DNA from: Pseudoxanthomonas sangjuensis
GTDB taxonomy: Bacteria > Pseudomonadota > Gammaproteobacteria > Xanthomonadales > Xanthomonadaceae
Assembly (NCBI RefSeq): GCF_010211755.1
Contig: NZ_PDWR01000006.1
Location: 62,001 to 126,000, forward strand
Length of the DNA: 64,000 bases
Reading direction: 5' to 3'
Shown: positions 1-64,000 of the stretch, one piece after another
Layout: each line of letters begins with the position of its first letter
How positions within the stretch are numbered: the stretch's first letter is position 1
Notes under the pieces: generated by a model
What the model was told of the DNA's origin: nothing
The model's database searches: none
Seen by the model: the letters and a program-made list of their open reading frames with translations, nothing else
Position numbers and translations under genes: made by a program

Positions 1-2
1 AC

Positions 3-2120
3 GGAACGGGTAGCCTGATTGGCGGCGGCCTGACCGACCCGGCCGATGGCACGACCCAGCAACACATCAACATCGCCGACCTGCCCGGCGGCATCGGCTG
101 CGAAAACGCAGGCGACATGATGGGGGAAATGGTGGGGCAGATCTGGAATTACAGCAGCCGCAACTATGCCTGCTCGTGGGACTATGGCCGTGCACGTGTA
201 TTGCAGCAGCCGCAGAAGAGCCTGCAGTTCGTTGGCCGCGCCACCTTCAAGGTGGGCGACAACCACCAGTTCTACGCCGAGGCAATGGGTTCGGACGTGG
301 AGTCCAGGCGCCGTTTCGAGGCCTTGCAAATCACCACGACAGCCACTCCCACCGCTACGACGCTCGACGCATATCCGCTCAATGCCCTTACCCAAGATAC
401 CTACGACATGGTCTACGACGCGATCGTGGATTATTTCGGCGAACAGGCGAACTTGGCCTATGGCAGCCCGATCGCTTACCGCTGGCGCTGCTACGCCTGT
501 GGCTCGCGCGAGTACACTACCACCACCAGGTCCTTGCGCCTGATGTTCGGAGCGGAAGGCAGCATTGGCACGTGGGATTACACCACCGGGCTGTCGCGTT
601 CCTCCAGCAAGGCCGAATCGGTGTTGACCGATGGCTTCTACTACACCGACCAGTTGAAGGCGATGTTGGGTTCCGGCCTGCTCAATCCGTTCCTGCTACC
701 GGGCCAGGAGCAGAGTGCCGAGGCCAAGGCGGCGCTGGTCGCCGCCTCCGCCGCGGGGACGCAGTTGTACAACGGCGAGACATCCACGACCACCTTCGAT
801 GCCACATTCAGCGGCGGCCTCGGCTTCCACCTGTGGGCCAGCGAGGAAGTGCAGGCGGCGGTGGGTGCGGAATGGCGCCGCGAGGAATACGAGTTTGGTG
901 GTCCCGACAGGTGGGACACCGACAAGTACCCGACCAGCAGCGCCACACCAGGCGGTAGTGCCTGGATCTACCAGGCCGCCGGCGACGCCACCTTCTATAT
1001 GCCGAAGAAGGAACGCACGGTGAAGGCGGCGTTCGCGGAATTCCTTGTGCCGGTGGTGGATTCGCTGAACTTGACTCTGTCTGGTCGATACGACGAATAC
1101 TCCGGTTTCGGTGGCACGTTCAACCCGAAGTATTCGTTCAAGTGGCAGCCGATCGACTGGCTGGCCTTCCGCGGTTCGTACAGTACCGGCTTCAAGGTGC
1201 CGACATTCGCGCAGCTGTTCCGCCGCACGCTCGAGTCGCCGACCCTCGGCTCCGGCGACGACATCGCCGACCCGGCCACCTGTCCCGGCGGCAATCCGGA
1301 CCCGAACGTACCGGGCTGCGAAGCAATCTTCCCGATACGCCTCACCGGCGGCAACCCGAACCTTAAGCCGGAAGAATCCGAGCAGCGTAGCGTGGGTGTC
1401 GTGCTGGCGCCGACCAGTAATTTCAACATCAGCATTGATTGGTGGGAGATCGAACGCCTGTCCACCATTCGCGGCACCAACCTGACACAGCTCAAGGAAG
1501 ACTACGAGATCTTCCAGGAGAACTGGATTCGCGACTCGAGCGGCGCGGTGGCCTACATCGACCAGCGTTACGTCAATACTGGCGGCACGCTGACCCGCGG
1601 CATCGAAGTCGACGCCAATCTCACTGGCGAGTTGTACGGCGGCAACTGGCGTATCCATCTCAATGGCAACTACCTGGATACGTACAAGACCAAGGAGCTG
1701 GAAACCCAGCCGTACGAAGACATCAAGATGAACACGTACCGCCCCAGCTACGAAATGCTGCCGTTGCGGTGGAAGCACACCCTGAGCTTCGGTTGGAACA
1801 AGGGCGATTGGTCGCACACCTTGTCGCAGGTTTACCGCGATGGTTACACCGACTACGTGCCGCCGGGTCTGCGCAGCGGTACCTATGTGCCGCCGGCGTA
1901 CGATCCGGAAGTGGACAGCTACACCACGTACAACTACTCGGTGAGCTGGAGTGGCATCGAGAACCTGAAGGCGACTTTCGGCATCCGTAACCTGCTCAAC
2001 ACCGACCCGCCATTCACCTTGGGTTACCTGGATTATGGTGGCGGCAGCGCTTGGGATACGCGCGTCGCCGATCCGCGCGGCCGTTCCTTCAACATGCTGC
2101 TCGAATACAAGTTCGAGTGA
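3..2120 (+). CDS. TonB-dependent receptor, C-terminal part (5' end outside window)
   Basis: The frame is open from the first bases of the window and ends in TGA, so this is the last roughly 700 residues of a longer outer-membrane receptor; the plug and signal peptide lie upstream. Visible features are alternating beta-strand segments, a typical receptor strand near the middle (FRGSYSTGFKVPTFAQLFR), the GGNPNLKPEES motif common in TonB-dependent receptors, and a C-terminus ending in aromatic-rich LLEYKF, as expected for the last barrel strand recognised by BAM. Third codon positions are less GC-rich than in most genes here. The substrate cannot be told; the downstream peptidase-type gene suggests peptides as easily as sugars. 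A strong terminator follows. Confidence 0.9.
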   Translation, partial: GTGSLIGGGLTDPADGTTQQHINIADLPGGIGCENAGDMMGEMVGQIWNYSSRNYACSWDYGRARVLQQPQKSLQFVGRATFKVGDNHQFYAEAMGSDVESRRRFEALQITTTATPTATTLDAYPLNALTQDTYDMVYDAIVDYFGEQANLAYGSPIAYRWRCYACGSREYTTTTRSLRLMFGAEGSIGTWDYTTGLSRSSSKAESVLTDGFYYTDQLKAMLGSGLLNPFLLPGQEQSAEAKAALVAASAAGTQLYNGETSTTTFDATFSGGLGFHLWASEEVQAAVGAEWRREEYEFGGPDRWDTDKYPTSSATPGGSAWIYQAAGDATFYMPKKERTVKAAFAEFLVPVVDSLNLTLSGRYDEYSGFGGTFNPKYSFKWQPIDWLAFRGSYSTGFKVPTFAQLFRRTLESPTLGSGDDIADPATCPGGNPDPNVPGCEAIFPIRLTGGNPNLKPEESEQRSVGVVLAPTSNFNISIDWWEIERLSTIRGTNLTQLKEDYEIFQENWIRDSSGAVAYIDQRYVNTGGTLTRGIEVDANLTGELYGGNWRIHLNGNYLDTYKTKELETQPYEDIKMNTYRPSYEMLPLRWKHTLSFGWNKGDWSHTLSQVYRDGYTDYVPPGLRSGTYVPPAYDPEVDSYTTYNYSVSWSGIENLKATFGIRNLLNTDPPFTLGYLDYGGGSAWDTRVADPRGRSFNMLLEYKFE

Positions 2121-2152
2121 TGCGGCGACTCGCATGACATGACGCGCAATCC

Positions 2153-2188
2153 CGCCGCCGCCGGGCAACCGGCGGCGGCGTTTCGTTT
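2153..2188 (+). terminator. Rho-independent terminator after the TonB receptor
   Basis: A perfect 12-bp GC stem (2153-2164 with 2169-2180) around a GCAA tetraloop is followed by TTTCGTTT. It lies 30 bp after the receptor stop codon and separates it from the next gene. Confidence 0.85.
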
Positions 2189-2239
2189 CCGCTGCCGGAA
2201 ACCGCACGAGCGGTTCCGCCCGAATCGTGGATCGATCCG

Positions 2240-4417
2240 ATGAAACGCCTGCTGTTCCTTCTCGCCCTGCTCGTGCCCGCCGCCCAGGCCGCCGTGCCGA
2301 AGGCCGAGTTCGATGACGCCGTCCAGCAGACCTTCGAGCGCTACGGACTCCCCGGCCTCGCGGTCGGCGTGATCGAGGACGGCAAGGTCGCCTACGTGAA
2401 GACGCTCGGCGAACTGGAAGCCGGCAAGGGCGAGCCGGTCGATGCCGACACCCTGTTCAAGATCGCCTCGAACAGCAAGGCGATGACCACGGGCGTGCTC
2501 GCGCGGCTGGTCGACCAGGGCAAGCTGAAGTGGGACGACCCGGTGACGAAGTACCTGCCGCAGTTCCGCATGCACGACCCGTGGGTCACCCGGAACATGC
2601 AGGTGCGCGATCTGCTGATCCACAACAGCGGGCTGGGCGCCGGCGCCGGCGACCTGATGTTCTGGCCGGAGCCGAACAAGTTCACCCGCGCCGATATCCT
2701 CAACGGCCTGCAATACCTCAAGCCGCGCTACAGCTTCCGCAGCCGCTATGCCTACGACAACACGCTGTACGTGATCGCCGGCGAAGTCGCCGCCGCCGCG
2801 GGCGGCAAGCCATACGAGCGGCTGGTGCGCGAGGAGATCTTCGAAAAACTCGGCATGGACCGCTGCCAGGTCGGCGAATGGAACACCGCGAAGGTCGGCA
2901 ACGTCGCCCAGCCGCACGCGCGCACGCGCGAAGGCAACCGGCCGGTGCGCGTGGACGGCGAGATTGCGCCCAACCAGACCATGATGGCCGCCGGCGGCAT
3001 CCGTTGCAGCCTCAACGACATGCTGAAGTGGATGTCCATGTGGCTCGATCCGGAATCCGGCTGGCTCAGTGCCGAACAGCGCCGCGCGGTGTGGAGCGCG
3101 CAGATGCCCATGCCGGTGTCGCGACGCATGCGCGAGTGGGACAAGAGCCATTTCTCGGCCTATGGCTACGGCTGGCGCCTGTCCGACGTCGACGGCGTGT
3201 GGAAGGTCGCGCACACCGGCACGCTGATGGGCATGTATTCGTCGCTGATCCTGCTGCCGGACAAGCGTGCCGGCATCATGATCATGACCAACGGCCTGGG
3301 CGAGGATGCGCGCACGGTGCTCGGCGAAGTGCTGACCAAGCACTTCACCGCGCCGCGGGAAAAGCCGACGGTCGCGCATTACGCCGATGCGCTGGAGAAG
3401 GAATCGGGCGGTCCCGCCGCGCCCTCGCGCGCCGCGGACACATCGAACCGCACCGACGCGACGGCGGCCGACCTTGGCGGCCTGCTCGGGGTCTACCGCG
3501 ACCCGTGGTTCGGCGAAGCGAGCGTCTGCGAAGCCAACGGCCGCATCGAATTCAAGTCGGAGAAATCACCAACGCTGGTCGGCAAACTGTCCCGCGTCGG
3601 CGGGCGCAACCTGATCGCCTGGGACGACGACAGCGACAGCTACGAAACCTGGGCGGATTTCACCCCGGGGCAGGGCGGCGCGCCGGCGAGGCTGGCATTG
3701 TCGCTGGCCGATCCGGACGCCGACTTCAGCTTCGACGTGCACGACCTCGACTTCGCCCGCGTCCGCGACTGCCCGAGGACGCGGCTGTCGCCGGCGACCG
3801 AATTCGCGCAGACCGACCTGGTCGACATCGCCACGCTGGCGCCGGGCATCGTCCACGACATCCGCTACTACGGCGAAGACAACTTCGTCGGCACGCGCGT
3901 GCGCGGCTACGAGGCGCCGAAGTGCTACCTGCTGAGGCCGGCGGCGAAGGCGCTGGCCGCGGTCGAGCGCGACCTGCGCAAGCGCGGCTACGCGCTGCGC
4001 CTGTTCGACTGCTACCGGCCGCAGCGCGCGGTGGACCACTTCGTCGAGTGGTCGAAGGACCTGGCCGACACGAAGACCAAGGCGAAGCATTACCCGGCGC
4101 TGGACAAGCGCGTGCTGCTCGGCGACTACATCGCGGCCGTGTCCGGCCACAGCAAGGGCGCGACGGTCGACCTGACGCTGATGAAGTGCGACGGCGTCGC
4201 GTGCGCGCCGCTGGACATGGGCACCGACTTCGATTTCTTCGATCCGCTCGCCAACACCGACGATCCGCGGATCACGGCGGAGCAGAAGGCCAACCGCAAG
4301 CTGCTGCTGGACGCGATGGCCGGGCGCGGCTTCGCCAACTACCCGATGGAGTGGTGGCACTACACGTTCAAGATGCAGCCGCCGGCGGAACTGCTGTTCG
4401 ACGTGCCGGTGAAGTAG
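2240..4417 (+). CDS. Secreted serine hydrolase (beta-lactamase fold) fused to VanX-type D-Ala-D-Ala dipeptidase
   Basis: A signal peptide (residues 1-18, ending AAQAA) precedes a class C beta-lactamase/DD-peptidase-like domain (about 25-375) with the S77-N-S-K80 nucleophile motif, Y172-D-N174 and a late HTG. A beta-barrel tail (about 410-510) resembling DUF3471-type extensions follows. The last 210 residues are a VanX/DdpX-like zinc dipeptidase, with S635-G-H637 followed by D644 and E704-W-W-H707 matching the His/Asp/His zinc ligands and catalytic Glu of that family. Both halves act on D-amino-acid peptides or amides, so the protein probably trims muropeptides in the periplasm. The two domains are normally separate proteins. 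The start at ATG 2240 gives a clean signal peptide. Substrate and division of labour are inferred. Confidence 0.85.
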   Translation: MKRLLFLLALLVPAAQAAVPKAEFDDAVQQTFERYGLPGLAVGVIEDGKVAYVKTLGELEAGKGEPVDADTLFKIASNSKAMTTGVLARLVDQGKLKWDDPVTKYLPQFRMHDPWVTRNMQVRDLLIHNSGLGAGAGDLMFWPEPNKFTRADILNGLQYLKPRYSFRSRYAYDNTLYVIAGEVAAAAGGKPYERLVREEIFEKLGMDRCQVGEWNTAKVGNVAQPHARTREGNRPVRVDGEIAPNQTMMAAGGIRCSLNDMLKWMSMWLDPESGWLSAEQRRAVWSAQMPMPVSRRMREWDKSHFSAYGYGWRLSDVDGVWKVAHTGTLMGMYSSLILLPDKRAGIMIMTNGLGEDARTVLGEVLTKHFTAPREKPTVAHYADALEKESGGPAAPSRAADTSNRTDATAADLGGLLGVYRDPWFGEASVCEANGRIEFKSEKSPTLVGKLSRVGGRNLIAWDDDSDSYETWADFTPGQGGAPARLALSLADPDADFSFDVHDLDFARVRDCPRTRLSPATEFAQTDLVDIATLAPGIVHDIRYYGEDNFVGTRVRGYEAPKCYLLRPAAKALAAVERDLRKRGYALRLFDCYRPQRAVDHFVEWSKDLADTKTKAKHYPALDKRVLLGDYIAAVSGHSKGATVDLTLMKCDGVACAPLDMGTDFDFFDPLANTDDPRITAEQKANRKLLLDAMAGRGFANYPMEWWHYTFKMQPPAELLFDVPVK

Positions 4418-4427
4418 CGGGTCCGGT

Positions 4428-5405
4428 TCAGGCCGGCGCGATGCCGGCGACGACTTCGCAGGCCACGCCGAGTTCGGCGAACCGTGCGCCAAGTCCGCCC
4501 GGCGACGTGCGGAACGCATCGCCGGGTTCCAGCCAGGCCACGCGCTGGCCGCGACGGGCCTGTTCGGCGACCAATGCGACGCAGGCCTCGCGGTCCTCCG
4601 GCGCGGGCAGCCGCGTCGCGTCCTTGCGTGCCAGCGCCAGCACCTCGGCCGGAATCGCGGCGCCGAACACGACCACGTCGGCCTGGTTCATCGCGCGCAG
4701 GGCGTCGAGGGTCAGCTCGCCCGGCTTGCCGCTGCCGGTGCCGACCAGGCTGACGCTGCCGGTTGCCGACACGTCGGGCTGCCGCAATGCCTCGTCGAAG
4801 GCACGCAACGCCGCGTCGCGCTGGCCCGAGCGCAGCAGCGTCGCCACCGGCCCGTCGATGACCCGGTCGAACCAGCGCCGGCGCTGCGCCAGGTCGGGCA
4901 GGCGCTGGCGGATCGCGTCGCGGTGTTGCGCGAACAGCGCGGCGAATTCGCCCAGCGCGTCGTCGAACTGCGCTTCCAGCCGTTCGCGCAGGCGCCGCGC
5001 CAGCATCGGCGCCGCGCCGCCGGAGGAAATCGCGACCAGCAGCGGGTCGCGGTCGACGACCGCGGGCACCTGGAAGCCGGACAGGCCGGCGTCGTCGACC
5101 ACGTTGGCGAAGCGGTGCCGGCGTTCGGCCTCCGCCGCGACGCGCGCGTTGAAGCCGGCATCGTCGGTGGCCACCACCACCAGCCAGGCCGCGTCCAGCC
5201 AGGCCGGGTCGAACTCGCCCCCGCGGCGGCGCAGCCGGCCTTCTTCGACCCAGCGCGCCAGCGTCGCGTGCAGCGCCCGCGCATGCACCTGCACCCGCGC
5301 GCCGGCATGCAGCAGCGCCTCGACCTTGCGCAGCGCGACCTCGCCGCCCCCGACCACCAGCACGTCGCGGCCGGCGAGGTTGGCGAACATCGGGAACAGT
5401 GGCAT
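4428..5405 (-). CDS. cysG: Siroheme synthase: precorrin-2 dehydrogenase/ferrochelatase module with a truncated SUMT-like tail
   Basis: 325 residues. The N-terminal part (1-210) is the CysG(N)/Met8 fold: NAD-binding VVGGGEVALRKV near residue 17, the PLLVAISSGG motif, and a dimerisation region. It oxidises precorrin-2 and inserts iron to make siroheme, the cofactor of the nitrite reductase encoded nearby. The last 110 residues begin like a uroporphyrinogen-III methyltransferase (SLVGTGSGKPGELTLDALR) but stop at EVVAGIAPA, where the first lobe of that enzyme normally ends, so the methyltransferase is probably inactive. A complete methyltransferase (cobA) lies at 11.4 kb. The start is ATG 5405 with GGAGG six bases upstream. 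It is divergent from nasT. Confidence 0.9.
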   Translation of the reverse strand: MPLFPMFANLAGRDVLVVGGGEVALRKVEALLHAGARVQVHARALHATLARWVEEGRLRRRGGEFDPAWLDAAWLVVVATDDAGFNARVAAEAERRHRFANVVDDAGLSGFQVPAVVDRDPLLVAISSGGAAPMLARRLRERLEAQFDDALGEFAALFAQHRDAIRQRLPDLAQRRRWFDRVIDGPVATLLRSGQRDAALRAFDEALRQPDVSATGSVSLVGTGSGKPGELTLDALRAMNQADVVVFGAAIPAEVLALARKDATRLPAPEDREACVALVAEQARRGQRVAWLEPGDAFRTSPGGLGARFAELGVACEVVAGIAPA

Positions 5406-5493
5406 GCATCCTCCGGGGTGGCGCGGACGGGCTCGCGGCGGGTTTTGCCGCATGGCAACATGAGGGGACCCCCACCGATCGCTCCGCGCCGGA

Positions 5494-6066
5494 ATGCCCC
5501 GCATCCTGCTGCTCAACGATACCGAAAAGCCGCTCGGCGAACTGCGCGACGCGCTGCAGGCCGGCGGCCACGAAGTGCTGGTGGCCACCGGGACCCGCGC
5601 GCTGCTGAAGGCGGTCGAGGAACAGCAGCCGGACGTGGTCATCGTCGACGTCGATTCGCCGTCGCGCGACACCCTCGAGCAGCTGGCGCTGATCGACCGG
5701 CATGCGCCGCGCCCGGTGGTGGTGTTCTCCGCGGACGCCGACGAGCAGCTGATCCGCGCCGCGCTGGGGGCCGGCGTCACCGCCTACATCGTCGACGGGC
5801 TGGCGCCGGCGCGGCTGGCGCCGATCATCCAGGTGGCGCTGGCCCGCTTCGAACAGCAGTCGCACCTGCGCCGCCGCCTCGACGAAGTGCAGCAGAAGCT
5901 GCAGGACCGCAAGCTGATCGACCAGGCCAAGGGCCTGCTGATGGACAAGCGCGGGATGGGCGAGGCGGAAGCCTACGCCGCCCTGCGCAGGCAGGCGATG
6001 CAACAGAACCTGAAACTGGCGGACGTGGCGCGCCGGATCATCGCCATGGCCGAGCTGCTGGGATGA
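5494..6066 (+). CDS. nasT: NasT-like ANTAR-domain antitermination regulator
   Basis: 190 residues: a receiver-like domain (1-125) in which VDVDSP replaces the usual phosphoacceptor context, then a coiled linker and a C-terminal ANTAR RNA-binding domain (about 130-190: DRKLIDQAKGLLMDKRGM and a following LADVARRII helix). NasT proteins bind paired hexaloop hairpins in leader RNAs and prevent termination ahead of nitrate/nitrite assimilation genes. The adjacent nasS and the attenuator ahead of nirC support that role. It is likely cotranscribed with nasS, seven bases downstream. Confidence 0.9.
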   Translation: MPRILLLNDTEKPLGELRDALQAGGHEVLVATGTRALLKAVEEQQPDVVIVDVDSPSRDTLEQLALIDRHAPRPVVVFSADADEQLIRAALGAGVTAYIVDGLAPARLAPIIQVALARFEQQSHLRRRLDEVQQKLQDRKLIDQAKGLLMDKRGMGEAEAYAALRRQAMQQNLKLADVARRIIAMAELLG

Positions 6067-6073
6067 GGCAAGC

Positions 6074-7156
6074 ATGACGCTCGACAAGCCCCGCCGTCGC
6101 CGCGTCCTGCACGTCGGCTTCGTGCCGCTGATCGACTGCGCGCCGCTGGTCGCGGCGGTGCGCCTGGGCCTGGACGGCAAGCACGGCCTGTCGCTGCAGT
6201 TGCACCGGCAGGCGTCGTGGGCGGCGGTCCGCGACAAGCTGCTGTCGGGCGAACTGGACGCGGTGCACGCGCTGGCGGGACTGGTCTACGGCGTGGAAAC
6301 CGGCATCGGCGGACCGCGCGGCGAACTGGCGATCCTGATGACGCTGAACCAGAACGGGCAGGCGATCGTGCTGTCGTCCGGGCTGGCGCGGGAACTGGAG
6401 CGGGGCCGGCCGTTGCGCGAACTGCTGTCCGCGCTGCCGCGCATGCCGGTGCTGGCGCAGACCTTCCCGACCGGCACCCATGCGATGTGGCTGTACTGCT
6501 GGCTGGCCGCGCAGGGCGTCGATCCGCTGCGCGACATCCACGGCCTGTCGATGCCGCCGCCGCAGATGCCCGCCGCGATGGCCGCCGGCGACCTCGACGG
6601 CTATTGCGCCGGCGAGCCGTGGAGCCGGCAGGCCGAGGCGCTGGGCGTCGGCAAGCGCGTGGTCCGCAGCGGGCAGATCTGGCCGGGCCATCCGGAGAAG
6701 GTGCTGGCCTGCCGCCGGCAGTTCGCCGCGCTGGAGCCGGAAACCGCAACCGCGCTGACCGCCGCCGTACTGGAAGCCTGCCGCTGGCTGGACGAATCGC
6801 CGGACCATCGCCGGCAGGCCGCGCAATGGCTGGCGCATGCCGACATCATCGGCCTGCCCGCCGGCCACCTGGCCGCATGCCTGCTGCCGCCGGCGGACGA
6901 AGCTCCCTCGACCTGCCTGCGTTTCCATGCCGACGGCCAGGTCAATTTCCCGTGGATTTCCGATGGGCGCTGGTTCCTGCGGCAGTTCCGGCGCTGGGGC
7001 TGGCTGGCCGGCGCCGACGCGGTGCACGACGACGCGTTGCTGGCCGAAGTGCATCGCCTCGCTACCTACCGCGCGGCGGCGCAACGCATCGGCGTGCCGT
7101 TGCCTGCGGAAAACAGCCGATCCGGCCCGCCGCTCGACGATCCGCAGCGGGAGTAG
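6074..7156 (+). CDS. nasS: NasS-like nitrate/nitrite sensor (NrtA/CmpA-type binding protein)
   Basis: 360 residues related to periplasmic nitrate-binding proteins (NrtA), but without a signal peptide, so it is cytoplasmic as expected for NasS. Family-type segments include HVGFVPLIDCAPLVAA at the N-terminus, the FPTGTHAMWLYCWLAAQG block and AGDLDGYCAGEPWS, which lines the anion pocket in NrtA-like proteins. In known NasS-NasT pairs NasS sequesters NasT when nitrate is absent and releases it when nitrate or nitrite binds. It sits seven bases after nasT, so one operon. No nitrate reductase is encoded in the window. Confidence 0.9.
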   Translation: MTLDKPRRRRVLHVGFVPLIDCAPLVAAVRLGLDGKHGLSLQLHRQASWAAVRDKLLSGELDAVHALAGLVYGVETGIGGPRGELAILMTLNQNGQAIVLSSGLARELERGRPLRELLSALPRMPVLAQTFPTGTHAMWLYCWLAAQGVDPLRDIHGLSMPPPQMPAAMAAGDLDGYCAGEPWSRQAEALGVGKRVVRSGQIWPGHPEKVLACRRQFAALEPETATALTAAVLEACRWLDESPDHRRQAAQWLAHADIIGLPAGHLAACLLPPADEAPSTCLRFHADGQVNFPWISDGRWFLRQFRRWGWLAGADAVHDDALLAEVHRLATYRAAAQRIGVPLPAENSRSGPPLDDPQRE

Positions 7157-7189
7157 GTGCCCTCGCGTCGCGCCGAACGGTTGCTGCGA

Positions 7190-7206
7190 CGCACAACCCT
7201 GGTGCA
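7190..7206 (+). promoter_or_regulatory. NtrC-type enhancer site 1
   Basis: GCAC-N7-GTGC palindrome (GCACAACCCTGGTGC), close to the enterobacterial NtrC consensus. It is centred 21 bp, two helical turns, from site 2 and about 160 bp upstream of the predicted sigma-54 start. Confidence 0.6.
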
Positions 7207-7210
7207 AGGG

Positions 7211-7227
7211 TGCACGCCCGCCGTGCA
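7211..7227 (+). promoter_or_regulatory. NtrC-type enhancer site 2
   Basis: TGCAC-N7-GTGCA perfect palindrome (TGCACGCCCGCCGTGCA). Together with site 1 it forms the paired, helically phased arrangement typical of NtrC enhancers. Confidence 0.65.
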
Positions 7228-7335
7228 ACTTCGCCAAGCGGAGTGATCGCGTCGCCACCGGCCGCCGCCCGGCATCCCAATCCAAGTCATTGAATTGACG
7301 GGTATCGCGCCCGCGGCCGCCAACGGCCGCGGAGT

Positions 7336-7351
7336 TGGCACGCCGATTGCA
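7336..7351 (+). promoter_or_regulatory. Sigma-54 (RpoN) promoter of the nirCDB-cobA operon
   Basis: TGGCACG-CCGA-TTGCA is an exact match to the -24/-12 consensus TGGCACG-N4-TTGCW. It places the transcription start near 7362, giving a leader of about 190 nt before nirC. Confidence 0.85.
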
Positions 7352-7399
7352 TTGACGTAATCGCCGGGCGCAACGGCGCGCGCGGCGAACCCTCCCCCG

Positions 7400-7426
7400 G
7401 CAGGTGGCCAACGATGGCGTGCCTGC
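7400..7426 (+). promoter_or_regulatory. Candidate ANTAR/NasT-binding hairpin in the nir leader
   Basis: GCAGG/CCUGC and GCC/GGC stems enclose the hexaloop AACGAU (7410-7415), which has the A1 and G4 bases conserved in ANTAR-target loops. Only one of the two expected hairpins is convincing; a second one overlapping the terminator was not resolved by eye. Confidence 0.45.
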
Positions 7427-7432
7427 GCAGAC

Positions 7433-7473
7433 AACGGCGTCTTTCCGGTGCGAACCGGAAGGCGCCGTTTTTT
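7433..7473 (+). terminator. Attenuator (intrinsic terminator) in the nir leader
   Basis: A long hairpin has outer stem AACGGCG/CGCCGTT, inner stem TTCCGGT/ACCGGAA and loop GCGA, and runs directly into six Ts. It lies between the sigma-54 start and nirC inside the leader, so it must be read through for expression; NasT is the obvious antiterminator. Confidence 0.8.
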
Positions 7474-7549
7474 GTTTTCCCGCTTCCTCCGCAACGCCCC
7501 CACCACGAGCCGCGCCAGCGTCCATCGAATCGTCACGAGGAGAATGCAA

Positions 7550-8410
7550 ATGGGTTACGTCGTCCCTTCCGACCTTGCCAAGAAGATGATCGACGCCGGC
7601 GAGGCGAAGATCTTCATGTCCGCCCGCGACACCCTGATCCGCGCCTACATGGCCGGCGCGATCCTGACCCTGGGCGCCGCCTTCGCCGTCACGATCTCGG
7701 TGCAGACCGGCGTGCCGCTGGTCGGCGCGCTGCTGTTCCCGGTCGGCTTCATCATTCTCTACCTGCTGGGCTTCGACCTGCTGACCGGCGTGTTCACCCT
7801 GGCGCCGCTGGCATGGATCGACCGGCGCCCCGGCGTCACCGCCGGCGGCGTGCTGCGCTGCTGGGGCCTGGTGTTCGCCGGCAATTTCGCCGGCGCGCTG
7901 ACCGTGGCGCTGTTCATGGCCATCATCTGCACCTACGGCTTCAGCACGGAACCGGACGCGGTCGGGCAGAAGCTCGGCCAGATCGGCGAAGCGCGCACCC
8001 TCGGCTATGCCGCGCACGGCGCCGCCGGCTGGCTGACCATCTTCGTCCGCGGCGCGCTGTGCAACTGGATGGTGTCCACCGGCGTGGTCTGCGCGATGGT
8101 GTCGACTTCGGTGTCCGGCAAGGCGGTCGCGATGTGGATGCCGGTCATGCTGTTCTTCGCGATGACCTTCGAGCACTCGGTGGTCAACATGTTCCTGTTC
8201 CCGGTCGGCCTGATGCTGGGCGGCGGGTTCTCGATCGCCGACTACTTCCTCTGGAACGAGATCCCGACCGTGCTCGGCAACCTGGTCGGCGGCCTCGCCT
8301 TCGTCGGCCTGGCGATCTACGCGACCCATGCGCGCACCGCGCCCAGGCGCCTGCCGGCGGCGCAGGAACCCGAGTCCGTCGGCTTCGCCGCCGAGCCCGG
8401 ACAGGCCTGA
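7550..8410 (+). CDS. nirC: Formate/nitrite transporter family channel, nitrite type
   Basis: 286 residues with the FNT-family layout of six membrane helices and the signature stretches GFDLLTGVFTLAPLA (re-entrant loop) and GALCNWMVSTGVVCAMV. It moves nitrite across the inner membrane, consistent with nirD-nirB downstream. The start ATG 7550 is chosen because GAGGAG lies seven bases upstream; the in-frame ATG at 7544 would overlap that site. The C-terminal 25 residues are hydrophilic. It is the first gene of the sigma-54/NtrC-controlled operon. Confidence 0.9.
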   Translation: MGYVVPSDLAKKMIDAGEAKIFMSARDTLIRAYMAGAILTLGAAFAVTISVQTGVPLVGALLFPVGFIILYLLGFDLLTGVFTLAPLAWIDRRPGVTAGGVLRCWGLVFAGNFAGALTVALFMAIICTYGFSTEPDAVGQKLGQIGEARTLGYAAHGAAGWLTIFVRGALCNWMVSTGVVCAMVSTSVSGKAVAMWMPVMLFFAMTFEHSVVNMFLFPVGLMLGGGFSIADYFLWNEIPTVLGNLVGGLAFVGLAIYATHARTAPRRLPAAQEPESVGFAAEPGQA

Positions 8411-8435
8411 GTCGCGGTCGCACGGAGATTCCCCG

Positions 8436-8783
8436 ATGGACGGAGCGATGCAACCGCACTGGCACGACATCTGCGCGCTGGACGAGATCTGGCCCAACAC
8501 CGGCGTCTGCGCGCGCATCGGCGGCGTGCAGGTCGCGGTGTTCCGGCTCGGCGACGGGGCCGGCGGGCGCCTGTTCGCGCTGCAGAACCACGACCCCTTC
8601 TCCGGCGCCAACGTGCTGTCGCGCGGCCTGCTCGGCAACCTCGGCGAACGCCTGGTGGTCGCCTCGCCGATCTACAAGCAGCACTTCGACCTGGCTACCG
8701 GCGAATGCGTCGAGGACGCCGGCGTGGCCCTGCGCACCTGGCCGGTGCGCGCCGCCGGCGGCCGCGTGCAGGTCGCGGCATGA
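8436..8783 (+). CDS. nirD: Nitrite reductase [NAD(P)H] small subunit
   Basis: 115 residues with the Rieske-like NirD fold (WHDICALDEIWPNTGVCARI at the start, LVVASPIYKQHFDLATGECVED near the end). As in other NirD proteins the Cys/His ligands for a 2Fe-2S cluster are missing, so it is a structural partner of NirB. The start ATG 8436 has GGAG eight bases upstream. It sits 25 bp after nirC and 28 bp before nirB. Confidence 0.9.
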   Translation: MDGAMQPHWHDICALDEIWPNTGVCARIGGVQVAVFRLGDGAGGRLFALQNHDPFSGANVLSRGLLGNLGERLVVASPIYKQHFDLATGECVEDAGVALRTWPVRAAGGRVQVAA

Positions 8784-8811
8784 ACGGGACGCCGGAGCGG
8801 AGGGCCCGCGG

Positions 8812-11400
8812 ATGAAAAAGATGAAGATCGTCGTCGTCGGCAATGGCATGGTGGGCCACAGGTTCGTCGAGGAACTCGTGGCGAAACAGCTGCCCGGACT
8901 GGAGATCGTCGTGCTCGGCGAGGAGTCGCGCCCGGCCTACGACCGCGTGCACCTGTCGGCGTTCTTCGCCGGCGGCAGCGCGCAGGAGCTGTCGCTGGTC
9001 AAACCCGGCTTCTACGAACGCGAGGGCATCGAGCTGCGCCTCGGCGCCAAGGCCGTGGCGGTCGATCGCCAGCGCCGCAAAGTGAAGCTGGCCAGCGGCG
9101 AAACCATCGGCTACGACAAGCTGGTGCTGGCCACCGGTTCGTATCCGTTCGTGCCGCCGGTGCCGGGCCGCGACCGCGAAGGCTGCTTCGTCTACCGCAC
9201 CATCGACGACCTCGAGGCGATGGCCGCGTGGGGCGCGAAATCGAAGACCGGCGTCGTGGTCGGCGGCGGCCTGCTCGGCCTGGAGGCGGCCAAGGCGCTG
9301 AAGGACATGGGCCTGCAGACCCACGTGGTCGAATTCGCGCCGCGGCTGATGGCGGTGCAGGTCGACGACGGCGGCGGCCGCGTGCTGCGCGCGAAGATCG
9401 AGGCGCTGGGTGTGGCCGTGCACACCGGCAAGAACACGGTGGAGATCGTCGACGGCGCCGGTCTCGGCGTCGGCGGCCGGCATGCGATGAAGTTCCTCGA
9501 CGGCGGCCAGCTCGAGGCCGACATGATCGTGTTCTCCGCCGGCATCCGCCCGCGCGACGAGCTGGCGCGCAACGCGGCGCTGCCGCGCGGCGAACGCGGC
9601 GGGGTCGTCATCGACGACCGCTGTCGCACCGCCGACCACGACATCTACGCCATCGGCGAATGCGCGGTGTGGGAAGGCAGGCTGTTCGGGCTGGTCGCGC
9701 CCGGCTACGAAATGGCGCGGGTGGCCGTCGACGACATCGCCGCGACCGGCTTCGACCGCGCCGGTTGCGGCGAGTCGCGGTTCGGCGGCGCGGACACGAG
9801 CACCAAGCTCAAGCTGATGGGCGTGGACGTGGCCAGCATCGGCGACGCGCACGGCGCCACGCCGGACAGCCGCATCTGCCAGTACAGCGACGAACGCAGG
9901 CAGGTGTACAAGAAGCTGGTGCTGTCCGCCTGCGGCAGGCGCCTGCTCGGCGCGGTGCTGGTCGGCGAGGCCGAGGAATACGGCACCCTGCTGCAGATGG
10001 TGCTCAACCGGATCGAACTGCCGGAATCGCCGGAGTTCCTGATCCTGCCCAGCGCGGACGGCGCGGCCCGGCCCGGCCTGGGCGCGGAAGCGCTGCCGGA
10101 CGCCGCCCAGGTCTGCTCGTGCAACAACGTCTCGAAGGGACAGATCCGCGCCGCGGTGCGCGACGGCGCGGCCAGCATCGGCGCGATCAAGAAGTGCACC
10201 AGGGCCGGCAGCAGCTGCGGCGGCTGCGTGCCGCTGGCCACGCAGGTGATGAAGGCGGAAATGTCCCGGCTGGGCATGACGGTGAACAACCACGTCTGCG
10301 AGCACTTCCCGTTTTCGCGCCAGGAGCTCTACCACCTGGTCCGCGTCGGGAAAATCCGCACCTTCGACGAGTTGATCGGCAGGCACGGCAGGGGCCTGGG
10401 CTGCGACGTCTGCAAGCCGGCCGTGGCGAGCATCCTCGCCTCGTGCTGGAACGCCTTCGTGCTGGAGAAGGACAAGGCGGGGCTGCAGGATTCCAACGAC
10501 TACTTCCTCGCCAACATCCAGAAGGACGGCACCTATTCGGTGGTGCCGCGCATCGCCGGCGGCGAGATCGCCCCGGACAAGCTGATCGCGATCGGCGAGG
10601 TGGCGAGGAAGTACGGCCTGTACACCAAGATCACCGGCGGCCAGCGCATCGACCTGTTCGGCGCGCAGGTGCACCAGCTGCCGCTGATCTGGCAGGAACT
10701 GGTCGACGCCGGCTTCGAATCCGGCCACGCCTACGGCAAGGCGCTGCGCACGGTGAAGAGCTGCGTCGGCTCCACCTGGTGCCGCTACGGCATGCTCGAT
10801 TCGGTGTCGATGGCGCTGGCCATCGAGCACCGCTACAAGGGCCTGCGCGCGCCGCACAAGCTCAAGTCCGCGGTGTCCGGTTGCACCCGCGAGTGCGCGG
10901 AGGCGCAGTCCAAGGACTTCGGCGTCATCGCCACCGAGAACGGCTGGAACCTGTACGTCTGCGGCAACGGCGGGATGAAGCCGCGCCACGCCGAGCTGCT
11001 GGCGGGCGACCTCGACGACGAGACCCTGATCCGCTACATCGACCGCTTTCTGATGTTCTACATCCGCACCGCCGACCGCCTGCAGCGCACCAGCGTCTGG
11101 CGCGACAACCTCGAAGGCGGGCTCGACTACCTGAAGGACGTGGTCGTCCACGACAGGCTCGGCCTCGGCGCCGAGCTCGAGGCGGAGATGTCGCAGGTGG
11201 TCGGCAGCTACGCCTGCGAGTGGAAGCGCGCGATCGAGGACCCGGAGACGCTGCGCCGCTTCCGCACCTTCGTCAATGCGGACGGTGGCGACGAGAACGT
11301 GGCGTTCGTGCGCGAGCGCGGCCAGATCCGCCCGGCGCGCGCCGCGGAGAAGCGCGCAAGGGCCATCGACGCGGTGCTGGCCGGGGAGGCCGCGACGTGA
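8812..11400 (+). CDS. nirB: Assimilatory nitrite reductase [NAD(P)H] large subunit
   Basis: 862 residues, the usual NirB length. It reduces nitrite to ammonium with six electrons from NAD(P)H. Domains in order: FAD/NAD(P) oxidoreductase (1-290, VVVGNGMVGHRF dinucleotide motif), C-terminal reductase extension, BFD-type 2Fe-2S domain (C435, C437, C469, C472), ferredoxin-like half-domain, and the siroheme/4Fe-4S domain with C651-x5-C657 and C691-x3-C695. Siroheme would come from CysG/CobA encoded in the same island. The start ATG 8812 follows a purine-rich site. The last codons overlap cobA by four bases (GTGA), suggesting translational coupling. Confidence 0.95.
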   Translation: MKKMKIVVVGNGMVGHRFVEELVAKQLPGLEIVVLGEESRPAYDRVHLSAFFAGGSAQELSLVKPGFYEREGIELRLGAKAVAVDRQRRKVKLASGETIGYDKLVLATGSYPFVPPVPGRDREGCFVYRTIDDLEAMAAWGAKSKTGVVVGGGLLGLEAAKALKDMGLQTHVVEFAPRLMAVQVDDGGGRVLRAKIEALGVAVHTGKNTVEIVDGAGLGVGGRHAMKFLDGGQLEADMIVFSAGIRPRDELARNAALPRGERGGVVIDDRCRTADHDIYAIGECAVWEGRLFGLVAPGYEMARVAVDDIAATGFDRAGCGESRFGGADTSTKLKLMGVDVASIGDAHGATPDSRICQYSDERRQVYKKLVLSACGRRLLGAVLVGEAEEYGTLLQMVLNRIELPESPEFLILPSADGAARPGLGAEALPDAAQVCSCNNVSKGQIRAAVRDGAASIGAIKKCTRAGSSCGGCVPLATQVMKAEMSRLGMTVNNHVCEHFPFSRQELYHLVRVGKIRTFDELIGRHGRGLGCDVCKPAVASILASCWNAFVLEKDKAGLQDSNDYFLANIQKDGTYSVVPRIAGGEIAPDKLIAIGEVARKYGLYTKITGGQRIDLFGAQVHQLPLIWQELVDAGFESGHAYGKALRTVKSCVGSTWCRYGMLDSVSMALAIEHRYKGLRAPHKLKSAVSGCTRECAEAQSKDFGVIATENGWNLYVCGNGGMKPRHAELLAGDLDDETLIRYIDRFLMFYIRTADRLQRTSVWRDNLEGGLDYLKDVVVHDRLGLGAELEAEMSQVVGSYACEWKRAIEDPETLRRFRTFVNADGGDENVAFVRERGQIRPARAAEKRARAIDAVLAGEAAT

Positions 11401-12167
11401 GCGCCGCGCGGCACGAGGTGGTGCTGCTGTCGGCCGGCCCGGGCGACCTGGAGCTGCTGACGCTGAAGGCGGTGAAGGCGCTGGCCGCCGCCGACGTGCT
11501 GCTGCTCGACGACCTGGTCGATCCCGGCATCGTCGAACTGGCGCCGCGCGCGCGGGTGCTGCGCGTGGGCAAGCGCGGCGGTTGCCGCTCCACGCCGCAG
11601 GCCTTCATCTGCCGGCTGATGCGCCGCTACGCGCTGCAGGGCGCGCGGGTGGTGCGGGTCAAGGGCGGCGAGGCGCTGCTGTTCGGGCGCGCCGGCGAGG
11701 AGATCGGCTTCCTGCGCGAAGCCGGGATCGGCGTGCAGGTCATCAATGGCGTCAGCGCCGCGTTCGCGGCGGCGGCTTCGCTCGGCGTTTCGCTGACCCA
11801 TCGCGAGCACTGCCACGGCGTCACCTTCGTCACCGCGCATACCCGCGACGGCGGCGAGCCCGACTGGCGCGCGCTGTGCGCCACCGGCGCCACCCTGGCC
11901 ATCTACATGGGCCTGCACCGGCTCGAATCGCTGGCGCATGGCCTGTCGCGGCACCTGCCGGCGAACACGCCGGCGGTGGTGGTGCAGGCCGCGTCGTGCG
12001 CGGACGAGTCGCGCGTGCTGACCACGCTCGGCCGCCTGCCCGCGGCCGCCGCCGCGCTGCGGCCCGGCCGGCCCGGGGTGGTCCTGGTCGGTGCGGCGCT
12101 GGCCGAAGCGTGGGCTGTCCAAGGCCTGCCGGCGCGGCCCGCGAGGGCCGCCACGACGGCGTCCTGA
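11397..12167 (+). CDS. cobA: Uroporphyrinogen-III C-methyltransferase
   Basis: 256 residues, full-length SUMT fold. It makes precorrin-2, the precursor of siroheme. Visible motifs are LSAGPGDLELLTLKAVKAL at the N-terminus, RVVRVKGGEALLFGRAGEE (the conserved KGGDP/FGR region, with E replacing the usual D) and VINGVSAAFAAAASLGVSLTHR. It starts at GTG 11397, overlapping the nirB stop by four bases, with GGGGAGG eight bases upstream. Location after nirB and the truncated methyltransferase tail of CysG imply this is the working methyltransferase for nitrite-reductase siroheme. Confidence 0.9.
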   Translation: MSAARHEVVLLSAGPGDLELLTLKAVKALAAADVLLLDDLVDPGIVELAPRARVLRVGKRGGCRSTPQAFICRLMRRYALQGARVVRVKGGEALLFGRAGEEIGFLREAGIGVQVINGVSAAFAAAASLGVSLTHREHCHGVTFVTAHTRDGGEPDWRALCATGATLAIYMGLHRLESLAHGLSRHLPANTPAVVVQAASCADESRVLTTLGRLPAAAAALRPGRPGVVLVGAALAEAWAVQGLPARPARAATTAS

Positions 12168-12291
12168 GCGGGAAAACCCGGCGGCCGGGCGTCGTGCCGG
12201 GGTGCGGATTTTGCACTGCAGCAAGCCTTTGTGGAGTTCGCTGGTAAAGTTCGTCTGGATACCGGGGTTCCTACGCGAGCGATGCCAGAAC

Positions 12292-12321
12292 AAGTCTTCC
12301 TCCCCAGCGGGACTTTTTTTT
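12292..12321 (+). terminator. Possible terminator after the nir-cobA operon
   Basis: AAGTC and GACTT flank a 14-base loop and lead into a run of eight Ts. The stem is short, but the T-run is striking in so GC-rich a sequence. The rest of 12168-12367 holds the operator and nothing else recognised. Confidence 0.4.
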
Positions 12322-12331
12322 GCAGGCAAAG

Positions 12332-12345
12332 TGTTAGCGCTAACA
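12332..12345. promoter_or_regulatory. xyl-box operator upstream of xylB (TGTTAGCGCTAACA)
   Basis: Perfect 14-bp palindrome of LacI-family type with the central CG step these repressors need. A further half-site CGCTAAC follows at 12349-12355. It lies 23 bp before the xylB start, where a bound repressor would block transcription. The class is TGTTAGCG, like the site at 18104. Confidence 0.8.
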
Positions 12346-12367
12346 TTTCGCTAACGGAGGCCTGCCC

Positions 12368-13915
12368 GTGAGTGCCGTGCCGTCGGACGCCGCGCGCGTG
12401 GATCCGCTGTTCGTCGGCCTCGACGTCGGCACCCAGAGCGTCAAGCTGGTCGCCTACGACCCGGCCGCGCGGCGGGTCGCCGCCACCCACGGCCATGCGC
12501 TGGAACTGATCGCCCACGACGACGGCAGCCGCGAACAGCGCGCCGAATGGTGGATCGACGCGATCCGCGCCTGCTTCGCCCGGCTCGAGCCCGGCCAGCG
12601 CGCGCGCGTCGCCGCGATCGGCGTGTCCGGCCAGCAGCACGGCTTCGTGCCGGTCGACGCAGCGGGCAGGGTGCTGGCCCCGGCCAAGCTGTGGTGCGAC
12701 ACCTCGACCCAGCTCGAATGCGACGAGATCATGGCCGCGGCCGGCGGCACGGCGCGCAGCATCGCGCTGGCCGGCAACCCGATCCTCGCCGGCTACACCG
12801 CGTCGAAGCTGCCGTGGACGCGCAAGCACCGCCCGGAAGCCTACGCGCGGCTGGACGCGATCCTGCTGCCGCACGACTACGTCAACTCCTGGCTGACCGG
12901 CCGGCGCTGGATGGAGCACGGCGACGCTTCCGGCACCGGCTGGCTCGACGTACGCACGCGGCAGTGGTCGCAGGAACTGCTCGCCGCGACCGATGCGGAT
13001 CGCGATCTGTCCGCGTTGCTGCCGCCGCTGGTCGCGGCCGACGCCAGCTTCCCGATTTCGGCGGTCACCGCCGAGGAACTCGACCTGCCGCGCGACGTCA
13101 TCGTCAGCGCCGGCGGCGGCGACAACATGATGGCGGCGATCGGCACCGGCAACGTCGAACCCGGCGTGCTGAGCATGAGTCTGGGCACGTCCGGCACGCT
13201 GTTCGCCTACGCCGACCGCCCGGTGGTCGACGCCGGCGGCGGCTGGGCCGCGTTCTGCGATTCCACCGGCGGCTGGCTGCCGCTGGTATGCACGATGAAC
13301 TGCACCGTCGCCACCGAAGCCGTGGCGAAGCTGTTCGGCTTCAGCGCGCGGGAAGGCGACGAGGTCATGGCGGAGTCGAAGCCCGGCGCCGGCGGCCTGA
13401 CCCTGCTGCCGTTCTTCAACGGCGAACGCACCCCCGACCTGCCGCAGGCGCGCGCCGAATGGCACGGCATCGACATGGAGAATTTCAGCCGCGGCAACGC
13501 CTACCGCGCGGCGATGGAAGGCGCGACCTTCGCGCTGCGCTACGGCTACGGCCTGCTGCAGGCGGCGGGCATGCGCTTCGGCGCGATCCGCCTGACCGGC
13601 GGCGGCAGCAACAGCGCGGCGTGGCGGCAGATGGTCGCCGACGTGTTCGAACTGCCGGTCGACGTGCCCGAGCAGACCGAGGGCGCGGCGTTCGGCGCGG
13701 TGCTGCAGGCGCTGTGGGCGCACGACCACGCCGGCGGCGGCAACGCCGGCATCGCCGGACTCGCGCGCGAGCACGTGCGCTGCGAACCGTCGCTGTCGGC
13801 GCGGCCCGATCCCGCCGCCGTCGCGGCCTACCGCGAACCCTACCGCCGCTTCCTGGACCATCTGGAAGCGGCCAGGCGCCATTACGCCAACCGCCCCGGA
13901 GCCGGCGCGGCCTGA
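12368..13915 (+). CDS. xylB: Xylulokinase
   Basis: 515 residues of the FGGY kinase family. It phosphorylates D-xylulose to xylulose-5-phosphate. The N-terminal phosphate-binding motif [16 protein letters not shown], the WCDTSTQ substrate region, the [11 protein letters not shown] block and the C-terminal [19 protein letters not shown] signature are all present. The GTG start at 12368 follows ACGGAGG by seven bases. xylA follows after 41 bp, so the two form the classic isomerase-pathway operon, with an operator just ahead. Confidence 0.95.
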
Positions 13916-13956
13916 TCCGGAACACGCATCTCCACCCCATAGCAGCGAGCACCACC

Positions 13957-15291
13957 ATGAGCACTCCCTTCATCGGCAAACGCGAATACTTCCCCGGCAT
14001 CGGCCCGATCGGCTACGAAGGCCCGGGCTCCGACAATCCGCTGGCGTTCAAGGTCTACGACGCCGGCAAGAAGGTCGGCGGCAAGACCATGGCCGAGCAC
14101 CTGAAGTTCGCGGTCTGCTACTGGCATACGTTCACCAACGCCGGCCACGATCCGTTCGGCCCGGGCACGCGCAGGTTCCCGTGGGAAGGCGCCACGCCGA
14201 TGGCGACCGCCGAGAACAAGGTCGACGCCGCGTTCGAGTTCATCAGCAAGCTCGGCGCGCCGTACTACTGCTTCCACGACGTCGACCTGGCGCCGGACGC
14301 CGAGGACGTCGGCGAATACGAGAAGAACCTGAAGCACATGGTCGCGCTGGCGAAGGAGCGGCAGCAGGCCACCGGCATCAAGCTGCTGTGGGGCACGGCG
14401 AACCTGTTCTCGCACCCGCGCTACGCCAACGGCGCGTCGACCAACCCCGACTTCGCCGTGGTCGCGCGCGCCGCGGTGCAGGTCAAGGCCGCGCTCGAGG
14501 CCACCGTCGAGCTCGGCGGCGAGCACTACGTGTTCTGGGGCGGCCGCGAGGGCTACGCCTCGCTGGTCAACACCGACATGAAGCGCGAGCTCGCGCACTT
14601 CGCGCGCTTCCTGGGCATGGCTCGCGACTACGGCCGCAGCATCGGCTTCAAGGGCTACTATTTCATCGAGCCCAAGCCGATGGAGCCGATGAAGCACCAG
14701 TACGACTTCGACAGCGCCACCGTCGCCGGCTTCCTGCGCGAACACGGGCTGGAGAAGGACTTCAAGCTCAACATCGAGGCCAACCACGCCACGCTGTCCG
14801 GCCACACCTTCGAGCACGACCTGCAGGTCGCGTCCGACCACGGCCTGCTCGGCAGCATCGACGCCAACCGCGGCAACCCGCAGAACGGCTGGGACACCGA
14901 CCAGTTCCCGACCGACCTGTACGACACCGTCGCCGCGATGATGGTGGTGCTGCGCCAGGGCGGCCTGGTCGGCGGCCTGAACTTCGACGCCAAGGCGCGC
15001 CGCGAGTCGACCGACATGGAAGACCTGTTCATCGCCCACATCGGCGGCATGGACGCGTTCGCGCGCGGCCTCGAGGTCGCCCATGCGCTGCTCAACGATT
15101 CGCCGTGGGAACAGTGGCGCAAGCAGCGCTACGCCAGTTTCGACGGCGGCGCGGGCAAGGACTTCGCGGACGGCAGGCTCGGCCTGGCCGACCTCGCCGC
15201 GCTGGCGGCGAAGAACGGCGAGCCGAAGCAAGCCAGCGGCAAGCAGGAGAAGTACGAAAACCTGTTGAACCAGTATTTGCTGAAGGTTTGA
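13957..15291 (+). CDS. xylA: Xylose isomerase
   Basis: 444 residues, typical of class II xylose isomerases. It converts D-xylose to D-xylulose. Recognisable blocks are [15 protein letters not shown] ([11 protein letters not shown]), [10 protein letters not shown] with the catalytic His, [10 protein letters not shown], and the metal-site segments [18 protein letters not shown] and SIDANRG, followed by QFPTD. Cytoplasmic. It is downstream of xylB and 208 bp upstream of the symporter, with a palindromic repeat element in that gap. Confidence 0.96.
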
Positions 15292-15304
15292 TTTCGCGAT
15301 GCAA

Positions 15305-15450
15305 GAACCCTTCTCCCGTTTCGCGGGGGAAGGCCGGGATGGGGGCGGGCGTCTCCGCGTCGACACGGCTCGTCGCCGCGCGACCCGCGCCCCCGCCCCA
15401 ACCCTCACCCGCGTGCGGGGGAGGGGGGCGTTCCGGGAAGGAGAGGGGCA
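15305..15450. repeat. Intergenic palindromic repeat element, copy A
   Basis: A left hairpin (CCTTCTCCCG against CGGGGGAAGG), a GC-rich spacer with the complementary arms GGGGGCGGG and CCCGCCCC, and a right hairpin (CCCTCACCCGC against GCGGGGGAGGG) give a folded, REP-like unit. The same architecture occurs at 40.66 kb. Such elements are common between genes in Xanthomonadaceae. It separates xylA from the symporter. Confidence 0.65.
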
Positions 15451-15499
15451 TCCGCGCCCTGCGGATGCGAGGGTTCCCATGCAACGAGGGAAGCACGGC

Positions 15500-16930
15500 A
15501 TGTCCAGCGCAACGCTTGAGAACGCGGCAGCGGCCCGCAGCCAGGAAAACACCCGTTTCATCATCCTGATCAGCCTGGTCGCCACCATCGGCGGCTTCCT
15601 GTTCGGCTTCGACAGCGGCGTGATCAACGGCACCGTCGACGGGCTGAAGCAGGCGTTCCGCTCCGATGCGGCGGTCACCGGCTTCAACGTCGCCTCGATG
15701 CTGCTCGGCTGCGCGGCCGGCGCGTGGTTCGCCGGCACCCTGGCCGACCGCTACGGCCGGCGCACGATGCAGCTGTGGGCCGCGCTGTTCTTCCTGGTCT
15801 CGGCGTGGGGCTCGGGCATCGCCACCTCGTCGGCCGAGTTCGTGGTCTACCGCGTGATCGGCGGGCTTGCGGTCGGCGCGGCCAGCGTGATGTCGCCGGC
15901 CTACATCTCGGAAGTCGCCTCGGCGCGCTACCGCGGGCGGCTGGCGACGGTGCAGCAGATCGCGATCATCGGCGGTCTGTTCTGCTCCTTCCTCAGCAAC
16001 TACCTGCTGGCGAAGGTCGCCACGTCGTCGCTGGAGAAGCTGTGGTTCGGCTACGAGGCGTGGCGTTGGATGTTCTGGATGGAGATCGTGCCGATCGTGG
16101 TGTTCGGCGTGGCCCTGCTGTTCATCCCGGAGAGCCCGCGCTACCTGGTCGCGCGCGGGTTCCGCGAGCGCGCGCGGCAGGTGCTGGCGAAGCTGTACGG
16201 CAGCGACGAAGGCGCGCGCAAGCTGGACGAGATCGACGCCTCGCTGGCGCGCGACCACCATCGCCCGCGCCTGTCCGACCTGGTCGACAAGGCGCGCGGG
16301 CGCGTCCGCCCGATCATCTGGGTCGGCATCGGCCTGGCCACGTTCCAGCAACTGGTCGGCATCAACGTGGTGTTCTACTACGGCGCGGTGCTGTGGCAGG
16401 CGGTCGGCTTCTCCGAGAGCGACGCGCTGCTGATCAACGTGATCTCCGGCGCGCTGAGCATCGGCGCCTGCCTGCTGACCGTGGTGCTGATCGACCGCAT
16501 CGGGCGCAAGCCGCTGCTGTGGATCGGCTCGGTCGGCATGGCGGTCGCGCTGGGCCTGGTCGCCATCGCCTTCGCCAGCGGCAGCCTCGAGAACGGCAGG
16601 CTGGCGCTGTCCGACGCGATGGGCGTGCTGGCGCTGGTCGCGGCCAACGGCTACGTGATCTTCTTCAACCTGTCGTGGGGCCCGGTGATGTGGGTGATGC
16701 TGGGCGAGATGTTCCCGAACCAGATCCGCGGTTCCGGCCTGGCCGTCGCCGGCCTGTTCCAGTGGGGCTCCAACTTCCTGGTCACCTGGACCTTCCCGAT
16801 GCTGCTGGCCGGCATCGGCCTGGCCGCCGCCTACGGCATCTACACCGCGGCCGCGGCGCTGTCGGTGTTCTTCGTGCTGCGCTACGTGCGCGAGACCCGC
16901 GGCAAGGAACTGGAGCAGATGGAGGGCTGA
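15500..16930 (+). CDS. xylE: Sugar porter (MFS), probable D-xylose:H+ symporter
   Basis: 476 residues with twelve predicted membrane helices. Sugar-porter signatures are visible: GGFLFGFDSGVINGTVDGL in helix 1, DRYGRR between helices 2 and 3, PESPRYLV after helix 6, FQQLVGINVVFYYG in helix 7 and the DRIGRKPLL loop. Specificity for xylose is inferred from xylB-xylA immediately upstream. ATG 15500 is preferred (GAGGG upstream); ATG 15479 would add seven residues. Confidence 0.85.
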   Translation: MSSATLENAAAARSQENTRFIILISLVATIGGFLFGFDSGVINGTVDGLKQAFRSDAAVTGFNVASMLLGCAAGAWFAGTLADRYGRRTMQLWAALFFLVSAWGSGIATSSAEFVVYRVIGGLAVGAASVMSPAYISEVASARYRGRLATVQQIAIIGGLFCSFLSNYLLAKVATSSLEKLWFGYEAWRWMFWMEIVPIVVFGVALLFIPESPRYLVARGFRERARQVLAKLYGSDEGARKLDEIDASLARDHHRPRLSDLVDKARGRVRPIIWVGIGLATFQQLVGINVVFYYGAVLWQAVGFSESDALLINVISGALSIGACLLTVVLIDRIGRKPLLWIGSVGMAVALGLVAIAFASGSLENGRLALSDAMGVLALVAANGYVIFFNLSWGPVMWVMLGEMFPNQIRGSGLAVAGLFQWGSNFLVTWTFPMLLAGIGLAAAYGIYTAAAALSVFFVLRYVRETRGKELEQMEG

Positions 16931-16942
16931 GCGATGGCGCCG

Positions 16943-18016
16943 TCAGTCTTGCGCCGCGGCCGGCGGCGGGGCGACCGAATCCCGCTTGACCAGCTGGTGC
17001 GCGACCACGTGGTCGATCATCTTGCGCGCCTCGCCTTCCTTGCGGCGGATGCCGCGCAGCAGGACGTCGATCGCCGAATCGGCCATCGAGGCGATCGGCT
17101 GGTGGATCGTGGTCAGTTCCGGCCACACCGTGGTCGCCGCGGAAGTGTCGTCGTAGCCGACCACCGACAGGTCGCGCGGCACGTCGAGGCCGCGCCGGTG
17201 CGCCACCGAAACCACGGCCGCGGCCATGTCGTCGTTGCTGGCGAAGATCGCGGTCGGCGCCTGCCTGCGTTCCAGCAGCTTCTCCGCCGCATCCAGCCCG
17301 GAGCGGTAGGTGAAATAGCCCTGCGCGACCAGCGCGCGGTCGAACTCGATGCCGGCCTGTTCCAGCGCGGCGCGATAGCCGTCGAAACGCAGCGCGCTGG
17401 CGGTCTGGTTCGGGTTGCCCTTGATGAAGCCGATGCGGCGGTGGCCGAACGCGATCAAGTGCTCGGTGATTTCCTTGCTGGCGCGGAAATCGTCGATGCG
17501 CACGCAGGAGATGTCGTCGTGGAAGCGGCCGGAAGCGATCGCGACCACCGGCACGCCGGCGCGGACCAGTTCCGTGACCACCACTTTCGACTCGCACAGC
17601 GGCGGCGGCAGGATCACCCCGGCCACGCTCTTGACCAGCGCGCGCGCGGCGTTGCGCTCGGCCTCGGCGTCGTATTCGTCCCAGGCGTCGATGACCAGCT
17701 GCGCCGCGGTGCGGGTCGCGCCGCGCAGCGCGCCGACCAGCAGCTCGCGCAGGTAGGCGCCGCTGGGGTTGGTGTAGATAAGGGCGATGCGCGTGCCCTG
17801 CGCCGCGGCCAGCGAACTGGCGGCCAGGTTCGGCGTGTAGCCCAGTTCGCGCACCGCGCGCATGACCCGCTCGCGGGTCGATTCGCGCACGTTGCCGGTG
17901 CCGTTGACCACGCGCGAGACGGTCATCGGCGAAACGTTGGCGAACGACGCCACCGCGTCGATGGTGACCGCTTGGCCCTTGCGCCGTACCGATTTGCGGG
18001 TGGTCTTCTTCGCCAA
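16943..18016 (-). CDS. xylR: LacI-family transcriptional repressor of the xylan/xylose regulon
   Basis: 357 residues. A basic tail precedes the LacI helix-turn-helix and hinge (VTIDAVASFANVSPMTVSRVVNGTGNVRESTRERV, then YTPNLAASSLA with the minor-groove-inserting leucine context), followed by a periplasmic-binding-protein-like effector domain and a C-terminal HQPIASMADSAIDVLL segment common to the family. It is divergent from the GH67 gene, and one operator copy lies between them. By position and by similarity to the Xanthomonas locus it should repress xylan genes through the five palindromes in this window until a xylose-derived ligand appears. The effector is not known from sequence. Confidence 0.88.
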   Translation of the reverse strand: MAKKTTRKSVRRKGQAVTIDAVASFANVSPMTVSRVVNGTGNVRESTRERVMRAVRELGYTPNLAASSLAAAQGTRIALIYTNPSGAYLRELLVGALRGATRTAAQLVIDAWDEYDAEAERNAARALVKSVAGVILPPPLCESKVVVTELVRAGVPVVAIASGRFHDDISCVRIDDFRASKEITEHLIAFGHRRIGFIKGNPNQTASALRFDGYRAALEQAGIEFDRALVAQGYFTYRSGLDAAEKLLERRQAPTAIFASNDDMAAAVVSVAHRRGLDVPRDLSVVGYDDTSAATTVWPELTTIHQPIASMADSAIDVLLRGIRRKEGEARKMIDHVVAHQLVKRDSVAPPPAAAQD

Positions 18017-18102
18017 TGTCCTTTCCTTCGGGCGCCGGGCGGCCTTCTATCGCGCCCGTCCGCCGGTCCCCACGATCCCATGCAGCCATGGAAATTTGCC
18101 CC

Positions 18103-20313
18103 ATGTTAGCGATAACGGCAACGGCCGGCGAACGCCTGCGCCGGACCTGCCGCCGTGCCGCCGCCTGCGCCGCGCTGCTGCTGGCCGCGGCAGCGCCTGC
18201 GCTTCCGGCGCAGGCCGAGGACGGCTACGCGCTGTGGCCGCGCTACAAGCCGCTGCCGGCGCAGCAGGCCGAAGCCTGGCGCGCCGCGGCGGCGCAACTG
18301 GTGGTTGCCGACGCCACGCCGACGCAGCGGGCGACGCGCGAAGAGCTGCAGCGCGGCCTCGCCGGGCTGCTCGGAGCGGCGCCGGAACCGTCGCCGGCGG
18401 CGACCCGCGACGGCGCCATCGTCGTCGGCACGCCCGTCTCGCAGCCGGCGATCGCACGGCTCGGGCTCGACACCGCCGCGCTCGGCGACGAGGGCTACCT
18501 GATCCGCAGCGTGGAGATCGACGGCCATGCGGCGACGGTCGTGGCCGGCCACAGCGACCTCGGCGCGCTGTACGGCGCGTTCCGTTTCCTGCGCCTGCTG
18601 CAGACCGGCCAGGCGCCGGCCGGGCTCGACCTGCGCGACGCGCCGAGGGTGAAGCTGCGCCTGCTCAACCACTGGGACAACCTGAACCGCCACGTCGAAC
18701 GCGGCTACGCCGGCGAATCGATCTGGGACTGGCACAAGCTGCCGGACTACCTGGATCCGCGCTACACCGACTACGCGCGCGCCAACGCTTCGATCGGCAT
18801 CAACGGCACCGTGCTCAACAACGTCAGCAGCGACACCGCCGACGTGCTGACCGCGCCGTACCTGGAGAAGGTGGCGGCGCTCGCCGGCGTGTTCCGCGCC
18901 TGGGGCATCCGCGTCTACCTGGTGCCGCGGTTTTCCGCGCCGATCGAGATCGGCGGGCTGAAGACCGCCGACCCGCTCGATCCGCAGGTGCGGCGATGGT
19001 GGCGCGACAAGGTCGACGAGATCTACCGCTACGTCCCCGATTTCGGCGGCTTCCTGGTCAAGGCCAATTCCGAAGGCCAGCCCGGCGCGCAGGACTACGG
19101 CCGCAGCCACGCCGACGGCGCCAACGTGCTGGCCGACGCGCTGGCCCCGCACGGCGGCGTGGTGTTCTGGCGCGCCTTCGTCTACAAGAGCGAGAACCGC
19201 GACGACCGCGCCAGGCAGGGCTACGACGAGTTCGTGCCGCTCGACGGCGAATTCCATCGCAACGCGATGGTGCAGGTGAAGAACGGCCCGATCGACTTCC
19301 AGCCGCGCGAGCCGTTCCACCCGCTGTTCGGGGCGATGCCGAAGACGCCGCTGGCGATGGAATTCCAGATCACCAAGGAATACCTCGGCTTCGCCACCCA
19401 CCTGGCCTACCTCGGGCCGATGTACGAGGAAACGCTGCGCGCCGACACGTACGCCAGGGGCAAGGGCTCGACCGTGGCGAAGGTGGTCGACGGCTCGCTG
19501 TTCGGGCACGAACTGACCGCGATGGCCGGCGTCGCCAACATCGGCACCGACCGCAACTGGAGCGGCTCGATCTTCGACCAGGCCAACTGGTACGCGTTCG
19601 GCCGGCTGGCGTGGGATCCGCAGGCGTCGTCGCGCGACATCGCCGAAGACTGGGTGCGGATGACGTTCTCGAACGACCCGGCGCTGGTCGAACCCGTCGT
19701 CGGGATGATGATGCGTTCGCACCAGGCGGTGGTCGACTACATGACCCCGCTCGGCCTCGCCCACCTGATGGGCACCGGACACCACTACGGTCCCGCGCCG
19801 TGGGTCGCCGACCTCGATCGTCCCGAATGGAATCCGGTCTACTACCACCGCGCCGACGCGGGCGGCATCGGCTTCGAGCGCGGGCCCGGGGGCAGCAATG
19901 CGGTGGCCCAGTACGCCGCGCCGCTCGCGCGCGAATTCGCCGATGTCGCCAGCACGCCGGAGCCGTTCCTGCTCTGGTTCCACCACGTGCCGTGGGATCA
20001 CCGGATGAAGTCGGGCCGGCCGCTGTGGGACGAACTGGTCGCGCATTACGACCGCGGCGTCGACGAGGTGAAGGCGATGCGCGCCACGTGGCGCGGCCTC
20101 GGCGGCCATGTCGATGCCGAGCGCCACGCGCAGGTCGCCGCCTTCCTCGCGATCCAGCAGAAGGAGGCGCAGTGGTGGCGCGACGCCAGCATCGCCTACT
20201 GGCAGAGCCTCAACGGCCTGCCGTTGCCGGCCGGGCACGCGCCGCCGGCGCACAAGCTCGACTACTACGAGTCGCTGTCGTTCCCGTTCGCTCCAGGAAA
20301 CCATTCACGATGA
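18103..20313 (+). CDS. agu67A: GH67 alpha-glucuronidase
   Basis: About 736 residues. It removes (4-O-methyl)glucuronic acid from the non-reducing end of xylo-oligosaccharides. The N-terminus contains a signal peptide (RR-rich start, hydrophobic AAACAALLLAAAAPALPAQA), so it is exported. GH67-type blocks include WDNLNRHVERGYAGESIWDW, INGTVLNNVSSD, VKANSEGQPG with a catalytic acidic residue, RAFVYK and the C-terminal WFHHVPWDHRMKSGR. The start is uncertain: ATG 18103 or 18088, neither with a strong ribosome site, and the operator begins at 18104, one base into the 18103 start codon. It heads a tightly packed operon running to uxuB. Confidence 0.92.
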   Translation: MLAITATAGERLRRTCRRAAACAALLLAAAAPALPAQAEDGYALWPRYKPLPAQQAEAWRAAAAQLVVADATPTQRATREELQRGLAGLLGAAPEPSPAATRDGAIVVGTPVSQPAIARLGLDTAALGDEGYLIRSVEIDGHAATVVAGHSDLGALYGAFRFLRLLQTGQAPAGLDLRDAPRVKLRLLNHWDNLNRHVERGYAGESIWDWHKLPDYLDPRYTDYARANASIGINGTVLNNVSSDTADVLTAPYLEKVAALAGVFRAWGIRVYLVPRFSAPIEIGGLKTADPLDPQVRRWWRDKVDEIYRYVPDFGGFLVKANSEGQPGAQDYGRSHADGANVLADALAPHGGVVFWRAFVYKSENRDDRARQGYDEFVPLDGEFHRNAMVQVKNGPIDFQPREPFHPLFGAMPKTPLAMEFQITKEYLGFATHLAYLGPMYEETLRADTYARGKGSTVAKVVDGSLFGHELTAMAGVANIGTDRNWSGSIFDQANWYAFGRLAWDPQASSRDIAEDWVRMTFSNDPALVEPVVGMMMRSHQAVVDYMTPLGLAHLMGTGHHYGPAPWVADLDRPEWNPVYYHRADAGGIGFERGPGGSNAVAQYAAPLAREFADVASTPEPFLLWFHHVPWDHRMKSGRPLWDELVAHYDRGVDEVKAMRATWRGLGGHVDAERHAQVAAFLAIQQKEAQWWRDASIAYWQSLNGLPLPAGHAPPAHKLDYYESLSFPFAPGNHSR
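18104..18117. promoter_or_regulatory. xyl-box operator at the agu67A start (TGTTAGCGATAACG)
   Basis: Near-palindromic LacI-type site differing from the xylB operator at two positions (A for C, G for A). It overlaps the start codon of agu67A and lies 88 bp upstream of the divergent repressor gene, so it may control both. Confidence 0.7.
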
Positions 20314-22271
20314 ACAAGACGTTGGCACTGCTGCTGGCAGCAATGGCCCCGTTCGCCGCGCGCGCGGCCGATGCGCCGCTGCTGCACGAGATGTTCCAGG
20401 ACCACGCGGTATTGCAGCGCGACCGGCCGATCCCGGTCTGGGGCCGGGCGCAGCCCGATGCGGACGTGACGGTCTCGCTCGCCGGCAAGCGCGTGCAGGC
20501 CCGCGCCGATGCGCAGGGCCGCTGGCGGGCGGAACTGCCGGCGTTGCGGGCGGGCGGCCCGTACACGCTGACCGCGCATTCCGGCGGCGCCACGCAGACG
20601 GCGAGCGACGTGCTGGTCGGCGACGTATGGCTGTGCTCCGGGCAGTCGAACATGGAACTGCAGGTCAAGCGCACGCTGAATTCCCGCGCCGAGATCCAGG
20701 ACGCGGACAACGACCGCATCCGCCTGCTCAAGGTCGGGCTGAAGGAAAGCGTGGCCCCGCGCGAGCACTTCGAGTTGCCGGTGCGGTGGCAGAAGACCAC
20801 GCCGGCGGACGTGCCGGAATTCTCCGCGGCCTGCTACTACTTCGCCCGCGAGCTGCAGAAGTCCGTCGACGTGCCGATGGGCCTGGTCAATTCGTCGTGG
20901 GGCGGTTCGCGGATCGAGGCATGGATCGGCGCGGAGTCGCTGCGCAGGCTCGGCGGCTACGACGATGCGCTGGATGTGCTCGCGCAGTACGCGGACGATC
21001 CGCTCGCGGCGGCCGCGAACTGGGGCGAAGTCTGGGCGAGGTGGTGGCGCGGGCGGCCCGGCGTGGCGCCGGGCGACGAGCCGTGGCGCGCGGATTACGC
21101 GCCCGGCAAGTCCGCGCCGGATGAAGCGTGGCGCGCCGCGCCGCGCGAACTCGGCGCATGGGAAGGCTGGGGCGTGCCGGAGCTGGCCGAATTCAACGGC
21201 ATGCTCTGGTACCGCACCACGCTGGAGCTGAGCGCGGCGCAGGCCGCGCAGGACGCGGTGCTGGAACTGGGCACGGTCGACGAGGTCGACATGACCTGGG
21301 TCAACGGCCGCGGCGTCGGCAGCGCCTACATCGGCGAACCGCGCAAGTATCCGCTGCCGCGCGGGCTGCTGCACGAAGGCGACAACACGCTGGTGGTCAA
21401 CGTGCTGGACACCTACGTGTTCGGCGGCATCACCGGGCCGTCGTCTTCGCGCGTGCTGCGCTTCGCCGATGGCACGTCGATCCCGCTCGATGGCCATTGG
21501 CAATACCGCATCGTGCCGGACACGGTCGGCACGCCGCCCCTGGCGCCGTGGATGTCGGCGTCGGGCAAGACCACGCTGTTCAACGGCATGGTCGCGCCGC
21601 TGGTCGGCTACGGCCTGCGCGGCGCGCTGTGGTACCAGGGCGAATCCAACACCGGCCAGCCCGCGGCCTACCGCGACCTGCTGCGCGCCTACCGCGACGA
21701 CCTGCGCGCGCACTTCGGCAAGGACCTGCCCCTGTTCGTCGTGCAACTGGCGAACTTCGGCCCTGCGCCGACCCGGCCGACCGAAAGCGGCTGGGCCGAA
21801 CTGCGCGAGGTGCAGCGCGAAGTCGCCGCCGAGGACCCGCGCACCGGGCTCGCGGTCGCGATCGACATCGGCGACCGCTACGACATCCATCCGGCGAACA
21901 AGCAGGAACTCGGCCGCCGCCTGGCCCGCGCCGCGCGCCGCGTGGTCTACGGCGAGAAGATCGCCGAGACCGGCCCGGTGCCGTTGTCGGCGAAGCGGGA
22001 AGGCGACGCGGTCGTGGTGGCGTTCGGCGACGTCGCCGGCAGGCTCGTTGCCTATGGTTACGACAAGCCGATCGGCTTCGAACTGTGCGGCAGCGGGCCG
22101 GGCTCGTGCCGCTACGCCGATGCCGAAATCCGCGGCGCCGGCGAAGTCGTGCTGCGCGCGCCGGTCGCGAACCCGACGCGCGTCCGCCATGCCTGGGCCG
22201 ACAGCCCCATCGTCACCCTGTTCGACGGCGACGGCCTGCCGGCCGGGCCGTTCGAACTCGAGGTTCCCTGA
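20310..22271 (+). CDS. Sialate O-acetylesterase-like esterase (xylan/oligosaccharide acetylesterase)
   Basis: 653 residues with signal peptide [19 protein letters not shown]. An N-terminal beta domain is followed by an SGNH-type catalytic domain (SGQSNMEL with nucleophile S113; YDIHPANK carrying the Asp/His pair) interrupted by a jelly-roll insert (about 280-410), the layout of SIAE/CE20-like esterases. In xylan loci such enzymes remove acetyl groups so that glycosidases can act. It overlaps agu67A by four bases (ATGA), implying translational coupling. The exact acetylated substrate is inferred from context only. Confidence 0.85.
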
Positions 22272-22294
22272 CCGCATTCCCCGCGAGCGCATCC

Positions 22295-23563
22295 ATGAGC
22301 AAGCAAACCGGCAAGAACGCCGCCAGCGAAACCGCCACCCACGGCTCCGTGCGCGACCGCGAGATCGTCGACGCGAAGGTCATCGTCACCTGCCCGGGGC
22401 GCAACTTCGTCACCCTGAAGATCACCACGCGCTCGGGCGTCACCGGCCTCGGCGACGCCACCCTCAACGGCCGCGAGCTCGCGGTCGCTTCGTACCTGCA
22501 GGACCACCTGGTCCCGAACCTGATCGGCCGCGACGCCGGCCGCATCGAGGACATCTTCCAGTTCTTCTATCGCGGCGCGTACTGGCGGCGCGGCCCGGTG
22601 ACGATGAGCGCGATCGCCGCGGTCGACGTCGCGCTGTGGGACATCCTCGGCAAGATGGCCGGGCTGCCGATCTACCGGCTGCTCGGCGGCCGCTCGCGCG
22701 AGGGCGCGCTGGTCTACGGCCACGCCAACGGCCGCGACATCGCCGAGGCCAGCGACGCGGTCGGCCGTTTCATCGAGCAGGGCTTCCTCGCGGTGCGCGC
22801 GCAGTGCGGCGTGCCGGGGGTGAAGAAGGCCTACGGCGTTTCCAGCGCCAGGGGCTACGAGCCGGCCGAGAGCGAGCTGCCGGCGGAGACCGTGTGGAAC
22901 ACGCCACGCTACCTCGAAGTGGCGCCGAAGCTGTTCGAACGGCTGCGCAAGGACCACGGCAACCACGTCGAGCTGCTGCACGACGTGCACCACCGGCTCA
23001 GCCCGATCGAGGCGGCGCGGCTGGCGAAGAGCCTGGAGCCGTACCGCCTGTTCTGGCTGGAGGACGCCACGCCCGCCGAGAACCAGCACTCGTTCGAGCT
23101 GATCCGCCAGCACTCGGTCACGCCGCTCGCGGTCGGCGAGGTGTTCAACTCGATCTGGGACTGCAAGCACCTGATCGAGAACCAGCTGATCGACTACATC
23201 CGCACGACGATCGTGCACGGCGGCGGCATCAGCCACATCCGCCGCCTCGCCGACTTCGCCGCGCTGCACCAGGTGCGCACCGGCTTCCACGGCGCCACCG
23301 ACCTGTCGCCGGTGACGATGGGCGCGGCGCTGCACTTCGACACCTGGGCGCCGAACTTCGGCATCCAGGAATACATGTTCCATACCGGGGAAACCGACGC
23401 GGTGTTCCCGCACGACTACGAATTCCGCGACGGCCGCCTGCACGTCGGCGACACGCCGGGCCACGGCGTTGCCCTCGACGAGAAGCTGGCGAAGAAGTAC
23501 CCGTATTCGCCGAAGCAGCTGCCGATCGCGCGGCTGCAGGACGGCTCGATGTGGGATTGGTGA
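22295..23563 (+). CDS. manD: D-mannonate dehydratase, enolase superfamily (ManD type)
   Basis: 422 residues. It dehydrates D-mannonate to 2-keto-3-deoxy-D-gluconate, the last shared step of glucuronate breakdown here. Family blocks: [45 protein letters not shown] (metal-binding region), [12 protein letters not shown] and the C-terminal [18 protein letters not shown]. This is the enolase-superfamily form, not the unrelated UxuA, although it takes the UxuA role. Cytoplasmic. It follows the esterase by 23 bp and precedes the GH43 gene by five. Confidence 0.92.
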
Positions 23564-23568
23564 GACCG

Positions 23569-25236
23569 ATGCGAACCGCAGGATTCGCATTGCTGTCGCT
23601 ATTGCTTGCCGCGCCCGCCGCATGGGCGCAACAGGCGGTCGCATTCGACTGGTTCGAATATGTCGGCAAGGATGCGGCCTTCGAACAGCCGCTGCCGCCG
23701 GGCCACTACCGCAACCCGATCCTCGCCGGCTTCCATCCGGACCCGGGCATCGCCCGCGCCGGCGACAAGTACTACCTGGTCAACTCGACGTTCGGGTACT
23801 TCCCCGGCATCCCGGTGTTCGAAAGCGACGACCTGGTGCACTGGCGGCAGATCGGAAGTGTCATCGACCGGCCTTCGCAACTGGACTTCGACGGCCTGCA
23901 ACTGTCGCGTGGCGTGTTCGCGCCGACCATCTCGTTCCACGGCGGCACGTTCTACGTGCTCAACACCGCGGTCGACAGCGGCGGCAACTACATCGTCACC
24001 GCGAAGGATCCGGCGGGGCCGTGGTCCGAGCCGGTATGGCTGCCGACGGTCGGCGGCATCGACACCTCGCTGTTCTTCGACGACGACGGCAAGGCCTACC
24101 TGCTCAACAACGACGCGCCGGAAGGCGAGCCGCTGTACGACGGGCATCGTGCGATCTGGCTGCGCGAATTCGACCTGGAGAAACTGCAGCCGGCCGGCGA
24201 AGCGAAGGTCGTCGTCAATGGCGGCATGGACATCGCGCAGAAGCCGATCTGGATCGAAGGCCCGCACCTCTACAAGCGCGACGGCTGGTACTACCTGTCC
24301 TGCGCCGAGGGCGGCACCGGCCCGCAGCATTCGCAGGTGGTCGCGCGCAGCCGCAACGTGTGGGGGCCGTATGTTCCCTACGAGCACAACCCGATCCTGA
24401 CCCAGCGCGACCTGCCCGACGATCGCGCCGAACCGGTGACCAACGCCGGCCATGCCGACCTGGTCGAAGGCAGGGACGGCCGGTGGTGGGCGGTGTTCCT
24501 GGCCAGCCGCAACTACGGCGGCACGCACTACAACACCGGGCGCGAAACGTATTTGCTCCCGGTCGAATGGAAGGACGGCTGGCCCACCATCCTCGAGCAC
24601 GGCCGCGCGATCCCGCGCGTGGCGCCGGCGCCGTCATGGGTGCAGGGCGCGGCGCGGCAGGCGCCGCTGAGCGGCAACTTCGCCTGGCGCGACGAATTCG
24701 ACCAGCCACGACTCGACCGCGCCTGGCTGCGGGTGCGCGTGCCGAAGACCGCGTGGGCCGATCTCGCCGCAAGGCCCGGTGCGTTGACCATCCATCCGCT
24801 GGCCGAGAACCTCGACACGCTGCGCAACCCTTCGTTCCTCGCCCGTCGCCAGCAGCACCTGGTCTTCGAGGCCAGCACCGCGCTCGACGTGCCGGCGCGG
24901 CCCGGCGTCGCCGCCGGCATCGCCGCGTTCCAGAACGAGGCGCACTGGTACTTCCTCGGCGTGCGCCGCACCGCAGGCGGCAAGGCGCAGCTGTTCCTGG
25001 AAAAGAGCGCCGGCAAGCCGGCCGAGACCATCGCGACGGCCACGCTCGCGGCGGGCAAGACGCTGAAACTGAAGATCGCCGGCAACGAAGGCGCGTATTC
25101 GTTCGGCTACGACGACGGCGACGGCTGGCGATGGCTGCGGCAGGGCGAAGACGGAACCATCCTCAGCACCGACGTCGCCGGCGGCTTCGTCGGCGCGACG
25201 CTGGGGCCGTACGCGCGCAGCGAGGAATCCGAGTAA
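23569..25236 (+). CDS. gly43E: GH43 xylosidase/arabinofuranosidase, secreted
   Basis: 555 residues with signal peptide (cut after AAWA, residue 20). A five-bladed GH43 propeller carries the three expected acids: base D58 (GFHPDPGI), pKa modulator D165 (GGIDTSLF) and acid E230 (WIEGPHLYK). A C-terminal beta-sandwich (about 345-555), as in GH43 xylosidases of the XynB3 type, closes the active site. It should release xylose or arabinose from xylo-oligosaccharides in the periplasm. It sits between manD (5 bp) and the GH3 gene (14 bp). Confidence 0.9.
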   Translation: MRTAGFALLSLLLAAPAAWAQQAVAFDWFEYVGKDAAFEQPLPPGHYRNPILAGFHPDPGIARAGDKYYLVNSTFGYFPGIPVFESDDLVHWRQIGSVIDRPSQLDFDGLQLSRGVFAPTISFHGGTFYVLNTAVDSGGNYIVTAKDPAGPWSEPVWLPTVGGIDTSLFFDDDGKAYLLNNDAPEGEPLYDGHRAIWLREFDLEKLQPAGEAKVVVNGGMDIAQKPIWIEGPHLYKRDGWYYLSCAEGGTGPQHSQVVARSRNVWGPYVPYEHNPILTQRDLPDDRAEPVTNAGHADLVEGRDGRWWAVFLASRNYGGTHYNTGRETYLLPVEWKDGWPTILEHGRAIPRVAPAPSWVQGAARQAPLSGNFAWRDEFDQPRLDRAWLRVRVPKTAWADLAARPGALTIHPLAENLDTLRNPSFLARRQQHLVFEASTALDVPARPGVAAGIAAFQNEAHWYFLGVRRTAGGKAQLFLEKSAGKPAETIATATLAAGKTLKLKIAGNEGAYSFGYDDGDGWRWLRQGEDGTILSTDVAGGFVGATLGPYARSEESE

Positions 25237-25250
25237 CCACGGGAGCGGAG

Positions 25251-27926
25251 ATGGGCATCGTGATCAAATCCATGGCGGCCGGCATCCTCGTCGCATTGTC
25301 GTGCGCCGCATCGGCGCCGGCCATCGCGCAAGCGGCGGATCCGAAGCCGGCCTACCTCGACACCGCGCGCGGCTTCGAGGAACGCGCCGCCGACCTGGTC
25401 GCGCGACTGACGCTGGAGGAAAAGGCCGCGCTGATGCAGCACGACAACCCGGCGATCCCGCGGCTCGGCATCCCCGCCTACGACTGGTGGAACGAGGCCC
25501 TGCACGGCGTGGCCCGCGCCGGCGCGGCGACTTCGTTCCCGCAGGCGATCGGGCTGGCGGCGACCTTCGACGTGCCGCTGATGGACGAGGTCTCGGAAAC
25601 CATCAGCGACGAGGCGCGCGCCAAGCACCACGAAGCCCTGCGCCGCGGCGAGCACGGCCGCTACCAGGGCCTGACCTTCTGGTCGCCGAACATCAACATC
25701 TTCCGCGACCCGCGCTGGGGCCGCGGCCAGGAGACCTACGGCGAGGACCCGTATCTCACGTCGCGCATGGGCGTCAGCTTCGTCCGCGGCCTGCAGGGCG
25801 ACGATCCCAAGTACCGCAAGCTCGACGCCACCGCGAAGCACTTCGCCGTGCACAGCGGCCCCGAGGCCGACCGCCACCACTTCGACGTGCATCCGTCGAA
25901 GCGCGACCTGTACGAAACCTACCTGCCGGCGTTCGAGGCGCTGGTCAAGGAAGGGCAGGTCGCCGCGGTGATGGGCGCGTACAACCGCGTCTACGGCGAA
26001 TCGGCCAGCGCCAGCAAGTTCCTGTTGCAGGACGTGCTGCGCCGCGACTGGGGTTACAAGGGCTACGTGCTGTCCGACTGCTGGGCGATCGAGGACATCT
26101 GGAAGCGCCACAGGATCGTCGCCACCGTCGAGGAAGCCGTCGCGCTCGCGGTGAAGAACGGCGACGACCTCAACTGCGGCAACAGCTACGCGAAGGCGCT
26201 GCCGGCGGCGGTGAAGCAGGGCCTGATCACCGAGGCCGAGCTCGACGCGTCGCTGCAGCGGCTGGTCGCCGCGCGCATGCGGCTGGGCATGTTCGACCCG
26301 CCGGAGGACGTGCGCTGGGCGCAGATCCCGTACTCGGTCAACCAGGCACCGGAACACGACGCGCTGGCGCGCCGCGCCGCGCAGGAATCGATCGTGCTGC
26401 TGAAGAACGACGGCATCCTGCCGCTGTCCAAGCGGCTCAGGCGCGTCGCGGTGATCGGCCCGACCGCCGACGACGTGATGGCGCTGCTGGGCAACTACTA
26501 CGGCACGCCGGCCGACCCGGTGACCATCCTGCGCGGCATCCGCGAAGCGCTGCCGGATGCCGAGGTGGTCTACGCGCGCGGCGTCGACCTGGTCGAGGGG
26601 CGCGACGACCCGGCGGCCACGCCGCTCATCGAAGCGCAGTACCTGCGACCGGAGCCCGGTTCCAGCGAGCGCGGCCTGCGCGGCGAGTACTTCCGCAACA
26701 AGGACCTGTCGGGCAAGCCGGTGCTCGTGCGCGTGGACCCGCAGATCGCGTTCCGCTGGGACCGCGGTTCGCCCACCGACAACCTGATGGCACGCGGCGA
26801 GGCCGGTCCGGACAACGCCGTGCCCAACGACGGTTTCGGCATCCGCTGGAGCGGCCAGCTGCTGCCACCGGTGAGCGGCCAGTACCGGCTGGAGGCCGCG
26901 GCCAACGACGGCATGCGCCTGTACCTGGACGGCAAGCGGCTCATCGACCACTGGGAGGATGCCGAGCGCCTGCGTGCGGACAGCGTCACCGTCGCGCTGG
27001 AGGCCGGCCGCGCCTACGACATCCGCCTGGAGTACTACGAGAACGAGCGCGATTCGGCGGTGCGCCTGGCCTGGGCGCGGCCCGGCGCGCAGCCGCCGTT
27101 CGAGCAGGCGCTGGAAGCGGCGCGCAGCGCCGACGCGGTGGTGTTCGTCGGCGGCCTGACCGGCGACGTCGAGGGCGAGGAGATGCGCGTCGACTATCCG
27201 GGCTTCGCCGGCGGCGACCGCACCGACCTGCGCCTGCCGGCCACGCAGCGCAAGCTGCTCGAGGCGCTGCACGCGACCGGCAAGCCGGTGGTGGCGGTGC
27301 TGACCACCGGTTCGGCGCTGGCGATCGACTGGGCGAAGCAGAACCTGCCGGCGATCCTCGTCGCGTGGTATCCCGGCCAGCGCGGCGGCAGTGCGGTCGC
27401 CGACGTGCTGTTCGGCGATGCCAACCCGGCCGGGCGCCTGCCGGTGACCTTCTACAAGGCCGACGAACGGCTGCCGGCGTTCGACGATTATTCGATGCGC
27501 GGCCGCACCTACCGCTATTTCGCCGGCGAACCGCTGTATCCGTTCGGCCACGGCCTGTCGTACACGCGCTTCGAGTACGCGAAGCTGCGCCTCGACGGCC
27601 GCCGCATCGACGCCGACCGGCAGGCGACCGTCTCGGTCCGCGTGCGCAACGCGGGCGACCGCGCCGGCGACGAAGTGGTGCAGTTGTACCTGCGCCCGAT
27701 CGAGCCGCGGCGCGAGCGGGCGGCGAAGGAACTGCGCGGCTTCCAGCGCGTGCACCTGCAGCCGGGCGAGGAGCGCGAACTGTCGTTTCCGCTCGTGCCG
27801 CGAACCGACCTGCGCGTCTACGACGACGCGGCCGGCCGCTACGTGGTCGACCCGGGCGAGTACGAGGTGCAGGTCGGCGCGTCGAGCGCGGACATCCGCG
27901 CGACGCAACGGTTCACGGTGAAGTAG
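25251..27926 (+). CDS. xyl3A: GH3 beta-xylosidase with PA14 insert
   Basis: 891 residues with an N-terminal signal peptide. The TIM-barrel domain holds nucleophile D276 in GYVLSDCWAIEDI, and AKHFAVHSGPE and the DPRWGRGQETYGEDP block identify a xylosidase-type GH3. The alpha/beta sandwich is interrupted by a PA14 domain (about 476-611), usually a substrate-shaping or carbohydrate-binding insert. A fibronectin-III-like domain ends the protein. It is likely periplasmic and releases xylose from xylo-oligosaccharides. ATG 25251 follows GGGAGCGGAG; an in-frame ATG at 25272 gives a shorter signal peptide. uxuB starts four bases after the stop. Confidence 0.92.
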   Translation: MGIVIKSMAAGILVALSCAASAPAIAQAADPKPAYLDTARGFEERAADLVARLTLEEKAALMQHDNPAIPRLGIPAYDWWNEALHGVARAGAATSFPQAIGLAATFDVPLMDEVSETISDEARAKHHEALRRGEHGRYQGLTFWSPNINIFRDPRWGRGQETYGEDPYLTSRMGVSFVRGLQGDDPKYRKLDATAKHFAVHSGPEADRHHFDVHPSKRDLYETYLPAFEALVKEGQVAAVMGAYNRVYGESASASKFLLQDVLRRDWGYKGYVLSDCWAIEDIWKRHRIVATVEEAVALAVKNGDDLNCGNSYAKALPAAVKQGLITEAELDASLQRLVAARMRLGMFDPPEDVRWAQIPYSVNQAPEHDALARRAAQESIVLLKNDGILPLSKRLRRVAVIGPTADDVMALLGNYYGTPADPVTILRGIREALPDAEVVYARGVDLVEGRDDPAATPLIEAQYLRPEPGSSERGLRGEYFRNKDLSGKPVLVRVDPQIAFRWDRGSPTDNLMARGEAGPDNAVPNDGFGIRWSGQLLPPVSGQYRLEAAANDGMRLYLDGKRLIDHWEDAERLRADSVTVALEAGRAYDIRLEYYENERDSAVRLAWARPGAQPPFEQALEAARSADAVVFVGGLTGDVEGEEMRVDYPGFAGGDRTDLRLPATQRKLLEALHATGKPVVAVLTTGSALAIDWAKQNLPAILVAWYPGQRGGSAVADVLFGDANPAGRLPVTFYKADERLPAFDDYSMRGRTYRYFAGEPLYPFGHGLSYTRFEYAKLRLDGRRIDADRQATVSVRVRNAGDRAGDEVVQLYLRPIEPRRERAAKELRGFQRVHLQPGEERELSFPLVPRTDLRVYDDAAGRYVVDPGEYEVQVGASSADIRATQRFTVK

Positions 27927-27929
27927 CGC

Positions 27930-29399
27930 ATGGGGGCCGGCCGGCTTTCCGACGCCACCCTCGCGGCCGTGCCCGCGAGCGTCGCGCGCCCGCGCTACGA
28001 CCGCGCGGCCACCCGCGTCGGCATCGTCCACTTCGGTCCCGGCGCGTTCCACCGCGCGCACCAGGCGGCGTACCTCGACGACCTGCTCGCCGATGAGCCG
28101 GACTGGGCGATCTGCGCGGTTTCGCTGCACAGCACCGAGGTACGCGATGCGCTGCGCCCGCAGGACGGGCTGTACACGCTGGCCCTGCTCGGCGAAGCGA
28201 CGCGGCTGCGCGTGATCGGATCGATCCGCGAGATCCTCGCCGCGCGCGACGAGCGCGACGCGGTGCTGGCCCGGCTGGCCGACCCGGCGGTGCGCATCGT
28301 CACCCTGACCATCACCGAAAAAGGCTATTGCCTGGCCGGCGACGATCTCGACTTCGCCCATCCGGAAATCGTCCACGACCTGGCGATGCCGGACGCGCCA
28401 TGCAGCGCGATCGGCTTCGTCGTCGCCGGGCTGTCCGCGCGCCGCAGGGCCGGCCTGGCGGCGTACACCGTGCTCAGCTGCGACAACCTGGCCGACAACG
28501 GCGGCAAGCTGCGCCGCGCGGTGCTGCAGTACGCGCGCCGGCTCGACGCCGGCCTCGCCGGCTGGATCGAGTGCGAGGTCGCGTTTCCGCGCTCGATGGT
28601 CGACAGCATCACCCCGGCGACCGACGATGCCTTGCGCGGGCGCGTCTCGGCGCAGCTCGGCTGCGGCGACGCCTGGCCGGTGCAGCGCGAGGCCTACGCG
28701 CAATGGGTGATCGAGGACGACTTCCGCAACGGCCGCCCGGCGTTCGAGAAGGCCGGCGCCACGATCAGCGACGACATCGCCGGCTACGACCGCGCCAAGC
28801 TGCGCCTGCTCAACGGCCCGCACTCGGCGCTGGCCTACCTCGGTTCGCTGCTGCGGATCGAGACCGTTGCCGAAGCGATGCGCGAACCGCGGCTGGCCGG
28901 GTTCATCGAACGGCTGATGCGCGAACACGTCGCACCCGGCCTCGCCGCGCCGGCGGGGTTCGACGCCACCGCCTACATCGATGCGATCCTCGAACGCTTC
29001 CGCAACCCGGCGATCGCGCACAAGCTCACGCAGATCGCCTGGGACGGCTCGCAGAAGCTGCCGGTGCGCATCTTCGGCACGATCGCCGACGCGCTGGCCG
29101 CGGGCCGCGGCATCGACGCGCTGTGCCTGCCGGTCGCGGCGTGGCTGCATTTCGTGCGCCGGCAGGCCAACGCCGGCGTGGCCCTGGTCGACCCGCTCGG
29201 TGACGTGCTGGTGTCGATCGCCACGTCATGCAATGGCAATGCGCGGTACGATGTCGATGCCTTCCTCAAGCTCGATGCCGTGTTCGCCGGCATCCGCGGG
29301 GAAGCCCGTTTCGTCGCGGCCCTGCGCAACGCCTATGCCCGACTCGGCGACGCCACGCCGCAATCGGTGATGAAGGCACTGGCATGGGGAGGGACATGA
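27930..29399 (+). CDS. uxuB: Fructuronate reductase (mannitol dehydrogenase family)
   Basis: 489 residues. It reduces D-fructuronate to D-mannonate with NADH. Recognised by GIVHFGPGAFHRAHQAAYLDDLL at the N-terminus (nucleotide binding), TLTITEKGYCL, VLSCDNLADNGGKLRRAV and the KLRLLNGPHSALAYLG block with the conserved catalytic Lys. With uxaC (39.2 kb) and manD (22.3 kb) it completes the glucuronate-to-KDG route. It is the last gene of the agu67A operon. Confidence 0.92.
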   Translation: MGAGRLSDATLAAVPASVARPRYDRAATRVGIVHFGPGAFHRAHQAAYLDDLLADEPDWAICAVSLHSTEVRDALRPQDGLYTLALLGEATRLRVIGSIREILAARDERDAVLARLADPAVRIVTLTITEKGYCLAGDDLDFAHPEIVHDLAMPDAPCSAIGFVVAGLSARRRAGLAAYTVLSCDNLADNGGKLRRAVLQYARRLDAGLAGWIECEVAFPRSMVDSITPATDDALRGRVSAQLGCGDAWPVQREAYAQWVIEDDFRNGRPAFEKAGATISDDIAGYDRAKLRLLNGPHSALAYLGSLLRIETVAEAMREPRLAGFIERLMREHVAPGLAAPAGFDATAYIDAILERFRNPAIAHKLTQIAWDGSQKLPVRIFGTIADALAAGRGIDALCLPVAAWLHFVRRQANAGVALVDPLGDVLVSIATSCNGNARYDVDAFLKLDAVFAGIRGEARFVAALRNAYARLGDATPQSVMKALAWGGT

Positions 29400-29404
29400 C
29401 CCAC

Positions 29405-29459
29405 CATTGCCATCCATGCGCTCGCGATGGCAATGATCGAAACAGTCTCGATCATTGCC
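29405..29459 (+). promoter_or_regulatory. Two mutually exclusive hairpins after uxuB
   Basis: CATTGCCATC (29405-29414) can pair with GATGGCAATG (29426-29435), or GGCAATGATCGA (29429-29440) can pair with TCGATCATTGCC (29448-29459). The second is a perfect 12-bp stem with a 7-base loop. Both use the central arm, so only one can form. No T-run follows. It could be a transcript-end stabiliser, a factor-dependent terminator or a protein-binding palindrome. Confidence 0.5.
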
Positions 29460-29460
29460 A

Positions 29461-29623
29461 CGGGAACCAAGACCCCACGCTCCTGGCGCTGACCGGGCGA
29501 TGGAAGGCTTCGTCGTGCGCGGTGAGCTTGCCGATGGCGGCGATTCCGGCTGCGGTGCCGAAGTCGCGCATGCCGCCTGCAGCAGGAGGCCGGGACCAGG
29601 ATCGCGCGGAAGATCGATTGCAT
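29461..29623 (-). pseudogene. Possible decayed lipoprotein gene start
   Basis: On the minus strand ATG 29623 (GGAG upstream) opens MQSIFRAILVPAS; a one-base shift gives LLLQAACATSAPQPE, a good lipobox, and a second shift gives IGKLTAHDEAFHRPVSA and a stop near the hairpins. The three pieces read as one lipoprotein N-terminus broken by two frameshifts and cut short. Its start faces the operator at 29702. The parent family was not recognised. Apart from this, the hairpins and the operator, the 29400-29773 gap shows nothing. Confidence 0.25.
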
Positions 29624-29701
29624 CTGAAACTCCATGCGGTGGTCGATTGACACGATGCAGCAAGCATTTCCGCCTGGAAAAGGCATCATTGGGCAATGGA
29701 A

Positions 29702-29715
29702 TGGTAGCGCTACCA
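29702..29715. promoter_or_regulatory. xyl-box operator upstream of the GH9 gene (TGGTAGCGCTACCA)
   Basis: Perfect 14-bp LacI-type palindrome 58 bp before the GH9 start. Identical to the site at 44605, of the TGGTAGCG class. Confidence 0.8.
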
Positions 29716-29773
29716 TCCGATTCGCGCGTGCCGGCAGGCACGCCGATTCCGCAACAGGAAACCGGACGAGACG

Positions 29774-32320
29774 ATGCGCAACAAGAACGCGATGCCGTGG
29801 CTGATCCTGCTGTTCCCCGCGACGTTGCAGGCACAGGACCTGCGCCTCAACGAGCAGGAATATTTCGAGGCGCGCGGCGCCGAAGTGCTGGTTTTCGCAG
29901 GCAAGCCCGGCGGCCTGTTCAACGACGCCAAGACCGGCGGCGTGGAACTGGTGCATCACGGCGAACGCACCGCCACCAACGGCGACGTGCGCCTCAACCG
30001 CACCCCGGAGCAGTGGGATGCGATCGCCGAACTGGTCGAACGCAAGGTCGACGCGCAGCGCCAGCGCATCGAGACGAAGATGCGCTACCCGCAGTTCGAC
30101 TTCGACTATCGCGTCGAGGTGCAGGCCGATGGCGACGGCGTGGTGCTGCGCGTGCTGCTGGACAAGCCGCTGCCCAGGGCGCTGGAAGGTCGCGCCGGCT
30201 TCAACCTGGAATTCGTGCCGGTGGCGTATTTCGGCAAGAGCTACCTGGCCGATGGAAAAACCGGGTTGTTCCCGCGCCATCCTTCGGCGCTGATGGATAC
30301 CAACGCCAGTGGCGCGACCGAGCCGCGTGCGTTCGCCAGCGGCCGGCGCATCGTGCTGGCGCCGGAAGATCCGATGCATCGCATCACCGTCGAGTCCCGG
30401 GGCGACACGCCGCTGCAGTTGTACGACGGGCGCAACAAGGCGCAGAACGGCTGGTACGTGCTGCGCAGTCCGTTGCCGGCGGGGAAGACCGGCAAGGCGG
30501 TCGAGTGGAAGGTGAAAGTCGACACCGCGCCCGACTGGCTGCGTGCGCCGGTCATCGCGCATTCGCAGGTCGGCTACCATCCGGCGCAGGACAAGGTCGC
30601 GCTGATCGAGCTCGACCGGAACGACACGCCGAAGGCCAGTGCGCGACTGGTGAAGATCGAAGCCGACGGCGCTGAAAGGGCCGTGTTCGAAGGCCCGGCC
30701 AGGGACTGGGGCCGCTGGTTGCGTTACCGCTACCTGCAGTTCGATTTCTCGCAGGTGCGCGAAGCCGGCCTGTACCGCATCGATTACGGCGCGCAGCAAA
30801 GCGGGGTGTTCCGCATCGACGCGGATGTCTACGCCGATGTCTGGCATCCGACCCTGGACGTGTACCTGCCGGTGCAGATGGACCACGTGCGGGTGCGCGA
30901 AGGTTATCGCACCTGGCATGGCGCATCGCATCTGGACGATGCCTTGCAGGCGCCGCCGGACTACGGACACTTCGACCTGTACGCAATGGGCGCGCAGACG
31001 GATACGGAATTCGCGCCCTTCGAGCATATTCCCGGCCTGAACAAGGGCGGCTGGCTCGACGCGGGCGACTTCGACATCCGTACCCAGACCCAGTACCACC
31101 TGGTCGACTCGCTGGTGCAGGTGTGGGAACGGTTCCGTCCGGAGCGCGACGCCACCACCATCAGCCAGTCCGCGCGCTACGTCGAATTGCACCGGCCCGA
31201 CGGCAAACCCGACCTGCTGCAGCAGATCGAACACGGCACGCTCTACCTGCTGGGCCAGTACCGTGCCGTCGGCCATGCCATCCACGGCATCGTCGAAGCG
31301 CACCTGTACCAGTACCCGCACCTGGGCGATGCGCTGAGCAAGACCGATGGCCTGGTCTACGACAGGTCGCTCGATCCGCATGCGGCGCAGCGCCGGCCCG
31401 GCAAGATGTTTGCGCCCGTCACCCAATCGCCGTCGCCGGAGCGGCTGGTGACCCGGCGCGAAGGCGAGCGCAGCGGCGAATTCGACGACCGCTGGGCCTT
31501 CACCACCCGCGCTTCGGCGCTGGATTACGGATCGGCCGCGGCCCTCGCCGCCGCCAGTCGCGCACTGCGTGGCTACGACGAGGCGCTGGCGGACGAAGCG
31601 CTGTGCACGGCCCGCAAGGTGTGGGACGAAGAGCAGTCGCACCCGCCTTACCCCTACCATTTCGGCAACACCACCGGCGGGCGCTTGGCCGACGAGGAGT
31701 TCAAGGCCGCGGTGGAACTGCTGTTGACCACGAAGCAGGACAAATACGCCAAGCGCGTGGCCGCGCTGTTGCCGGACGTGGGCGCGCGCTTCTTCGGCGA
31801 CAACGTCGCGACCGCGGTGCGCGCGCTGCCGGCGATGGACGCCGCGTACAAGGCGAAGCTGCGCGAACTGGCGCAGGCCTATGTCGCCGGGTTGCGCAAG
31901 AGCCAGCAGGAGAACCCCTTCGGCGTGGTCATCACGCGCGCCGGCTGGGCCGGCAATGGCGCGGTGGTGGAACAGGCCATCGCCAACGATTACCTGCGCC
32001 GCACCTTCCCCGACCTGCTGGGCGCGGAAGATGTGTATCGCGGCCTGGGCTATCTGTTCGGCGCGCATCCGGGCGCCAGCCATTCCTTCGTTTCCGCCGT
32101 CGGCGCGAAGTCCCAATTGGTCGCCTACGGCATGAACCGCGCCGACTTCTCCTACATCGCCGGCGGCGTGGTGCCGGGCGTGCTGGTGCTGCCGCCGGAC
32201 CTGCCCGAGAACCGCACCAACTGGCCGTTCTTCTGGGGCCAGAACGAATATGTGGTGAACCTGGGCGGCAGTTATCTCTATCTGGCCAATGCGGTGCGCG
32301 AAATGCTGGAGGAAAAGTGA
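29774..32320 (+). CDS. GH9 glycoside hydrolase with CelD-type Ig domain and long N-terminal extension
   Basis: 848 residues with a signal peptide (LILLFPATLQAQ). Residues about 20-255 form an extension not recognised. Residues 257-345 are the cellulase N-terminal Ig-like domain (PVIAHSQVGYHP start). The (alpha/alpha)6 GH9 domain follows, with the D429-A-G-D432 catalytic-base motif, the HPGASHSF region and acid E825 in GQNEYVVNLGG. GH9 enzymes usually cut beta-1,4-glucans or act as exo-glucosidases. Its operator places it in the xylan regulon, so it may act on glucan chains associated with xylan. The base composition is slightly less GC-rich than upstream genes. Confidence 0.85.
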   Translation: MRNKNAMPWLILLFPATLQAQDLRLNEQEYFEARGAEVLVFAGKPGGLFNDAKTGGVELVHHGERTATNGDVRLNRTPEQWDAIAELVERKVDAQRQRIETKMRYPQFDFDYRVEVQADGDGVVLRVLLDKPLPRALEGRAGFNLEFVPVAYFGKSYLADGKTGLFPRHPSALMDTNASGATEPRAFASGRRIVLAPEDPMHRITVESRGDTPLQLYDGRNKAQNGWYVLRSPLPAGKTGKAVEWKVKVDTAPDWLRAPVIAHSQVGYHPAQDKVALIELDRNDTPKASARLVKIEADGAERAVFEGPARDWGRWLRYRYLQFDFSQVREAGLYRIDYGAQQSGVFRIDADVYADVWHPTLDVYLPVQMDHVRVREGYRTWHGASHLDDALQAPPDYGHFDLYAMGAQTDTEFAPFEHIPGLNKGGWLDAGDFDIRTQTQYHLVDSLVQVWERFRPERDATTISQSARYVELHRPDGKPDLLQQIEHGTLYLLGQYRAVGHAIHGIVEAHLYQYPHLGDALSKTDGLVYDRSLDPHAAQRRPGKMFAPVTQSPSPERLVTRREGERSGEFDDRWAFTTRASALDYGSAAALAAASRALRGYDEALADEALCTARKVWDEEQSHPPYPYHFGNTTGGRLADEEFKAAVELLLTTKQDKYAKRVAALLPDVGARFFGDNVATAVRALPAMDAAYKAKLRELAQAYVAGLRKSQQENPFGVVITRAGWAGNGAVVEQAIANDYLRRTFPDLLGAEDVYRGLGYLFGAHPGASHSFVSAVGAKSQLVAYGMNRADFSYIAGGVVPGVLVLPPDLPENRTNWPFFWGQNEYVVNLGGSYLYLANAVREMLEEK

Positions 32321-32459
32321 AGGCCGCTGCTGCGACGGGCATCGGGCATCGGCGTCACGCGCCATCGGCCTCGCGGCGGATCGGCGCGAAGCGACAAGCT
32401 TCCCTGCAGGCAATGCGCGCATCATCGTCCCGGATGGTGGCGCCAACACGAGGTTGCGC

Positions 32460-33278
32460 ATGTTTCCCACACTGACCCGCCATGCCGTCGCCGACGGCGC
32501 ACGCTGGGCGCTCGATGGCCGTTACCTGCCACCGGATTTCCGCCTTGCCGACTGGTTGGCGCTGCCGCCGTCCGAAGCGCGCGCGGCCCTGTCGCGCCTG
32601 CGCTGCGAGGGAACCGCGAGCGCGCCGCTTCTGCCGCCCATCGAGGACGCGCAGGAAGCATGGGCCAGCGGCGTGACCTACCTGAGCAGCCGCCTGGCGC
32701 GCGAAGCCGAATCGCAGAGCAGCGACGTGTACGTGCGCGTCTACGATGCGCCGCGCCCGGAGCTGTTCTTCAAGGCCTGTGGCTGGCGCGCCAGGGGCCA
32801 CGGCCAGCCGATCCGCATTCGCGGCGACAGCGCCTGGAACGTGCCCGAACCGGAACTGGTGCTGGTGCTGGATGCGTCCGGCAACATCGTCGGCTACACG
32901 GCGGGCAACGATGTCTCTTCACGCAGCATCGAAGGCGAGAATCCGCTGTACCTGCCGCAGGCCAAGGTCTACGACGGCGCCTGCGCGATGGGCTCGGGCA
33001 TCCGCCTGTGCGGGCCGGCGCAGTTGCGCGACCTGCCGATCGCGCTGGACATCGTGCGCGCCGGCGCCAGCGTGTTCGCCGGAAGCACCCGCACATCGCA
33101 GATCAAGCGCACGCTGGAGGAGCTGGCGGAGTACCTGTTCCGCGAACTGGGCTTCCCGCACGGCGCCTTCCTGTTCACCGGTACCGGCATCGTGCCGGGC
33201 GAAGACTTCAGCCTGCAGCCCGGCGATGTCGTGCACGTCGACATCGGCGGGCTGGTGCTGGAAAACCCGGTGCGATAG
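32460..33278 (+). CDS. Fumarylacetoacetate-hydrolase-family dehydratase, probable 2-keto-3-deoxy-pentonate dehydratase
   Basis: 272 residues. The FAH fold is shown by [46 protein letters not shown], which carries the acidic metal ligands, and by the C-terminal [24 protein letters not shown]. This branch resembles 2-keto-3-deoxy-D-arabinonate dehydratase and XylX, which form alpha-ketoglutarate semialdehyde. The next gene encodes the preceding step (pentonate dehydratase), which supports that reading. It is shorter at the N-terminus than XylX proteins. The start ATG 32460 follows GAGG. The 139-bp gap after the GH9 gene shows no promoter I can support. Confidence 0.72.
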
Positions 33279-33366
33279 CCCGTGGACACTGCCCCAAACC
33301 ACGCGAGCACCGCTCGACGCCGGATGCGCGCGCCGGCGACTGCCCGCGCCTGACGCCGGATAGCCA

Positions 33367-35379
33367 ATGGCCGCCAACGACTTCGATCCGGATTCCCTGC
33401 TCGGCGACGGCTCGGCCGTCGCGGCCACGCGCACCTCGGGCGAAGGCCCGCGCGGGAGGCTGCCGATCGACGAGCGTGCGCTGCTGGACCAGCCCAGCGG
33501 CCACCTGTTCGGGTTGAGCCTCAACGCCGGCATGGGTTGGCGCGTCGACGAAGTCATGCGCGACCCATTCCTGATCGTCAGCACGCAGGGCGGCCTGCGC
33601 GCCGAGGACGGCCGGCCCGTCGCGCTCGGTTTGCACACGGGGCACTGGGAGATCGACCGGCTGGTGCGCACCGCCGCCGAAACCTTCGCCGCGAACCGGG
33701 GCTTGCCGTTCTCGGTGATGTGCAGCGATCCGTGCGACGGCCGCTCGCAGGGCACCACCGGCATGTTCGACAGCCTGCCGTATCGCAACGACGCGGCGAT
33801 CGCGATGCGGCGGCTGATCCGTTCGCTGCCGCAGCGCCGCGGCGTGCTCGGCATCGCGACCTGCGACAAGGGCCTGCCGGCGACGATGATGGCCCTGGCC
33901 GGTTGTTCCGACCTGCCGTGCGTGGTCGTGCCCGGCGGCGTGACCCTGCCGGCGCGCGGCGGCGAGGATGCCGGCACCGTGCAGACCCTAGGCGCGCGCT
34001 ATGCGCATGGCCTGGTCACGCTGGAGCACGCCGCCGAAATGGGCTGCAAGGCTTGCGGTTCGCCGGGCGGCGGCTGCCAGTTCCTCGGCACCGCGGCGAC
34101 CTCGCAGGTCGTCGCCGAGGCGCTCGGCGTGGCGCTGCCGCACAGTGCGCTGGCGCCGTCGGGCGAGCCGGCGTGGATCGACATCGCGCGGCGTTCGGCG
34201 CTGGCGTTGATGCACCTGGCGCGGCGCGGCATCCCGCTCTCGGAAATCCTCACGCGCAAGGCGTTCGAGAACGCGCTGGTCGTGCATGCGGCGTTCGGCG
34301 GTTCGACCAACCTGCTGCTGCACGTGCCGGCGATCGCGCACGCCGCGGGCATCGCGCCGCCGACGGTCGCGGACTGGACCCGCGCCAACCACGCCACGCC
34401 GCGCCTGGTCGACGCGCTGCCGAACGGCCCGCGCCACCACCCGACCGTGCAGGTGTTCATGGCCGGCGGCGTGCCCGAGGCGATGCTGCACCTGCGCGAG
34501 CGCGGCCTGCTGCACCTCGATGCATTGACCGTCAGCGGACGGACCCTCGGCGAGAACCTCGACTGGTGGGAACGGAGCGCCGAACGTGCCGCGTCGCGGG
34601 CGCGGCTGCGCGAACTCGATGGCGTCGATCCGGACCGCGTGATCATGGGCGCGGACGCCGCGCGCGCCGCCGGCCTGACCAGCGCGCTGGTGTTCCCGGT
34701 CGGCAACCTCGCGCCCAAGGGCTCGGTGATCAAGGCCACCTCGATCGATCCGTCCGTGGTCGACGCCGACGACGTCTATCGCCACACCGGTCGCGTGCGC
34801 CTGTTCGCGGCCGAGCACGCGGCGATCCGCGCGATCAAGTCCAGGGGCGGCGACGCGGTGAAGCCGGGGGAAGTGCTGGTCCTCGCCGGCTGCGGCCCCG
34901 CCGGCACCGGCATGGAGGAAACCTACCAGGTCACCTCCGCGCTCAAGCACCTGCCGTGGGGCAAGCACGTGCCGGTGATCACCGACGCGCGCTTCTCCGG
35001 CGTGTCGACCGGCGCCTGCATCGGCCACGTCGGCCCCGAGGCGCTGGCCGGCGGCCCGCTCGGCAAGCTGCGCGACGGCGACTGGGTGCGCATCGAGATC
35101 GACCGCGGCCGCCTGCTCGGCCGCATCGACTTCATCGGCGCCGACCCCGGGCATCCGCTGACCCCGGAGCAGGGCGCGACGCTGCTCGCGCAACGCGACG
35201 TGCATCCGGCGCTCGCGCCGCATCCGAAACTGCCCGCCGACACCCGGCTGTGGGCCGCGTTGCAGGCCGCCAGCGGCGGCACCTGGGCCGGCTGCGTCTA
35301 CGACGCCGACACGATCATCGAAACGCTGCGCGCGGGCCGGGCCGAGCTCGCGCGCCGCGGCAAGGAGCGCAAGGAATGA
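33367..35379 (+). CDS. IlvD/EDD-family dehydratase, YjhG/YagF-type D-xylonate dehydratase
   Basis: 670 residues, close to E. coli YjhG/YagF in length and in many blocks: [71 protein letters not shown] and [11 protein letters not shown]. Three conserved cysteines (in SDPCDG, ATCDKG and CKACG) would hold the iron-sulphur cluster. Those E. coli enzymes dehydrate D-xylonate to 2-keto-3-deoxyxylonate. It lies between the KDX-dehydratase-like gene and a GntP permease overlapping by four bases, a coherent pentonate operon. No xylose dehydrogenase is encoded nearby. Confidence 0.85.
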
Positions 35380-36683
35380 CCTCGATCCTCATCATCCTCG
35401 CCGCGATCGCCCTGCAGATCTTCCTGACGGCGAGGAAAGTCAGTCCGTTCCTGTCGCTGCTGTTCGTCGCGATCCTCACCGGGCTGTGCCTGGGCATGTC
35501 GCCGCAGCAACTGCTCAAGGCCATCGAGACCGGCGCCGGCAGCACCCTCGGCGGCCTGGCCCTGGTCATCTGCCTGGGTGCGGCGCTGGGGAAGATCCTC
35601 GAGGAGAGCGGCGCCGCGGAACGCATCGCGGGCACCCTGGTCGGCGCGTTCGGCGAGAAGAACATCCAGTGGGCGGTACTGCTGACCGGCTTCCTCGTCG
35701 GCCTGCCGCTCTACTACAACGCCGGCTTCATCATCCTGATCCCGCTGATCTTCGGGCTGGCCAGGAAGACGGGGTTGCCGCTGCTGTACATCGCCATCCC
35801 GACCGCCGCCTCGCTGAGCACCACGCACGGCTTCCTGCCGCCGCACCCGGGCCCGGTGGTGCTGGTGAAGGCGTTCCAGGCGGACATGGGCAAGACCCTG
35901 CTGTACGGCCTGCTGATTGCGGTCCCCGCGGTGATCGTCGCCGGGCCGTTCCTCGGCAAGTACATGAAGCGGATCCCCGCACCGGGCTCGGCGCTGTTCT
36001 CCACCGCCACCGAACCCAAGTCGCTGCCGGCGGCCTTCCCCTCGTTCTTCTTCGCATTGCTGCCGGTGTTGCTGATCGCGGCGTCGGTGCTGGCCGCCCG
36101 CCTGCTGCCCGAGGGCTTCGCGCGGACGACGCTGCTGTTCGCCGGCGATTCCAACATCGCCCTGCTGGTGTCGGTTCTGGCGGCGCTGTGGTACTTCGGC
36201 GTGCGCCGCGGCGTCGACATGGACACGCAGACGCGCTGGGTCAACCAGGCCATCTCCGGCATCGCCGTCATCGTGCTGATCATCACTGCCGGCGGCGTGT
36301 TCAAGCAGGTGCTCACCGACAGCGGCACCGGCGACTACATCTCCTCGTTCAGCCGGGCCTGGCACATGCCGCCGCTGCTGTTCGCGTGGCTGGTGGCGGC
36401 GCTGCTGCGGGTGATGATCGGCTCGGCGACGGTGGCGGGCATCACCGCCGCGGGCGTGGTGTCGCCGCTGCTGGCGACGACGGACGTGTCGCCGGAGCTG
36501 CTGGTGCTGTCGGTGGGCGCGGGCAGCGTGTTCTGCTCGCACGTCAACGACTCGGCGTTCTGGATGTTCAAGGAGTTCTTCGGCGTCTCGATGAAGCAGA
36601 CCTTCCTGTCGTGGACGGTGATGGAAACGACGATCTCGGTCATGGGCCTGGTCGGCGTGCTGCTGCTCGACGTGGTCGTGTGA
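35376..36683 (+). CDS. GntP-family aldonate permease
   Basis: 435 residues with about twelve to fourteen membrane helices. GntP-type segments are [62 protein letters not shown] and the C-terminal [18 protein letters not shown] with [16 protein letters not shown]. Members import gluconate and related aldonates with protons. It overlaps the xylonate dehydratase gene (ATGA), which points to xylonate or arabinonate as cargo. Confidence 0.88.
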
Positions 36684-36700
36684 GCGGAACCGGAGGGCGG

Positions 36701-36725
36701 GGCAGGGCGGCTGCCCGTCCCTGCC
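36701..36725. terminator. Hairpin between convergent genes
   Basis: GGCAGGG pairs with CCCTGCC around an 11-base loop with a small inner stem. There is no T-run. Its position between the convergent permease and VOC genes suggests a weak bidirectional terminator. Confidence 0.3.
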
Positions 36726-36740
36726 GGCCGCGGGCGGGCC

Positions 36741-37220
36741 TCAGCCCCGTCGCGCCGCCTCGATCGCGGCGATGTCGATCTTCCTCATCTGCATCATCGC
36801 GTCGAAGGCGCGCTTGGCCGCGGCGCGATCCGGATCGGTGAACGCCTCGGTCAACGCGCGTGGCGTGATCTGCCAGGACACGCCCCACTTGTCCTTGCAC
36901 CAGCCGCAGGCGCTTTCCTGGCCGCCGTTGCCGACGATCGCGTTCCACAGGCGGTCGGTTTCGGCCTGGTCGTCGGTCGCGACCTGGAACGAGAAGGCCT
37001 CGTTGTGCTTGAACGCAGGCCCGCCGTTCAGGCCGAGGCAGGGGATGCCCATCACCGTGAACTCGACCGTCAGGACATCGCCCTGCTTGCCATCGGGATA
37101 GTCGCCGGGCGCGTGATGGACGGCCTGCACCGCGCTGTCGGGAAACGTTTCGGCGTAGAACCTCGCGGCATCCAGCGCGGTGCCGTCGTACCAGAGGCAG
37201 ATCGTGTTCTTGCTGACCAT
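36741..37220 (-). CDS. PhnB-like VOC/glyoxalase-fold protein
   Basis: 159 residues with paired beta-alpha-beta-beta-beta units: TICLWYDGTALDAARFYAETFPDS, a middle LTVEFTVMGIPCLGLNGGPAF block and GVSWQITPRALTEAF. These match the '3-demethylubiquinone-9 3-methyltransferase' domain family, whose members are VOC-fold proteins of mostly unknown activity. The start ATG 37220 follows GGGAGGG. It stands alone on the minus strand. In the 331 bp beyond its start I see only an inverted repeat (37383-37391 with 37413-37421). Confidence 0.85.
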   Translation of the reverse strand: MVSKNTICLWYDGTALDAARFYAETFPDSAVQAVHHAPGDYPDGKQGDVLTVEFTVMGIPCLGLNGGPAFKHNEAFSFQVATDDQAETDRLWNAIVGNGGQESACGWCKDKWGVSWQITPRALTEAFTDPDRAAAKRAFDAMMQMRKIDIAAIEAARRG

Positions 37221-37551
37221 GTCGGCCCTCCCAAACCCGGATGGAGACGTGCATCCAGGCTGCGCAGGCAGCCGGGTTGCTCTCGTGCCCATACACATAC
37301 CACGGGATGCGTGCAGGGACGATCATGCCGCGGCGCAATCCGCGCGCGGCGCTGCCCGCGGTCCTTGCATCCGGCTTCAGGCGGCCGTCGCATTGCCCGC
37401 CGCGCGCTGAACGCGACGGCCGGGATTGATGGCCGGTTCACCCGCCCGCGCCCACGCTGGCGCTGCGTGGTCGAAGCGCCGCTTGCGCGCATGTCCCGCA
37501 CGCGCGATGCGAAAGCGCGCTGCCACGGCATTCCCAACCAAGGAGCGTCGC

Positions 37552-37992
37552 ATGAACTTGCGCAAACCATTTCTGATCTGCGTCGCGGCGGCATCGATGG
37601 CGCTGGCCGCGTGCGCAACTTCCCCCGGCCGTGGCGGCAGCGGCTATTACGGCGGCTGCCACGACCGCGGCACCGGGACCCGCATCGGGCCGGGGGGCCA
37701 GCCCACCCGCGGCGTCGCCGGCGCGGTGGTCGGCGGCATCCTCGGCGCCGCGGCGGGCCGCGAAATCGCCGACGACAAGCGCGAGGGCCGGCGCAACACC
37801 GCCACGGCGGCGGGCGCCGTCGCCGGCGCGGTCGCCGGCAGCGCGATCCAGCGCAGGGCGAACGGCGTGCGCTACAACGTCTACGTGCGCATGGACGACG
37901 GGCGCGAGGTCGCGGTCACGCAGGGCGACATCGGCGGCATCCGCGAAGGCTCGTACGTGCGCGTGTACAACGGCCGCGCGACGCTGCGCTGA
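37552..37992 (+). CDS. Glycine-zipper 2TM-domain lipoprotein
   Basis: 146 residues. A lipoprotein signal (MALAAC, lipidated Cys near residue 21) is followed by a Gly-rich linker, a glycine-zipper pair of amphipathic helices (RGVAGAVVGGILGAAAGREI and AAGAVAGAVAGSAI) and a C-terminal beta region with DDGREVAVTQ. It resembles SlyB/PcpJ-type outer-membrane proteins, often tied to envelope integrity. AAGGAG lies upstream of ATG 37552. The rest of the function is unknown. Confidence 0.8.
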   Translation: MNLRKPFLICVAAASMALAACATSPGRGGSGYYGGCHDRGTGTRIGPGGQPTRGVAGAVVGGILGAAAGREIADDKREGRRNTATAAGAVAGAVAGSAIQRRANGVRYNVYVRMDDGREVAVTQGDIGGIREGSYVRVYNGRATLR

Positions 37993-38044
37993 GCGCGCCC
38001 CCGGGCGCGGCTCGCCCGGAAGCGGACGGCCCGGCCCGCCGCGG

Positions 38045-39196
38045 CTAATGCTCCCGCGGTACCCGCAACACGGCCTCCAGCGCCGGCTTGGGCTTGCGCT
38101 CGCGGTCGAACAGCAACGGATAGTTGCTGCGGTTCGGGACCGGGTAGTCGTTCTTCCACGACATGCCGTCGTGCACGCCCCACAGGGTGACGCGGGCGAT
38201 CTTGTCGCGCTTGCGGTGGAACAGGCGGAACAGCTCGGCGTAGCGGTCGGCGAGCCGCTGCTGCACGTCCGGCGGCAGGCCGTCCTTGTACGGGTCGAGG
38301 TAGCGTTCGAACTCGGGCAGCTGGAATTGCGGGTGCAGCAGGCCGGTGCCGATGACCTGGCCTTCCCGGGTCAGCGGCAGCACGTCGACGTCCAGCTCGG
38401 TGATCATCACCTTGAGGCCGAGCGCCGCGTACGCATCGATCGCGGCCTCGATGTCGGCCAGGCCCGGATAGTTCAATCCCCAGTGCGCCTGGATGCCGAT
38501 GCCGTCGATGCGGATGCCGTGCGCCTGCAGCATCTTCGCCATGCGCACGATGCCGTCGCGCTTGGCCGGGCGCTCGGCGTTGAAGTCGTTGTAGTACAGC
38601 TCGGCATCCGGCGCGTAGCGGTGGGCGAATTCGAACGCCTTGCGCACCAGCTCGTCGCCGTCGCCGACGGCCTTGACCCAGGCGGTGTCCGCGCGGTACG
38701 CGCCGTCTTCGCCGATCACTTCATTGACCACGTCCCAGGCATCGACGCGGCCGGCGTAGCGCCCGGCGACGGTCTCGATGTGCCGGCGCATCCGTTCGAT
38801 CTGCGCCGCGGGCGCGTTCGGTTTGCCGTTCGCGTCGGAGAAGAACCATGCCGGCGTCTGGTTGTGCCAGACCAGGGTATGGCCGACGACGAACATGCCG
38901 TGGCGTTCGCCGAATTCGACGAAGGCGTCGGCCGCGGAGAAGTCGTAGGCGTCCGGTTTCGGACTCACGACCTCGGCCTTCATCACGTTCTCCGGCGTGA
39001 CCGAGTCGAAGTGGCGCAGGACCAGTTCCCGCGAAGCCATGTCCCGGCCCGAGACGATGTCGTCGTTGACCGCGACGCCGACCAGGAAGTCGCCGGCATA
39101 GGCGTCCTTCAGCGTGGCCGCGCCGTGCGGCGCACACGCGCAAAGCACCGTCGAGACGACGGCCAGCAAGGCGGCCAGATGCGCGTTCGCCGCCAT
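38045..39196 (-). CDS. xyn10A: GH10 endo-1,4-beta-xylanase
   Basis: 383 residues. A signal sequence ends in VLCAC, so it may be lipid-anchored at C21. The GH10 barrel has HTLVWHNQTPAWFF, acid/base E159 in WDVVNEVIGE and nucleophile E267 in MITELDVDV. It cuts the xylan backbone or long oligosaccharides. Its start shares one base with the uxaC stop (TGATG), so the two are translationally coupled; it is the last gene of the minus-strand operon. Confidence 0.94.
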   Translation of the reverse strand: MAANAHLAALLAVVSTVLCACAPHGAATLKDAYAGDFLVGVAVNDDIVSGRDMASRELVLRHFDSVTPENVMKAEVVSPKPDAYDFSAADAFVEFGERHGMFVVGHTLVWHNQTPAWFFSDANGKPNAPAAQIERMRRHIETVAGRYAGRVDAWDVVNEVIGEDGAYRADTAWVKAVGDGDELVRKAFEFAHRYAPDAELYYNDFNAERPAKRDGIVRMAKMLQAHGIRIDGIGIQAHWGLNYPGLADIEAAIDAYAALGLKVMITELDVDVLPLTREGQVIGTGLLHPQFQLPEFERYLDPYKDGLPPDVQQRLADRYAELFRLFHRKRDKIARVTLWGVHDGMSWKNDYPVPNRSNYPLLFDRERKPKPALEAVLRVPREH

Positions 39197-40620
39197 CACA
39201 GCCGGTACGCCTGCTTCGGCAGGCGATAGGCGAGGTCGGTGGCGAGTTCGGCCGCTTCGTCCTCGTCGATCCGGTGTTCCGCCACCAGCTTCGCCAGCAC
39301 CGCGCAGTCGATGCGCCGGGCCACGTCGTGGCGCGCGGGGATCGACAGCAAGGCGCGGGTATCGTCGTTGAAGCCGATCGTGTTGTAGAAGCCCGCCGTG
39401 CCCAGCGTCTGCTCGCGCAGGCGCCACATGCCCTCGGGCGAATCGTGGAACCACCATGCCGGGCCGAGGAACAGGCACGGATAGTGGCCGGCCAGCGGGC
39501 CGAGCTCGCGCGAATAGGCGCTTTCGTCCAGCGTGAACAGGATGAATCTGAAGTCCGGCTCGTTGCCGAAGCGGTCGAGCAGCGGCTTCAGCGCATGCAC
39601 GTACTCGGTGCGCAGCGGCAGGTCGGCGCCGACGTTGCGGCCGTAGCGTTCGAACAACGCCGGGTTGTGGTTGCGATGGCAGCCCGGGTGCAGTTGCATG
39701 ACCAGGCCGTCGTCCAGGCTCATCGCCGCCATCTCGGTCAGCATCTGGGCGCGGAACAGTTCGGCTTCGTGCGCGCTGGACTGGCCGCGCACGACCCGGT
39801 CGAACAGGGCGCGCGCTTCCCGTTCGGAAAGATCGGCGGTCGCCGCGGTTTCGTGGCCGTGGTCGGTCGACGTGGCGCCCATCTTCGCGAAGAAGCCGCG
39901 GCGGTCGCGGTGCGCGCGCAGGTAGCCGTCCCAGGTGTAGACGTTCTCGCCGGTGATCTCGCCGAAGCGTTCCAGGGCGCCGGCGAAGTCCTCGTGCTCC
40001 GGATCGATCACGACGTCCGGGCGGTACGCGGTCAGCACGCGGCCGCTCCAGCCGCTGTCGCGGATCGCCCGGTGGTGTTCGAGCGTATCGAGCGGACCTT
40101 CGGTGGTGGCGATGACTTCGATGTTGAAGCGCTCGAACAGCGCGCGCGGCCGGAATTCCGGCGTCTGCAGCGCGGCGGTGATCGTGTCGTAGTACCGGTC
40201 GGACGTGGTCGCGTCGAGGCGCTGGCGCAGGCCGAACACCTCGAAGAAGACGTGGTTCAGCCACAGCGACGAAGGCGTGCCGCGGAACAGGTGGAAGTTG
40301 CCCGCGAACGTGCGCCACGCCTCGCGCGGATCGACGTCGGCGCGCGAACCGTCCCGGCGCGGGATGCCGAGCGCGTCCAGCGGCACGCCCTGGCTGTAGA
40401 GCATGCGGAACAGGTAGTGGTCCGGCACCAGCAGCAGCTCGGTGGCGTTGGCGAACGGTGCGTTCTGCGCCCACCACGACGGATCGGTGTGGCCGTGCGG
40501 GCTGACGATCGGCAGCTTCGCGACCTGCGCGTACAACCGGCGCGCGATGCCGCGCTGCGCCGGGTCGGACGGGAACAGGCGGTCTTCGTGCAAGGCCAGG
40601 GGCTTGGGGGAGGCGTTCAT
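39196..40620 (-). CDS. uxaC: Glucuronate isomerase
   Basis: 474 residues. It converts D-glucuronate to D-fructuronate in the cytoplasm. Family blocks include SPHGHTDPSWWAQN with metal-binding His residues, YLFRMLYSQG, VIATTEGPLDTLEHH, LHPGCHRNHNP and GPAWWFHDSPEGMWR. The product feeds uxuB and manD encoded at 22-29 kb. It lies downstream of the repeat element and the GH115 remnant and is coupled to xyn10A. Confidence 0.94.
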   Translation of the reverse strand: MNASPKPLALHEDRLFPSDPAQRGIARRLYAQVAKLPIVSPHGHTDPSWWAQNAPFANATELLLVPDHYLFRMLYSQGVPLDALGIPRRDGSRADVDPREAWRTFAGNFHLFRGTPSSLWLNHVFFEVFGLRQRLDATTSDRYYDTITAALQTPEFRPRALFERFNIEVIATTEGPLDTLEHHRAIRDSGWSGRVLTAYRPDVVIDPEHEDFAGALERFGEITGENVYTWDGYLRAHRDRRGFFAKMGATSTDHGHETAATADLSEREARALFDRVVRGQSSAHEAELFRAQMLTEMAAMSLDDGLVMQLHPGCHRNHNPALFERYGRNVGADLPLRTEYVHALKPLLDRFGNEPDFRFILFTLDESAYSRELGPLAGHYPCLFLGPAWWFHDSPEGMWRLREQTLGTAGFYNTIGFNDDTRALLSIPARHDVARRIDCAVLAKLVAEHRIDEDEAAELATDLAYRLPKQAYRL

Positions 40621-40655
40621 GAATGCCGCCGTTCTTCCGGATTGATGCGGATTGT

Positions 40656-40775
40656 GCCCCTCTCCCGTTGCACGGGGCGAGGGTTGGCGCGGGGTGGGTC
40701 GGCAAGCCGGACCGCGCGCTTGCGCCCGCGTTTGCCCCCCTTCCTGCCTCCCCTGCAAGCGGGGAAAGCGATGTT
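40656..40775. repeat. Intergenic palindromic repeat element, copy B
   Basis: CCCTCTCCCGT pairs with ACGGGGCGAGGG on the left and CCCCTGC with GCGGGG on the right, around a GC-rich spacer; the layout matches the unit at 15.3 kb. It directly abuts the broken end of the GH115 remnant. Confidence 0.6.
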
Positions 40776-40779
40776 GGTC

Positions 40780-41038
40780 GGCGCGGTCATGCCGGAAAGC
40801 GTGCGGCCAAGGTTCGGCATGGCCAGTCATCCGACGCCGGGCGCGGCCACGGTGCGGGGTAATGCCGCGCTTCGAGGGCGACCGGTCCGTCGCCCTCGAC
40901 GAAGCCGGCCGGTTTCCCGGTCGACGGCACGACGACCGGTACGGCGATACGCATTCCGGTACGGTCGCTGCCGGGCAGGAACGGCTGCGCGGCGTGTTCG
41001 CCCGCCTGCGGTGCCGGGGCATGCAGCGACAATTTCAT
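40780..41038 (-). pseudogene. Remnant of a GH115-like alpha-glucuronidase C-terminus
   Basis: Minus-strand frame from ATG 41038 reads GMRIAVPVVVPSTGKPAGF, then VEGDGPVALEARHY, resembling the 'GFVE.DGYVSIEAEHY' region near the C-terminus of GH115 xylan alpha-1,2-glucuronidases. A one-base frame change near 40821 brings in MPNLGRTLSGMT, which resembles the following part of that family. It then runs into the repeat element. The catalytic portion is absent. It overlaps the upstream lactonase stop codon (ATGA). The family call is from memory of motifs. Confidence 0.4.
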
Positions 41039-42990
41039 TGTCGCCATCCCTTGAAGCCTTCGACCAGATGCACGCGCCACAGGTCGCGGTGCGAGGTCAG
41101 GTACAGCGTGCGGCCGTCGTCGCCGAACGTGCAGTTGGAAATCTCGGTGCCGGTGACGATGCGGCCGAGGCGGCGGCCGTCCGGCGCCATCACCAGCACG
41201 CCGCCGGGCGCGGTGGCGAAGATCGTGCCGTCGGCCGCGACCTTCATCCCGTCCGGCAGGCCCGGCGCATTCCCGGCGAGCAGGTCGGAGGCGTCGGCGA
41301 ACACGCGCTTGCCGACGACGTCGCCGGCGGCATCCAGCGCGTAGGCCATCCAGATCGGCCGCTTCGGGTCGGAGTTCGCCACGTACAGCGTTTTCTCGTC
41401 CGGCGACAGCGCGATGCCGTTGGGGAAACCCAAGCCGTCATCGACCAGGTGCACCGTGCCGTCGCGATCGATGCGGTAGACGCCGTTGCGCTTCTGTTCC
41501 TTCACCGGCGAGTCGTCGAGGCCGGCCAGTCCGTATGGCGGATCGGTGAAGTAGATGCTGCCGTCGCTGCGTTCGACCAGGTCGTTCGGGCTGTTCAGGC
41601 GCTGCCCCGCGAAGCGGGAGGCCAGCGTCCTGCGCTCGCGGCTGCCGAGGTCGAGCCGCACCACCGCGCGGTTGCCCGAGTCGGCGACCAGCAACGCGCC
41701 GTCGCGGGCGCGCGCCAGCCCGTTCGCGCCGGCCTCGCGCAGGGCGGGATCCGGCTTGCCCGCATAGCCCGACGGGCGCGCGAACACCGACAGGCCGTCG
41801 CCGGGCGACCAGCGGTACAGCGTGTTCTCCGGCACGTCGGTGAACAGCAGGTAGCCGCCGTCGTCGGCGATCCACAGCGGGCCTTCCGACCAGGTGAAGC
41901 CGTCGGCGAGCTTCTCGAACCTGGCGTCGGCGGCGACGATGGCGTCGAGCGCGGGATCGAAGCGTTCGATGCGGCCCGGCGCCGCGGACGCATCGTTCTT
42001 CGCCGGCCCGTCCACGCCGCGTACGTAGCCGCGCAGCCAGGCGAGGGCAGGGCGCTCGCTGCCGTCCTTGCGCACCAGGTTGGCGCCGTACGACCCGCGC
42101 CACAGGCCGGGGCGGAAGCCCCACAGGGTAATGCCGGCGACCGCCGGGTGTTCCCAGAACACCGGGAATACGCGCCGGTAGCTCGCCAGCTGTTCGGCAT
42201 CGCGCTTGCCGTCGATGTCCAGTTCGGTCACGTAGATCGGCAGGCCGCTGGCGGCCAGCAGGTCGAGGCTGGCCTTGTGTACCGGCATCGGCGTTTCGGT
42301 GGTGGTGGAGAACGAGTGCGCCTGCACGCCGATGCCGTCGAGCAGCTGCTCGCGGTTCAGCAGGTCGACGATTTCGCGGTAGCGCTTCGCGTCCGCCGGC
42401 GTGTTGGTGATGCTGTAGTCGTTGATCAGCAGCTTCGAGTGCGGGAAATACCGGCGCGCCATGCGGAACGATTCGAGGATCCAGTCCCAGCCGCTGGCGC
42501 CGGCGCCGCCGAGCGCCTCGAGGTAGTTGCCGCCGCCTTCGTCGTCCTTGCTTGGCGGGTCGTGCAGCGGCTCGTTGACCACTTCGACGAAATCGGCGTC
42601 CGGATAGCGCTGCGCGACCGCGGCGAACCATTCCTCGATTTCCTCGCGCTGCTCGGCCGGCGGCAGCTTCTCGATCCATTCCGGCTGCTGGTTGCCCCAG
42701 ACCAGCACGTGGTAGTGGAACGGGAAACCGTGCTCCCTGGCGAACCTGTACGCGGCATCGACGCCGCGCCAGTCCATCACGTCGCGCACCGCCTCGACCT
42801 CGCCCCACTTGCCGGCGTTCTCCGGCGTGACCTTGTTCCAGTACGAGGCGAAGTCCTTCGCCTGCGGCGGACTGTACGCGCTGCCGAGGAATTTCCCCTG
42901 TCCCGCGGCGAGCGGGGCGCCCTGCGCGAGCAGCGCGGGCGGCAGCGCGGACAGGACGGCGGCGAGCAGCAATGCGTTTGTCTTGTTCAT
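41035..42990 (-). CDS. Secreted fusion: GH10 xylanase + SMP-30/gluconolactonase-type lactonase
   Basis: 651 residues with signal peptide (cut near ALLAQG, residue 24). Residues 30-325 are a GH10 barrel with acid/base E140 (VEVVNEPLHD) and nucleophile E256 (YVTELDIDG); the usual HxQ in LVWHxQ is replaced by GNQ. After a short linker, residues about 345-651 form an SMP-30/gluconolactonase propeller with the metal-ligand Glu in WSEGPLWIADD (E369), NSPNDLVERSDGSIYFTDPPYG, FPNGIALSPDEKTLYVAN and GLPDGMKVAADG. One enzyme would cut xylan and the other open a sugar lactone. I do not know this domain pairing as a standard architecture. It lies between exuT and the GH115 remnant. Confidence 0.88.
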   Translation of the reverse strand: MNKTNALLLAAVLSALPPALLAQGAPLAAGQGKFLGSAYSPPQAKDFASYWNKVTPENAGKWGEVEAVRDVMDWRGVDAAYRFAREHGFPFHYHVLVWGNQQPEWIEKLPPAEQREEIEEWFAAVAQRYPDADFVEVVNEPLHDPPSKDDEGGGNYLEALGGAGASGWDWILESFRMARRYFPHSKLLINDYSITNTPADAKRYREIVDLLNREQLLDGIGVQAHSFSTTTETPMPVHKASLDLLAASGLPIYVTELDIDGKRDAEQLASYRRVFPVFWEHPAVAGITLWGFRPGLWRGSYGANLVRKDGSERPALAWLRGYVRGVDGPAKNDASAAPGRIERFDPALDAIVAADARFEKLADGFTWSEGPLWIADDGGYLLFTDVPENTLYRWSPGDGLSVFARPSGYAGKPDPALREAGANGLARARDGALLVADSGNRAVVRLDLGSRERRTLASRFAGQRLNSPNDLVERSDGSIYFTDPPYGLAGLDDSPVKEQKRNGVYRIDRDGTVHLVDDGLGFPNGIALSPDEKTLYVANSDPKRPIWMAYALDAAGDVVGKRVFADASDLLAGNAPGLPDGMKVAADGTIFATAPGGVLVMAPDGRRLGRIVTGTEISNCTFGDDGRTLYLTSHRDLWRVHLVEGFKGWRQ

Positions 42991-43022
42991 GGTCACCGTC
43001 CCCTCCGACGGTCGATTGGTGG

Positions 43023-44309
43023 TCAGGCGGAAGCCGGCGGGTCTTCCAGTCGCGCCGGCTGCAGCCGCGGCGCCAGCAGGTGCACCAGCAGCAGCGCGAA
43101 CAGGTAGGCCGAGCCGGCGATCAGGAAGATGCGCGCGTAGCTGCCGGTGTACTGCAGCTGCGCGCCGGCGAAGTTCGACATCAGGATGCCGCCGACCGCG
43201 CCGGCGAAGCCGCCGATGCCGACCACCGACGCCACCGCGTGGCGCGGGAACATGTCCGACGGCAGGGTGAACACGTTCGCCGACCAGCCCTGGTGGCCGG
43301 CCATCGCCAGGCCGATCAGCGCCACCGCCGGCCACAGGCTGTCGATCCGGGCGACGAACGCCACCGGCACCACGCACAGCGCGCAGACCAGCATCGCGCC
43401 CTTGCGCGCACGGTTGACGTTCCAGCCCAGCTTGATGAAGCGCCCCGCGATCCAGCCGCCGGCGATGCTGCCGGCATCGGCCATCAGGTAGACGACGATC
43501 ATCGGCAGGCCGATCTTCGCCAGCGACAGGTCGAATTCCGAGGCCAGGTACTTGCCCAGCCAGAACAGGAACAGCCACCACACCGGGTCGGTGATGAACT
43601 TCGCCGCCACGAAGGCCCAGGCCTGGCGGTGGCGCAGCAATCGCAGCCACGGCAGCTTCACCGTCGTTTCCGGCGGGTCGCTGCGGATGTGCGCGAGTTC
43701 GGCCGGCGCAAGCTTCGGCTGTTCGTCCGGGGCGCGGTACCACAGCCACCAGACCGCCAGCCAGGTCGCGCTGAGCACGCCGGTGAACAGGAACGCCGGT
43801 TGCCAGCCCCACTTCGCCGCGATGACCGGCACCAGCAGCGGCGCGAGGATCGCGCCGATGTTCGAGCCGGCGTTGAACACGCCGACGGCGAGCGCGCGCT
43901 CGCGGCGCGGGAACCATTCGGCCACGGTCTTCACCGCGGCGGGGAAGTTGCCGGCTTCGCCCAGGCCCAGCGCGAAGCGCGCGGCGGCGAAGCCGAACGC
44001 GCTGCCGGCCAGCGCGTGCGTCATCGCCGCCACGCTCCACACGCTGATCGCGATCGCGTAGCCGATGCGCGTGCCGAAACGGTCGATGATCGCGCCGGCG
44101 CCGAGCAGGCCGATGGCGTACGCGGCCTGGAACGCGGCGACGATCCAGCCGTACTGGATCTCGTTCCAGCCGATCTCGTCCTGCAGGAACGGCGCGAGCA
44201 CGCCCAGCACCTGGCGGTCGACGTAGTTGATGGTCGTTGCCGCCAGCAGCATCGCGCAGACGCGCCAGCGGTACATGCCGATCCGCGTCGCGGGCGCGGC
44301 GGCATTCAT
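43023..44309 (-). CDS. exuT: MFS hexuronate transporter (ACS family, ExuT-like)
   Basis: 428 residues with twelve predicted helices. ACS-family traits are INYVDRQVLGVLAPFLQDEIGW at the first helix, AGAIIDRFGTRIGY, FGLGEAGNFPAAVKTVAEWFPRRERA-like sequence and FNAGSNIGAILAPLLVP. Such carriers import glucuronate/galacturonate with protons, matching uxaC in the same operon. The start ATG 44309 overlaps the stop of a possible 16-codon leader ORF. The operator at 44435 lies about 125 bp upstream. Confidence 0.87.
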   Translation of the reverse strand: MNAAAPATRIGMYRWRVCAMLLAATTINYVDRQVLGVLAPFLQDEIGWNEIQYGWIVAAFQAAYAIGLLGAGAIIDRFGTRIGYAIAISVWSVAAMTHALAGSAFGFAAARFALGLGEAGNFPAAVKTVAEWFPRRERALAVGVFNAGSNIGAILAPLLVPVIAAKWGWQPAFLFTGVLSATWLAVWWLWYRAPDEQPKLAPAELAHIRSDPPETTVKLPWLRLLRHRQAWAFVAAKFITDPVWWLFLFWLGKYLASEFDLSLAKIGLPMIVVYLMADAGSIAGGWIAGRFIKLGWNVNRARKGAMLVCALCVVPVAFVARIDSLWPAVALIGLAMAGHQGWSANVFTLPSDMFPRHAVASVVGIGGFAGAVGGILMSNFAGAQLQYTGSYARIFLIAGSAYLFALLLVHLLAPRLQPARLEDPPASA

Positions 44310-44356
44310 CGCCTCGCCCCCAGCCGTGCGTGCTCGCGTCGCAATACGTCGCGCAT
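44306..44356 (-). CDS. Possible 16-residue leader ORF coupled to exuT
   Basis: ATG 44356, with GGGAGAGG six bases upstream, opens MRDVLRREHARLGARR and ends in a TGA that overlaps the exuT ATG (ATGA). The ribosome site here is better than the one directly before exuT, so translation of exuT may depend on it. Arginine is frequent. No homology is recognised. Confidence 0.3.
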   Translation of the reverse strand: MRDVLRREHARLGARR

Positions 44357-44434
44357 GGTCCTCTCCCGAATGCTTCATCGCACCGCCACGGACGTTCACG
44401 GGGTTTGCCCGGACCGGCAGCAGGTCCGCCAAGT

Positions 44435-44448
44435 TGGTAGCGCTATCA
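44435..44448. promoter_or_regulatory. xyl-box operator for the exuT-xylanase operon (TGGTAGCGCTATCA)
   Basis: Near-perfect LacI-type palindrome, one mismatch from the 44605 copy. Centre to centre it is 170 bp from that site, on the minus-strand side of the divergent intergenic region. Confidence 0.75.
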
Positions 44449-44604
44449 TTAACACAGACACGCCGGCCGCAGCTACTCCGGCCAGCCGCGCGGCACGGCT
44501 TGTGCATTGCCGCATCAGCGGCGGAATTCCAGTGTCGCGCGGTGTTTTCGCGGATTGCCGGAGACGGGTCTGGCCATGCTGCTATGCAGCGTGCGGGCAA
44601 GAAA

Positions 44605-44618
44605 TGGTAGCGCTACCA
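44605..44618. promoter_or_regulatory. xyl-box operator for the TonB receptor gene (TGGTAGCGCTACCA)
   Basis: Perfect 14-bp palindrome, identical to the GH9 site, 143 bp upstream of the predicted receptor start. The pair of sites in this divergent region would allow joint repression or looping. Confidence 0.8.
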
Positions 44619-44760
44619 TCGCGCCGGCATGGCCCCGCCGATCCGGGGTCGTGATCGCGTTGCGATGCACAGCAAAAAAACCAGCCGGCCGGCACGCCGC
44701 GAAGACATGACGCGGGCGCCGGCCACCGGAACGGACCACCAGAAACTGGAGGGGAGTACG

Positions 44761-47676
44761 GTGCAAAACGAATATGCGAAAACGGCGTTGTCGCGCGCGC
44801 TGGGTCTGGTCTTGCTGGGCATGGCCAGCGGTACGGCCTTCGCGCAAACCGCGGAACCGGCCGCTGCGCCGGCGACGCAGGCCGACCCGGCACAGACCGA
44901 GCAGGCGCAGGCGACCGAGCAGAAGGTGACCGAACTCGACCGCGTGATTGCTACCGGTTACCGGCAGAGCCTGCAGTTCTCGACCGAAGCCAAGCGCGAG
45001 GCGACCGGCTTCACCGACTCGATCTTCGCCGAGGACATCGGCAAGTTCCCCGACACCAACATCGCCGAGTCGCTGACCCGCATCCCGGGCATCCAGCTGG
45101 ACCGCGACGTCAACGGCGAAGGCCTGAACATCGGCATCCGCGGCCTGCCGCAGAGCTTCACCAAGACCCTGATCAACGGCGGCGAGGCGGCCACCGCCTC
45201 GATCGGCCTCAACCGCGGCAACCAGAACCGCGAGCTCGACCTGAACCTGTTCCCGACCGAATTCTTCAACAAGCTGACCGTGTACAAGTCGCCGCAGGCC
45301 AGCCTGCCCGAAGGCGGCATCTCCGGCGTGGTCGACATGCGCAACGTGCGCCCGTTCGACAACCCCGGCCAGCACCTCAACTACACCGCGCAGCTCGACT
45401 ACAACAGCATCGGCAAGGACGTGAACCCGCGCGGTTCGCTGATCTGGAGCTGGACCAACGACGCGGGCACCTTCGGCGCCCTGGCCGGCGTGTCCTCGGT
45501 ACGCAGCACGATCTCGGTGCAGGGCTGGGAGTCGATCGGCTGGATGAACCCCGGCCTCAACTACCAGCAGTGCGGCATCGCCGCGCCCGAAGGCGTCGAC
45601 CCGCTGACCACGCGCCCGGCCGAATGCAACCCCGGTGGCGGCGGCAGCCTGCAGATGCCCGATACCGTGCCCGGCACCGACGATCCGCTGGACGCGGCCT
45701 ACCTGCTGGCGCAGAACCCGGGCCTGAGCATCGACCAGATCACCGAAGCGCTGTTCCCGCGCCTGGGCCGTCCCGTCGACATGGCCGGCGACCGCAACCG
45801 CGACGCCTTCATCGGTTCGCTCGAATGGCGCCCGAACGAGGACATGCACTTCTACCTCGACACCTCGTACGTCAAGGCGACCTACGAGAACGACCGCGTC
45901 GACATGAACCTGGTCGGCCGCACCTTCGGCCCGGTCGGCTTCATCCCGACGAACATGCAGCTGGACGCGAACAACGTGGTCACCAGCGCCACCCTGCTCA
46001 ACGCCCAGTTCTTCCTCGAGGCGCGCCCGTACCGCGACGAAGTGCAGTACTGGAACTTCGGCCCGGGCGCGACCTTCTGGTTCGGCGAGAACGACGACAT
46101 CAAGCTGGACATCTCCGGCAACTGGAGCCGCAGCTGGTTCTTCCGCGAGTCGCCGACCATCCTGGTGACCTCGCCGCGGACCACGCTCGAGTACACCAAC
46201 AACGGCCAGCCCGCCTGGACCACCGGTGGCCTGGACCTCAACGACCCGAACGCCGGCTGGAGCTTCGACGGCGGCCGCGTCAACCTGAACAACGAGAAGC
46301 GCGTGACCGAGGCCGGCCGCATCAAGGCCGACCTGCAGTTCGGCGAAGACCGGCGCAACGTCAAGGTCGGCGCGTCGCTGGACAAGTTCCACCGCACCAT
46401 CGTCGGCTTCGACAACAGCGCGGCGTGGCAGGCCAACGTGTTTTCGCTGATCAACGCCGGCAACCTGCCGCAGTACCTGCGCCCCGGCCCGCTCGGCTTC
46501 ATCACCGCCGACTTCGCCGCGTTCATGGACGCGACCGATTACCAGACCTACTTCGACAACGCGCCGGAATCCAACACCTCGCAGTCGGTCGGCGCGGCCT
46601 CGGGCGGCGTGGACGAGAGGAACTTCGCCGCCTACGTCGAATTCAACGGCGAGGCCGAGGTCTGGAACCGCAACCTGCGCTTCAACGGCGGCGTGCGCTA
46701 CATCGACACCGACCAGGACATCAGCGGCCCGGTCACCCTGGGCGCGGTGCGCGAATGGCAGACGCTGTCGAGCAGTTACGACGAGTGGCTGCCGTCGTTC
46801 AACGCGGCGTGGGACGTGGCCGAAAACTGGGTGCTGCGCCTGGCCAGTTCGCGCACGCTGACCCGCCCGAACCCGCGCTCGATGCTGCCGGCCACGACCT
46901 TCTCCGATCCGTCGGCCGAGATCGCCGACCAGGGCAACCCGAACCTGGCGCCGTACCTGTCCACCAACTTCGACCTGGGCCTGGAGTGGTACACCGGCGA
47001 CGAAGGCATGGTGGCGCTGAGCATGTTCAACAAGCGCGTATCCGGCTACACCTTCCAGGGCATCAACGTCATCCCGTTCCGCAACCTGGGCATCCCGCTG
47101 GAAGCGTTGTCCGCGAACCAGCTGTCGGCGCTGAACGCCAACGGTGGCCTCGACGCGCCGATCAACGTGCGCCAGCAGGTCAACGCCGACGCCACCCTGG
47201 ACATCCAGGGCTGGGAGTTCATCTGGGTGCAGCCGCTGGACTTCGTGTTCGAAGGCCTGGGCTTCATGGCCAACTACACCGACATCGACCTGGAGCCGGT
47301 GGGCCAGGAAGCCGACCAGCTGGCCGGCAACCTGTTCGGCATCTCGCCGACCATGTGGAACGCCACCGCCTACTGGGAGAACGACGTCGCCTCGGTGCGC
47401 CTGTCGTACAACTGGGTGGAAGGCTCGGCGCAGCGCGCGCTCGGCAACAACGAAGGCGGCCTCAACTACGCGCAGTACTTCGGCAAGGACCGCGGCCAGC
47501 TGGACTTCTCGGCCAGCTACACGCTTGCCGGCCTGCCCAGCAAGCCGCAACTGACCTTCAACGTGGTGAACGTCACCAACGAGGAACTGCGCAACTACCT
47601 GGCGTTCCCGAACGTCCCGGGCGAGGTGTACAACCCCGGGCGCACGTTCCTGCTCGGCATCCGCGGTACGTTCTGA
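44761..47676 (+). CDS. TonB-dependent receptor, probable xylo-oligosaccharide importer
   Basis: 971 residues. The GTG start at 44761 follows GGAGGGGAG and yields a clean signal peptide (to about residue 29, AFAQ); in-frame ATGs upstream would place over forty odd residues ahead of it. A Pro/Gln/Ala linker leads to the plug (DIGKFPDTNIAESLTRIPGIQLDRDVNGEG) and a 22-strand-type barrel ending in FLLGIRGTF. The NIAESL/GIQLDRD form is typical of the large carbohydrate-linked receptors of Xanthomonadaceae. The operator and neighbours indicate xylan oligosaccharides as substrate. A hairpin without T-run follows at 47718-47750. Confidence 0.92.
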   Translation: MQNEYAKTALSRALGLVLLGMASGTAFAQTAEPAAAPATQADPAQTEQAQATEQKVTELDRVIATGYRQSLQFSTEAKREATGFTDSIFAEDIGKFPDTNIAESLTRIPGIQLDRDVNGEGLNIGIRGLPQSFTKTLINGGEAATASIGLNRGNQNRELDLNLFPTEFFNKLTVYKSPQASLPEGGISGVVDMRNVRPFDNPGQHLNYTAQLDYNSIGKDVNPRGSLIWSWTNDAGTFGALAGVSSVRSTISVQGWESIGWMNPGLNYQQCGIAAPEGVDPLTTRPAECNPGGGGSLQMPDTVPGTDDPLDAAYLLAQNPGLSIDQITEALFPRLGRPVDMAGDRNRDAFIGSLEWRPNEDMHFYLDTSYVKATYENDRVDMNLVGRTFGPVGFIPTNMQLDANNVVTSATLLNAQFFLEARPYRDEVQYWNFGPGATFWFGENDDIKLDISGNWSRSWFFRESPTILVTSPRTTLEYTNNGQPAWTTGGLDLNDPNAGWSFDGGRVNLNNEKRVTEAGRIKADLQFGEDRRNVKVGASLDKFHRTIVGFDNSAAWQANVFSLINAGNLPQYLRPGPLGFITADFAAFMDATDYQTYFDNAPESNTSQSVGAASGGVDERNFAAYVEFNGEAEVWNRNLRFNGGVRYIDTDQDISGPVTLGAVREWQTLSSSYDEWLPSFNAAWDVAENWVLRLASSRTLTRPNPRSMLPATTFSDPSAEIADQGNPNLAPYLSTNFDLGLEWYTGDEGMVALSMFNKRVSGYTFQGINVIPFRNLGIPLEALSANQLSALNANGGLDAPINVRQQVNADATLDIQGWEFIWVQPLDFVFEGLGFMANYTDIDLEPVGQEADQLAGNLFGISPTMWNATAYWENDVASVRLSYNWVEGSAQRALGNNEGGLNYAQYFGKDRGQLDFSASYTLAGLPSKPQLTFNVVNVTNEELRNYLAFPNVPGEVYNPGRTFLLGIRGTF

Positions 47677-47717
47677 TGCCTGCCGCCACGCAATAGTCCC
47701 TCCCGGGGAACGGCAGC

Positions 47718-47750
47718 GGCCCGCTCCGGCGCGAAAACGCCGGGCGGGCC
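47718..47750 (+). terminator. Hairpin after the TonB receptor gene
   Basis: GGCCCGC/GCGGGCC and CGGCG/CGCCG stems enclose CGAAAA. It is strong but lacks a T-run, so it may stabilise the receptor transcript's end rather than stop transcription into the GPH gene. Confidence 0.4.
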
Positions 47751-47826
47751 GCACCGTATCCGCCGGCGCGGCGGATGCATCGCCGATAATCCGGAAAATT
47801 CCACCACCAGCAAGCAAACGGCGGCC

Positions 47827-49302
47827 ATGAGCAACAACCCCGAAATCCTCTCGGTCAGGGAAAAGGTCGGCTACAGCCTCGGCGACCTCGCCGCCAACCT
47901 GATCTTCCAGACCCTGGTCAGCTTCCTCGCTTTCTTCTACACCGACGTCTACCGCATCCCGGCCGATACCGCGGGCACGGTGATCTTCACCGGCGGCCTG
48001 CTCGGCGCCTTCGTGTTCACCCCGATGATGGGCCTGATCGCCGATCGCACGCGCACGCGCTGGGGCAAGTTCCGGCCATGGATCCTGTGGACGGCGGTGC
48101 CGTTCGGCGCGATCGCGTTGCTGGCGTTCAGCACCCCGGACCTGGGCGAACAGGGCAAGGTGTTCTACGCGCTGGCCACCTACACCCTGCTGGTGCTGGT
48201 GTACGCAGCCAACAACCTGCCGTATTCGGCGCTGTCGGGCGTGATCACCGGCAACATGGCCGAGCGCAACAGCATGTCGTCCTACCGCTTCGTCGCGGTG
48301 ATGGTTGCGCAGTTCGTGATCCAGGTGCTGTTGCTGCCGCTGGTGCTGATCCTGGGCGGCGGCGACAAGGTGCAGGGCTTCCACAACACGATGATGCTGT
48401 TCGCCGTCGTCGGCACCGTGTTCTTCCTGATCACCTTCTTCACCACGAAGGAGCGCATCGTCCCGACGGTGGAGCAGAAGTCCAGCGTGCGCCAGGACCT
48501 GGCCGACCTGACCCGCAACCTGCCGTGGATGCTGATGCTGCTGGCCACCGTGCTGGTGTTCATCAACCTGGCGTTGAAGGGCGGCATGTACGTGTACTAC
48601 TTCAAGTACTACATGGATGCCGACAGCCTGGCGCGGTTCCTCGATGGCATCGGTTTCAACGCCTTCATCGCCGGCCTGAATTCGCTGCTGACCGGCATCG
48701 GCCTGACCGAATTCCAGTGGCCGAAGGACGCGCCGACCTCGGCCTTCAGCCTGTTCAGCGCCTGCGGCATCATCTGCATGATCATCGGCATCGGCTTCTC
48801 GAAGAGGCTCGCCGACCGTTACGGCAAGCGCGACGTGTTCGGCGGCGCGCTGTTCGTGTCCACGCTGTGCCTGCTGGCGTTCTGGTTCTTCCCGCCGACC
48901 GGCGTGGGCAGCGTGATCATGGCCTACATCCTGCATGGCTTCTTCTACGGCATCACCGTGCCGCTGCTGTGGGCGATGGTCGCCGACGTGGCCGACTGGT
49001 CGGAGTGGAAGAACCACCGCCGCGCCACCGCGATCACCTTCTCGGCGATCCTGATCGGCCTGAAGTTGGGCCTGACCCTCGGCGGCTCGCTGGTGGCGAA
49101 GATCCTGGCCGCCTACGGTTACGACCCGGACCTGGCCGTGCAGTCGGCCGGCGCGGTCAACGGCATCAAGCTGGCGGTCAGCGTCTACGCGTCGATCCCG
49201 TTCCTGCTGTGCTGCGTGCTGCTGTTCTTCTACCGGATCGACAAGAAGACCGAAACGCAAATCGAGCAGGAACTGGCGGCGCGGCGCGCGGGCGCCGCGT
49301 AG
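47827..49302 (+). CDS. GPH-family symporter (glycoside-pentoside-hexuronide:cation), probable xyloside importer
   Basis: 491 residues with twelve helices. GPH hallmarks are REKVGYSLGDLAANLIFQ at the N-terminus, RTRTRWGKFRPWIL between helices 2 and 3, and ADVADWSEWKNHRRATAI in the second half. A cytoplasmic GH43 follows after 37 bp, so the cargo is most likely xylobiose or short xylo-oligosaccharides (XynP/XylP role). Inner membrane. Confidence 0.88.
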   Translation: MSNNPEILSVREKVGYSLGDLAANLIFQTLVSFLAFFYTDVYRIPADTAGTVIFTGGLLGAFVFTPMMGLIADRTRTRWGKFRPWILWTAVPFGAIALLAFSTPDLGEQGKVFYALATYTLLVLVYAANNLPYSALSGVITGNMAERNSMSSYRFVAVMVAQFVIQVLLLPLVLILGGGDKVQGFHNTMMLFAVVGTVFFLITFFTTKERIVPTVEQKSSVRQDLADLTRNLPWMLMLLATVLVFINLALKGGMYVYYFKYYMDADSLARFLDGIGFNAFIAGLNSLLTGIGLTEFQWPKDAPTSAFSLFSACGIICMIIGIGFSKRLADRYGKRDVFGGALFVSTLCLLAFWFFPPTGVGSVIMAYILHGFFYGITVPLLWAMVADVADWSEWKNHRRATAITFSAILIGLKLGLTLGGSLVAKILAAYGYDPDLAVQSAGAVNGIKLAVSVYASIPFLLCCVLLFFYRIDKKTETQIEQELAARRAGAA

Positions 49303-49339
49303 CCGCCGCAATTCCTGTCGCAAGCCCGTGAGATAGCGC

Positions 49340-50368
49340 ATGTCCGAGAAGCTCGACCCCGCCGAACTGCAGCAACTGGCCGCGAAGGCGATCTCGCCGC
49401 CGCTGGTGACGCACATCCACACCGCCGACCCGTCGGCGCACGCGTTCGAAGGCAAGGTCTACATCTACCCGTCGCACGACGTCGACGCCGGCATCCCGTT
49501 CGACGACCTCGGCAGCCACTTCGACATGCGCGATTACCACGTGTTCCGCCAGGATTCGCCGGACGCCGCAGCGGTCGATTGCGGCGTGGCGCTGCGCATC
49601 GAGGACGTGCCGTGGGCGCAGCGGCAGCTGTGGGCGCCGGACGCGGCGGCGAAGGACGGCAAGTACTACCTCTATTTCCCCGCGAAGGACCCGGGCGGCA
49701 TCTTCCGGATCGGCGTCGCGGTCGGCGAGCGCCCGGAAGGCCCGTTCGCGGCCGAGCCGGAAGCGATCCGCGGCAGCTATTCGATCGACCCGGCGGTGCT
49801 GGCCGACGACGACGGCGCGCATTACATGGTGTTCGGCGGGCTGTGGGGCGGGCAGCTGCAGAGCTATCGCGACAACGCCTACGACGCGGCGAACGCGGAA
49901 CCGGCCGACGACGAACCGGCGCTGGGCCCGCGCATCGCGAAGCTCTCCGCCGACATGAAGCAGTTCGCCGGGGCGCCGCGCGAGATTTCCATCGTCGACG
50001 AACACGGCGCGCCATTGCGCGCCGGCGACCACGCGCGGCGCTATTTCGAAGGGCCGTGGCTGCACAGGTACCGCGGCAAGTATTACCTGTCGTATTCGAC
50101 CGGCAACACGCACCTGTTGTGCTACGCCACCGCCGACGACGTGTACGGCCCGTACACCTACCAGGGCGTGATCCTGACCCCGGTGCTGGGCTGGACCACG
50201 CACCATTCCATCGTCGAATTCGGCGGCCGCTGGTGGCTGTACTACCACGACTCGCTGCTGTCCGGCGGCGTGACCCACCTGCGCAACATCAAGGTGGCGG
50301 AACTGCGCTACGACGCGGACGGCCGCATCGTCACCCTGCATCCCTACGGCGAGCCGCATGCCGGGTGA
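49340..50368 (+). CDS. gly43F: GH43 xylosidase/arabinofuranosidase, cytoplasmic
   Basis: 342 residues and no signal peptide. A single propeller domain has base D30 (HTADPSAH), modulator D150 (YSIDPAV) and acid E237 (YFEGPWLH). Small single-domain GH43 enzymes of this kind split xylobiose or arabinoxylo-oligosaccharides brought in whole. It directly follows the GPH symporter and overlaps the aldose epimerase by 11 bp. Confidence 0.9.
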   Translation: MSEKLDPAELQQLAAKAISPPLVTHIHTADPSAHAFEGKVYIYPSHDVDAGIPFDDLGSHFDMRDYHVFRQDSPDAAAVDCGVALRIEDVPWAQRQLWAPDAAAKDGKYYLYFPAKDPGGIFRIGVAVGERPEGPFAAEPEAIRGSYSIDPAVLADDDGAHYMVFGGLWGGQLQSYRDNAYDAANAEPADDEPALGPRIAKLSADMKQFAGAPREISIVDEHGAPLRAGDHARRYFEGPWLHRYRGKYYLSYSTGNTHLLCYATADDVYGPYTYQGVILTPVLGWTTHHSIVEFGGRWWLYYHDSLLSGGVTHLRNIKVAELRYDADGRIVTLHPYGEPHAG

Positions 50369-51176
50369 CGCCGCGCTGCGTCCGTTGGCGCCCGGCCCGC
50401 TGCTGCGCATCGGCAACGGAGCGCTGACGGTCGATATCGCCCCGCAGGCCGGCGGGCGCATCGCGCAGATCGCCCGCGACGACGTCGAATGGCTGGTCGG
50501 TCACGGCGACGACAACGCGGCGGCGATCGCGTGGGGCTGCTATCCGATGCTGCCGTGGGCCGGGCGCATCCGCCGCGGCGAGTTCGAGTTCCAGGGCCGG
50601 CGTTACCGGATCCCGCCGAACCTCGGCGCGCACGCCGTGCACGGGGTCGGCTTCGTCCTGCCGTGGCGGGTCGAGTCGCAGGCGCCAACGCACGTCGAAC
50701 TGTCGCTGCAACTGCCCGCCGACGAAAGCTGGCCGTTCGGCGGCAGCGCGCGGCAGCGCATCGAAGTCGAAGGCGATGCGCTGAAGCTGCAGCTGTCGCT
50801 CGCCGCCGCCGGCCGCGCGATGCCGAAGCCGGTGATCGGCTGGCATCCGTGGTTCCGCAAGCCCGGGCGCCTCGAATTCGCGCCGAAGGCCGTCTATCCG
50901 CGCGACGCCGAAGGCATCGCCACGCTGCCGCTGGCCGCGCCGCCGCCGGGGCCGTGGGACGACTGCTTCATCAACGAGCAGCCGGTGGTCCTGCACCGCG
51001 AAGGGCAAAGCCTGCGCCTGGCCTCGGGCTGCGACCATTGGGTGGTCTACGACCAACCCGCCCACGCCACCTGCGTCGAGCCGCAGAGCGGCCCGCCGGA
51101 CGCCTTCAACCTGGCCCCGGCGTCGTTGTTGCCGGGCGAGAGCGTGTCGGCGTGGTTGCGGATGGAGTGGGGTTGA
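50358..51176 (+). CDS. Aldose 1-epimerase family protein
   Basis: 272 residues of the galactose-mutarotase beta-sandwich fold: GCYPMLPWAGRIRRGEFEF with substrate-binding Arg, AHAVHGVGFVLPW (first active-site His), GWHPWF (second His), PWDDCF and a C-terminal CVEPQSGPPDAFN with the catalytic Glu. It speeds anomer interconversion of the released sugar, useful for the xylose isomerase, which prefers one anomer. It overlaps gly43F by 11 bp. Confidence 0.9.
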   Translation: MPGDAALRPLAPGPLLRIGNGALTVDIAPQAGGRIAQIARDDVEWLVGHGDDNAAAIAWGCYPMLPWAGRIRRGEFEFQGRRYRIPPNLGAHAVHGVGFVLPWRVESQAPTHVELSLQLPADESWPFGGSARQRIEVEGDALKLQLSLAAAGRAMPKPVIGWHPWFRKPGRLEFAPKAVYPRDAEGIATLPLAAPPPGPWDDCFINEQPVVLHREGQSLRLASGCDHWVVYDQPAHATCVEPQSGPPDAFNLAPASLLPGESVSAWLRMEWG

Positions 51177-51252
51177 CGCCGCAGCTGGGGATACGGCTCA
51201 GAGCTGCAATGGCATCGGTTACGATGCCCGCACCCATCTTGAAGGCAGTGCC

Positions 51253-51603
51253 ATGAGCGAATCCATTGCGGAACTGCAGGCCGCCCTGCGCCAGTTCGCC
51301 GAGGAGCGCGATTGGGACCAGTTCCATTCGCCGAAGAATCTCGCCGCCGCGCTGTCGGTCGAGGCGGCCGAACTGCTGGAGCATTTCCAGTGGCTGACCG
51401 AAGAACAAAGCCGCGACTTGCCGGGAGACAGGCGGAACGCGGTGTCGGAGGAAATCGCGGACGTCCTGCTGTACCTGCTCAGGCTATCGGATAAACTCGG
51501 CATCGACCCGGTCGATGCATCATGGCGCAAGCTGCAGATCAATGCGGCCAAGTACCCCGTCGACAAGGCGAGGGGGAGCAGCAGGAAGTATTCCGAACTC
51601 TGA
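51253..51603 (+). CDS. MazG-like nucleotide pyrophosphohydrolase
   Basis: 116 residues, a compact all-alpha NTP pyrophosphatase. The metal-binding motif is visible as E37-AA-E40-LL-E43 followed by E67-IA-D70, and the tail has the family's KY-SEL-like ending. Members hydrolyse (d)NTPs, often dCTP or modified nucleotides. It starts 76 bp after the epimerase; the nuclease-helicase gene begins 20 bp after its stop, so the two are probably one transcript. A role in defence or nucleotide-pool control is inferred. Confidence 0.85.
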   Translation: MSESIAELQAALRQFAEERDWDQFHSPKNLAAALSVEAAELLEHFQWLTEEQSRDLPGDRRNAVSEEIADVLLYLLRLSDKLGIDPVDASWRKLQINAAKYPVDKARGSSRKYSEL

Positions 51604-51623
51604 CGGGGAAACGGGGGCGCGAT

Positions 51624-53495
51624 TTGATCGTCTACCAGGGAACCAAGGCCAAGTTCCTCGACGACCACGACAATCGCGACATCGAGGACGTCATTGCAAC
51701 GCGCTACCTGCAGCGCACCGGGCGTTACGCGCCGCATGCCGAGATGCGCTCGTGGAAAGCGTCCCTGGGCGAGATGGCGAAGGTACTGCGCGACCGCGAC
51801 ATCCCCGACGACATCGGCATCGGCGTGGAGTTCGGCATCCCGCAGACGTCGAAGCGCATCGACTTCATCCTGTCCGGGTTGTCAGGCGAGGAAAAGCCGA
51901 ACCTGATCATCGTCGAACTGAAGCAGTGGTCCGAGGCCGGGCTGTCCGGCAAGGACGGCCTGATCTTCGCCCGCCGTGGCGGGACCGGGCCGGCGCAGGA
52001 AGGCGCGCATCCCTGTTACCAGGCATGGTCCTATGCCGCGTTGCTCGAAGGTTTCAACGAGGCGGTCCACGAAGGCGGCGTGGCGCTCAATCCGTGCGCC
52101 TACCTGCACAACTATGTCCGCGACGACGTCATCGACAACGGCATCTACCGGCCGTATATCGAGATGGCGCCGCTGTTCCTGAAGGGCGAAGAGGAGCGCG
52201 CCCGGCTCCGGGCCTTCATCAAGCGGCACGTCCGCAAAGGCGACAATGCCGATCTGATCTTCCGGATCGAGAATGGACGGATCAGGCCATCGAAGATGTT
52301 GGCCGACAGCATCGCCGGGATGCTGAAGGGGAACAGGGAGTTCGTGCTGGTCGACGACCAGAAGGTGGTCTTCGAAACCGCGATCGCCGCTGCGGCGAAA
52401 GCATCGGCGAAGCGGAAACAGGTCGTGATCGTCCGCGGCGGGCCCGGCACCGGGAAATCGGTCGTCGCGGTCAACCTGCTGGCCCGGTTGACGGGGCGCG
52501 GGCTGGTCAGCAAGTACGTATCGAAGAACGCCGCGCCGCGCGCGGTGTACGCGGCGAAGCTGGTTGGGTCGGAGCGGCGTTCGGTCGTATCGAACCTGTT
52601 CGTCGGATCGGGCGGGTTCATCCATGCGGATGCGGATGGATTCGATGCGCTGATCGTCGACGAGGCGCATCGCCTCAACGAGAAGTCCGGCCTCTATGGC
52701 AATCTGGGCGAGAACCAGGTCAAGGAAATCATTCACTCCGCCAAGTGCGCGATCTTCTTCGTCGACGACGACCAGATCGTCACCCTGTCCGACATCGGCC
52801 ATGCCGGCGAGATCGAGAAATGGGCGAAGCGATTCAATGCCGAGGTCACGCAGCTCGAGCTTGCCTCGCAATTCCGTTGCAACGGCTCGGACGGTTACCT
52901 CGCATGGCTGGACAACACGCTGGGCATCCGGGAAACGGCCAACGAGGATTTCGATCCCGGAGCCTTCGATTTCCGTGTCGTCGATTCGCCAGTGGAGCTG
53001 CATTCCCTGATCGCCGAAAGGAACGCGAACAACAAGGCGCGGGTCGTGGCTGGCTATTGCTGGGATTGGACCAGCAAGCGCGATCCGCGCGCATATGACA
53101 TTTCATTCCCCGAATTCGGCTATGCCAGGCGCTGGAACCTCGACAGGGATGGCAGCCTCTGGATCATGGCGCCGGACTCCATCGATGAAGTCGGCTGCAT
53201 CCACACTTGCCAGGGACTGGAACTCGACTATGTCGGCGTGATCATCGGTCCCGACCTCATTGCCCGCGACGGCGGACTGGTTACGCGTCCGGCCGCGCGC
53301 TCCAGGATGGACCGATCCATCCGCGGCTGGAAAGCGTTGGCGAAACGCGATCCGGGGTCGACCGGACTACGCGTGGACCGGATCATCCGGAATACCTACC
53401 GGACCCTGATGACCCGCGGCATGAAGGGTTGTTATGTGTACTGTACGGACGATGCGATGCGCGACCACCTCAAGGCGCGCATTTCGCCGCACTGA
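51624..53495 (+). CDS. RecB-type nuclease + DUF2075 helicase/ATPase fusion
   Basis: 623 residues. The N-terminal 200 residues show a PD-(D/E)XK core: D80 (RIDFILSG), E98-L-K100 (NLIIVELKQW) and Q133-x3-Y137 (QAWSY), the RecB-family motif. The C-terminal part is an SF1-like P-loop ATPase of the DUF2075 type with Walker A GGPGTGKS (272-279), Walker B LIVDEAHR (343-350), DDDQ (381-384), LASQFR and a late TCQGLELDYVGVII motif like helicase motif V. The TTG start at 51624 is preferred (GGGGG upstream); an earlier in-frame ATG would overlap mazG. Codon use is somewhat less GC-biased than neighbours. The context suggests a defence or repair module; the function is not established. Confidence 0.82.
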   Translation: MIVYQGTKAKFLDDHDNRDIEDVIATRYLQRTGRYAPHAEMRSWKASLGEMAKVLRDRDIPDDIGIGVEFGIPQTSKRIDFILSGLSGEEKPNLIIVELKQWSEAGLSGKDGLIFARRGGTGPAQEGAHPCYQAWSYAALLEGFNEAVHEGGVALNPCAYLHNYVRDDVIDNGIYRPYIEMAPLFLKGEEERARLRAFIKRHVRKGDNADLIFRIENGRIRPSKMLADSIAGMLKGNREFVLVDDQKVVFETAIAAAAKASAKRKQVVIVRGGPGTGKSVVAVNLLARLTGRGLVSKYVSKNAAPRAVYAAKLVGSERRSVVSNLFVGSGGFIHADADGFDALIVDEAHRLNEKSGLYGNLGENQVKEIIHSAKCAIFFVDDDQIVTLSDIGHAGEIEKWAKRFNAEVTQLELASQFRCNGSDGYLAWLDNTLGIRETANEDFDPGAFDFRVVDSPVELHSLIAERNANNKARVVAGYCWDWTSKRDPRAYDISFPEFGYARRWNLDRDGSLWIMAPDSIDEVGCIHTCQGLELDYVGVIIGPDLIARDGGLVTRPAARSRMDRSIRGWKALAKRDPGSTGLRVDRIIRNTYRTLMTRGMKGCYVYCTDDAMRDHLKARISPH

Positions 53496-53502
53496 AACGA
53501 AA

Positions 53503-53523
53503 AACCCCGCGCAGGGCGGGGTT
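53503..53523 (-). terminator. Terminator for tRNA-Met (also faces the helicase gene)
   Basis: AACCCCGC pairs with GCGGGGTT around five bases. On the minus strand it is followed by TTTCGTTT, so it mainly ends the tRNA transcript. Confidence 0.75.
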
Positions 53524-53538
53524 CTCGGTATCTTTCGC

Positions 53539-53615
53539 TGGTGGCTAGGGGCGGAATCGAACCGCCGACCTCAGCATTATGAGTGCCGCGCTCTAACCGT
53601 CTGAGCTACCTAGCC
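53539..53615 (-). tRNA. tRNA-Met (anticodon CAU)
   Basis: 77 nt including an encoded CCA. The acceptor arms GGCTAGG and CCTAGCC pair over seven bases; D-loop AGCTCAGACGGTTAGAGC, anticodon loop CTCATAA and T-arm GGTTCGATTCC are all present. An elongator-type tRNA-Met: the acceptor stem is fully paired, unlike an initiator. Confidence 0.95.
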
Positions 53616-53747
53616 GATGCGAAAGGGCGCGTATTTTCCCGGACCGGGCGCCACCGCGTCAAATTCGGCCGGTTCAGGCCGGGTAGGTTGAGCCTTTCCC
53701 CGGGCCGTGGCACAGTCGCAGCCAGTAGATTTTCAGGAGTCCGCATC

Positions 53748-54368
53748 GTGATCGATCCGGACGGCTACCGGCCCAACGTCGGTATCGTGTTGATGCGCCA
53801 GGACGGGCGGGTTTTCTGGGCGCGGCGGGTGCGCCGCGACGGCTGGCAGTTCCCGCAGGGCGGCATGAACACGGACGAGACGCCGGTCGAGGCCATGTAC
53901 CGCGAATTGCGCGAGGAAACCGGCTTGCTGCCCGAGCACGTCGAGGTGCTGGGCGCGACCCCCGGCTGGCTGCGCTACCGCCTGCCGGAGCGGGCCATCC
54001 GCCGCAACGAACGCCACGTCTGCATCGGCCAGAAGCAGGTGTGGTTCCTGCTGCGCATGGTCTGCGACGAGGCGCACCTGCGCCTGGACGTGACCGAGAC
54101 GCCGGAATTCGACCACTGGCGCTGGGTCGACTTCTGGTACCCGCTGGAGCACGTGGTCATGTTCAAGCGCGGCGTCTACGCGCGCGCGCTGTCGCACCTG
54201 GCGCCGATGGCGGCCAGCATCGCCGCGATCCAGGCCATGCCGCTGTGGCTGGGCCGCGAGCCGCGGCCGGACCCGCACCGCGCGCGCCGGCGCGGGCGCA
54301 AGCGCCCGCAGCGCCGGCAGGACGGGGCCGCCGGACAGGACGGCACGGGGCCGGACGGGAAGAATTGA
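53748..54368 (+). CDS. rppH: RNA pyrophosphohydrolase
   Basis: 206 residues. It removes pyrophosphate from 5' ends of mRNA, starting decay. The Nudix box begins [20 protein letters not shown], preceded by [11 protein letters not shown] and WQFPQGG, which are diagnostic of RppH/NudH. The GTG start (53748) has TCAGGAG upstream. A basic C-terminal tail (about 175-206, [11 protein letters not shown]) extends beyond the E. coli protein. Confidence 0.95.
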
Positions 54369-54383
54369 CAATCATTCTCATTC
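54367..54383. promoter_or_regulatory. Candidate Fur box upstream of bfd
   Basis: GACAATCATTCTCATTC; its complement GAATGAGAATGATTGTC agrees with the classical Fur consensus at most positions. It lies 57 bp before bfd, an iron-release gene that Fur commonly represses. Confidence 0.6.
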
Positions 54384-54440
54384 CTAGTTGAATGGGACCG
54401 GGCCGATCCGGCCCGCCCGCCAGTCCCCGCCGTCCGTCCC

Positions 54441-54641
54441 ATGTACGTCTGCATCTGCAATGGGGTCACCGACCACCAGATCCGCGAGGCCGCCGCCAGC
54501 GGCGTGCGCACTGTCGCCGAACTGACCATGCGCACCGGCTGCGGGGCGACCTGCGGCGCCTGCCTGGAAATGGCCGCCGAGATCCTCGACGAGGTCCACG
54601 CGAAGCAGGAGTTCCCGCTGCAGGTACTCTGCGCGGCGTGA
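54441..54641 (+). CDS. bfd: Bacterioferritin-associated ferredoxin
   Basis: 66 residues with the BFD-type 2Fe-2S ligands C4-x-C6 and C-x2-C in [10 protein letters not shown]. It passes electrons to bacterioferritin to release stored iron when iron is short. bfr follows after 109 bp, and the Fur-like site precedes it. Confidence 0.93.
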
Positions 54642-54644
54642 GCG

Positions 54645-54669
54645 GCCGCCTCTCCCGCGGAGAGGCGGC
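54645..54669. terminator. Hairpin after bfd
   Basis: Perfect 11-bp stem GCCGCCTCTCC/GGAGAGGCGGC with a CGC loop, no T-run on the plus strand (GAAAA follows). It could separate bfd from bfr expression. Confidence 0.5.
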
Positions 54670-54750
54670 GAAAATGAACACGATTCGCGTTACGTCGTGC
54701 GTTCGCGCGAAGGGTTAAGCTGCGGCGTCACCACCGACGGAGCGCGGCCG

Positions 54751-55193
54751 ATGAAAGGCGATCCGAAGATCATCGAGTACCTCAACAAGGCGCTCTACAA
54801 CGAGCTGACCGCGATCAACCAGTACTTCCTGCACAGCAAGATGCTGAAGAACTGGGGCCTGAAGGAACTGGCCGAGCACGAGTACAAGGAATCGATCGAC
54901 GAGATGAAGCACGCCGACTGGCTGGCCGAGCGCATCCTGTTCCTCGACGGCCTGCCGAATTTCCAGGCGCTGGGCAAGCTGCGCATCGGCGAGAGCCCGC
55001 GCGAGGTGATCGCCTGCGACCTGGGGCTGGAGATGGAGGCGATCCCGTTGCTGCGCGAGGCCATCGCCTACGCCGAGCAGGTGCAGGACTACGTCAGTCG
55101 CAAGCTGTTCGCCGACATCCTCGATTCCGAGGAAGAGCACGTCGACTGGCTGGAGACCCAGCTGGACCTGATCGCGCGGATCGGCGAGCCGAA

Positions 55194-55221
<28 letters not shown>
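54751..55221 (+). CDS. bfr: Bacterioferritin
   Basis: 156 residues, four-helix bundle. It stores iron as a 24-mer. Ferroxidase ligands are E18 (YNELTA), E51 and H54 (DEMKHADWL, which also contains heme-ligand M52), E94, and E127/H130 (EEEHVDWL). Its 3' end overlaps the convergent histidine-kinase gene by 28 bp. Confidence 0.95.
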
Positions 55222-57727
<2,506 letters not shown>

Positions 57728-57746
57728 CGGTCGGCGTCTTCGTGCC

Positions 57747-59942
57747 TTACAGCACGGCGTTGTGGAAATCGAAGCCGAGGTCGCTGCCGACGCCCTGCAC
57801 CAGATTGCCCTGGATGAAGTCCACGCCGCCCAGCCACATCGCCGCCGCCGCCTGCGGGTCCTCGACCTGCTGGCCGATCACCTGCAGGCCATGGCGGTGC
57901 GCCAGGTCGATGATGCCGCGCAGCTGGTCGCGCAGCACCGGGTCGTTGTGCGCGGTGGCGTAGCGGTTGGACACGCGCAGGTAGCCCAGCGGCAGCTGCG
58001 ACAGCAGGGCTTCCGCGTCGTGGCCGGGTTCGTACTGGCTGAGGCAGAACTGCACGCCGGCGGCCATCAGCCGCTGGCAGAACTGGCGCAGGGTGACGGT
58101 GTGGATCAGCGCGTCGGCCAGGCGCAGGTCGATCACCAGCGACGACGGCTCCACGCCGCGCGCGGCGATCGCCTGCAACAGCCAGTCGGCCGAATCGTCG
58201 CGCGCCAGCGAGCGCGGCGACTGCGAGACGAACAGGCGCAGCGACACGCCTTCGGCCTGGTTCTTCGCGAGCAGGTCCAGCACCAGGGTCACCACCCGGC
58301 GGTCGAACTCGACGATGCGCCCGGCCAGTTCCGCGGCCGGCACCGCCTGCGCCGCCGAAACCAGCGAGCCGTCGCTCTGGCGCAGGCGCAGCAGCACCTG
58401 GTACTGCGCCGCTTCGCTGCCGGCCACCGAGACGATCGGCTGGAACGCCAGCTCCGGCGTCGCTTGGGCCAGGGTCGTGGTCATGGCGTCTTCGACCGGC
58501 GCCGGCGGCGCGTAGGCGGCGACATCGCCGGTCTGCTGGCGCGCCAGCAGGGCCGCGCGTTCGGTCGCCTCCAGCGCGCTGCCGCTGTCGACGAAGCCCT
58601 GCGGCAGCGCCGCGTAGCCGACCACGCCGCGCAGGCGCAGGGTTTCGCCGTCGCGCAGCATGAAGGCCTGCTGGGTCAGGCCGTCGCGCAGGCCGTGGGC
58701 GAACGCCTGCAGCGCGTCAGGCGCGATGCCGCTGGCCAGCGCGAGGAAGTTGTTGTCGCTGAGCCGGGCCAGCAGGTGCGGCTGCGCGGCTTGCGCCAGG
58801 CGGCGGCCGGCCTGGCTCATCAGCTGCTCGAAATTCGCATAGCCATAGCGCTCGCGCAGGCTCGACGCGCTGCCGATCTCGATGAAGAACAGGCCGGCCA
58901 CGTCCTGCCGCTTGATCGTCGCGGCGAGCTGCTGCAGCACGAAGGTGCGGGTGGGCAGGCCGGTTTCCGGGTTCAGCGATTGCGCGGCGGCTTCGGCGAC
59001 CACCGGCGCGCGCAGGCGCGCGCGCAGGATCCGGTTGGATACCGCGGCGATCAGGTGGCGCGGGCGGATCGGCTTGGTCAGGAAATCGTCGGCGCCGCTC
59101 TCCAGCACTTCGTACTGGCGCTCCGGGTCGGGGTCGCCGGTCAGGAACACGATCGGCAGGTGCAGGTATTCGGGCTGCTGGCGGATCAGCTGGGTCAAGT
59201 CCATGCCATCGCGGCCCGGCATGTGCAGGTCCATCAGGATCAGGTCGGGCTGGAACTTGCGGATCGCGTCGAGCACGCCTTCCGACTGCATCTGCACTTC
59301 CGCCTGCATGCCGGCGCCGTGCAGCACGCTCTGCGCGAACAGCGCCTGGCCGCGGTCGTCCTCGACGATCAGCACGCGGTACGGCGACTGCGCGTCGCCG
59401 CTGCCGTCGCCCGAAGCGGCCGGCGGCGAACCGGCATCGCCGCCCGCGCTGCCGTCGGCATCGCCGCCGCCCTTGGGCGCGCGCGCGGCGGGGCGCTTGG
59501 CCGCGGTCTTCGGCAGGGCTTCCGCGGTCGCCGGCGCGGCGGGCATCGCCGCCACGGGCGCCGCCGCGGGTTTCGACGACAGGTCCACGATGATCGGCGA
59601 ATCCGGCGCGGCCGGGGCGAGCGTGGCGGCGATGGTCGCGCGCTCGACGGCGCCGGCGAGGACGGGTTCGATCGCGGTCGAATCGATCGCGGCCAGGTCG
59701 GCCGCGATCGCGGCGTACGCCGAATCGAAGTCGGGCTGCGGCGCCGGCACCGCGACGGGCATGGTCAACGGTGCGGTGTCGACGCTGGCGGCGGGGTATT
59801 CGGCGTACGCGGTTTCGATGCGCGCCGGCGGCGCGTCCTGGTCGGTCCAGCGGCGCCAGAAGCGCGCAGGCGGGGTCTCGGCACGCAGGCGCGAGCGCGA
59901 CGATTCATCCTGCGATCGTGATGTGGATTCGTTGGCAGGCAT
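57747..59942 (-). CDS. Response regulator with degenerate GGDEF and EAL domains (FimX-like c-di-GMP receptor)
   Basis: 731 residues. A long low-complexity N-terminus (1-185) is followed by a receiver ([30 protein letters not shown]), a GGDEF-like domain in which the active motif is replaced by SDNNF, and an EAL-like domain in which the motif reads QVLLR. Neither catalytic signature survives, so it should bind rather than make or break c-di-GMP, as in FimX. A role in type IV pili or surface behaviour is inferred from FimX alone. It is upstream of the hybrid kinase in the same direction. Confidence 0.82.
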
Positions 59943-60011
59943 CCGGCTTCCCCAAGCTTGGCCCCATTATGCGATGAAGTTCACGCTGAGGGGAAACCTC
60001 CCGGCGAGACT

Positions 60012-60620
60012 TCAGTCCGACGCGGCCGGCGCCTCGACCGGACTGCGGAACAGGGCCCGCAGGCCGCGGACCAGGCGGCGCCACACCCACCACACGGTCA
60101 GGGCCGCGAGCACGCTGACGGCCAGCACTACGACCAACGCGATAACCGGGTGCGCCCAGGCCAGCGACAGGCCGCCGACCACCACCGCATCCTCGGCGAT
60201 CGACGCGGTCCAGTTGCTGACCGGCTCCGGCGAGGTGTTGAGCAGCGCGCGCGAACCGGATTTCAGCAGATGGCTGGTCAGCGCCACGCCGGCGCCGGCG
60301 GCCAGCACTCCCGTGCTCAGTTCGCCGTCCGGCGACAGCGTGGCCGCGGCGAGGAAGGCGCCGGCCGGGATCCGCGCCAGGGTCTGCACCAGGTCCCAGC
60401 CCGAATCGACGCCGGGGATCTTGTCGGCGAAGAATTCGGCCAGCGCCAGCGCGCCCGAGGTGCCCAGCACCCACCACGACTGGGTGACCTGCAGCGCCGG
60501 CGGCAGGTCCAGCCAGCCGAGGGCGCCGGCCAGGCCGATGCCGAACACGGTCAGATAGACCCGGATGCCGGCCATCCATGCCAACAGTATCCCAATTACG
60601 AAAAGATGCGCTTCGGACAT
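60012..60620 (-). CDS. DUF4126 membrane protein
   Basis: 202 residues with about five hydrophobic segments and the family's AGIRVYLTVFGIGLAG start, EFFADKIPGVDSGWD and SHLLKSGSRALLNTSPEP blocks. The function of the family is unknown. The start ATG 60620 follows AGGGGA. Divergent from the next gene. Confidence 0.85.
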   Translation of the reverse strand: MSEAHLFVIGILLAWMAGIRVYLTVFGIGLAGALGWLDLPPALQVTQSWWVLGTSGALALAEFFADKIPGVDSGWDLVQTLARIPAGAFLAAATLSPDGELSTGVLAAGAGVALTSHLLKSGSRALLNTSPEPVSNWTASIAEDAVVVGGLSLAWAHPVIALVVVLAVSVLAALTVWWVWRRLVRGLRALFRSPVEAPAASD

Positions 60621-60773
60621 GGCGGCAAATCCCCTAGACTCGGCGACGGGACGCGGGTCGCAGCGGCCCGAGTATAGGGCCGCAGTCTGGCTGCTGCCTG
60701 AGTGGGCGCGCGCATCGGGGCAGGATGGCGTGCGCGGGGAAACCGTGATCCGGAGCCATTCGACAGACCGCCG

Positions 60774-61502
60774 ATGCTGAACCAGCCGCCGCCGCATTTC
60801 CGGATCGTGCAAAGCCGCGTGTCGTCGCGCGGCCTGTTGCTGGCGTGCATCGTCGCCGCGTTGTGGCTGGCCAGCGTGGTGGCGACCTGGCTGTGGGCCG
60901 GCCAGCTCGCCGCGCCGGGCTTGGGCGATGCCAGCCGGCGCCTGCACGCGGCCGAGCGCGAGCTGCGGACGCTGCGCGCGCAGGTCGAGGAACTCGACCA
61001 GCGCAGCGCGACGCTGACGCGCTCGGACCAGATCAGCCGCCAGGCCAACCGCGAGCTGCAGGCGACGCTGGCCCAGCGCGACGAGGAACTCGCCGGCCTG
61101 CGCGCCGACGTGGCCTTCTACGAACGCCTGGTCGGGCCGACCGCCAAGCGCCAGGGCCTGAACGTGTTCTCGTCCGAGTTCGCCAGCGCCGGCGGCAACG
61201 TGTGGAAGTACCGCATCGTGCTGACCCAGAACCTCAATCGCGGCGCGATCAGCGCCGGGCGCATGCGCTTCACCGTCGAGGGCATGCACAACGGCAAGCT
61301 GGCCAAGCTCGACTGGGGCCAGTTGCACCAGCAGCCGGGCACGCCGGAGCAGCCGTATTCGTTCCGCTACTTCCAGCAGCTCGAGGGCAGCGTGATGCTG
61401 CCGGCGGGCTTCGTCCCGCAACGCGTGCGCGTGTCGCTGCGCGGCGACGACTTCGCGATCGAGCGCGATTTCGACTGGAAGGTCGACGACGCGCGCACCT
61501 GA
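60774..61502 (+). CDS. Single-pass membrane protein with periplasmic coiled coil (hypothetical, DUF6776-like)
   Basis: 242 residues: a short cytoplasmic start, one membrane helix (about 20-45), a heptad-rich coiled coil (55-115), then a beta-rich domain with VWKYRIVLTQNLNRG and FRYFQQLEGSVMLPAGFVP. The order and the bactofilin gene 34 bp downstream are common in gammaproteobacteria, suggesting the two act together in the envelope, but no activity is known. Confidence 0.7.
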   Translation: MLNQPPPHFRIVQSRVSSRGLLLACIVAALWLASVVATWLWAGQLAAPGLGDASRRLHAAERELRTLRAQVEELDQRSATLTRSDQISRQANRELQATLAQRDEELAGLRADVAFYERLVGPTAKRQGLNVFSSEFASAGGNVWKYRIVLTQNLNRGAISAGRMRFTVEGMHNGKLAKLDWGQLHQQPGTPEQPYSFRYFQQLEGSVMLPAGFVPQRVRVSLRGDDFAIERDFDWKVDDART

Positions 61503-61536
61503 TTCCCCTTCGCACGACCCGTACCGGAGCACCGCC

Positions 61537-61965
61537 ATGTTCAAGCACAAACCCATCCATCGCCACGGCGCCAACGTCGATACGCTGATCGGCGCCAAGG
61601 TCGTGATCCGCGGCGACGTGGTGTTCAGCGGCGGGCTGTACGTCGAGGGGCGGATCGAGGGCAAGGTGCTGGCCGAACCGGACCAGCCCTCGCTGCTGAT
61701 CCTGGCCGAGGAGGGCAGCATCGTCGGCGAGGTGCAGGTGCCGACCGTGGTGATCAACGGCCAGCTGCACGGCGACGTGCACGCGACCGAACGGGTCGAA
61801 CTCGCGCCGAAGGCGCGCGTGCTCGGCAACGTGCACTACAAGGTCGTCGAGATGAGCGCGGGCGCGACCCTGACCGGCCGCCTGATCCACGCCGATGCGG
61901 CCGGCGCCGAGGCCACCCCGCTGTCGGTGGTGCCGGCGGCGCGCGCGGACGCGGCGCACGGCTGA
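61537..61965 (+). CDS. Bactofilin (polymer-forming cytoskeletal protein)
   Basis: 142 residues. A short N-terminal tail precedes a right-handed beta-helix: IGAKVVIRGDVVFSGGLYVEGRIEGKV, GEVQVPTVVINGQLHGDVHATERVELAPKARVLGNVHY and GATLTGRLIH. Bactofilins self-assemble into filaments without nucleotide and position envelope enzymes or shape the cell. Likely cotranscribed with the membrane protein gene before it. Confidence 0.92.
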   Translation: MFKHKPIHRHGANVDTLIGAKVVIRGDVVFSGGLYVEGRIEGKVLAEPDQPSLLILAEEGSIVGEVQVPTVVINGQLHGDVHATERVELAPKARVLGNVHYKVVEMSAGATLTGRLIHADAAGAEATPLSVVPAARADAAHG

Positions 61966-62092
61966 CGCGGCGGGCTTGAGCGGCATGCAATGCCGCGTTC
62001 CAAAAATTTCAAGCGCGCGGCGCCTCCGCGCCGGCTCGCGGCGGCGGCGCGTGGCTTAGAATCGCCGGTAGAAATCTTCTCCCGGCCCCCCC

Positions 62093-63007
62093 ATGAACTC
62101 CGCTTCCGTTGCCGCCGCGCCCGCGCGCGGCGGGTTCGTCGTCTTCGCGCTGTCCCTGGTCTACGTGATCTGGGGCTCGACCTACCTGGCGATCCGCTTC
62201 GCGCTGGAGGGCGGTTTCCCGCCGTTCCTGCTCGGCGGCATCCGCTTCGTGCTCGCCGGCGCGCTGATGTTCGCGTTCCTGCGCCTGCGCGGCGTGGCCG
62301 CGCCGACGCTGGCGCAATGGCGCAACGCCGCGGTGATGGGCGTGCTGTTGCTGTTGCTCGGCAACGGCATGGTCAACGTCGCCGAACAGAGCGTTTCCTC
62401 CGGCATCGCCGCGGTCGTGGTCGCCTCGGTGCCGCTGTGGATGGGCATCTTCGCCGCGCTGCGCGGACAGCACCCCAGCCGCATGGAATGGGCCGGCACC
62501 GCGATCGGTTTCGCCGGCGTGCTGTGGCTGAACGCCGGCGGCATGCAGGGCGGTTCGTTCGCCGGCCTCGCCGCGCTGCTGGTCGCCTGCGTCGCCTGGT
62601 CGTACGGATCGGTGTGGAGCCGCGGCCGCGACCTGCCGCCGCCGTTCATGGCCGCCGCGGCGCAGATGCTGTGCGGCGGCGCGGCGATGCTGCTGGCCGC
62701 GCTGCTGACCGGCGAGCGTTTCGCGGCGGCGCCCACGCCCGGCGCGTGGGCCGCGTTCGCCTACCTGGCGGTGTCCGGTTCGCTGGTCGGTTTCAGCGCC
62801 TATGTCTGGCTGCTGCACCACGTGCGCCCGGCGCTGGCCGGCAGCTACGCCTACGTCAACCCGGTGATCGCGGTGCTGCTGGGCGCGTGGCTGGCGCGCG
62901 AGCGCTTCGGCGGGCACGAACTCGGCGCGATGGCGCTGATCGTCGCCGGCGTGGTCGTCATCTCGGTGGCGAAACTGGGCAGGCAGGCGACGGAGAGGCG
63001 GGCATGA
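62093..63007 (+). CDS. EamA/DMT-family exporter
   Basis: 304 residues, ten helices in two EamA repeats: SLVYVIWGSTYLAIRFALEGG, GNGMVNVAEQSVSSGIAAVVVA and a second repeat with YAYVNPVIAVLLGAWLARE. YedA-like; substrates are probably amino acids or metabolites, not determinable here. Its last codon overlaps rarD by four bases. Confidence 0.88.
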   Translation: MNSASVAAAPARGGFVVFALSLVYVIWGSTYLAIRFALEGGFPPFLLGGIRFVLAGALMFAFLRLRGVAAPTLAQWRNAAVMGVLLLLLGNGMVNVAEQSVSSGIAAVVVASVPLWMGIFAALRGQHPSRMEWAGTAIGFAGVLWLNAGGMQGGSFAGLAALLVACVAWSYGSVWSRGRDLPPPFMAAAAQMLCGGAAMLLAALLTGERFAAAPTPGAWAAFAYLAVSGSLVGFSAYVWLLHHVRPALAGSYAYVNPVIAVLLGAWLARERFGGHELGAMALIVAGVVVISVAKLGRQATERRA

Positions 63008-63924
63008 GCGCCGGCGTCGACCGCAAGGGGCTGGCCGCGATCGCCTTCGCCTTCGTCATCTGGGGCGTGGTGCCGCTGTACTGGAATGCGCTGAAGATCG
63101 TGCCTTCGTTCCAGATCATCGCCCACCGCATCGTCTGGAGCGCGCTGCTGGTGCTCGGCTGGCTGGCGCTGAAGAACGGCATGGGCTGGTGGCGCGAGAT
63201 CCGCGCCAAGCCGAACGCGTTGCGCAACCTGGCGCTGAGCAGCGCGCTGATCGCGTTCAACTGGGGCCTGTACATCTGGGCGGTGAACGCCGGCCACGTG
63301 GTCGAAACCAGCCTCGGCTACTTCATCAATCCGCTGCTCAACGTGGTGCTCGGCGTGCTGGTGCTGCGCGAACGCCTGAACGGCCCGCAATGGCTCGCGG
63401 TCGGCTGCGCCGCGCTCGGCGTGGCGTGGCTGACCTGGCAGTCCGGCGCGCCGCCGTGGATCGCGCTGGGCCTGGCGTTCTCGTTCGGGCTGTACGGGCT
63501 GGTGCGCAAGCTGGTCGCGGTCGACGCGGTCGGCGGACTGGCGGTGGAAAGCCTGTACCTGCTCGCGCCGGCGCTGGCGTTCCTGGCGTGGAGCGAAGCC
63601 GGCCACGGCGGCGGCTTCGCCGGCGGCTGGGGTCTGGGCATCGACCTGTTGCTGGTGGTCGGCGGCGCGGTCACCGCGCTGCCGCTGGTCGGCTTCGCCT
63701 ATGGCGTGCGCCGCATCCCGCTGTCGATCGTCGGACTGATGCAGTACATCGCGCCGACCCTGCAGCTGCTGATTGGGGTGCTGATCCTGGGCGAGCCGTT
63801 CGGCCACGAACGCGCGGTCGGCTTCGCCGCGATCTGGCTGGGCCTGCTGCTGTTCGCCGGCGACGGCCTGTGGCGCTCGCGCGGCGCGTTGCGCGTCGCG
63901 GCGGAAGGCGCGACGTCGCGCTGA
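63004..63924 (+). CDS. rarD: RarD-type EamA transporter
   Basis: 306 residues, ten helices. RarD subfamily features are FAFVIWGVVPLYWNALK, HRIVWSALLVLGWLALK, NWGLYIWAVNAGHVVETSLGYFINPLLNV and LSIVGLMQYIAPTLQLLIGV. The start overlaps the preceding EamA gene (ATGA). The 76 bp after the stop show nothing recognisable. Confidence 0.9.
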   Translation: MSAGVDRKGLAAIAFAFVIWGVVPLYWNALKIVPSFQIIAHRIVWSALLVLGWLALKNGMGWWREIRAKPNALRNLALSSALIAFNWGLYIWAVNAGHVVETSLGYFINPLLNVVLGVLVLRERLNGPQWLAVGCAALGVAWLTWQSGAPPWIALGLAFSFGLYGLVRKLVAVDAVGGLAVESLYLLAPALAFLAWSEAGHGGGFAGGWGLGIDLLLVVGGAVTALPLVGFAYGVRRIPLSIVGLMQYIAPTLQLLIGVLILGEPFGHERAVGFAAIWLGLLLFAGDGLWRSRGALRVAAEGATSR

Positions 63925-64000
63925 TCCCGCGGTCGGTCCCGCGGCGCAACATGACCAACGTCGGTTGCGGCCGGAAGGTCGCGACCCTAGGCTCGGGCTC

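Follow-up and report, generated by a model that had tools for sequence, protein, structure and literature searches.

A GH10 xylanase joined to an SMP-30/gluconolactonase-family domain in the xylan locus of Pseudoxanthomonas sangjuensis

For the N-terminal half of the protein described here, the best solved match is XynB of Xanthomonas citri, a GH10 endo-1,4-xylanase (4pmx, 4pmy, 4pn2) that is 67% identical over residues 25-325 and, unlike the present protein, has no lactonase domain. In the available part of a review, X. citri XynB is described as yielding xylo-oligosaccharides and the exo-oligoxylanase XynA as yielding xylose (PMC13282271). The C-terminal half belongs to the SMP-30/gluconolactonase family (SGL) and is closest among solved structures to XC5397 (3dr2) and 3e5z, which share its six-bladed propeller and motifs and differ from it in being unfused and 31-32% identical; XC5397 was active on glucono-1,5-lactone and inactive on the two 1,4-lactones tested, according to the accessible portion of PMC12362111. 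The xylonolactonase XylC of Caulobacter crescentus (7plb) has the same fold as the C-terminal half and would catalyse the reaction proposed below, and differs in its lack of a fusion and its identity of 21%.

In the xylan clusters of Xanthomonas, xyn10C is flanked by genes annotated as ‘gluconolactonase’ (Potnis et al. 2011, PMC3071791); as far as the excerpted text describes it, this is a separate gene and, from its place beside the second xylanase, apparently the unfused counterpart of the C-terminal half. A natural fusion of an SGL to another enzyme is likewise described from Deinococcus, a Cu/Zn-SOD-SGL whose operon holds a sugar dehydrogenase, and which differs from the present case in its partner and in being poor on sugar lactones and acting on 2-coumaranone (same portion of PMC12362111). 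For the D. radiodurans protein, encoded in a glucose dehydrogenase operon, hydrolysis of glucono-1,5-lactone is reported there as only slightly accelerated (PMC12362111), so the inference of a substrate from gene context calls for caution. No GH10-SGL fusion was found in the open-licence literature searched; the parts are known and the join, within that literature, is new.

The fusion gene lies in a stretch of 64,000 nucleotides (hereafter the window; GCF_010211755.1, contig NZ_PDWR01000006.1, positions 62,001 to 126,000) from a 3.29 Mb genome that is 99.96% complete (G000). Positions below are those of the window.

Domain architecture of the fusion protein

The ORF at 42990-41035 on the minus strand has a continuous translation of 651 aa with 0 internal stops, and is divided as follows.

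41035 to 42990, minus strand: GH10 (XynB type)-SGL fusion gene, 651 aa plus stop (translation, Pfam, model)
42916 to 42990, minus strand: signal peptide region, approximately residues 1-25, without a lipobox cysteine (by eye; solved XynB chains align from residue 25)
42037 to 42867, minus strand: GH10 domain, residues 42-318, with E140 and E256 (Pfam, Foldseek)
41977 to 42018, minus strand: junction or linker, approximately residues 325-338 (pLDDT below 50 at 326-336; unlike the Root494 linker)
41089 to 41892, minus strand: SGL six-bladed propeller, residues 367-634, with E369, NSPND, PNG and PDG (Pfam, alignment, Foldseek)

A sequence-only reading of this DNA had described one polypeptide with a complete GH10 and a complete SGL domain, and this was borne out by the unbroken ORF and by Pfam scores far above the cut-offs: residues 42-318 match PF00331 (2.3e-53; 181.9 bits against a cut-off of 22.1; profile positions 27-307 of 311) and residues 367-634 match PF08450 (1.4e-47; 162.8 bits against 26.3; profile positions 1-245 of 246). 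In the translation, E140, E256, E369, NSPND (466-470) and PNG (523-525) sit where that reading had placed them, and PDG is present at 579-581. From family knowledge we take E140 and E256 to be the GH10 catalytic glutamates, and E369, NSPND, PNG and PDG to be SGL metal or catalytic positions. The C-terminal half aligns with 3dr2 and 3e5z at all of the latter positions, and the motif residues are invariant across 19 aligned SGLs.

An AlphaFold2 model of the fusion (25 aligned rows) had a mean pLDDT of 82.1 and a pTM of 0.53. Averaged per ten-residue block, pLDDT was mostly 83-97 in the SGL, 41-94 in the barrel and below 50 at the junction (residues 326-336), so that both domains are formed in the model, which does not fix their relative arrangement. 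In the Foldseek results, X. citri XynB 4pmx ranked first (N-terminal half, 67% identity), the gluconolactonases 3e5z and 3dr2 came next (C-terminal half, 31-32% identity) and the Caulobacter xylonolactonase 7plb stood at rank 49 (TM-score of 0.74 by its own length). Structure prediction of both domains had been suggested as a check by the sequence-only reading. With a TIM barrel that matches 4pmx in the model and both glutamates kept, the GH10 half is a putative xylanase; the SGL half is, from its context and fold, a candidate xylonolactonase (EC 3.1.1.68).

Read by eye, the N-terminus resembles a Sec signal and has no lipobox cysteine. The earlier description of the polypeptide as ‘secreted’ is partly established by this, with export, to either the periplasm or the medium, being a prediction from sequence. 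An assembly artefact was considered as the origin of the join and rejected because a separate assembly, that of Lysobacter sp. Root494, encodes a full-length protein of like architecture that is 74-75% identical.

The xylan locus and its lactonase in relatives

The fusion is located in a standard Xanthomonadaceae xylan locus. Genes of the window to which we refer below are listed here.

16943 to 18016, minus strand: LacI-type regulator beside GH67 (profile search)
18016 to 20313, plus strand: GH67 alpha-glucuronidase (profile search)
32460 to 33278, plus strand: FAH-family protein, candidate 2-keto-3-deoxy-xylonate dehydratase (PF01557; putative function)
33367 to 35379, plus strand: YjhG/YagF-family D-xylonate dehydratase (TIGR03432, 1046.1 bits against a cut-off of 808.15)
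35376 to 36683, plus strand: GntP-family permease (PF02447, TIGR00791)
38045 to 39133, minus strand: second GH10 xylanase, named Xyn10A here, start not fixed (PF00331; nearest solved chains 4pmv/4pmu, which we take to be the X. citri exo-oligoxylanase XynA)
39196 to 41022, minus strand: UxaC glucuronate isomerase (ORF; true start likely inside; PF02614)
43023 to 44600, minus strand: MFS transporter (ORF; true start likely inside; PF07690)
44629 to 47676, plus strand: TonB-dependent receptor (PF00593, PF07715)

Further genes of the window were assigned by Pfam and NCBIfam to an FGGY kinase, a sugar transporter, ManD, GH43, GH3 with PA14, GH9, a second MFS, another GH43, an aldose epimerase and a mannitol-dehydrogenase-family protein, taken as UxuB; a xylose-isomerase-like match in the profile search of the window was below its cut-off. 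Gene order is largely kept in relatives, and the fusion occupies, between the MFS and UxaC genes, the place that XynB has in many of them.

Among 77 XynB loci of named genomes, an SGL orthologue was found within the fetched stretch in 41, and in the remaining 36 it is either absent or outside the fetched flank. Of these 41 orthologues, 39 are unfused, with a spacing of 289 to 8,813 bases, one is fused to XynB (L033) and one to Xyn10A (L038). Across 198 drawn genomes of the family, XynB was present in 30, SGL in 31 and both in 23. A scripted lipobox test was passed by 41 of the 52 SGL rows with readable N-termini (some rows share a genome). The 11 failures divide into four fusion rows (the window; L033 and L144, from one genome; L038), three rows with a lipobox-like cysteine by eye (L034; L116 and L143, from one genome) and four without such a cysteine (L082; L093; L115 and L142, from one genome).

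The unfused SGL is thus predicted to be mostly a lipoprotein, so that the fusion would swap this anchor for the signal peptide of the xylanase. The sequence-only reading had held that a lactonase tethered to a xylanase implies a lactone formed at or near xylan. Tethering implies less than this, because both halves are already predicted to be exported, untethered, as partners in the same locus of unfused relatives. The part of the claim that gains support is the handling of a lactone in the same compartment, and by the same gene cluster, as the breakdown of xylan, given that SGL recurs in xylan loci, is joined to two xylanases and lies near a D-xylonate operon.

Number and origin of the joins

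Lysobacter sp. Root494 (L033) carries a second XynB-SGL fusion, whose linker differs from that of the window, and Lysobacter changpingensis (L038:18224-20269; genome shared with L174) carries a Xyn10A-SGL fusion (GH10 8-355, SGL 398-664) whose signal peptide looks ordinary when read by eye. When 64 SGL loci were tested for a partner in the same frame (49 with XynB and 42 with Xyn10A in the stretch; genomes overlap), the join was found solely in the window, Root494 and L. changpingensis. Because XynB-SGL and Xyn10A-SGL are different joins, there are, judged by their sequences, at least two separate fusion events in the family. Known fused genomes amount to 3 of the 31 SGL-bearing genomes among the 198 of the family, and the fusion is present in 1 of 38 genomes of the window's genus. 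No other match spanning both halves was found in 398 drawn genomes of the order (E-value ≤ 1e-40) or in 369 genomes of the class (E-value ≤ 1e-30), both searches being blind to Xyn10A-SGL joins; the fused genomes G074 and G148 were not among the matches of the order sample.

A single origin of both XynB-SGL fusions, imposed as one clade on a XynB tree (31 rows selected from 83, the 83-row tree being a quick tree), had a p-AU of 0.397, and the corresponding test on an SGL quick tree had a p-AU of 0.21. The XynB tree groups Root494 with the unfused Vulcaniibacterium L034 (support 91/86). One event behind the window and Root494 fusions is, on this phylogenetic evidence, neither shown nor rejected by either tree.

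The join itself may be near-neutral, the exported partners having fused once their genes adjoined, with the halves working as before and no gain from the tether. The rarity of the fusion and the dissimilar linkers of the two XynB fusions are consistent with this, as is the placement of an unfused SGL directly behind XynB in L075, where 289 bases separate them, and in L117/L137, a MAG locus; both arrangements look like the stage preceding a join. That separate joins arose two or more times, with both xylanases of the locus as partners, argues against it. We regard a near-neutral join as evenly poised between true and false, about as likely as a xylonolactonase role for the SGL half, with which it is compatible.

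Alternatively, the SGL half of the fusion may be in decay, or may act as a non-catalytic binding or stabilising module. The window SGL has a long branch in the quick tree (0.57, against 0.21 for Root494) and a raised dN (0.24-0.26, against 0.16-0.17 between unfused pairs), both of which speak for such a change. However, every motif residue is retained, dN/dS against four relatives is approximately 0.23-0.53 and thus below 1, and the pLDDT blocks of the propeller are mostly 83-97, so we consider this alternative improbable.

Xylonate genes, lactone sources and substrate

The genes for YjhG, the FAH-family protein and the GntP permease lie about 4.4-8.6 kb from the SGL half in the window. YjhG exceeded its cut-off (TIGR03432) in 11 of the 198 family genomes, including 5 of the 31 that bear SGL (p-value of 0.016); 26 of the 31 are without YjhG, and six YjhG-bearing genomes are without this SGL. 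Where both are present, they lie within approximately 6 kb in four genomes and on separate contigs in the fifth (G097). In L166, L167 and L168 (Luteimonas group), SGL is divergent from an operon of FAH, a gap, YjhG and GntP, and in L166 and L168 the gap corresponds to an aldehyde dehydrogenase, as it does in L170, for which no SGL is shown. This dehydrogenase, the last Weimberg enzyme, had no close match in the window's genome (best 28% identity, E-value 8e-14), where a different aldehyde dehydrogenase could replace that of the L166-type operon.

No sugar oxidase was seen in the xylan locus of the window. Elsewhere, the window's genome encodes a Gfo/Idh/MocA protein with a twin-arginine-like N-terminus (RRR motif by eye), whose best match among solved chains is the Caulobacter aldose-aldose oxidoreductase (AAOR) 5a02 (257 bits; 189 bits for 1ofg), and which is thereby a candidate Tat-exported AAOR. 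The available parts of two sources describe C. crescentus AAOR as having a TAT signal and as converting D-xylose and other aldoses to aldonolactones (PMC9795676; PMC4628093). According to the former, again in part, a maltotriose complex of AAOR exists and pentonolactones open spontaneously, slowly (PMC9795676), so the gain from SGL would be one of rate.

At E-value ≤ 1e-60, this AAOR-like protein (AAOR in the counts below) was found in 49 of the 198 genomes, with 28 of the 31 SGL-bearing (p-value of 1e-17) and 11 of the 11 YjhG-bearing genomes (8e-8) among them; at ≥ 55% identity it was found in 38 of 198, with 18 of 31 (1e-7) and 11 of 11 (3e-9), respectively, all p-values being without phylogenetic correction. 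Ten of the AAORs in the 28 genomes that have SGL and AAOR at the loose threshold are only 42-46% identical, and the match in Root494, the second XynB-SGL genome, is only 45%. When the comparison was restricted to the 30 XynB-bearing genomes, AAOR was present in 21 of 23 with SGL and 4 of 7 without at the loose threshold (p-value of 0.068), and in 12 of 23 and 4 of 7 at ≥ 55% identity (0.74); AAOR is therefore tied better to YjhG than to SGL, and its association with SGL may reflect lifestyle only. In at least 22 of the 49 AAOR-bearing genomes (L209 among them), another SGL paralogue lies approximately 2 kb or less from AAOR, and the two look like a second oxidase-lactonase pair of this family. 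No such AAOR-adjacent paralogue was found in the window's genome, where the only other SGL-region match had an E-value of 8.8e-7.

PQQ glucose dehydrogenase was discarded as a lactone source, as the PQQ_2 match of the genome looks, by eye, like a lipoprotein of the BamB type. Three GSDH-type aldose dehydrogenases in the window's genome (L176, L177 and L178) have lipobox-like N-termini by eye; since PqqD was not found in that genome, we treat them as a lesser possibility. In this genome they may use scavenged PQQ or another cofactor.

We propose that the fusion is an exported XynB xylanase joined to an exported xylonolactonase of the same locus, feeding xylonate uptake, a reading in which our confidence falls a little short of even. 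It would unite two established members of the xylan locus, XynB as the endoxylanase and SGL as the lactonase, which are separately exported, by prediction, in relatives. The GH10 half would make endo-cleavages in xylan or xylo-oligosaccharides; a lactone would arise extracytoplasmically, perhaps through exported AAOR acting on xylose or oligosaccharide ends; the SGL half would open aldonolactones, most likely D-xylono-1,5-lactone; and the xylonate would pass by GntP uptake to YjhG and then the FAH-family protein, as a side branch to the routes through xylulokinase and glucuronate that the locus also serves. For the fusion, we infer the substrate, lactone source, compartment, flux and any benefit of tethering. 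Several of the observations above weigh against this proposal: YjhG is absent from 26 of the 31 SGL-bearing genomes and this SGL from six YjhG-bearing ones, the locus showed no sugar oxidase, AAOR follows SGL weakly or not at all among XynB-bearing genomes and often neighbours a different SGL, the Luteimonas-type aldehyde dehydrogenase has no close match here, the window SGL has a long branch and raised dN, and the D. radiodurans SOD-SGL is poor on glucono-1,5-lactone. Of the three lactones named in the sequence-only reading, xylonolactone is the best supported, and nothing was found for a glucuronic lactone or a polymer-bound lactone.

The SGL half might instead act on a compound other than xylonolactone, such as gluconolactone, L-arabinonolactone, an aromatic lactone or ester (lignin-carbohydrate), or aldobionic lactones, which AAOR or the oxidases of other organisms would make from xylo-oligosaccharides. 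Membership of the SGL family leaves the substrate unfixed, the nearest solved relatives are gluconolactonases with 7plb only 49th, and YjhG is absent from most SGL-bearing genomes; the maltotriose complex of AAOR (PMC9795676) and the action of the SGL of DrSOD on 2-coumaranone (PMC12362111), each taken from part of its source, point the same way. Against this stand the xylonate genes close to SGL in the window and in three further genomes, and the conservation of SGL alongside xylan genes, and we consider another substrate possible, on the doubtful side.

Returning to the xylonolactonase reading, we extend it to the family more tentatively, as an idea that we would sooner doubt than accept: Xanthomonadaceae xylan loci may run an extracytoplasmic oxidative branch, with the fusions marking lactonase and xylanase side by side. 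Part of the xylose released by the xylanases would be converted to xylonolactone by exported AAOR, the dedicated lactonase of the locus (a lipoprotein, or fused to XynB or Xyn10A) would open it, and the xylonate would enter via GntP to the YjhG pathway if present, and otherwise remain outside as acid. Gene fusions are natural pointers to function, and these give a testable role to SGL in the xylan clusters of Xanthomonas, Lysobacter, Luteimonas and Pseudoxanthomonas, where it was hitherto unexplained. The pair of fusions suggests that part of the xylose of xylan may be oxidised ahead of its entry into the cytoplasm, and a one-chain xylanase-lactonase could aid xylonate production from hemicellulose.

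In sequences from beyond the family, SGL matches occur close to GH43 genes, at 45-47% in L196 and L198 and at 63% in L192; a GntP match of 29% was found in L196 and a dehydratase match of 28% in L197. Several minor observations were made in the same data. In G207, a draft genome from the same genus as the window (locus L117/L137), XynB has a missing stretch and a frame change upstream of a contig-end SGL that has a lipoprotein-like start, and the damage to XynB is either an assembly error or decay. In the window, a single ORF at 2240-4417 (plus strand) combines a beta-lactamase-family domain, DUF3471 and a D-Ala-D-Ala dipeptidase (Peptidase_M15). Two IMG/VR viral contigs (L110 and L111) carry an XynB-type GH10, approximately 60% identical, at one end of the sequence fetched, as phage cargo or mis-called bacterial DNA. 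Long additional sequence N-terminal to GH10, perhaps carbohydrate-binding modules, is present in XynB relatives from Steroidobacteraceae, Bacteroidota and others (L085-L089, L092, L098, L101, L102 and L108).
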